Shown: positions 1-26,639 of the stretch, one piece after another
Position numbering within the stretch: the first letter of the stretch is position 1
Layout: each line of letters begins with the position of its first letter
From: a virus
Strand: one strand, 5' to 3'
IMG/VR virus record: IMGVR_UViG_3300036407_000016
Coordinates: 1-26,639 of that record
Length of the DNA: 26,639 nucleotides
Notes under the pieces: generated by a model
What the model saw: only the letters and a program-made list of their open reading frames with translations
Database searches by the model: none
Told to the model about the DNA's origin: nothing
Position numbers and translations under genes: made by a program

Positions 1-411
1 GACATAGAACTCGAGCGGCACGTTTTCATCGTAGAGGTAGTGCTTGGCTTCCTTGGTGAAGCGGGTCTGCGTGGGATCGTGCCAGTAGGGCTCGATCGTG
101 TCGAGAATCCCGCGCTCAATCAGGCGAACGGGCCGGCCGCCAACACGAACCGGCGTTGCCTTGCTCAAATTGCGGGTGATGCCTAGCAGCTGCAGCGCCA
201 ACGGGGTTCCTTCGACCTGGTCGATGCGCTGGTGGGTGCCCTCAATCAGGGTCAGCACGCGCGATTCCGAGCAGGCGGAAGGCTTGGCAAGCACCGTCGC
301 CTTGACGGCATCATTGAGCCAGCCGCACAGCTCGGGGAGCGTCCAGCGCGTGAAACCTTCATCCATGAGCTGGATGCCGGCTCGGAGAAGGATGGAAGCG
401 CCGGACACCAT
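1..411 (-). CDS. Phage tail/head adaptor protein (DUF6682-like), truncated by window edge
   Basis: The coding region starts at an ATG at 411 and runs off the left edge, so only the first 137 residues are visible. The N-terminus reads as a helical module with pattern ILLRAGIQLMDE and then RWTLPELCGWLNDA. Later come a conserved ITRNL, a polar loop and a PYWH segment before LYDENVP. This order matches the phage adaptor family (DUF6682, gp6-like) usually found just downstream of N4-gp56 capsid genes, which would join the portal ring to the tail. It is seven bases downstream of the coiled-coil/HhH gene in the same operon. The C-terminal part and stop codon are not seen. The family call rests on remembered pattern similarity. 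Confidence 0.7.
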   Translation of the reverse strand, partial: MVSGASILLRAGIQLMDEGFTRWTLPELCGWLNDAVKATVLAKPSACSESRVLTLIEGTHQRIDQVEGTPLALQLLGITRNLSKATPVRVGGRPVRLIERGILDTIEPYWHDPTQTRFTKEAKHYLYDENVPLEFYV

Positions 412-417
412 TGCTGG

Positions 418-1233
418 TTACTCGGCTTTTGGCGGGTTGGCAGCCAGTGCGGCTTCCTTATCCGCTTGCAGCTGCTTGGCCTGGCCGACCCAGTCAGAGC
501 GCTTGATGCCGCCCGATGCGCGCAGCAGTTTGTCCATTTCAGCGATCTTGGCATCGTCCCAAGCTGCAATCTGGGCAAAGGTGGTGACGCCCAGATCATG
601 GAGCTTTGGCACGGTAGCTTCGCCGATACCGGAAATGTCGATCAGCGGATCTGCGGCAGCCAGTGCGGCTGCGGCTGCAGCATCTTTGGCTGCCTGCTCA
701 GCGGCGATGCGCTCACCCGCGAGGCGTTCGGCTTCGGCGGAGATCCGCTCGGCTTCCTGCCGTTCGTGCTCAAGCCGGATAGCCTCGTCGGCCGCGGCGC
801 GTTCCTGCGCAAGGCGGTCCTTTTCGGCGCGTGCGGTGGCAAGGGATGCCGTAGCGGCGTCAACTACAGCCTGCAGTCGGGCTTCGCGATCGGCGACTGG
901 CAGGGCGTTCCAGTCGGCTAGCGTCAGGCCGCTTTCGGTGTGCGCCCGCACGACGATCTCGCCAAGGGTGGCGCTGTGTTCGTCGTCGAACTGGACCACG
1001 CTTGGCAGCACGCTTGAGCCAAGCAGAGTTTCCTCGAGCTTGGGGATCACAGCGGCCGGAATGGGAAGGGGTTCAGCAACGATGTAGTGCTGAACGGAGA
1101 GGAAAACCTGCACGTGTACCAGGTTGTGAACCTCGCAGACTGCGCGCCGGTGCTCGTCGTTGGAGAAATTGTAGGTTTGGCCGCCAGCCTGCGTTTCGCG
1201 TGGCCCGAGCAAGCATTGGATCAAGGTCGACAT
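418..1233 (-). CDS. Coiled-coil phage protein with C-terminal helix-hairpin-helix domain
   Basis: This 271-residue protein has three parts. Residues 1-105 form a globular region beginning MSTLIQCLLGPRETQAGG. Residues 108-190 are an Ala/Glu/Arg-rich coiled coil. Residues 195-256 are a helix-hairpin-helix domain with ISGIG, LHDLGVTTFAQIAAW and a final DWVGQAKQL. That last block resembles the HhH domain of COG3743 proteins, also found appended to ribosomal protein L21 and NADH dehydrogenase subunits, where it is predicted to bind DNA. An AAAGG box lies 8 nt before the ATG. Sitting between a decoration-like gene and the adaptor gene, it is probably a virion or head-completion protein. The nucleic-acid-binding role is inferred from the domain only. 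Confidence 0.65.
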   Translation of the reverse strand: MSTLIQCLLGPRETQAGGQTYNFSNDEHRRAVCEVHNLVHVQVFLSVQHYIVAEPLPIPAAVIPKLEETLLGSSVLPSVVQFDDEHSATLGEIVVRAHTESGLTLADWNALPVADREARLQAVVDAATASLATARAEKDRLAQERAAADEAIRLEHERQEAERISAEAERLAGERIAAEQAAKDAAAAAALAAADPLIDISGIGEATVPKLHDLGVTTFAQIAAWDDAKIAEMDKLLRASGGIKRSDWVGQAKQLQADKEAALAANPPKAE

Positions 1234-1260
1234 TGGCTAAGCCTTTCGTTGAATGAGAAA

Positions 1261-1296
1261 GGGCGAGACAGGTGAGGGATTGTACCTGTCTCGCCC
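1261..1296 (-). terminator. Strong 13-bp hairpin between decoration-like and HhH genes
   Basis: A perfect 13-bp inverted repeat (1261-1273 with 1284-1296, 10-nt loop) occupies the only sizeable gap in this part of the late operon. Read leftward it is followed by TTTCTCATT, a weak U-rich tract. It could be a partial terminator that lowers expression of distal genes relative to capsid, or an RNA processing or stability element protecting the capsid message. Confidence 0.5.
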
Positions 1297-1359
1297 TCAT
1301 GGCCCTGCGCAGAGGGAGGAGGAAACTGCGCCTGACCCTGCTACGGGACCGGGTGCCGC

Positions 1360-1818
1360 TTAGCCGGCCACGTAATAGACGATGAGGTCGACCACGCCCG
1401 CTGCCGGAGTAGTCGGAGCAGTTGCGATCTTGACGCCAATGGAGCGGTGGGTGTTGGCTGCGCCGATGCGGAACGCTTCTTTCTTGGAAGCGCGAACCGA
1501 ACCGCCAGTCTGACCGATGTTGCTGCCAGCGATGATCTCGTTGCCGCAGGTGCGGGCCTGATCGTTGCTGCCGAAGACACCGGACATGATGCCGACATCG
1601 AGAACCAGTGCAGTGCCGGTGTCGAGATCGTCCGTCACCAAGGTAACATCGACGGGCACAAGGCCATTAGGAAGCGGGGCGATCTCAAGAATGTTGTTCA
1701 GCACCAGCATGGCAGCGGTAACGGCCATGGAGTAGCGCTTGGCGACAACGATGCCGGCCTGCGGTGGGTAGGGAATGCTGTCGATGCCCTTGGCAACGTT
1801 GCTCTGAATGTGGGTCAT
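1360..1818 (-). CDS. Probable head decoration / capsid-associated protein
   Basis: This 152-residue protein starts at an ATG preceded by GGAG at a spacing of 8 nt. It has no recognised catalytic motif. The predicted texture is beta-rich, with VPVDVTLVTDDLDTGTALVLDVGI in the middle and a hydrophobic end (VVDLIVYYVAG). Small proteins with a 'TDDLDTG ... DVGI ... TAPTT ... VYY' layout commonly follow N4-gp56 capsid genes and are thought to be decoration or head-fibre-like virion proteins. It lies 66 bp downstream of the capsid gene, and a strong hairpin follows its stop codon, which suggests it is co-expressed at a high level with the capsid. The specific role is inferred from position. Confidence 0.6.
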   Translation of the reverse strand: MTHIQSNVAKGIDSIPYPPQAGIVVAKRYSMAVTAAMLVLNNILEIAPLPNGLVPVDVTLVTDDLDTGTALVLDVGIMSGVFGSNDQARTCGNEIIAGSNIGQTGGSVRASKKEAFRIGAANTHRSIGVKIATAPTTPAAGVVDLIVYYVAG

Positions 1819-1884
1819 AATGGGAACTCCGGTTTGACCAAGCAGTGGAAGCCCGCACCATGGCGCGGGCTAGGAGGGGTGGCC

Positions 1885-3003
1885 TTACGCGGCGTTCGGA
1901 TCCTTGGCCGCAGTGTCGATCGAGAGGACACCGAAGTCAGAGGGCGAGCCGTTGGGAGGGGTGAAGCGGGTTTTCTTGACGCCGCAGATGACGCCCGACG
2001 CAACCACCTGCTCATTGCCGTGGTCGGTGGTTTCTTCGGTCCACTCAAAGCGGAGGCCGCTCGAGGAACCATAAGCAACCACACCAGCCTGGCGGCCGAG
2101 CAGCAGGGCGCGACCAGCGAGAACAGCGCCAGCGCCGTAGTCGTTGAAGCGGATGCCGCTCTGGTGGGAGTGCAGCACGACGCTGTTGATCATGCCCAGA
2201 CCGCCCTTGAAGATCGGGTTAGCCTTGCCTTCGGCGGCCGCTGCGGCCTTCTGGATGTCGAGCCAGCCATTACCACCTGCGTCCTGACGCAGATCGTAAG
2301 CCTGGAACTCGTTCATCAGACAGACGTAGTGGGCTTCGCCGTTGATGTTGACGGGGAGCATGTTCGACTTGTCGGGAGCGGTCGAACGCATGGTCTTGGC
2401 CTTGAGCTCAGCGCGCTCAACGGTCGTTTTGCTCATCTTGTCGTTGACGGTTAGCGAGCCCTTGGAGGTGGCCGCGCCGGCATAGATCAAGTGGCCTGCG
2501 TCTGGGGCTTCGATCGGGTTCTCGGCATGGCCGACCCAAGCGGTATCTTCGGTGAAGTCCTCGTTGATGCCGCGACCACCGGAGAGGTAGATGAAGTTCA
2601 TTTCGTCGACGAACTTCGCCCAGTATTCGGACAGGCGATCTTTACCAACCTTGCGCAGATCGTGGACCGTGCGCTTGCGGCTCATCTTGCCGCCGACGCT
2701 GACGCCGTGGCGCATCTGGTCGATCTTGATCTGGTCGGTGGCGAATTTCAGCCCTTCTTCCTTACCCTGCAGGCGATTGTCGCCATAGGTGGGCTTGGTC
2801 TTGAGCTGGACGCTCAGATCGAAGGTGATGGTGTCGCCGGCGTCCTGTTCCAGGTCGGTGAGACGCTGGATGACGTGGTTGTCGCTTTCGCCCACAAACT
2901 TGCGGTCGAAGTAGGACTTCTTCTGGGTTTCAATGAATAGACCAGCAGCCCATTTCTTGGCCGCTTTCGGGTCGCCGAACGATACTTGTGTGGGAGTGGT
3001 CAT
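1885..3003 (-). CDS. Major capsid protein, N4-gp56 family
   Basis: This 372-residue protein forms the icosahedral shell. It shows hallmarks of the N4-gp56/Phage_capsid_3 family. Near the N-terminus is ETQKKSYFDRKFVGESDN, followed by an acidic region with GDTITFDLSVQLKTKP, then LKFATDQIKIDQMRHGVSVGGKMSRKRT around residues 85-110. After that comes WAKFVDEMNFIYLSGGRG, and later segments contain MNEFQAYDLRQD and GLGMINSVVLH. The length fits the family. An AGGAG lies about 10 nt before the ATG. It sits downstream of scaffold and portal, as expected, but is separated from the scaffold by the large hydrolase gene and a counter-oriented secreted-protein gene. Identification is firm at family level. 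Confidence 0.92.
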   Translation of the reverse strand: MTTPTQVSFGDPKAAKKWAAGLFIETQKKSYFDRKFVGESDNHVIQRLTDLEQDAGDTITFDLSVQLKTKPTYGDNRLQGKEEGLKFATDQIKIDQMRHGVSVGGKMSRKRTVHDLRKVGKDRLSEYWAKFVDEMNFIYLSGGRGINEDFTEDTAWVGHAENPIEAPDAGHLIYAGAATSKGSLTVNDKMSKTTVERAELKAKTMRSTAPDKSNMLPVNINGEAHYVCLMNEFQAYDLRQDAGGNGWLDIQKAAAAAEGKANPIFKGGLGMINSVVLHSHQSGIRFNDYGAGAVLAGRALLLGRQAGVVAYGSSSGLRFEWTEETTDHGNEQVVASGVICGVKKTRFTPPNGSPSDFGVLSIDTAAKDPNAA

Positions 3004-3054
3004 GACCGTGGATCTCCTGGTGAAAGAGATGCACGTTCATGCGCATTGGCCTTA

Positions 3055-3083
3055 CTCATAGGCGAAAACCGGCAGTCGCGCAA
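3055..3083 (-). promoter_or_regulatory. Candidate promoter for the capsid gene
   Basis: On the minus strand, TTGCGC (3083-3078) and TATGAG (3060-3055) are separated by exactly 17 nt and lie about 50 nt before the capsid start. The -35 resembles the TTGCGA and TTGCGG boxes proposed in the switch region. An extra capsid promoter would make sense, but this is a motif match only. Confidence 0.3.
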
Positions 3084-3119
3084 CGGCCATGCCGATACGG
3101 TCATCGACTCGCGTTCAGC

Positions 3120-6100
3120 CTATTCGACCAGCGACCGAGCCTCGGTGTTCCGCGGGTCATAAGAACCCCCACCGCCGAAGCCAGCGCCTGGCGCCAGCGA
3201 TTTAGTTCCATCGGCGTTGATTTGCATGCCTTGCTGCGCCGCACGCCGTTCCTGGGTGATGGAGTTCATTACCCCATTGAAGCCTTGGATCATGTCGCCG
3301 CCGTTCGCCGCTTTGCCCAGATAAGTGCCCACAGGGGGCCGCGAACTCGACCCTGAACCTGATCCTGAGCCTGAACCTGAGCCGCCGGCGTTTAGCCCAA
3401 GAGCCTGTTGAACGCCCTTCATGATATTGCTGCCGAATCCACCCTCGGGAAGCCCCAAAGCACCACGAAGTGACCCGCCAAGGCCATCAACAGGCAGCCC
3501 GGCGGCAACACGGACTCGCTCGATGAGGTTTTCGGGCTTCCTGTCGTCTGCTGGTTTGGGCTGGCCCGGTTTAGCGTCTGCGGGCTTGCCCGCTCCTGCA
3601 ACCTTGATCGGTTTAGCATCTGCGGGTTTGGCCGGCGCCTCTGCGGGCTTAACTGGCGGCTTCTGCGCTTCCACCCAAGCTGGGTTCAGCACCGTTTTCG
3701 TGACGGTAGTATGCCCGTTTGCAGCAGCCTTGGCGTCGGCGATCTTGCCAGCAGCAATGGCGCCCTTTTCAGCCTGCGCTTTGGCATCGCGGGAGGCGAA
3801 ATGCTGCATTTCTCCAAGCGGCACCTTCTCATTGAGCTTGAACGCTTCAGACGGCGGCCGGGGCTTGCGCTCGGTGGTCGTGATGTACTTTGGCACCTCG
3901 GCTGCAGACTTTGCGCCGGCAGCCCGCACCTTGTCCGACGCCGAGGGTGCTTGTGGCTTTGGCGGGGCCTGCCCGAGCGTTGCCATGGGCGGTGTCTTGT
4001 TAGGATATTGACCATTGACGGGCTCGGCCTGGCTGGGGGTCAACCCTAGCGCCGCGGGCCTCGTCGACGCTGGCTTTGTGGCCGTGTTCGGGGGCTTGGT
4101 CCCGCCGGTCTTGGCCTGCTCAATGAGCGCGTCCGCTATCGAAGGACGAGCGCCCGGTGCCATCGGCACAGCAGCAGCCGGCGCCCCAGCGGTACGAAGC
4201 ACGCCGGGCTTGGAAGAGCTTTGCCCGGTGTCCTCGCGAGTAGGATTGGATGTCACTGGCTTGGTGGAAGTCTTGGTAGCTGCGGGCGGCTTGGCGACCG
4301 GGCGCGGTGCGGCGGCGGGCGCAGGCTGTGGCACTGGGGCAGCAGCAGGCTTCCCGCTCACTTGAGGTTGCACACCGCCCTGCTTGCCGCCTTCCCGCCA
4401 AGCGGCATTACCTCCCTTGAGTTCCCACGCGTCAGCACCCCAACCTACAGCGTCCATGCCGCCTGTCGTGGCGCTGGCCGTTTTTGGCGCAGCGGGTTTA
4501 TTCGTCGACGCCGGGGCGATCGGTCGCTCCATCGGCAGACGGTCCTGCCCAGTATCGGCTTTTGTCGGCTTGTTTGTCACAGGACGAGGAGCCACGATCG
4601 TGGTGCTTGGTTTCGTGCTTGAGCCTTTGCCACCGGGTTGCGCCTGGCTGGGTGTAAGGGGCTGACGCGGTGCTGGTGCAGCACTGCGGGCATCGGCGCT
4701 GGCGGGCTTAGCCGGTGCCGCCTTTGTGCTTAGTGGCTGTGTCGGGAGCGCGCCGATTTCCTTGTAAGAAGGCTTGTTGCCATAGAGCGCAATCTCCGCG
4801 ATGTCAGTGATGCCGCTAGCGCTGCGGTTCAAATGCGGGGTGACTTCATTGCGCTCGAGCAGAGCGAGATCCGCGCCGCCTGGTTGTTTCGTGCCTTCAT
4901 TGGTCCGGATCTTGGTCGCGGATCCGCGCGCTTGCCCAGCATAACTCTGTGCCGCGGCAAGTTCCTCACGACGGATAGCACCGAGATCAGTGGGCGTGCC
5001 GCGCTCTTCCCCTGCGTAACTGGGATCGGCTGCAAGGCTAGCCCGTCGCACCGCCTCTATGTCGGTAGCGCTGCCTCGCTCCTGCCCAGCATAGGTGTTG
5101 CCCGGTACGGCCGCTGGCTTTTTATCCGCCGAGGGTCGGGTGCCATCTTGGGCCGCAAACCCGCCATTCGTACCAGGAGCAGGCTTGGAGAGGGTTTTTA
5201 TGCCACTGGCAAGGCGCTGCATTTCAAGCGCGTCCGGCATGGCGCCCACGTCATCTTGCCGAATGATGCCCGTCGGTCCAATCGTCGGCAACAGGCGCTG
5301 CTTGCCGGGGTCCGACGGGGATAACCCCAAGGGAATTGCTGAGCCATTGCGGGCCGCAATCATCTTGTCAGATGGCGTGGCCGGGCGTGGCTGGTCGAAC
5401 ATCTTGTTGATGGCGTAGGCGGTGCGCTTGCCTCGGATGCTGTCCGGCATGTCCACCGGACCCTTGATGTCCAGCATGTCGTTGATGCGCGCGACCATGC
5501 CCTTTTCGCGAGCGCGAGGGCGGGGCGGCATTGCGTCAAGCATAGCCTCGACGCGCCGAGCCATCTGCCGACCGGGACCGTTCAGATCCACGATCGTCAT
5601 AACTTCCGGAATCTCGCCGGGTGGAAGCTTCACGCCATCTGGCGCGTACATATCGCCTTCCACCACCGCTTCGATCGGGCGGCCACCTTCCGCAGTTCCG
5701 TGGTTGTGGACGCCAGTGCCGCCGCCAAAGGCAGGACCATCAAGGTTCTCTAGCCAGCCCTGGCCTTCGCTGTAACCTATGTTGGCGTAGTTTAAGTGCC
5801 CACCGACCGAGCTCGGCTGCCCTGCAATACGATTGTTGACCCAGCCATTGACGATACTAGGCAGCCCCTCGGGTACGACCGTGTTTGGCACGTTGTCGAT
5901 GCTGCCCCAAACCTTGTAGTCGCGCGGCGGGCCATTGATCGCACTGAACTGGCCGTACTGATCCAGAACCTCTTTAACCGTGTCAGGGTATTGCGGTGAG
6001 GCAACCCGGTTGAGGATGGTATCAATGATGCCGGCGGCTTGGCTGGCGTACTGCTGGGGATCGGTCTGAGCTAACCTGTGGTCAACTTCGGTCGCAACCG

Positions 6101-6146
6101 CGCGCGTGATCTGGTCGCGATCTTCCCAGGTGAGTGTGACTGCCAT
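3120..6146 (-). CDS. Large SleB-type cell wall hydrolase with long disordered Pro/Ala/Lys-rich tail
   Basis: This is a 1008-residue protein. Residues 8-160 resemble the SleB/CwlJ hydrolase family (Hydrolase_2): VATEV with a candidate catalytic Glu20, TILNRV (44-48), GQFSAI (65-70), GGHLNYAN with His117, and GGGTGVHNHGT (141-151). These enzymes act on peptidoglycan. From about residue 330 the protein is low complexity and rich in Pro, Ala, Lys and Thr. It holds three 25-residue repeats beginning at Tyr352, Tyr377 and Tyr402, and near the C-terminus a Gly-Ser run and a Gly-rich segment. No signal peptide is visible. Its place beside the capsid gene suggests a virion-associated enzyme delivered at infection, though an endolysin role with the nearby holin-like protein is possible. 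AGGG lies 7 nt before the ATG. Confidence 0.65.
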   Translation of the reverse strand: MAVTLTWEDRDQITRAVATEVDHRLAQTDPQQYASQAAGIIDTILNRVASPQYPDTVKEVLDQYGQFSAINGPPRDYKVWGSIDNVPNTVVPEGLPSIVNGWVNNRIAGQPSSVGGHLNYANIGYSEGQGWLENLDGPAFGGGTGVHNHGTAEGGRPIEAVVEGDMYAPDGVKLPPGEIPEVMTIVDLNGPGRQMARRVEAMLDAMPPRPRAREKGMVARINDMLDIKGPVDMPDSIRGKRTAYAINKMFDQPRPATPSDKMIAARNGSAIPLGLSPSDPGKQRLLPTIGPTGIIRQDDVGAMPDALEMQRLASGIKTLSKPAPGTNGGFAAQDGTRPSADKKPAAVPGNTYAGQERGSATDIEAVRRASLAADPSYAGEERGTPTDLGAIRREELAAAQSYAGQARGSATKIRTNEGTKQPGGADLALLERNEVTPHLNRSASGITDIAEIALYGNKPSYKEIGALPTQPLSTKAAPAKPASADARSAAPAPRQPLTPSQAQPGGKGSSTKPSTTIVAPRPVTNKPTKADTGQDRLPMERPIAPASTNKPAAPKTASATTGGMDAVGWGADAWELKGGNAAWREGGKQGGVQPQVSGKPAAAPVPQPAPAAAPRPVAKPPAATKTSTKPVTSNPTREDTGQSSSKPGVLRTAGAPAAAVPMAPGARPSIADALIEQAKTGGTKPPNTATKPASTRPAALGLTPSQAEPVNGQYPNKTPPMATLGQAPPKPQAPSASDKVRAAGAKSAAEVPKYITTTERKPRPPSEAFKLNEKVPLGEMQHFASRDAKAQAEKGAIAAGKIADAKAAANGHTTVTKTVLNPAWVEAQKPPVKPAEAPAKPADAKPIKVAGAGKPADAKPGQPKPADDRKPENLIERVRVAAGLPVDGLGGSLRGALGLPEGGFGSNIMKGVQQALGLNAGGSGSGSGSGSGSSSRPPVGTYLGKAANGGDMIQGFNGVMNSITQERRAAQQGMQINADGTKSLAPGAGFGGGGSYDPRNTEARSLVE
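3349..3384. repeat. Hexanucleotide-type repeat coding for Gly-Ser run
   Basis: Within the hydrolase gene the plus strand shows repeated CCTGAA/CCTGAG/CCTGAT units that encode alternating Gly and Ser. This is a likely slippage-prone linker between the Ala/Gly-rich region and the last 80 residues. Confidence 0.7.
4869..5093 (-). repeat. Three 25-codon repeats inside the hydrolase gene
   Basis: Three consecutive 75-nt units encode residues 352-376, 377-401 and 402-426. Each opens YAG(Q/E)xRG followed by a Thr-Asp/Lys hydrophobic step and, in the first two, a RR..LAA end. The exact 75-nt period was checked by the spacing of the Tyr codons (5093, 5018, 4943). The DNA copies have diverged, so this is old duplication within a disordered region. 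Confidence 0.8.
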
Positions 6147-6150
6147 GGTT

Positions 6151-6169
6151 GTGCCCTTGAGAGGGGCAC
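6151..6169 (-). promoter_or_regulatory. Hairpin sequestering the ribosome site of the hydrolase gene
   Basis: GTGCCC (6151-6156) pairs with GGGCAC (6164-6169) around a 7-nt loop. In the minus-strand mRNA the AGGG Shine-Dalgarno of the 3120-6146 gene lies in the 3' arm, 7 nt before its ATG. The hairpin would reduce initiation unless opened. Confidence 0.45.
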
Positions 6170-6211
6170 CTTCATGCGCCGAGTGCGTTCTTATACGGCC
6201 AGACGAGGCAA

Positions 6212-6240
6212 TTGGCGAGAGCCACGCCTTGCGCTAGGGT
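6212..6240 (+). promoter_or_regulatory. Candidate promoter of the secreted-protein gene
   Basis: TTGGCG (6212-6217) and TAGGGT (6235-6240) are 17 nt apart and point to the plus-strand gene starting at 6262, with GGAGG just before its ATG. A private promoter is expected because the gene opposes the late operon. The -10 match is weak. Confidence 0.35.
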
Positions 6241-6261
6241 CATCAGCGGAGGATCTCAACC

Positions 6262-6558
6262 ATGCGGTACATCGCGGCTTTAGCCCTTGCCCTGCTTCTC
6301 GCCCAACCAGTCGAGGCTGCCGAGTGCAAATGGATGTCCGAGGATGGCGGGCAGATCTTAGCTGAACCAGGTCAGATCACCGTCATCGACGACGGCGGCG
6401 AGGAACAATGCACACTCAAGGGCAACGGGCCTGGCAATCCGATCATGACTGCGATCTGCGGCGATCGGGACTGGGCGTTCTTCACGATCAAATCCGAGCC
6501 GGGTAGCGACTTCGACATCCTGATTTTCAAGAACACGGCCTGGTACGAGGGTTGCTAG
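6262..6558 (+). CDS. Small secreted protein, probable moron
   Basis: This 98-residue protein starts at an ATG with GGAGG 8 nt upstream. Residues 1-20 are a classical Sec signal peptide: MRYI, a run of Ala and Leu, and a VEAA cleavage site. The mature part of about 78 residues has four cysteines (22, 50, 66, 98), which could make two disulfides in the periplasm, and a hydrophobic FDILIF strand near the end. No family is recognised. It is the only plus-strand gene embedded in the leftward late operon and has its own possible promoter. That is the usual layout of a moron expressed from the prophage to benefit the lysogen, for example at the cell surface. Function unknown. Confidence 0.75.
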   Translation: MRYIAALALALLLAQPVEAAECKWMSEDGGQILAEPGQITVIDDGGEEQCTLKGNGPGNPIMTAICGDRDWAFFTIKSEPGSDFDILIFKNTAWYEGC

Positions 6559-6717
6559 TTGCGACTCGGCCGGCGCTGGCTATATTCCGCTCATACACCC
6601 CCCATGAAAGCGGCGGCGGGAGTATGGGCCGGGCCGGACGCGGATTTGCGGCGCTAGATACCCGTTGGAGCTAAGGGCTTGTCGGATTGATCCCCGGCAG
6701 GCCCTTTGCTTTGGCCG
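6559..6717. other. Non-coding stretch between convergent genes
   Basis: These 159 bp separate the ends of the secreted-protein gene and the holin-like gene. The stretch is very GC-rich with GGCCGG clusters. I saw no convincing terminator with a T-tract and no supported reading frame. Confidence 0.5.
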
Positions 6718-6924
6718 CTAGGCGTAGATCTTTCTCCACAGCCATGCGCAGCCAGCCACCGCGCCGACGAGCATCGGCAGCCATGGGTCGCCAACTGCCG
6801 GCACCAGTGTCGCCAACATCAGGCCAGCCACAGTGCCAAGGCCGCCGCACAAGATCACCCCAAGCATGACAACCCAAAGGTCATAAACCCGGTCGATCGT
6901 AGCGGAGTGAAGTTCTTTCTTCAT
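6718..6924 (-). CDS. Holin-like membrane protein, two transmembrane helices
   Basis: From the ATG at 6924 this is a 68-residue protein beginning MKKELHSATIDRVYDL. Two hydrophobic segments follow (roughly residues 16-42 and 48-63), split by a short Pro/Asp-containing turn, and it ends with a basic WRKIYA tail. That is the layout of small two-helix holins, which make inner-membrane holes for lysis. The ATG at 6924 has GGAG 11 nt upstream. A second in-frame ATG at 6954 would add ten residues (MRHFAGARDT), so a dual-start holin/antiholin arrangement is conceivable. It lies next to the SleB-type hydrolase, though with the secreted-protein gene between. It could instead be another small membrane protein. 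Confidence 0.5.
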   Translation of the reverse strand: MKKELHSATIDRVYDLWVVMLGVILCGGLGTVAGLMLATLVPAVGDPWLPMLVGAVAGCAWLWRKIYA

Positions 6925-6964
6925 GGTGTCGCGCGCTCCAGCGAAATGTCGCATGCGCTAATTG

Positions 6965-7141
6965 CTAGTTCAGATCGCGCCCAGCAACAAGATTGTCTTT
7001 AGGACATGCTTTATGGGGTTCTGCTGGCTGCAGCGTGAGGCGTGGTGCGCCGTCTCTGCCGTCAACGCGCAGCTGATCGCCAAAAGAGCCACGGGCGACG
7101 AACGCGCGCCGCCAGCGGCCGGATGTGTCCTCAATCTCCAC
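6965..7141 (-). CDS. Small protein of 58 residues between CsrA-like and holin-like genes
   Basis: A reading frame opens at a GTG (7141-7139) that overlaps the TAG stop of the CsrA-like gene by one base, and runs to a TAG at 6965-6967. The product begins with V/M-EIEDTSGRWRRAFVARG and contains LTLQPAEPHK. No clear Shine-Dalgarno is seen, so translation would depend on coupling to the upstream gene. It fills a gap otherwise unusual for this dense operon, and its polar, charged composition looks like protein, but no family is recognised. Confidence 0.5.
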   Translation of the reverse strand: MEIEDTSGRWRRAFVARGSFGDQLRVDGRDGAPRLTLQPAEPHKACPKDNLVAGRDLN

Positions 7142-7359
7142 TATGCCAGAGCTGGCATGGAGCGAGGGGCAGCAATGCCGGGCGGGTGGAACCGCTCAGG
7201 GATGATCCCGGTGGGCACACGCTGGACCCGCATAGCGGGATCCACCGTCGCGATCTTGAGGTTGACGCGGCTGCCGCTCTTGTCGTCGACCTTGATAAAC
7301 GCCAGATCGCCGATCTGGACGCCTTCGCCTACTTTCACGCTTACAGACAGGATGCCCAT
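7141..7359 (-). CDS. CsrA-like RNA-binding protein in the head operon
   Basis: This 72-residue protein carries a CsrA-like pattern in order: IL near the start, VGEGVQIGD (10-18), FIKVDD, SGSRVNLKI (28-36) and DPAMRVQR (40-47). In CsrA the equivalent blocks are VGE..MIGD, a central G.(Q)VR(I) strand and a terminal V.R, whose Arg44 contacts RNA; here Arg47 matches. The RNA-contacting Arg pair after the first strand is missing and two extra residues occur there. A Pro-rich tail (48-72) is added. CsrA proteins bind GGA motifs in mRNA leaders to control translation. It starts 18 nt after the scaffold stop with only a weak ribosome site. The homology is inferred by eye and should be confirmed by profile search. 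Confidence 0.5.
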   Translation of the reverse strand: MGILSVSVKVGEGVQIGDLAFIKVDDKSGSRVNLKIATVDPAMRVQRVPTGIIPERFHPPGIAAPRSMPALA

Positions 7360-7377
7360 TCGGGGGTTGGACCTAAG

Positions 7378-8307
7378 CTAGAGGGATGAATTGAGGTAGG
7401 CTTCGCGCTTGTGGTCGGGCATGGCGGCCAAAGCGTTTTCGTAGTCGACGCCCTCGAGGCGTGAGATCGCAGCGAACTCGCCGCCCTCTTCAAAGAAGGC
7501 GCCGTCCGCTGCAGGCACGTCGGCGAGCTGGGGTGGCAGGCGCCGTTTCTCTTCGGCCGGTTTGGGCTTGGGTTGCTCGGCTGCCGGGGTTTCGCCCAAC
7601 GGAGGCAGGCCAGCAGCGGCACGGATCTCGTTCTGCACATTGCGGTGCGCTTCATCGAGGACGGACTTGGAGACATAGTCCTGACCGGCATCGAAACGCG
7701 CCGTCTGGATGCGCGCCACCTCTTCGTGCAGGGCCTTGTAGGCGATGCTGCCCTGCTTGTAGGTGGCTGCATGGGCGGTCATCCATTCAGGCACGGTTTT
7801 ATTGTACCAAGTGTCCTTGGTGTCCTCGACAACGGCCTCCTGGCTGTCGTTGGCGATCTCGGCCTTAAGCTTCATGTCGTGCAGCTCGCGCTCCACAAGG
7901 TTGAGCTCGCGCTCGGCGGCCTTGTATTCACGGGCGGACATTTCGCCATCGTCGAACCGTTGCGCCAGATCGTCCTGCTGCTTCTGGATCTCAGCCACGC
8001 GGGCATCGTAATCCTCGGGCAACTCATACTGCGGCACGGTGAGCGTGGGCTTGGCGGCCTCTTCGATCACGGCCGGCAGGGTCTCGGCGCCGGCTTCGGG
8101 CTCCGGCTTGATCTCGGTGGCGGTGCCCTCGATTGTCACGACATCGTCGTCACTTGCCGCGGCCTTTTCTTCGGCCGACTGCTCGGGCTCCGCTGCGGGG
8201 TCCACGTCCTCGTTGATACCGGGCGTGCTTTCGTCGTTCAGTGCTTCCAACTCATCATCTGTGAGGGACGCGAGCTCTTCGGGGGTAAATCCGTGGGTCG
8301 TTGCCAT
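7378..8307 (-). CDS. Phage scaffolding protein
   Basis: This 309-residue, strongly acidic protein has a disordered N-terminal half (residues 1-95, many Glu, Asp, Ala and Pro). A predicted coiled coil follows (about 105-155, ARVAEIQKQQDDLAQRF onward), then TWYNKTVPEWM and a helical region to about 235. A Pro/Glu-rich linker leads to the C-terminal segment FAAISRLEGVDYENALAAM. That composition and its place between portal and capsid genes are typical of head scaffolds, whose C-terminus binds the capsid protein during procapsid assembly. It starts 21 nt after the portal stop, with GAGAGAAG before the ATG. Sequence-level family membership was not confirmed. Confidence 0.75.
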   Translation of the reverse strand: MATTHGFTPEELASLTDDELEALNDESTPGINEDVDPAAEPEQSAEEKAAASDDDVVTIEGTATEIKPEPEAGAETLPAVIEEAAKPTLTVPQYELPEDYDARVAEIQKQQDDLAQRFDDGEMSAREYKAAERELNLVERELHDMKLKAEIANDSQEAVVEDTKDTWYNKTVPEWMTAHAATYKQGSIAYKALHEEVARIQTARFDAGQDYVSKSVLDEAHRNVQNEIRAAAGLPPLGETPAAEQPKPKPAEEKRRLPPQLADVPAADGAFFEEGGEFAAISRLEGVDYENALAAMPDHKREAYLNSSL

Positions 8308-8328
8308 ACTGGCTTCTCTCTGCGGCGT

Positions 8329-10620
8329 TTAAGCGGGTTCAGGCACGCCCGGCGCCGTACCGGGGGCTGCGGGTTGAGGCATTGGGGGCTGTGATGCTCC
8401 CGCCTGTTCTTGTTCGGCCATGGCGGCCTGCTCGGCCTGGTCCTGTTGCTGCAGCTCGGCTTGCGCCTGTGCCACGCCAACTGCCTTGGCCTCTTCCATC
8501 TTGGTGTCGCTGTTGGATTTGAAGCCGGCCTCGGCCATGACCATGTCGGCCGTGTGCGCGACGGCCGGGGCCAGCGTCAGGGCGTCGTTGGCAACAGTCA
8601 TTGCCTTGCCCTGTGCATTGACCTTGCCCTCGATGGTCTGGGCCTCGATGCGCTTGGTTTCGGCTTTCTTCTTGCCGACGTCGGCTTCCTTGACCTGCAG
8701 CTCGAGCTCGAATGCCTTCTGCTGCAGCGCGGCCTGCTCGGCTGCTGCCGTCTGGGCGGCAACCTCTTCCTCGGTCAGTTCCTCGGCGTCGGGGTCGCGC
8801 TGGCCGGTTGCGGCGCGAATGCGCTTCACCAGCTCGTCACGATTGCTGACATCCATTTGCTCGACGACGAGATCCAGGAGCACCATGCCGATCGCAGGCG
8901 GCATCTTGCTGACCAGCTCCATGAGCTCGTCCATCTGCGCCTGGCGCTGGGTAGCCTTCCAGTCGGCGTCAGTGATGACGAAATCGGCCTTGGAGCGTTG
9001 GATGTCGTTCTCGGGCAGCCCGTTGTTGACCTCGATGTACTCAGGGGCACCGCGCATGTTGGTGATGCGGAAAGCCTTGGGTTCGTCGATGAACTGCTCA
9101 ACCAGGCTGAGACGGTTCTCGCCGGAAATTTGCGAGGCAAAGCGCAGGTTATCGAAGAAGTGCATTGTCGCCATGGATCCTTGATCCTGACGACGGCCAA
9201 TCGCGATGCCTGACTTGGCGCCGGTTTCGCGGCCAAGCAGCTCGTCGGTGACGCCGCTGGATTGCTGGATCATGGCGATCGAGCGCGACATCATTTCGAG
9301 CTGGTACTGGCTCAGCTCGCGATCGACATCGATCTTGAGGTCTTTGCCTGGGATCTTGACGATCACCGCGTCCGGCCGCGCAATTTCCTTGCGGAACTCC
9401 TCGATGTCGTCGACGGCGCCCTCGTCCATGATCACTTTGTTGCTGGAAAGGATCCACAGCGCCTTGGACGCGCGCTTATTTATATCTTCTTGCATCCCCT
9501 TGAGGCCACGGATCATGCCGTATGGGAGATTGTCGCGGCCACGGCGCTTGCCCCAGTAGGGGGTGAACGGGAAGCGGTTGTGGCGATAGGGGCTCTCAGA
9601 AAACCACAGCATGCCGATGCTGGTGAAGATGGCGACGTGCATGCGCATCATCATCTTCTTGACCAGCACGGCCTCGCCCGATTCGACGGCTTCGCGATGG
9701 CCGGGCGAGAACTTGTCGTAGATCTCGCGATTGAAGGGGCCGCCCTTCATCTTCTGCACTTCAACCGGGATGCGCACCCAGCCTTCGATAAGGCGCACGC
9801 GCGGCCGGTGATAGCCGAAGCCTACACGGTCGACGATGTGCGCGGAGTGGTCTAGCTCGAGCTCGGCATAGTCGCCGGCGTCGTCGCCGTCATCACCCAT
9901 GGTGTGGATGTCCAGCGCCTGCAGCGCGGAGCGATCAAGCACGCCATGGCGGTCGGGGAAGATCGCTAGAGCTACGTCCTGGTCCACCCACTTGTCGCGG
10001 AACAGATAGCGCGCGTCCGACAGGTCGAGCTCGTTGCTGGTGCTGTCCCACAGGATGCGGCGCCAGCTTTCGTACCTGGTGCGAATGGGCTCGTCTTCGC
10101 CCTCGTCGTCGACATAGTCCTCAGTCCAGCCAATGCCGACCTTCACCTCGTCGGCGAATGCGCGGCTGACGTGGAACGGGGTGCGGTTCACATCGCTGAG
10201 ATACTTGAGCAGCTGGCTCTTGCGCTCGGCCGGCTTGCCGTCCTCTTTGCGGCGCGGCAGGATCTTATGGTCTGAGCGGGAGCGCTTCTCGGTGCCCAGC
10301 ACCCAGTCAACGGATGCTGAAATCACATTGTAAACGAGCGCCTTCTGGCCCCGCTCTTCCACGGTGGCCGCGTCTTTGGCGTCCCACTGGATGTTGTCGT
10401 AGAAGTCCTCGTCCTGCGCCATCTCGGCGCGGTTTTCGTGCTGTCGATCGAGCTCTTTGGCGCGATAGTCCATGAGCCGATGGTGCAGATCGACCATCTT
10501 CTCGCTGTCGAGCTCGCTGCCTTTGACGTGGGCGGCGCCTTCGTCTGATGCCCCGCCCTTGATTGGTGATTTGAACTGCTTTTTTCGTACCGAACCGTCT
10601 TTGGCGTTCAGGTTGAACAT
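8329..10620 (-). CDS. Portal protein, P22-like
   Basis: This 763-residue protein forms the dodecameric portal at one capsid vertex, used for DNA packaging and tail attachment. Features matching P22-like portals include VLGTEKRSRSDHKILPR (about residues 108-125), YESWRRILWDSTSNELDLSDARYLFRDKWV, the FPFTPYWGKRRGRDNLPYGMIRGLKGMQEDINKRASKALW core, and an RETGAKSGIAIGRRQDQG segment. The C-terminal region of about 150 residues is a Gln/Ala/Glu-rich coiled coil ending in a Pro-rich tail, like the long barrel helix of podoviral portals. The length fits the family (about 700-750 residues). The ATG overlaps the preceding gene's TGA by one base, implying coupled translation. Confidence 0.92.
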   Translation of the reverse strand: MFNLNAKDGSVRKKQFKSPIKGGASDEGAAHVKGSELDSEKMVDLHHRLMDYRAKELDRQHENRAEMAQDEDFYDNIQWDAKDAATVEERGQKALVYNVISASVDWVLGTEKRSRSDHKILPRRKEDGKPAERKSQLLKYLSDVNRTPFHVSRAFADEVKVGIGWTEDYVDDEGEDEPIRTRYESWRRILWDSTSNELDLSDARYLFRDKWVDQDVALAIFPDRHGVLDRSALQALDIHTMGDDGDDAGDYAELELDHSAHIVDRVGFGYHRPRVRLIEGWVRIPVEVQKMKGGPFNREIYDKFSPGHREAVESGEAVLVKKMMMRMHVAIFTSIGMLWFSESPYRHNRFPFTPYWGKRRGRDNLPYGMIRGLKGMQEDINKRASKALWILSSNKVIMDEGAVDDIEEFRKEIARPDAVIVKIPGKDLKIDVDRELSQYQLEMMSRSIAMIQQSSGVTDELLGRETGAKSGIAIGRRQDQGSMATMHFFDNLRFASQISGENRLSLVEQFIDEPKAFRITNMRGAPEYIEVNNGLPENDIQRSKADFVITDADWKATQRQAQMDELMELVSKMPPAIGMVLLDLVVEQMDVSNRDELVKRIRAATGQRDPDAEELTEEEVAAQTAAAEQAALQQKAFELELQVKEADVGKKKAETKRIEAQTIEGKVNAQGKAMTVANDALTLAPAVAHTADMVMAEAGFKSNSDTKMEEAKAVGVAQAQAELQQQDQAEQAAMAEQEQAGASQPPMPQPAAPGTAPGVPEPA

Positions 10621-11063
10621 CAGACCATAACCTCACGCACACGCTTGCCGGTGTTGCGGTCGGTGATTGTCACCTCGGCCACTGCCTCTTCGCTGGTCAG
10701 CTCGGGTGGGGTGTAAGGCGGGATCCGGAACAGGTGCTCGATATGATCTTCTATCAGCTCGATTATCTGCTGCGGCGCGTGCCGGTCGGATTCCAGGCGA
10801 AGCGACTGCGCAAACGAGCGGCCCATGGTGACGGCCTGCCACGCCAGATGCGGATATTGCTCGTGCGCCGACTTGGCGAACACGAATGCATGGTTGAGCG
10901 TCACCACGCAGGGCACGGTGTGTTCGCTGAACTCTTCGCCCCGGCGGATGATCGCAAGACATGGGACAACGCCCTCGTCCGTGGCGACCCACGTGCCGAT
11001 AAGCGTTACGGGACCAATCTCGCGGGAGAAGTGGCGTTGGGAGAGATCGAGTGCGGCAGTCAT
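10620..11063 (-). CDS. Uncharacterised protein upstream of portal
   Basis: From the ATG at 11063 this is a 147-residue protein beginning MTAALDLSQRHFSREIG. The longer frame to 11201 would read through a palindrome-rich intergenic region and yields an unlikely Arg/Phe-rich leader, so I prefer 11063, which has GGGG 7 nt upstream. The sequence is globular (TLIGTWVATDEGVVPCLAIIRRGEEF, then FVFAKSAHEQYPHLAWQAVTMG) with a helical ELIEDHIEHLFRIPPYTPPEL segment. No known family is recognised. Its stop overlaps the portal ATG, so it may assist head assembly, but that is inferred from position alone. Confidence 0.75.
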   Translation of the reverse strand: MTAALDLSQRHFSREIGPVTLIGTWVATDEGVVPCLAIIRRGEEFSEHTVPCVVTLNHAFVFAKSAHEQYPHLAWQAVTMGRSFAQSLRLESDRHAPQQIIELIEDHIEHLFRIPPYTPPELTSEEAVAEVTITDRNTGKRVREVMV

Positions 11064-11070
11064 TGCACGG

Positions 11071-11085
11071 CCCCGGATTAAGGGG
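11071..11085 (-). promoter_or_regulatory. Small GC hairpin covering a ribosome site
   Basis: CCCC (11071-11074) and GGGG (11082-11085) can pair around a 7-nt loop. In minus-strand mRNA the GGGG that would serve as Shine-Dalgarno for the 10620-11063 gene is in the 3' arm. The stem is only 4 bp. Confidence 0.25.
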
Positions 11086-11134
11086 TGGTGCGGCGCTGCA
11101 GAATTACGAAAAAACCGGGGTTTTGTCCATCGGA

Positions 11135-11153
11135 TTAACCGGAAGTCGGTTAA
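11135..11153. repeat. Perfect inverted repeat in intergenic region
   Basis: TTAACCG (11135-11141) and CGGTTAA (11147-11153) form a 7-bp dyad around GAAGT. It lies in the 196-bp gap (11064-11259) before the portal block. Just downstream in minus-strand sense is a short AAAAC/GTTTT dyad with a T-run, a poor terminator. The dyad may be a protein-binding site or RNA hairpin. TTAACC also equals the half-site recognised by CtrA-family regulators. I saw no good promoter in the gap. Confidence 0.5.
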
Positions 11154-11259
11154 ACGCCAAAAATGGTCGTTTGGTTGCAGCGAATCTGGGGGGAGATCCA
11201 ATGGCTAGCATCGGCTGGGTGAACAGAAGGTGAATGCAGAATGGGTATGATGCCCGTTC

Positions 11260-11571
11260 TCAGATCCCCATCGCGCGATCGATGGCGGCTTTTTTGCAGG
11301 CTGCCCATGCTGCGCGGAACATGCGTTCTAGCCGTGCCCCTTCCAGGCGCTTCGGAGAGCCGGCGGGAAACTGCCAGAAGCCACCATCACCACACAGTCG
11401 GCGGTGCCGAGTGCGCAGCAGGGCCACGCGTCGGCGCTTATGGGCTGGTGCCAGCTTCCAATGTGCGCCGCAGATGATCTCCGTAGATCCTTCGGGCTTG
11501 AACGTCCGCTGGCAACCGGGAATCGCACATGGCAAGCGGCCGGCTGCGATCTTCTCGGCATAACTAGCCAT
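11260..11571 (-). CDS. Small putative zinc-binding protein
   Basis: This 103-residue basic protein carries CAIPGCQ (Cys15, Cys20) followed by IICGAHW (Cys34, His37), a likely CCCH zinc knuckle, then an Arg-rich helix KRRRVALLRTRHRR. Small proteins with this Cys/His pattern recur in alphaproteobacterial prophages. Their function is unknown, with nucleic-acid binding plausible. Its ATG overlaps the preceding stop by 8 nt. It is the last gene of the tightly overlapping cluster before the 196-bp gap. Confidence 0.75.
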   Translation of the reverse strand: MASYAEKIAAGRLPCAIPGCQRTFKPEGSTEIICGAHWKLAPAHKRRRVALLRTRHRRLCGDGGFWQFPAGSPKRLEGARLERMFRAAWAACKKAAIDRAMGI

Positions 11572-11896
11572 CTATGCCCCGCTCGACAATCTGAGCGCAC
11601 TTCCGTAGCCGATCATACTCGGCGGCATCCACCTGCACCGTGCGCAGGGGCATGAAGGGGATCGGTCCGCGATCGTAGCAGGGGATTAGGATACGTGGCC
11701 GCAGCGCTTCGCGCGCCTCCCGCAGCACTTGGTCCCGCTTGTAGAGCTCGGCGCCGGCCAGATCGAACAGCCGAACCGGGTTCTCCATGAGCTCGGCGTT
11801 CTGCGCGTCGAATAAGCCCAGCAGCCTGGCGAAAGCGTGGCACGCCTCGCGCCTGGTCTTGCCAAAGTCCACCGAAACCACCTTCTCGTCGTTCAT
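11564..11896 (-). CDS. Uncharacterised small phage protein
   Basis: This 110-residue protein begins MNDEKVVSVDFGKTRREA, with a helical ARLLGLFDAQNAELMENPVRLFDLAGAELYKRDQVLREAREAL core and a C-terminal DAAEYDRLRKCAQIVERGIDG. No motif identifies a function. The start overlaps the preceding gene's stop by 4 nt and its stop overlaps the next gene by 8 nt, which supports it as real and translationally coupled. Confidence 0.75.
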   Translation of the reverse strand: MNDEKVVSVDFGKTRREACHAFARLLGLFDAQNAELMENPVRLFDLAGAELYKRDQVLREAREALRPRILIPCYDRGPIPFMPLRTVQVDAAEYDRLRKCAQIVERGIDG

Positions 11897-12201
11897 TTTG
11901 GCAGGCTCCCGATATTGACGGGTTGCGGGAGCGTGAACATGGCGTGCTCCATCAGTGCCCGCGTTAGCTGGTCCCGCTCCCGCGCCAAGGGGTCAATCTC
12001 CCGCGCCATCACTCGGTAGATGCGGTCGATCTCCATGTCGCGGATCTCGCGCCAGCCATGAGCACGGGCGCGTGTGGCCTCGATTTTCTCTCGCTGCTTA
12101 ACAAAACGCTCCTGCGCTGCAGCAATTGCCCGGTTGATCTCGGCAAGGCGGTCGCGTGACCATGCTTCGGCCTGCTCGTTGGTCATTGCCGCAAGCGTCA
12201 C
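11893..12201 (-). CDS. Helical, charged small phage protein
   Basis: This 102-residue protein uses a GTG start whose bases overlap the preceding TGA as GTGA; an ATG five codons later is the alternative. It is almost wholly helical and highly charged (RDRLAEINRAIAAAQERFVKQREKIEATRARAHGWREIRDMEIDRIYR), so a coiled coil is likely. Its role is unknown. The 4-nt overlaps on both sides tie it to the operon. Confidence 0.7.
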   Translation of the reverse strand: MTLAAMTNEQAEAWSRDRLAEINRAIAAAQERFVKQREKIEATRARAHGWREIRDMEIDRIYRVMAREIDPLARERDQLTRALMEHAMFTLPQPVNIGSLPK

Positions 12202-12437
12202 GCTTCCATCCCCTTTTTCCAGCCTTCCACCGCCCGTCGCGCATGCCGGTCGATCAGATCCGGCGCACGTTCGATCCAGGGGTATGGATGCCGGCTGGTG
12301 CTCGCTTCGCGATCACCGCAAACCTTGAGCAGTCGCAGGCCATTGAAACGCAGCCCATGCGACGACATGTATCTGCCGCAGCGCGGGCACACATCGACAT
12401 AGATCGCGAGCAGCATGCCGGCGCGATCAGCGTCCAT
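12198..12437 (-). CDS. Small protein with zinc-ribbon half motif
   Basis: From the ATG at 12437 this is a 79-residue protein with CPRCGRYM near residue 17 and one later Cys (LKVCGD). A longer frame to 12467 exists, but the chosen ATG has a strong GAGGGGAG 7-8 nt upstream and overlaps the upstream gene's end by 11 nt. The C-terminal helix PDLIDRHARRAVEGWKKGMEA is basic. Probably a small zinc-binding phage protein of unknown function. Confidence 0.65.
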   Translation of the reverse strand: MDADRAGMLLAIYVDVCPRCGRYMSSHGLRFNGLRLLKVCGDREASTSRHPYPWIERAPDLIDRHARRAVEGWKKGMEA

Positions 12438-12621
12438 CAGCACGCTCCCCTCGGTGTCGGTGCGCACCGCAATAGTGCTGCCCCGCGAGCTTGGCGTCCT
12501 TGCGATCTATGGCCTTACCCAGATGGCCGTTGAAACCAAAAGGTGCGAACGCCTTGCAGCCTGGCTCATCGCAATAGGCGACGGGCTTAGTGTTCGGGCC
12601 TGACTTCGCCCACTGGATCAT
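12427..12621 (-). CDS. Small Cys/His-rich phage protein
   Basis: From the ATG at 12621 this is a 64-residue protein, MIQWAKSGPNTKPVAYCDEPGC onward, with CDEPGC and a later YCGAHRHR that together make a CCCH zinc site. The longer upstream extension is Arg/Thr/Pro-rich and lies over the 48-residue gene in another frame, so it is rejected. AGGTGAGG lies about 5 nt before the ATG. Function unknown; it resembles small phage proteins with a single zinc finger. Confidence 0.65.
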   Translation of the reverse strand: MIQWAKSGPNTKPVAYCDEPGCKAFAPFGFNGHLGKAIDRKDAKLAGQHYCGAHRHRGERADGR

Positions 12622-12764
12622 CGGCGCCTCACCTTCTTCAGTTTGTCCGCCCGCGCCAGCCGCCCGCGGTCCGCCAGCTCTTTGCGAAACCAGTAGTGCT
12701 CTTTCGCGCGGTCCCAAGCCTCTAGTTGGGCCAGTGAACAGCCCGTGGGTCTTGGCTCCCCCAT
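12618..12764 (-). CDS. 48-residue basic protein
   Basis: A short frame starts at the ATG at 12764, overlapping the preceding TGA as TGATG, and ends in a TGA overlapping the next ATG as ATGA. The product begins MGEPRPTGCSLAQLEAWDRA and ends in a Lys/Arg-rich tail. The central AKEHYWFRKELADRGRL segment is an amphipathic helix. Overlap on both sides and protein-like composition support it. No function is assigned. Confidence 0.6.
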   Translation of the reverse strand: MGEPRPTGCSLAQLEAWDRAKEHYWFRKELADRGRLARADKLKKVRRR

Positions 12765-12976
12765 CACGCCACCTTCTGGTTGTCGTTGCAGGCGCTCGCC
12801 TCGTTGATGTCGGCGAGGTAGCCCTCACACAGATCCACCAGCAGCTGGGCCTCGGCCTTGCGCCGATCGGCGATGCCGGCGTGGATGATCGACGCGAGGA
12901 ACATGGCGCCGTTGAACATGAAGAAGATCAGCATCAGCCAGTTCGGCGCCGTCGTGGTCGCTGTAAGCCAGCTCAT
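12764..12976 (-). CDS. Small single-pass membrane protein
   Basis: This 70-residue protein has one hydrophobic segment (about residues 13-33, WLMLIFFMFNGAMFLASIIH) followed by a charged cytoplasmic-type helix RRKAEAQLLVDLCEGYLADI. No signal peptide cleavage site is apparent. It could be an anchor, a lysis accessory protein or a superinfection-exclusion protein. Nothing in the sequence decides. The start overlaps the preceding stop by 4 nt. Confidence 0.7.
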   Translation of the reverse strand: MSWLTATTTAPNWLMLIFFMFNGAMFLASIIHAGIADRRKAEAQLLVDLCEGYLADINEASACNDNQKVA

Positions 12977-13188
12977 GGCACATCCTCATAGTCGGCGAGC
13001 GCCGCCTGCAACGCGTAGATCAGGTCGCGGAGATCTTCGGCACCGCTAACGCCTAACTGCTGCGGGCCGCAGTTGCGTTCACGGGTGATGCTGAACCCTG
13101 GCGGGTAGCCGTCGTAGAAACCCTCGACCGTGACATCATTGATCCGCTTCTTGAAGGAGCCCCGCATCTTGTGCTTGCGCTGGCTCAC
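12973..13188 (-). CDS. Uncharacterised small phage protein
   Basis: With a GTG start at 13188 overlapping the upstream TGA as GTGA, this is a 71-residue protein (SQRKHKMRGSFKKRINDVTVEGFYDGYPPGFSITRERN onward). The longer frame to 13239 adds an Arg-rich leader lying over the upstream gene and is less likely. GAGG lies about 9 nt before the GTG. The first half is basic and strand-rich and the end is an acidic helix. Function unknown. Confidence 0.6.
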   Translation of the reverse strand: MSQRKHKMRGSFKKRINDVTVEGFYDGYPPGFSITRERNCGPQQLGVSGAEDLRDLIYALQAALADYEDVP

Positions 13189-13487
13189 CCTTCCACCTCG
13201 TCGAGCACAAAGCCGTCGCTGGCGTCGGGGCCACCCCACAGATTGACGCGCTCGCCACGCATGTAGGCATTGCGGTCGCGGGTCATCGATTGGCGGCGCT
13301 TATCGGACGGCCGCTTGCCGTTCTCATCGTTGGGGAAGTGCCGGCCGTGGATTGCCGCGAAGTGGCGAACAGCATGGAAGTTTGCGCGCGATGCCATGGC
13401 GACTTGCCTAGCCGTCATACCGCACTCAATGCCGCCGTCGATTTGCGCGAGCTTCTGCTCGGTCGTTGCCTTGTCCCACCAGCTCAA
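13185..13487 (-). CDS. HTH protein at head of small-gene cluster (weak GcrA-like pattern)
   Basis: I place the start at a TTG (13487-13485) because AGGAGG lies exactly 6 nt upstream, giving a 100-residue protein MSWWDKATTEQKLAQIDGG. Residues 8-45 form an HTH-like unit: a helix, then CGMTARQVAMASRANFHAVRHFAAIHG. The MSWxD start, G(M/L)(T/S)A.Q(V/I)A turn and NxxAV..H..G end loosely resemble GcrA-family DNA-binding proteins, but the match is weak. The rest is polar and ends in VLDEVEG. It follows an intergenic region with two repressor-operator copies, so it would be the first gene of that transcript. Confidence 0.55.
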   Translation of the reverse strand: MSWWDKATTEQKLAQIDGGIECGMTARQVAMASRANFHAVRHFAAIHGRHFPNDENGKRPSDKRRQSMTRDRNAYMRGERVNLWGGPDASDGFVLDEVEG

Positions 13488-13538
13488 TTCATCCCTCCTA
13501 GCCTCGGAACGCAGCTGCAGGCGGGGCCATTGGGCCAG

Positions 13539-13551
13539 CAAGACAATCTTG
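13539..13551. promoter_or_regulatory. Phage operator copy (11/13 match)
   Basis: CAAGACAATCTTG has 5-bp arms and matches the switch-region palindrome at 11 of 13 positions. It lies 66 bp (center to center) from a second copy at 13605, within the leader of the 13185-13487 gene. Confidence 0.5.
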
Positions 13552-13604
13552 CGCACTGATTTGCGTGAGGCGCCTGAACTCTGTGGCCATCCACAACCAA
13601 ACGT

Positions 13605-13617
13605 CAAGAATTTCTTG
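13605..13617. promoter_or_regulatory. Phage operator copy (exact) beside TATAAA
   Basis: CAAGAATTTCTTG is the exact reverse complement of the operator at 18162-18174. It lies just downstream, in minus-strand sense, of TATAAA (13625-13620), whose bases also form the terminase stop codon. The -35 candidate ATCACG (13648-13643) is poor. Bound repressor would cover the start point of a promoter feeding the small-gene/portal block. Confidence 0.6.
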
Positions 13618-13620
13618 TTT

Positions 13621-15207
13621 TTATACCGCCATCGAGCTTGGCCGTGATGCGGGTTTCTTGCCGGATTGCTGCTTGGGTCCACGGATCAGCCCTGCCGCTT
13701 TGGCCTGGGCATGCTGGCGCAGAGCATCGGCCGCGTGCTGGTGCCCATTCTTGGCCACCTGTGACGTGAACGTGCCATTGCGCTCGCTCCATACCTTGGC
13801 ATAGCCATCGACGTGCTTCAGGCCGTCGGCCGTGTTGGTTAGGTCGAACATGTAGCTGGAGAAGGCGTCACGCAGCTGCTGGATGCCGTCGAGCAGGTTG
13901 TTGATGCGTGGCAGGATGTGGATGCGCTTGAACCCGACTTCCTCGAGCATGTCCGCCGAGGTCTTGAGCACCTCTGTGCCTGGGCGCCGGTGCGCGCCGT
14001 CGTGGGGCAGGAAGCACTCGCCCAGCACGTAGGGTTTCTTGTCGATCTCGCGCTTGAAGTAGCCGTATGCCTCGCCCGACGCTTCCATGTAGTCGATGAA
14101 GCGATCGTAGGCACCAATCTGCTGGTGGAACCAGATCGCGATGTCGTCGTCGACGCCTAGATCCCAGAACAGGTTGACCGGGTAGGCCGGATCGTACGGC
14201 ACATCGGTGATGCGCCGGTCCTTGCGGGCCTGCGCCATCTGGGTGCTGAACCACTTGCCCTCGGTGGAAGGGGTGAAAGCTTCCTCAAGCGTCGATGGGT
14301 ACTGCATCGCCATCTGCTCGCGGTCGCCACTGAACTCGTTCTGGCGTTTCTGCACATACCAGGCGCGCTGCGGGAGCTCGATCGGGCGGCCGATCGTCGC
14401 CTCGAGGCGGTTGAAGTAGTCGTGGTCGGCGCGGGTGATGGTCACGCTTAGAGGGTCGGTCTGGTATTCCTGCGCGTCCCACCAGCTGGCGAAGTGCAGG
14501 CGGTAATCCATCTGGCTCAGTGGCCGTCCGCTGTCTGCCTGCTTGCGGGCCTGCTCAACCTTCGCGGTGAAGTCGCCGTCCAGCCCTTCCACGGTACTCT
14601 CAATGACGACGATGCCGCCCTTGTCGACGGCCGGGATGGAGCCGCCCTGGATCTCGCGGGCCTTCTTGGGCGAGGTCGCGCAGATCTTGCCGTATTCCGA
14701 GATATGCAGGAACTGGATCGTGCCACTGCGTACCGATATTGCGCACCTTATGGTGGACTGGTTGCTGAACACGATCCTGGACTGCGTTTCGCGAACCACC
14801 GGGTTCATCGCCTTCACGATGTCGGGCAAGCGATCGTAGGCAAACTTGATCTTGTCCGTGAAGATGTCTTCACACTTATCCCGCGTCTCTGCGATCACGG
14901 CGCAGCGCTGATAGGGGGTGAACAGCGCCCGATCGAGCAGCATCAACTGTACCACTGTCGAGAAGCCGCGTTGACGGGCCTTTGGCACCACGTTGCGGAA
15001 CCAAAGTTCGTCGATGAACTTGGCCTGCACTTCGTTAGGCGTGAACAGGACCGGGTCGCCGTCCTTGTCCATGATCCAGTAGAGGTTGCGGATCCGCCAC
15101 CTCGGATCTTTGAGGTTGGTGAAGAACTGCAGCTCGGGCTCGGTGGGTGGGCGGCCGAGGATGCCGCGCAACTGGTCCGCAAAGCTGATTTGAGCGGGCG
15201 CGTTCAT
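13621..15207 (-). CDS. terL: Terminase large subunit
   Basis: This 528-residue packaging ATPase and nuclease shows a Walker A-type loop KARQRGFST (76-84), and a Walker B-like IQFLHISEYG with Glu171 about 90 residues later. A coupling-type VVIESTVEG follows. The C-terminal nuclease region has FWDLGVDDDIAIW and HQHAADALR supplying acidic metal ligands. The order and length are those of the RNase H-like terminase family used by P22-type and other podoviruses. The tail is Lys/Pro/Ser-rich. Its start overlaps the small subunit stop by 4 nt, and its stop lies in a TATAA next to an operator. Confidence 0.92.
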   Translation of the reverse strand: MNAPAQISFADQLRGILGRPPTEPELQFFTNLKDPRWRIRNLYWIMDKDGDPVLFTPNEVQAKFIDELWFRNVVPKARQRGFSTVVQLMLLDRALFTPYQRCAVIAETRDKCEDIFTDKIKFAYDRLPDIVKAMNPVVRETQSRIVFSNQSTIRCAISVRSGTIQFLHISEYGKICATSPKKAREIQGGSIPAVDKGGIVVIESTVEGLDGDFTAKVEQARKQADSGRPLSQMDYRLHFASWWDAQEYQTDPLSVTITRADHDYFNRLEATIGRPIELPQRAWYVQKRQNEFSGDREQMAMQYPSTLEEAFTPSTEGKWFSTQMAQARKDRRITDVPYDPAYPVNLFWDLGVDDDIAIWFHQQIGAYDRFIDYMEASGEAYGYFKREIDKKPYVLGECFLPHDGAHRRPGTEVLKTSADMLEEVGFKRIHILPRINNLLDGIQQLRDAFSSYMFDLTNTADGLKHVDGYAKVWSERNGTFTSQVAKNGHQHAADALRQHAQAKAAGLIRGPKQQSGKKPASRPSSMAV

Positions 15208-16019
15208 TGGTCCGCGCCCTCTTCCTCATCGTCCTCGTCCTCGTCGTCATCGGTGAGGTCGGGATTGGTGCCGGGCGTGGGCGCCAACGGGGTCAGGAGT
15301 GGCGCATTGGCAACGGGCGGGGCATTAACAGGCAAGAGCGGCGTGCCTGCCAGCGCACCTAGCAGCTGGGTCAACGTGCCGCCCGCTTCGACCTCGGAGC
15401 GCTCCTTGAAGGCGTTCACTTCGACATGCTTGCCGACGAGCTCGAGGCGCTTGAGCCGATCGCTGAGTTTGAGCTTTTTCACACGTCCGATGTGGACCCG
15501 GTCCTCGCCGGCGCCCTCGAATAGCTCTTCGGTCTCAACACCGGCCACCAGGCCAGTGCGCCATGCCAGCGGCCACTCATGAATGGGCAACAAATTGCCC
15601 ATTTCGTCGTACAGATCCGCTAGATCCGCATCGAGCTCGTCACCCAGCCGGTCCAGCACCATATCGGCGTTCCAGCGGACCCGTTTGATGCGCTCTCGCT
15701 TGAGCTGGCGGATGCGCAACTGGATGTAGGGTTTCGTCAGTAGCTCGTAGCCGGTCTGGCGCGCGTTCTTCTCGCTGTAGCCCGCTCGGCGCGCGGCTTC
15801 TGCGGCGTTCAGCACCTCGACATAGTGCTCGCAGAACATCGCCTCTTTCTCGGTGAGCACCTTGTGGATGGTGTCACCGCTCTTGGCGCGGTTCTCGTCA
15901 GGCGCGATCGGCTCAATGCCCGCAACCACGGCTGGCTTGGCTTTGGCGCGTGGCTTGCGCTTGGCCGGGGCTTTCGCCTTAGCTGCGGGTTTGGTGGTGC
16001 CCTTGGGGGAGGTGGGCAT
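15204..16019 (-). CDS. terS: Terminase small subunit
   Basis: This 271-residue protein has a basic Lys/Ala/Pro-rich N-terminus (1-35). The Terminase_2-type core follows: LTEKEAMFCEHYVEVLNAAEAARRAGYSEKNARQTGYELL, whose HTH would recognise the packaging site on phage DNA, then YIQLRIRQLKRERIKR. The second half includes DRLGDELDADLADLYDEMG and LSDRLKRLELVGKHVEVNAF, as expected for ring-forming subunits. It ends in an Asp/Glu-rich tail. A good AGGAG precedes the ATG by 7 nt but lies in a hairpin. Confidence 0.88.
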   Translation of the reverse strand: MPTSPKGTTKPAAKAKAPAKRKPRAKAKPAVVAGIEPIAPDENRAKSGDTIHKVLTEKEAMFCEHYVEVLNAAEAARRAGYSEKNARQTGYELLTKPYIQLRIRQLKRERIKRVRWNADMVLDRLGDELDADLADLYDEMGNLLPIHEWPLAWRTGLVAGVETEELFEGAGEDRVHIGRVKKLKLSDRLKRLELVGKHVEVNAFKERSEVEAGGTLTQLLGALAGTPLLPVNAPPVANAPLLTPLAPTPGTNPDLTDDDEDEDDEEEGADQ

Positions 16020-16025
16020 GGCTGT

Positions 16026-16042
16026 GCTCCTGGGATAGGAGC
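16026..16042 (-). promoter_or_regulatory. Hairpin sequestering the terS ribosome site
   Basis: GCTCCT (16026-16031) pairs with AGGAGC (16037-16042) around GGGAT. In the minus-strand mRNA the AGGAG nearest the ATG at 16019 forms one arm, so it is hidden from the ribosome unless the 6-bp stem opens. This may set a low level of small subunit. Confidence 0.5.
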
Positions 16043-16065
16043 GCGTCCATGCGCTGTTAGCCTAG

Positions 16066-16114
16066 ATCATAGCATTTGCGGGGTTTCTATGCACGTGGCT
16101 CTGCATGTGCATAG
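16066..16114 (-). promoter_or_regulatory. Candidate promoter/dyad upstream of terS
   Basis: A perfect 8-bp inverted repeat, CTATGCAC (16087-16094) with GTGCATAG (16107-16114), lies in the 107-bp gap before terminase. Downstream in minus-strand sense is TATGAT (16071-16066), a good -10 with no strong -35. The dyad may be an activator or packaging-protein site, or a hairpin in the readthrough transcript. Confidence 0.3.
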
Positions 16115-16126
16115 TTTTCGACGTGG

Positions 16127-16429
16127 CTAGTGGGTGACGGGTGTTCGGTCCTGCACGATCACCTCGCCAAACGGCAGATTGAGCAGGGTCAGTGCTCTTG
16201 ATGATTGGCGCAGCTGGGTCGCGCGATTTTCGCAGAACTGTGCGCGCTGTTCGGCGATAGCCGCTTGTCGACAAAGCTCCGCAGCATCTTCCTCGGCCTT
16301 CTTGCGAAGTGCTACAGCGTCATCCTCGGCCTTCTTCCGCAGCATCTGGGCATGCTCCCGATGCGCTGAGGCGGCTTGCGTATCGTTGATTGCGGCCTGT
16401 TCGAGTTCGATAATGGCAGGTTCATGCAT
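16127..16429 (-). CDS. Coiled-coil phage protein
   Basis: From the ATG at 16429 this is a 100-residue protein with GGAGAA 6 nt upstream and an 8-nt overlap with the preceding gene. Residues 10-75 form one continuous coiled coil with an internal duplication, RKKAEDDAVAL followed by RKKAEEDAAEL. The C-terminal 25 residues (RALTLLNLPFGEVIVQDRTPVTH) look strand-like. It has no recognised family. It lies between replication-type and packaging genes. Confidence 0.7.
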   Translation of the reverse strand: MHEPAIIELEQAAINDTQAASAHREHAQMLRKKAEDDAVALRKKAEEDAAELCRQAAIAEQRAQFCENRATQLRQSSRALTLLNLPFGEVIVQDRTPVTH

Positions 16430-16790
16430 CGTGGGTTCTCCAGTCGGTTGCGAGCATATCCGCATGCGTAGGGCGCCATAGACGCTGGCCAGTGCGCGTG
16501 ATCATCATCAGCCCTTCCGGGCCGCAGATCACATGGCCGCTGCGCCAGGTGACGCGCGCGACCTTTTTGCCGTTCTTCGCAAGGAAAAGGGCGTGTTCGA
16601 AGCCCAGCCTGCCGCTTTGCTGATAATCGGCCTCAAACACGTGCTGGGGCAACCATGTTGCCATCTTGCCGTCGACGCAGACAACGTAACCCGGTTTATC
16701 CGGATTGCGGGTCTGCATGTCTACCGGGCCGGGCGCCTCGAAAGCGCGCGCCGACAGGAAACCGACGTATTCTTGGATGCGATCGTTCAT
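16422..16790 (-). CDS. DUF2829/Tad2-like protein, candidate anti-Thoeris
   Basis: From the ATG at 16790, which overlaps the preceding TGA as ATGA, this is a 122-residue protein. Residues 34-56 (GYVVCVDGKMATWLPQHVFEADY) match a module often seen in phage proteins before other small domains. Residues 63-118 resemble DUF2829: GFEHALFLAKNGKKVARVTW, a short strand region, then WRPTHADMLATDW. DUF2829 includes Tad2, which blocks Thoeris immunity by sequestering its cyclic ADP-ribose-type signal. The middle loop is shorter than in typical Tad2, so the ligand pocket may differ. The family link is good and the anti-defence function is inferred. Confidence 0.6.
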   Translation of the reverse strand: MNDRIQEYVGFLSARAFEAPGPVDMQTRNPDKPGYVVCVDGKMATWLPQHVFEADYQQSGRLGFEHALFLAKNGKKVARVTWRSGHVICGPEGLMMITRTGQRLWRPTHADMLATDWRTHDA

Positions 16791-17437
16791 GCGGTGAGCA
16801 ACTGCCTCGCCTGCTGAACTTGGGAAGTAGGGAACACCCAACCACCGTCCTTGTTCGTCATGGTCTTGCGATGATGGCTGACATCGCAGACTGCATTCCA
16901 AAGACCTTCATCAAGCAAGGCATGAACGAACGTTGTCGGGGATACTACATCTTGGGCTGGGTCCAATTCCCCAGTTTGGGGTAAGGGGTTATTGGATTGG
17001 TTTGGAATGGTAGGCGGAATCTGGTGCCGGTCCTTCCGTCGTGAGATTCCGGTGCTTGTTTCACGAGGACCGGCACCACGTTCCGCACCTTTTTCTATAT
17101 GTAGTGGGTCTGCCTTTTCGATCAGAGCTGGTTCGTCAGCTGCTGCTTTGTCGCCTGGCCACAGTGCCTTGTACTCATGGTTCTTCCACCGCTGCCCCTT
17201 GAAACCATGCTCGTTACGGTGGAGCCATCCCAAGGTTTCGGCGATCTCAAGGTGCTTGCGCACCGCACGCTCGCTCAAGCCCGTTGCCACTGCCAGTTGC
17301 TCTTGTGTCGGATAGCAACCACCTCCGACGGCGTTCATGTACAGAGCAAGGGTGAGCAACACGTGCCGGGTAGTAGGCTCTAGGTCAGACTTGATGATGG
17401 CGTGCTGCCATGTCCAGGTGCGCTTATCGTCGCTCAT
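16787..17437 (-). CDS. HTH replication-type protein
   Basis: This 216-residue protein has an N-terminal HTH_36-like winged helix: TRHVLLTLALYMNAVGGGCYPTQEQLAVATGLSERAVRKHLEIAETLGWLHR (about 22-74), then KGQRWKNHEYKALWP. This fold opens many phage replication initiators and lambda O-like proteins. A disordered linker (95-155) leads to a C-terminal helical segment TTFVHALLDEGLWNAVCD, with VFPTSQVQQARQLL at the end. No helicase or primase motif is present. Its place in the early leftward operon behind the Cro-like gene fits an origin-binding replication protein. No iterons were found within the gene by eye. Confidence 0.65.
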   Translation of the reverse strand: MSDDKRTWTWQHAIIKSDLEPTTRHVLLTLALYMNAVGGGCYPTQEQLAVATGLSERAVRKHLEIAETLGWLHRNEHGFKGQRWKNHEYKALWPGDKAAADEPALIEKADPLHIEKGAERGAGPRETSTGISRRKDRHQIPPTIPNQSNNPLPQTGELDPAQDVVSPTTFVHALLDEGLWNAVCDVSHHRKTMTNKDGGWVFPTSQVQQARQLLTA

Positions 17438-17853
17438 GAGGCAACGCCCATACTGACGCGCCGGCGTTGTTGGCGTCTGCTGTAGCGCTGCTCGTTGCGG
17501 CGCGCTTCGGCGTCCGTGAAGATGTTGGTGTGGCCCTTGCCCTGGTAGGGCTCAATGGTTGTCACAACGCGCGGGCTGTCGCCGAAGCGAACGACGTAGC
17601 CATTGCCTATGACACTCGGGCTGCCGCCATGCTGGAGCGCAATCCGAACGGCCTTGGACAAGATGCGCTCGCGAACCGCGTTGACGGTGAGGCCAGCTAA
17701 AGCGGTATGGGCCAGCGCAACAGCAAACGTGCGGCCGGTGTCATCCTCCATGCCGGGAACGATTACCTTGAGCACGCGTTGGCAATAACGGGTTACTGCG
17801 TGGTAGCTCACCATGTTCAGCGTGATCTCGCTAAGCGGATCGGGGAGCGACAT
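17434..17853 (-). CDS. Uncharacterised early phage protein
   Basis: This 139-residue protein has AGGG 7 nt before its ATG. It begins MSLPDPLSEITLNMVSYHAVTRYCQRVLKV. The HAVTRYCQRV helix is typical of a small group of alphaproteobacterial phage proteins of unknown function. The middle has VRFGDSPRVVTTIEPY, and the end is strongly basic (RRNEQRYSRRQQRRR), suggesting nucleic-acid contact. It lies 9 nt downstream of the Cro-like gene and overlaps the HTH gene by 4 nt. Confidence 0.7.
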   Translation of the reverse strand: MSLPDPLSEITLNMVSYHAVTRYCQRVLKVIVPGMEDDTGRTFAVALAHTALAGLTVNAVRERILSKAVRIALQHGGSPSVIGNGYVVRFGDSPRVVTTIEPYQGKGHTNIFTDAEARRNEQRYSRRQQRRRVSMGVAS

Positions 17854-17862
17854 GGCAATGCC

Positions 17863-18126
17863 CTACCCCGCAGCTGCTTCGAGGGCTTCGGAAGCGCTCT
17901 TGATTCCCCAGATCTCAGGCGGCGCCGTACAGCCCATCGCTTCAAGGGCGGTGGTCATAATCACATAGTAGTGGGAGGCTATGCGATGGCTGTACCGCCA
18001 GTTTGTCACGGTCTGCAGGGACTTTGCCTTGGTGAGATCTTGGACGGCCACATTCCCCCCCAACGCGTCGATAACGGCGTCAACGGTCGTCAGCTCGCGA
18101 ATTTGGCAATTGTCTTGGGTGCTCAT
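17863..18126 (-). CDS. Cro-like transcriptional regulator
   Basis: This 87-residue protein starts at the ATG at 18126 with GGATGG close upstream. Residues 14-63 read as a Cro/YdaS-type HTH: TVDAVIDALGGNVAVQDLTKAKSLQTVTNWRYSHRI, then YYVIMTTALEAMG and TAPPEIWG. Proteins with this ALGG..AV..LT....Q.V.NWR pattern are the small regulators facing phage repressors in alphaproteobacteria. It is divergent from the XRE repressor and heads the leftward operon. Its promoter (-35 TTGCGA, -10 TATGGT) has an operator in the spacer. It probably shuts down repressor synthesis during lytic growth. Confidence 0.75.
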   Translation of the reverse strand: MSTQDNCQIRELTTVDAVIDALGGNVAVQDLTKAKSLQTVTNWRYSHRIASHYYVIMTTALEAMGCTAPPEIWGIKSASEALEAAAG

Positions 18127-18153
18127 GGTGCCATCCATGTGGACTATGCTCGC

Positions 18154-18182
18154 ACCATAATCAAGAAATTCTTGTTTCGCAA
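18154..18182 (-). promoter_or_regulatory. Leftward early promoter
   Basis: TTGCGA (18182-18177) and TATGGT (18159-18154) are 17 nt apart. The palindrome 18162-18174 fills the spacer, so bound repressor would exclude RNA polymerase. The start point falls about 20 nt before the Cro-like ATG. The same design recurs at 18817-18845. Confidence 0.6.
18162..18174. promoter_or_regulatory. Operator 1 of the switch region
   Basis: CAAGAAATTCTTG has 6-bp perfect arms around a single central A. It is the reference copy for the six-site set and lies between the -35 and -10 of the leftward promoter. Confidence 0.65.
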
Positions 18183-18187
18183 TTGAC
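18178..18187. repeat. CGCAATTGAC element, copy 1
   Basis: This 10-bp element recurs exactly at 18841-18850. It holds TTGAC on the plus strand and TTGCG on the minus strand, so it provides overlapping -35 boxes for two opposite promoters. Confidence 0.65.
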
Positions 18188-18229
18188 AAGGAAGGCTTGT
18201 TGGTGCTGATAACCGCTGGACAATATATT
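18183..18229 (+). promoter_or_regulatory. Repressor promoter region
   Basis: TTGACA (18183-18188) is a perfect -35, with GATAAC (18208-18213) 19 nt later. A second option is TATATT (18224-18229), which would start transcription at or next to the repressor ATG at 18237 and give a leaderless message, as for lambda cI. No Shine-Dalgarno is visible before that ATG. Confidence 0.45.
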
Positions 18230-18233
18230 CTTG
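18221..18233. promoter_or_regulatory. Operator 2 of the switch region
   Basis: CAATATATTCTTG matches the palindrome at 11 of 13 positions and overlaps the TATATT box just before the repressor start. It is 59 bp from operator 1. Binding would give negative autoregulation. Confidence 0.5.
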
Positions 18234-18236
18234 TTC

Positions 18237-18554
18237 ATGGCGAGAGACGTGACCCGAGATCTTCCAGACACTTCCAATCGCGCGATCGGCGAGAGGCTTG
18301 CGAGCATCCGCCAGGCGCGTGGGTGGTCGCAGGCTTACGCAGCCCAGTTGATCGGGGTCAGCCCACAGCGCTGGGGTAACTGGGAACGCGGCTTGAACGC
18401 TCCACCGCCTGACCTTCTGGGCAAGCTCTGGCAGCTCACCGGCGCAACGTCGGACTATCTGTTGTTTGGCCGCCTGGACGGCATGCCATTCGAACTGGCC
18501 CAGGCTGTTAGCCGGCCCAGCGTGACTGCGAAAAGCGGCACAACTGGGCGCTAA
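18237..18554 (+). CDS. XRE-family phage repressor, short form
   Basis: From the ATG at 18237 this is a 105-residue protein; a TTG two codons upstream is possible but is part of operator 2. Residues 17-78 are a typical XRE HTH: IGERLASIRQARGWSQAYAAQLIGVSPQRWGNWERG, then PPPDLLGKLWQLTGATSDYLLFG. Only about 25 residues follow. There is no LexA-like peptidase or other dimerisation domain, so RecA-driven self-cleavage is not expected. It faces the Cro-like gene across operators 1 and 2 and is the best candidate for the lysogeny repressor. Some such short proteins are accessory regulators instead. Confidence 0.75.
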   Translation: MARDVTRDLPDTSNRAIGERLASIRQARGWSQAYAAQLIGVSPQRWGNWERGLNAPPPDLLGKLWQLTGATSDYLLFGRLDGMPFELAQAVSRPSVTAKSGTTGR

Positions 18555-18568
18555 CGTCGCCTAAAACA

Positions 18569-18590
18569 AACCCGGCCTAAGCGCCGGGTT
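18569..18590. terminator. Bidirectional terminator between convergent genes
   Basis: AACCCGGC (18569-18576) pairs perfectly with GCCGGGTT (18583-18590) around a 6-nt loop. In minus-strand sense it is followed by TTTGTTTTAG, and in plus-strand sense by CTTCCTTCTC. The TAG stop of the 18577-18774 gene lies in the loop. It would end both the repressor transcript and the opposing one. Confidence 0.75.
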
Positions 18591-18774
18591 CTTCCTTCTC
18601 AACTACGCGCAGGGAGTGCATGCGAGCTTTTCGCCGAGGCTCTGCCATTTCTGCCACGTATTTCTTGGCATACTCCAGCACCTGGATCGCTTCCTCCGGG
18701 TCCTCAGGCAGGCTCGGGATGATGCCGTGCGCCTGACGTTGTATCCAAAGATCCTTATCCCAATCCGCAGCCAT
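18577..18774 (-). CDS. Small acidic protein in the switch region
   Basis: From the ATG at 18774 this is a 65-residue protein with a perfect GGAGG 5 nt upstream; the longer frame to 18813 would start inside the proposed promoter leader. It begins MAADWDKDLWIQRQAHGI and continues with a helix EEAIQVLEYAKKYVAEMAEPRRKAR. No family is recognised. It has its own operator-controlled promoter, which places it under the same repressor as the two arms. It could be an early regulator or host-takeover peptide. Confidence 0.65.
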   Translation of the reverse strand: MAADWDKDLWIQRQAHGIIPSLPEDPEEAIQVLEYAKKYVAEMAEPRRKARMHSLRVVEKEEPGA

Positions 18775-18816
18775 AAATTCCTCCGAGCCCCACCGCTCTG
18801 GTTTAACACGCAATCC

Positions 18817-18845
18817 ACAGTAACAAGATATTCTTTAGTCCGCAA
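18817..18845 (-). promoter_or_regulatory. Promoter of the 18577-18774 gene
   Basis: TTGCGG (18845-18840) and TACTGT (18822-18817) are 17 nt apart, with an operator copy in the spacer. Spacing and operator offset nearly copy the leftward promoter at 18154-18182. Confidence 0.5.
18824..18836. promoter_or_regulatory. Operator 3 of the switch region
   Basis: CAAGATATTCTTT matches the palindrome at 11 of 13 positions. It is 31 bp, about three helical turns, from operator 4, which favours cooperative binding on one DNA face. Confidence 0.55.
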
Positions 18846-18850
18846 TTGAC
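18841..18850. repeat. CGCAATTGAC element, copy 2
   Basis: Exact copy of 18178-18187, again holding overlapping -35 boxes on both strands and placed between two operators. Confidence 0.65.
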
Positions 18851-18872
18851 GAAACAAGAATTTCTTTATACG
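18846..18872 (+). promoter_or_regulatory. Rightward early promoter
   Basis: TTGACG (18846-18851) and TATACG (18867-18872) flank operator 4. The 15-nt spacing is shorter than ideal, so the exact -10 is uncertain. It is the only promoter-like sequence ahead of the plus-strand operon that begins at 18932. Confidence 0.45.
18855..18867. promoter_or_regulatory. Operator 4 of the switch region
   Basis: CAAGAATTTCTTT matches the reverse form of the palindrome at 12 of 13 positions and sits within the rightward promoter. Confidence 0.6.
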
Positions 18873-18931
18873 GTCTTCTCATTGAGCGTCGGGCTTTGTT
18901 CCCGTTGCGTTCACTATGAGGGGATTTAGGA

Positions 18932-19168
18932 ATGTTTTCAAGCGACTTAGGAATAAATGCCTCTCGCGGGCAGCGCCATGAACATGTTGCCATGTTTGTC
19001 GAACGGCGCGTGGGGGTTGATCGCACTATTCCATTGATACTCGGCATCGCGGTCGCGCTTTGCTTCCTCCTTGCGTTGGCGTCTCTGGTCTTTTCCGAGG
19101 CAGATGCAATGGCTCAGTGTCAGGCTCAGCACTCCTTCGCAACGTGTCACGTTGCTGTGGTGGGCTGA
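18932..19168 (+). CDS. Small membrane protein, first gene of rightward operon
   Basis: This 78-residue protein has GAGGGG 8 nt before its ATG. It has one hydrophobic segment (about residues 33-55, IPLILGIAVALCFLLALASLVF), then a C-terminal CQAQHSFATCH. Short phage proteins ending in a C....HSF.TC motif are common and uncharacterised. A start at Met21 is possible but lacks a ribosome site. Function unknown. Confidence 0.65.
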   Translation: MFSSDLGINASRGQRHEHVAMFVERRVGVDRTIPLILGIAVALCFLLALASLVFSEADAMAQCQAQHSFATCHVAVVG

Positions 19169-19170
19169 AC

Positions 19171-19398
19171 ATGGCTCAGGTTTTCGCATTTCCGAAAATT
19201 AAACAGATCAACGACTCCGCAGCACCATCGGTTGCGACTCCCCGTGAGGACCTCGCAGCCCAGCGCCAGATGGTTGCCGCGGCGATGAATACCTGGATGC
19301 AGGGCAGGCCACTCACTCAGCGCGAGCAGCGCATCATCGATACGGTCGTCGACACGAACTACTTCGGCCAGCTCGGCCGCCTCGCGATGGGGAACTGA
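19171..19398 (+). CDS. Uncharacterised small protein
   Basis: Starting 2 nt after the preceding stop, this 75-residue protein begins MAQVFAFPKIKQINDS. A disordered stretch is followed by a helical AAMNTWMQGRPLTQREQRIIDTVVDTNYFGQLGRLAMG. No family is recognised. A longer upstream reading would overlap the membrane gene and is rejected. Confidence 0.65.
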   Translation: MAQVFAFPKIKQINDSAAPSVATPREDLAAQRQMVAAAMNTWMQGRPLTQREQRIIDTVVDTNYFGQLGRLAMGN

Positions 19399-19401
19399 GC
19401 C

Positions 19402-19767
19402 ATGCCAGAAATGATCAACAAAGATGGCACCGCTGTTGCCGACCAGGCCGAGGCCCTGCTTGGCATGCTCACCAGCCCTGACGCTTTCACCTCCTGCTTC
19501 GGCAGAGCGATGGCAGCGGACCTCGCTTCGGCAGAGGAAACGTTCGTCGACAAGGAACTCGAGCGCGGTACCCCAATCTCGATCATCATGACCGTGATGG
19601 TGGATGTGCATGTGCAGGCAATGGCTTCCTTAGCCGGGCAGATGCTGTCGAGGGCTGGGCACGAGAAGATCCACCAGATCATCAAGGATCGGATGGATCA
19701 GACCTTTCTGGCTCACGCCGCACGCTGTGATGACGAGATCGCGGCCTTGGATGCCGATACCGAATAG
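19402..19767 (+). CDS. Uncharacterised helical protein
   Basis: This 121-residue protein starts 3 nt after the previous stop. It is predicted to be almost all helix (VADQAEALLGMLTSPDAFTSCFGRAMAADLASAEETFV, and VDVHVQAMASLAGQMLSRAGHEKIHQIIKDRM). The His-rich helices have no clear metal motif. Function unknown; position in the early operon suggests a regulatory or host-interaction role. Confidence 0.7.
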   Translation: MPEMINKDGTAVADQAEALLGMLTSPDAFTSCFGRAMAADLASAEETFVDKELERGTPISIIMTVMVDVHVQAMASLAGQMLSRAGHEKIHQIIKDRMDQTFLAHAARCDDEIAALDADTE

Positions 19768-19831
19768 GCCGGGCACGTCCCCCGCTCGGCCTTGGCCGGG
19801 TCCGGCGTCTGCCTCAACCAGGCGCCGGACC
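19767..19831 (+). promoter_or_regulatory. Two consecutive hairpins in an operon gap
   Basis: GGCCGGGC (19767-19774) pairs with GCTCGGCC (19784-19791) with one G-U pair. Then GGTCCGGCG (19799-19807) pairs perfectly with CGCCGGACC (19823-19831). They fill most of the 90-nt gap before the gene at 19858, the largest gap in this operon. There is no T-run, so attenuation, processing or antitermination control is more likely than simple termination. Confidence 0.45.
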
Positions 19832-19857
19832 TTCCACTTCCAGAAGGAGATCAATCG

Positions 19858-20331
19858 ATGTCTGAAACAAACGCCAGCCAGGCAACTAACCCCAGTGACG
19901 ATGGCACCGGCCGGTTCACGCGGCTTCTCAAGAGTACCGACGAAGCGTTGGCCGCTGCCGGAAAGGGCGACGTTCAAGCGCAGCCTTCGGAAGAGGCCCC
20001 ACCCAAAGCGAAGCAAAGTATCACCATCGTAGCGGCTGAGAGCAACACCCCGGAAGGGCTGGCGCTGTCAGCTGTCGAGCGCGTCCTAGCGCAGATCGGT
20101 GCTGAAACCTCGCCCATTGTGAAGCGGGCCGCGATCCGCAGGCTGCAGCATGAGCAGGCGATCAAAGAGGTCAAGACGGAGCTCAACGAGCTGGCCGCGC
20201 GCGAGGCTCTGCTGGATCAGTACATCGAGGCAGCCAAGCAGAACATTTCCGACCAGCGCGATGATCTGATCGAAGACCTCATGGTACTTGAAGAAGGGGT
20301 GAATGCTGTCACCCAGAAGCGCTCCGCATGA
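19858..20331 (+). CDS. Uncharacterised coiled-coil protein
   Basis: From the ATG at 19858 (AAGGAG 8 nt upstream) this is a 157-residue protein. The first 65 residues are polar and Pro/Ala-rich, probably disordered. Residues 68-95 and 100-150 form helices with a coiled-coil pattern (IKEVKTELNELAAREALLDQYIEAAKQNI). No family is known. It overlaps the next gene by 4 nt. Confidence 0.7.
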   Translation: MSETNASQATNPSDDGTGRFTRLLKSTDEALAAAGKGDVQAQPSEEAPPKAKQSITIVAAESNTPEGLALSAVERVLAQIGAETSPIVKRAAIRRLQHEQAIKEVKTELNELAAREALLDQYIEAAKQNISDQRDDLIEDLMVLEEGVNAVTQKRSA

Positions 20332-20732
20332 TCGTGCGCGGCACTGGTGTGTACGAGTGGTACTGGGGCGCGGGCGAGCAGCCTGCGCTCTTCCACGGTC
20401 CATACCCCAGCGGCGACCTTGCATCTGCAGGCGCGCGTTCTGACCATGACGGCGACTTCACCATCGTCGAGGCCGATCGGCATATCCCGACCGTGCAGGG
20501 CGTTTTTAATGCCGACGGCATTTTCGCGCGGTTTCGGCGGGTCAATGGCCCGCTCTGGATGCGGCGGCCTAAGCATAAACAGGTGACGCTGACGCGTCTG
20601 GAGAAAGCCGAGCTCGTCGGCAAGCTCGAGGACACGCTCGACCGCTGGGTGCGCAAGCACGGCTTGGACGATCACACCACCCTCCGCCACATCCGCAAAC
20701 GCGACTATTTCCCAAACCGTCCCAGAGGCTAG
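20328..20732 (+). CDS. Uncharacterised phage protein
   Basis: This 134-residue protein overlaps the preceding stop as ATGA. The N-terminal half is Gly/Tyr/Trp-rich (VYEWYWGAGEQPALFHGPYPSGD). The second half has LWMRRPKHKQVTLTRLEKAELVGKLEDTLDRWVRKHGLDD, basic and helical. It could bind nucleic acid, but no family is recognised. Confidence 0.7.
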   Translation: MIVRGTGVYEWYWGAGEQPALFHGPYPSGDLASAGARSDHDGDFTIVEADRHIPTVQGVFNADGIFARFRRVNGPLWMRRPKHKQVTLTRLEKAELVGKLEDTLDRWVRKHGLDDHTTLRHIRKRDYFPNRPRG

Positions 20733-20736
20733 CGCT

Positions 20737-21036
20737 ATGACCATCGAGCCTATCGCCCCCACCGCCGCCCACGCTGCACTGGCATTGGAAGAGGCCCAGC
20801 GTCTCACGGGCGATAACCCCGCCCGTTACCGCATGGTCGCCATGGGCGCCATGATGCGCGCCTTTCCTCACGTCCAGGCAATGCAGCTGGGGGAAGTGCT
20901 CTCGATCGCGAACGCCAAGCGGGCGAATGCTGCTGTCCGCAAATGCCGTGAAAGCTCCAACTGGTGGAACGAGGCGCGGGTCGAAGAAGTCACCGGCGCA
21001 TTGGTGGCTGAACGCTATGGGGAGCGTGCCCAGTGA
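20737..21036 (+). CDS. Uncharacterised phage protein
   Basis: This 99-residue protein has AGAGG 8 nt before its ATG and ends overlapping the methyltransferase start (GTGA). It is mostly helical (HAALALEEAQRLTGDNPARYRMVAMGAMMRAFPH) with a Trp-Trp pair in SSNWWNEARVEEV. No family is recognised. Coupling suggests coordinate expression with the methyltransferase. Confidence 0.65.
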   Translation: MTIEPIAPTAAHAALALEEAQRLTGDNPARYRMVAMGAMMRAFPHVQAMQLGEVLSIANAKRANAAVRKCRESSNWWNEARVEEVTGALVAERYGERAQ

Positions 21037-22691
21037 GCAATCCTCTGACAATCCTCAACGGCCGGGCCACGATCCACATCGGCAATGTCATGGATCGGCT
21101 GCGTGACCTGCCCGACGACTTCTTCGACACCTGTGTGACTTCGCCGCCCTACTGGGGCTTGCGCGATTATGGGACCGCTGCGTGGGTTGGTGGAGACAGC
21201 ACTTGTCATCACCAACCTGTCGCCACCATGCGCATGCCTTGGGCTAACGGCATGAAGTCACCCACCAGCGTCGGCAAGCACGGCTGGCATGGGGCGCGGC
21301 CACCGAAAGAACGGCACGGCTATTGCGCACTCTGTGGCGCCCAGCGCGTGGATTATCAAATCGGTCTGGAGTCCACGCTCGGCGAGCACCTTGAAGTCAT
21401 GGTGGAAGTATTCGCCGAGATTTGGCGCGTGATGAAGCCGACTGGGACCGTGTTTCTCAACTATGGCGATTGCTATGCCACCGCGCCGAACGGCCGTAGC
21501 GCCGCCGACACCAAGGTAGAGGGCAACGATGATCGCACGTTCCGCGACAAGCCTTTCTCCACAGTCGGGCCGATCTACGATCCCAATTGGGCAACACCCC
21601 GCGGCGTGTTCGAAGGATCTCAGTTCGGCCATAACGGCGCCGGCACCAGGCGCATTGATCATGGCGGGCGCGTAGTCGCCGGAGGCATGCTCAAGCCGAA
21701 AGATCTCTGCATGATCCCCAATCGGCTCGCCATTGCGCTGCAGGATTGGGGCTGGTGGGTACGTTCCGAGATTATCTGGGGCAAGAAGAACCCTATGCCC
21801 GACAGCAGCGGCAACGGCCGTCCGTCCACTGCGCACGAAAAGATATTCCTGCTGACCAAATCCGGAGAGTCGGATGTCTGGCGGGCACGCGACACCGGGG
21901 CACTGTCATTCAATCCGGACCTAAACGAACGCGTTCCGATGGCAACGGCGATCGACAAGGACACTGGGCTGCCAAAGATAGGGCCGCGGTGGATCAAACT
22001 TGGAAGCTATTACGACGCGAGCGCTGTCATGCAGCCTTCGAGCGAAAACACACATTCCCGGATCTCCCAGAACGTCGAGGCGCAAATCGGTAGTGAGCGA
22101 GCGCACGCCGGCGGCAAAACTAACGGCAACATGAAAGCTGTGGCGAGCAAGATTGCGCCGGCCCATGCAGCGGGCCACCGCGCCAATTCCCATTTCGTGG
22201 AAGCACTCAAAACAGCTGATCGGCGATCAATCAGGGGCGGGAACCCGAAGCATGTAGATCCCCGGCATGCCAAGCACATCAACCATACCGGCCTCGACAG
22301 TCTGGATCGAGGCCGAGGCCGTCTGCTGCGCAATTTCGAAGAGGCGCCCTTAACGGTATGGCCTATCGCTACTGTGGCATTCAAGGACGCCCACTTTGCC
22401 ACTTTCCCCCCAGAACTCGTCGCCCTAGCCATTGCTGCCGGCGCTCCACCAAACGGTGGCATGGTGCTCGATCCATTCGGAGGATCTGGCACCACTGCCC
22501 TTGTGGCGCTTCGTATGGGTCGAAAGGCGCACCTGATCGAACTCAAGCCTGAGTACGCCGCCATGGCGCGAAACCGCCTCGAGCGCGACTGGATGGGTGA
22601 GGAAGAGCGCAGACGTGTGAGTGCAAAAGACAAGGGCACTCCACCGCCAGGCCCCTTGTTTGAAGTAGTGCCCGCGGAGGCAGCAGAATGA
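21033..22691 (+). CDS. DNA methyltransferase, beta-type (N6-adenine/N4-cytosine)
   Basis: This 552-residue protein uses a GTG start in a 4-nt overlap. Motif IV, TSPPYWGL, is at residues 36-43, and the SAM-binding motif I, VLDPFGGSGTT, at about 478-488, the order of the beta group (PF01555). Between them is a very long middle region with possible zinc ligands CHH (58-60) and CALC (98-101), then EIWRVMKPTGTVFLNYGD and WGWWVRSEIIWGKKNPMPDS. It transfers methyl groups to an exocyclic amine in DNA. Target sequence cannot be read from the protein. No restriction partner is adjacent, so an orphan enzyme protecting phage DNA or altering regulation is likely. Confidence 0.88.
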   Translation: MSNPLTILNGRATIHIGNVMDRLRDLPDDFFDTCVTSPPYWGLRDYGTAAWVGGDSTCHHQPVATMRMPWANGMKSPTSVGKHGWHGARPPKERHGYCALCGAQRVDYQIGLESTLGEHLEVMVEVFAEIWRVMKPTGTVFLNYGDCYATAPNGRSAADTKVEGNDDRTFRDKPFSTVGPIYDPNWATPRGVFEGSQFGHNGAGTRRIDHGGRVVAGGMLKPKDLCMIPNRLAIALQDWGWWVRSEIIWGKKNPMPDSSGNGRPSTAHEKIFLLTKSGESDVWRARDTGALSFNPDLNERVPMATAIDKDTGLPKIGPRWIKLGSYYDASAVMQPSSENTHSRISQNVEAQIGSERAHAGGKTNGNMKAVASKIAPAHAAGHRANSHFVEALKTADRRSIRGGNPKHVDPRHAKHINHTGLDSLDRGRGRLLRNFEEAPLTVWPIATVAFKDAHFATFPPELVALAIAAGAPPNGGMVLDPFGGSGTTALVALRMGRKAHLIELKPEYAAMARNRLERDWMGEEERRRVSAKDKGTPPPGPLFEVVPAEAAE

Positions 22692-23023
22692 CCGTCCACC
22701 CCGCCACCGGCCCAATCAGCCCTGAATTGATGCGCGCCTTGGCCGATGCACCATTTGGCAAGGCGGCCGAAGCGCTACGCAAGCACGATCCCGCGTGGGG
22801 ACTAGTTACGCCCGACAGGCCGAACTTGACGTGGACGGTTACTCTCACAGGTGAGGTAATTGCCACCTTGGAGGTCAAAGTCGTGGCTCTGACTGAGGGC
22901 GAGGCCCGAGAGCGGGCACTGATCGCTCACCGCAAGATGCCGGTCGAGGATTGGGAGATCGATCGCTACGACGGCATCGAAAATGTGACGGCCTCTGCAG
23001 TCAAAGTGAAGGCAACCCCATGA
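22688..23023 (+). CDS. Uncharacterised phage protein
   Basis: This 111-residue protein starts inside the methyltransferase stop (ATGA). After a helical ALADAPFGKAAEALRKHDP it has alternating strands (LTWTVTLTGEVIATLEVKVVALTEGEARERALIAH), an alpha-beta layout. No family is recognised. Both ends overlap neighbours by 4 nt, which supports it as a gene of the same transcript. Confidence 0.7.
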   Translation: MTVHPATGPISPELMRALADAPFGKAAEALRKHDPAWGLVTPDRPNLTWTVTLTGEVIATLEVKVVALTEGEARERALIAHRKMPVEDWEIDRYDGIENVTASAVKVKATP

Positions 23024-23235
23024 ACAAGCCTGTGCGCCTCACCGCCGCCGCAGAACTCGCTGCCGCCATTACTGAAATGCGCGCCACACCCTACGCAATC
23101 GCCTGGCTTTACCTGCGCGCCGCCCATGACCTGACTGGGAAGAACGTCACTGAAACCGCCCGGCGTCTAGGCATGCACCGGCGAACCGTCCAGCGCCTCC
23201 TGCCGAAAAAGCAGCCAAAGCGGGTTTCGCCATGA
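23020..23235 (+). CDS. Fis/RegA-type DNA-binding domain protein without receiver
   Basis: From the ATG at 23020 this is a 71-residue protein. Residues 25-65 carry a Fis-type HTH: YLRAAHDLTGKNVTETARRLGMHRRTVQRLLPKK. The ETARRL(G/N)MHRRT(L/V)QR core is nearly the same as the C-terminal domain of the alphaproteobacterial redox response regulators RegA/PrrA/ActR. Those have a phosphoacceptor receiver domain before it; here only about 25 residues precede. It should bind DNA without phosphorylation control. It could regulate phage genes, occupy host RegA sites, or be a general HTH fold lookalike. Neighbours on both sides overlap by 4 nt. Confidence 0.72.
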   Translation: MNKPVRLTAAAELAAAITEMRATPYAIAWLYLRAAHDLTGKNVTETARRLGMHRRTVQRLLPKKQPKRVSP

Positions 23236-23357
23236 AGACCGTCACAGGCAAGAGCGAACGCGGCTTACTCCGTTCCATCGCCAAGCGCGCCAAATCGCAA
23301 GGTCGGCTCAAGGACCGGCAGCCACCAGCGCCAGCGCCAGAAAAGGTCGACAAGTGA
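23232..23357 (+). CDS. 41-residue basic peptide
   Basis: A short frame runs from an ATG overlapping the previous stop (ATGA) to a TGA overlapping the next start. The product MKTVTGKSERGLLRSIAKRA is basic, then ends in a Pro/Ala-rich tail. It fills the gap between the two DNA-binding genes exactly. No function is assigned. Confidence 0.6.
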   Translation: MKTVTGKSERGLLRSIAKRAKSQGRLKDRQPPAPAPEKVDK

Positions 23358-23809
23358 TGCACGAGCCCGAAACCCTGACCGAAAAGCGCCAGCGCCTGAT
23401 CATCGAGGAACTGCGCGACGAGGTTCACACACTCAAGGAAACCGTGCGGGAGATGCAGACGCAACTGACGGCGCCAGCGCTGACCATTCCAGTTGTTTGG
23501 CGCCTTACCCCGTCAGAACACGCGGCTTTCGCGCCCCTGTGTGGTCGGGATGTCGTTACCAAAGAGGCGATGTACCAGGCCATGTATGCCATGCACGACG
23601 ACGGCAGCCTGCCAGATTTGAAGATGGTCGATGTTTGGGTCTGCAAGCTGCGCAAAAAGCTAAAGCCCTTTGGCATTCAGATCCTGACAGTGTGGGGAAG
23701 AGGCTATTCGCTCGGCGATCGCTTAGCTGTCGTCAGCCAGATCCGGCTGCTCGACAATGCGTGCGAGCCCTCGCCCCTAGCCGCACAACGATCGGAGGCA
23801 GCCGAATGA
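23354..23809 (+). CDS. CtrA-like winged-helix protein lacking the receiver domain
   Basis: This 151-residue protein starts at GTG 23354 (GTGA overlap) or ATG 23357. Residues 8-40 form a coiled coil. Residues 50-121 are an OmpR/PhoB-type winged helix: LTPSEHAAF (51-59), VTKEAMYQAMYAM (68-80), DLKMVDVWVCKLRKKL (88-103) and TVWGRGYSL (112-120). The last two blocks are almost those of CtrA (IDVFICKLRKKL and TVWGRGYVL), the alphaproteobacterial cell-cycle master regulator, rather than of generic OmpR proteins. The CtrA receiver domain is replaced by the coiled coil. It should dimerise without phosphorylation and may bind CtrA-type sites in host or phage DNA. Target and effect are inferred. Confidence 0.78.
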   Translation: MMHEPETLTEKRQRLIIEELRDEVHTLKETVREMQTQLTAPALTIPVVWRLTPSEHAAFAPLCGRDVVTKEAMYQAMYAMHDDGSLPDLKMVDVWVCKLRKKLKPFGIQILTVWGRGYSLGDRLAVVSQIRLLDNACEPSPLAAQRSEAAE

Positions 23810-24267
23810 AGGCGCTCACCATCTGGCAGCCCTGGGCAAGCCTCATCATGCTTGGCCATAAGCCATACGAGTTCCGCGGCTGGGCTGCGCCGGCCTCGAT
23901 CGTCGGCCAGCGTATTGCAATTCATTCCGGCAAGCGCAAAGTGAAGGTCGACGAACTCGACGATCTGATTACTCGGCTACGCGGTCCCAACGCCTGGAGC
24001 ACTGGGCTGCGGCCGGCCGCGCTTGATGTCCTAATGCAAGCCCGCGAGCGCATCGACATCTTACCGCTCTCGCATGTGCTCTGCACGGCCGTGGTCGGAA
24101 AATCGGTCCAGTCTTATGAGATCGCGGCCGAGTTCGGCGCCAGCGTCAATGACAGCGATCGGCACGAACATGCGAACTGGGCGTGGCCGATGCTGGATGT
24201 CCAGCGCATGGCGCCGCCGATTGAGGCACGCGGCGCACAAGGTCTCTGGAATTGGGGAGGCGTGTGA
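23806..24267 (+). CDS. ASCH/PUA-like domain protein
   Basis: This 153-residue protein has GGAGG 7 nt before its ATG. It begins MKALTIWQPWASLIMLGHKPYEFRGW, the signature of ASCH domains (PUA-like fold), continues IAIHSGKRKV and VLCTAVVGKSVQSYE, and ends HANWAWPMLDVQRMAPPIEARGAQGLWNW. ASCH proteins are thought to bind RNA or modified nucleosides. Phages carry many copies, of unclear role. Placement between DNA-binding genes and a PP-loop ATPase in an operon with a methyltransferase hints at nucleic-acid modification. Confidence 0.85.
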   Translation: MKALTIWQPWASLIMLGHKPYEFRGWAAPASIVGQRIAIHSGKRKVKVDELDDLITRLRGPNAWSTGLRPAALDVLMQARERIDILPLSHVLCTAVVGKSVQSYEIAAEFGASVNDSDRHEHANWAWPMLDVQRMAPPIEARGAQGLWNWGGV

Positions 24268-24521
24268 TGGGGTATTTCTCAAACGGCACCGAAGGCGAAA
24301 GCTACTTCGATCGCTACTGCTCTCGCTGCATCCACGATCGCAATGGTGACTGTCCGATCTGGGGCGCGCATCTGGCGTTTGCCTATGGCGCCAAAGGCGA
24401 TGCCGAAAGCATCCTCAACATGCTTATTCCGAGATCAAAGGATGGGCTCTGGAACGAGCAATGCGTGCTCTGGGTCGAGCGAGACACCACGGGCGACCTG
24501 TTTGCGGAGGGGGCGCTATGA
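24267..24521 (+). CDS. Small Cys/His-rich phage protein (CxxCxH...CPIW)
   Basis: This 84-residue protein starts one base inside the ASCH stop, with GGGGAGG 6 nt upstream. It carries CSRCIHDRNGDCPIWGAH: Cys18, Cys21, His23 and Cys29 could bind zinc. The CxxCxH.....CPIW..H pattern is common in phage genomes and uncharacterised. A later CVLWVER lies near the end. The start overlaps and strong ribosome site make the gene secure. Confidence 0.8.
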   Translation: MGYFSNGTEGESYFDRYCSRCIHDRNGDCPIWGAHLAFAYGAKGDAESILNMLIPRSKDGLWNEQCVLWVERDTTGDLFAEGAL

Positions 24522-25324
24522 GCAACCCTGACCCCATCCCCCAGCGCCCCCTCCGCATCCTTTCGCTTGGCGCGGGCGTGCAGTCTACAACGGTGGCGTT
24601 GATGATTGCTCGCGGAGATCTGCCGATGGTTGATGCTGCGATCTTCTCAGACACGGGTTGGGAGCCCGCAGCGGTCTATGACCACCTTGACTGGCTTCAG
24701 AGCGTGCTGCCATTCCCAGTCTATAGGATAACCGCTGGCAATCTGCGCGAGGACACTTTGCGCGGCCTGAACTCGAGCGGGCACAGCTTCTCGGCCGTCC
24801 CTTGGTTTATGATTGATCGTCGTGGCAAGAAACGCATGGGCACGCGCCAATGCACGTTCAACTACAAGTTGAGGCCCCTGCAGAAGAAGATCGTAGAGCT
24901 CTTAGGCGGGAAGCGCCCAAAGGGTGGCGCAGAAGTGCTGATCGGGATCTCGACAAACGAGGCGTGGCGCATCAAGCCAAGCCGCGTTCAGTACATCGTC
25001 AACACATGGCCTCTCATCGACAAGCGAATGAGCCGGCAGGATTGCCGCCGATGGCTTGAAGAGCGGCAATATCGCATCCCGCGCCGGTCTGCGTGTCTCG
25101 GCTGCCCATTTCTCGACAACGAACAGCGCCGAGCGCAAACCCCGGCCGAATTTGCGGCCACGGTGGAAGTGGATCGGGCCATCCGCGACCAATTCCCGGC
25201 CAAGGGCCAGCAATTCATGCACCCATCCTTTATTCCCCTCGAGCTGGTGGACCTGTCCACCGCCGAGGAGCAAGGCCAAGGCGACCTGTTCAACAATGAG
25301 TGCGAAGGGATGTGCGGACTATGA
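24518..25324 (+). CDS. PAPS-reductase-like PP-loop ATPase
   Basis: This 268-residue protein belongs to the adenine nucleotide alpha hydrolase group annotated as phosphoadenosine phosphosulfate reductase-like in phages. The PP-loop is LSLGAGVQSTTVALM (15-29), followed by IFSDTGWEP. A QCT...K block (Cys112), the pair CLGC (193-196) and a terminal CEGMC (262, 266) give five cysteines that might hold a metal cluster or perform sulfur chemistry, as in DndC and TtcA-like enzymes. True PAPS reductase would be expected with other sulfate genes, none of which is here. Nucleic-acid thiolation or modification is a better guess. Starts overlap on both sides. Confidence 0.82.
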   Translation: MSNPDPIPQRPLRILSLGAGVQSTTVALMIARGDLPMVDAAIFSDTGWEPAAVYDHLDWLQSVLPFPVYRITAGNLREDTLRGLNSSGHSFSAVPWFMIDRRGKKRMGTRQCTFNYKLRPLQKKIVELLGGKRPKGGAEVLIGISTNEAWRIKPSRVQYIVNTWPLIDKRMSRQDCRRWLEERQYRIPRRSACLGCPFLDNEQRRAQTPAEFAATVEVDRAIRDQFPAKGQQFMHPSFIPLELVDLSTAEEQGQGDLFNNECEGMCGL

Positions 25325-25716
25325 CCCACCACGCGCTCAAAGATGATCTGCCTATGACCCTTAAAGAGGCATGCCGGGTCATGTTCCACAATGCGATTAC
25401 AGTAAAGACTTTATTGTCTGAGCGTGATCGTGGCAATTTGACTATCTCAAAGATCGGCCGGGCTTATTTCGTCACGCCCAGCGCCATTCGGGAAATGATG
25501 GAAAAATGCCGCGCCCCTCAAAGCCTCCCCGGCTCTACCTCAACCCAAAAGAGCGTGTCTGGCTCATCCGAGACGGCTCGTACACTGAGCGCACAGGCTG
25601 CAGCGAGTTCGATCGCGACGGAGCTGAAAAAGCTCTCGCGGCGTACCTCGGCCGAAAGTTCATCCCCACAGTCCGCGAGCATTCACCGGCTCGGATCACG
25701 GTCGCAGAGGTCTTGA
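25321..25716 (+). CDS. xis: Excisionase-like DNA-binding protein
   Basis: From the ATG at 25321, overlapping the upstream stop as ATGA, this is a 131-residue protein. Residues 12-60 look like a MerR/Xis winged helix: MTLKEACRVMFHNAITVKTLLSERDRGNLTISKIGRAYFVTPSAIREMM. The Ser/Thr-rich remainder is translated from DNA shared with the integrase gene in another frame. Excisionases bend attachment-site DNA to direct the integrase to excise. Position directly before the integrase supports this. The overlapping tail may add little function. Confidence 0.65.
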   Translation: MTHHALKDDLPMTLKEACRVMFHNAITVKTLLSERDRGNLTISKIGRAYFVTPSAIREMMEKCRAPQSLPGSTSTQKSVSGSSETARTLSAQAAASSIATELKKLSRRTSAESSSPQSASIHRLGSRSQRS

Positions 25717-26639
25717 CCGCCTATGGCCGCGAGCACGCCCCACACGTCAGAGATCCAGCACGCATCGCTTATGCGATCGACGCGCTCAACACATGGTGGG
25801 GGAACCGCACCTTGATGGACGTGCGCGGATCGACATGCCGGGCCTATACCGACCACCGCCGCAAGACGGTGCAGGATGGCACCGTGCGCCGCGAGCTCGG
25901 CGTGCTGTCGGCCGCGATCGGACACTGGCACAGCGAACATGGCCCTCTCGATTCCGTGCCCGTGGTGACGCGGCCAAAGATGCCAGAACCAAAGCCTGAT
26001 TGGCTGACGCGAAGCGATGCCGCTGCGCTCGTCGCCGGCGCCCTTGGTTGGTATCGCGTCCAGTTTTCCGACATCTCCACCCGCAAGATTTCCTTTGCAT
26101 GGCGCCGCGATCGGGAAGCGATCAACCGACACACCGCGCGCTTCCTTCTGATCGGGGTTTATACTGGCACGCGGCCAGGCGCGATCATGGGAGCCCAGTG
26201 GGTTGCAAATTTGCAAGGCGGCTGGTTCGACTTGGAGCGCGGTGTCATGCACCGCATGGGCGAAGGCGAAGTCGTTTCCAACAAGCGCAAACCGCCAACG
26301 CGGCTAGGCAAGCGCATCCTGACCCATCTTCGCCGTTGGCGGAAACTCGACGAGGCAGCGCGCGAGAAAACCGCCAGCGCCACGCATCTGCATGTAGTGA
26401 ACTGGGGTGGCGGGCCAATCAGCGACATCGGCAGATCGTTCAGCCGGGCACTATCATTCGCTGGGCTGCCGGCGCGCTACACCCCGCACATTTTACGCCA
26501 CACTCGCGCGACCTGGTTGATGCAGGCCGGCATCGCGCCATGGGAGGCCGCGGGCTCGATCGGCATGTCCGTCGAGACGATGCAGAAGGTTTACGGCCAC
26601 CATCACCCTGATTTTCAGAGAAAGGCAGCAGAGGTCTAA
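25506..26639 (+). CDS. int: Tyrosine site-specific integrase
   Basis: This 377-residue protein ends exactly at the window edge with its stop codon. It starts at an ATG inside the excisionase gene; MPRPSKPPRLYLNPKERVWLIRDG is the usual arm-binding opening of alphaproteobacterial prophage integrases. A core-binding SAM-like domain (about 62-150) precedes the catalytic domain, which has Arg223 (TGTRPGAI), His328-Arg331 (HILRHTR) and nucleophile Tyr363 (VYGHHHP). It recombines phage and host attachment sites. Being at the end of the rightward early operon, it is probably repressed in the lysogen unless it has its own promoter. Confidence 0.93.
   Translation: MPRPSKPPRLYLNPKERVWLIRDGSYTERTGCSEFDRDGAEKALAAYLGRKFIPTVREHSPARITVAEVLTAYGREHAPHVRDPARIAYAIDALNTWWGNRTLMDVRGSTCRAYTDHRRKTVQDGTVRRELGVLSAAIGHWHSEHGPLDSVPVVTRPKMPEPKPDWLTRSDAAALVAGALGWYRVQFSDISTRKISFAWRRDREAINRHTARFLLIGVYTGTRPGAIMGAQWVANLQGGWFDLERGVMHRMGEGEVVSNKRKPPTRLGKRILTHLRRWRKLDEAAREKTASATHLHVVNWGGGPISDIGRSFSRALSFAGLPARYTPHILRHTRATWLMQAGIAPWEAAGSIGMSVETMQKVYGHHHPDFQRKAAEV

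Follow-up and report, generated by a model that had tools for sequence, protein, structure and literature searches.

Outlying copies of a putative repressor operator

Does the repressor of a temperate phage control genes located far from its own switch? The window we have analyzed, a 26.6-kb IMG/VR record (26,639 nt at full length), raises this question. It contains several copies of a 13-bp motif, CAAGA-NNN-TCTTG; the sequence CAAGANNNTCTTG is palindromic. Most of the copies lie in what appears to be a lysogeny switch, two are found about 4.5 kb away from it.

The original prediction listed six sites, at 13539, 13605, 18162, 18221, 18824 and 18855. All of them are recovered by a motif scan of the window and are real. 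Nevertheless, the list was incomplete: An operator at 18187 had been overlooked. The copies at 13605 (minus strand) and 18162 have no mismatches to the 13-bp motif, the copy at 18855 has one, and those at 13539, 18221 and 18824 have two. Both half-sites are perfect at 13539, 13605 and 18162; the copy at 13539 is included here because the motif is read as CAAGA-NNN-TCTTG. An exact 13-bp match had been considered improbable by chance, and the numbers agree: A Markov model of the window predicts 0.004 exact copies, while two are seen. When up to two mismatches are allowed, seven copies are seen and 0.34 are expected under the same model. A match of this kind at 18655 has been rejected as an operator, it lies in coding sequence and reaches only 9.3 bits.

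These scores come from a matrix trained only on the switch operators of two relatives, L007 and L018, which are described below. With this matrix, the sites at 13605 and 18162 tie for the first place in the window (23.1 bits), and the site at 13539 scores 18.0 bits. A generic search for repeated palindromes places CAAGANNNTCTTG second within the window. The same search in other relatives sharing terL gives mostly codon-driven, GC-rich motifs and is uninformative.

Other, weaker matrix matches are found at 6988, 25404, 26084 and 21839, all of them inside ORFs. We considered whether they might be operators dispersed along the genome. They look like an excess when compared with the Markov model and with unrelated phages, but they are borderline against synonymous-codon shuffles: Four ORF matches of at least 14 bits are seen, while 100 shuffles give a mean of 1.1 and a maximum of three. 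Since they are in ORFs and borderline by this last comparison, we have not counted them.

Some of these places have features of their own. The site at 6988–7000 (minus strand, AAAGACAATCTTG, 17.7 bits) shares 12 of 13 bases with the site at 13539; it is flanked by a CsrA-like ORF and an ORF for a small membrane protein, and may fall in a short ORF (6965–7141). The CsrA-like ORF (7141–7359, minus strand) codes for a small protein among structural genes, with a weak match to phrog_8397 (E 6.5e-5) and a Pfam CsrA match below the cut-off. At 25404–25436 there is a leftward promoter-like match (TTGCCA-17-TAAAGT) which ranks fourth in the window. It overlaps an operator-like site (AAAGACTTTATTG) in a small ORF which resembles an excisionase and precedes the integrase. 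The match at 26084–26096 (18.7 bits) is inside the integrase ORF and may be due to the amino acid sequence.

The switch region and its relatives

The switch contains the following features:

17863–18138, minus strand, cro-like gene, the first in the leftward operon
18162–18174, plus strand, operator 1 (CAAGAAATTCTTG), in the spacer of the leftward cro promoter TTGCGA-17-TATGGT
18187–18199, plus strand, operator 2 (CAAGGAAGGCTTG), three mismatches, overlapping the -35 box TTGACA of the repressor promoter
18221–18233, plus strand, operator 3 (CAATATATTCTTG), just 5' of the repressor ATG at 18237
18237–18554, plus strand, repressor gene, a 106-aa XRE-type HTH protein (HTH_31 1.4e-11, HTH_3 3.4e-9)
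18824–18836, plus strand, operator 4, in the spacer of the leftward promoter TTGCGG-17-TACTGT of gene 18577–18813
18855–18867, plus strand, operator 5, in the spacer of the rightward early promoter TTGACG-17-TACGGT

Of the five operators, three are found in the interval that separates the cro-like gene from the repressor gene, and the other two belong to a second pair of divergent promoters. Four switch sites had been proposed, three of them in promoter spacers. The spacer positions (18162, 18824 and 18855) are correct, the count has to be raised to five with the operator at 18187. The repressor has no C-terminal peptidase domain. The cro-like protein has no Pfam match, and its AlphaFold model resembles the Cro protein of Xfaso 1 (3bd1; Foldseek probability 1.00, E 0.09). 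A divergent HTH repressor and a Cro-like protein, identified as such by this fold match, with three shared operators between their genes, are what is found in switches of the lambda and N15 type. Judging from this arrangement, the five copies would form an N15-like switch.

The same switch is present in three other phages: L007 (an IMG/VR contig), L018 (identical to L040, a prophage of Devosia crocina) and a prophage in genome G086, which belongs to the same bacterial family as D. crocina, in the Alphaproteobacteria. All three have relatives of the repressor, the divergent repressor and cro genes with three shared operators between them, and five operators at places matching those of the window: one in the cro promoter spacer, one at the repressor -35 box, one just 5' of where the repressor gene starts and, about 0.6 kb further on, one in each spacer of a divergent promoter pair. 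The equivalents of the first three operators are:

Operator 1: L007 8159; L018 7500; G086 L063:19780
Operator 2: L007 8184 (CAAGGAAACCTTG); L018 7475; G086 L063:19755
Operator 3: L007 8218; L018 7441; G086 L063:19721

The two remaining operators of the G086 prophage are at L063:19043 and 19073. In this prophage the operators read (A/C)AAC(A/G)-NNN-(T/C)GTT(G/T) instead of CAAGA-NNN-TCTTG, and the half-site AACA or AACG replaces AAGA in all five. Both its repressor and its Cro are altered in their putative recognition helices. Since half-sites and recognition helices both differ, the proteins of the switch seem to have changed along with the motif. A shift at all five operators is what one would expect of a motif read by the switch proteins, and the G086 prophage may be regarded as a natural specificity switch.

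A matrix scan of L007, L018 and G086 does not detect any outlying operator of at least 14 bits. A single G086-type match of 13.96 bits is found far downstream, perhaps beyond the prophage boundary. The early-promoter pattern is absent from the viral collection except for L007 and L018. Genome G102 has a relative of the repressor (37% identity), and there we find no comparable sites, nor terL or portal nearby.

The window and L007 also have in common a DNA methyltransferase-like gene (21033–22691 in the window). Its protein is 84% identical between both phages, while their TerL proteins are 50% identical. Such a difference suggests that this gene has been exchanged.

The leader and the inserted cassette

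The two outlying operators are found in the following region, which is read leftward:

13621–15207, minus strand, terL (phrog_2, terminase large subunit, 8.4e-23)
13488–13620, minus strand, non-coding leader of 133 nt, containing both outlying operators
13605–13617, minus strand, outlying operator A (CAAGAAATTCTTG), 3 nt past the terL stop, overlapping a TTGACG -35-like hexamer
13578–13607, minus strand, weak candidate promoter TTGACG-N18-CAGAGT, the best promoter-like match of the leader
13539–13551, minus strand, outlying operator B (CAAGA-TTG-TCTTG), both half-sites perfect, 51 nt ahead of the TTG start
13185–13487, minus strand, first cassette gene (TTG start, AGGAGG), 100 aa, phrog_25952, with HTH-like helices at the N-terminus
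11260–13487, minus strand, insertion separating terL from the 147-aa gene, a cassette with about nine small accessory genes
10620–11063, minus strand, conserved 147-aa gene (phrog_10057), just after terL in about 25 relatives
8329–10620, minus strand, P22-like portal gene (PF16510, E 9.4e-181)

The leader extends from the terL stop (13621) to the TTG start at 13487, which is preceded by an AGGAGG ribosome site. Both operators are thus in non-coding sequence. When the leader is shuffled, the best site is never equaled (0 of 200,000 shuffles), nor do two sites as good as the second one appear (0 of 200,000). Operator A shares a 17-bp match with the cro operator of L007, and both operators are of the type found in the switch of this phage, not of the changed type of G086. 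These results support the outlying sites being the same operator as in the switch.

Such a leader is specific to the window. The gap next to terL ranges from -4 to 14 nt in L007, L018 and G086, no second phage with the leader was detected among the contigs with paired perfect sites, and the leader and first cassette gene have no DNA match in phage records. We also considered an RNA element, which has been discarded: The leader has an ordinary fold (z -0.29) and no Rfam match.

In about 25 relatives the 147-aa gene is found 3' of terL, usually directly, and the portal gene comes next in those we have inspected. In the window terL and the 147-aa gene are separated by nine small genes, which occupy about 2.5 kb. 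The comparison shows that the cassette is an insertion, as its neighbors are adjacent in relatives. The original prediction placed the outlying sites in a late-gene leader between terL and a block of small genes and portal. Their location is right, but the leader heads the inserted cassette, which L007, L018 and G086 lack, and not the morphogenesis genes proper. Other, smaller inserts are found at the same spot in L018, G086, L043, L045 and L050. Both the size and the content of the insert vary among L018, L064, L043, L045, L050 and the window, so this interval may be considered a site for accessory genes.

Most of the cassette genes are orphans in the phage records we have searched. One has no relatives in the viral collection, and a single weak relative of a cassette gene is located elsewhere in an Ochrobactrum phage. 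The first gene is better represented. Its TTG start agrees with its relatives, whose starts are also close to the conserved SWW/AWW stretch they share. In several rhizobial phages the phrog_25952 gene is part of the early operon, near a gene which, from its translation, we take to be GapR-like. The presence of this gene in early operons would favor a cassette under repressor control. The first 50 residues of the protein give a confident model of an HTH-like helical bundle, with no significant fold match.

Morons are small accessory genes found between conserved late genes, and they usually have a promoter of their own, from which the lysogen expresses them. The cassette resembles them in its position between conserved late genes, at a spot which is variable in relatives. 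Contrary to what is usual for morons, we predict that the prophage repressor silences it, and no convincing terminator is found after 11260. A non-coding stretch of about 196 nt (11064–11259) separates the cassette from the 147-aa gene; it contains the palindrome TAACCGACTTCCGGTTA and no clear terminator.

A promoter in the leader is plausible. The candidate -35 hexamer TTGACG (13607–13602) overlaps operator A by three bases, and the same hexamer is the -35 box of the early promoter in all four phages. With a start near 13571, operator B would correspond approximately to +20 to +32 of the transcript. On the other hand, operator A is outside the promoter spacer, unlike the operators of the switch promoters. 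The candidate ranks 51st in the window according to a matrix from twelve switch promoters, and a plain consensus scan finds nothing in the leader.

Explanations for the outlying operators

The outlying sites are the same operators as in the switch, and the genes just past their non-coding leader are read in the same direction. We therefore prefer an explanation in which the repressor (or Cro) controls these genes directly. We consider it somewhat more probable than its negation that the motif is the operator of the lysogeny repressor of this phage, and that the repressor acts on an internal promoter in the leader, by which a moron-like accessory cassette is under its direct control. The repressor on operator A would cover the -35 box of the leftward promoter. 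It would also be bound to operator B, about 66 bp downstream, and the switch would probably keep the cassette silent in the lysogen. After induction or lytic infection the cassette would be transcribed early, independently of the long leftward operon. Its transcript may continue into the 147-aa gene and the portal gene, since no convincing terminator follows the cassette. The original prediction proposed that the repressor or Cro controls a second morphogenesis promoter: The same operator is indeed found ahead of co-oriented genes, but morphogenesis genes would be reached only by such read-through. The analysis shows the sites and their statistical excess. It also shows that they match the operators conserved in the switch, that the leader is non-coding and that the cassette has been inserted. 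From this we infer operator binding, the ligand (repressor or Cro), the promoter and the timing.

Because the candidate promoter is weak by both scans, our preference for an internal promoter is a cautious one, and a roadblock without any promoter deserves attention, even if we consider it rather unlikely. By analogy with the stoperators of mycobacteriophage L5, the repressor on two operators would halt polymerase reading leftward from terL, and leaky transcription would be kept from the cassette and head genes in the lysogen. The sites are a pair, they are found directly past the terL stop within a long co-directional unit, and stoperators also occupy short intergenic gaps outside the switch (PMC9283540). 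However, L5 stoperators are asymmetric and oriented, with 20–30 per genome (PMC6550527, PMC9283540), whereas the sites described here are palindromes and only two outlying ones are convincing in the 26.6-kb window. The TTGACG hexamer abutting operator A also argues against a promoterless leader. Another explanation, unlikely in our opinion, is that the leader is a relic or a passenger. It would have arrived with the cassette, or by recombination from a promoter of the switch region, and its operators would have little present function. The 17 bp common to operator A and the cro operator of L007 fit this origin, as do the weak promoter and the presence of the leader in one phage only. Nevertheless, two perfect half-sites have been kept at both sites amid unconserved sequence, and they correspond to the operator type of this phage and not to that of G086.

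It seems very improbable that the outlying sites are bound mainly by Cro instead of the repressor, with the cassette being turned down late in lytic growth. The upstream lytic gene is predicted to encode a Cro-like fold, and the choice of sites can differ between Cro and repressor in switches of this kind, as in phiKO2. But in that phage all five operators are bound by the repressor and a single one by Cro (PMC4997575), and in our case the sequence does not separate both ligands. Finally, chance matches hardly need to be invoked. The motif is short, and in unrelated phages isolated matches of at least 16 bits appear about 0.2 times per 26 kb. Here, however, a single non-coding leader of 133 nt contains two, including an exact copy, a situation never equaled by shuffling.

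Direct control of the cassette by the repressor would admit an extension, which we regard as quite doubtful: A regulator in the cassette, the HTH-like phrog_25952 protein or a neighbor, might act back on the switch or on late genes, for example as an antirepressor of the short repressor. If this were true, the feedback regulator and the outlying operators would close a positive-feedback loop, leading to switch-like induction.

Comparison with known systems

The closest model is the CB-Cro switch of N15 and phiKO2. Three of its five operators are located between repressor and cro, and a second promoter region contains the other two. Its repressor lacks recognizable self-cleavage residues and also directs a second promoter, that of repA, and its Cro is all-helical (PMC4997575). 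The switch of the window resembles it in these respects, with the same 3 + 2 arrangement. It differs in that operators 4 and 5 are on a second divergent promoter pair and not at repA, in the size of the repressor (only 106 aa), and in the two further operators before an accessory cassette. The Gifsy phages have short non-cleavable repressors and antirepressor loci, and in Fels-1 a small gene outside the immunity region, fsoA, is under the phage's own repressor (PMC3121763). The window has a similarly short repressor, with genes outside the immunity region predicted to be under its control. In contrast to these phages, its cassette has no identified antirepressor, the first product is HTH-like, and the site is between terL and portal.

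In summary, outlying repressor sites are a known theme (N15 OL, Fels-1 fsoA, L5 stoperators), which would be found here in a new group of viruses. The finding is solid as sequence, its function is a prediction. If the prediction is true, two operators tie an inserted cassette to the prophage's own switch, which keeps it silent in the lysogen. In any case, a compact five-operator switch is found in four related phages and prophages, two of them in genomes of the D. crocina family. One of the four has a changed operator specificity, which makes them a tractable set for the study of repressor-operator co-evolution.
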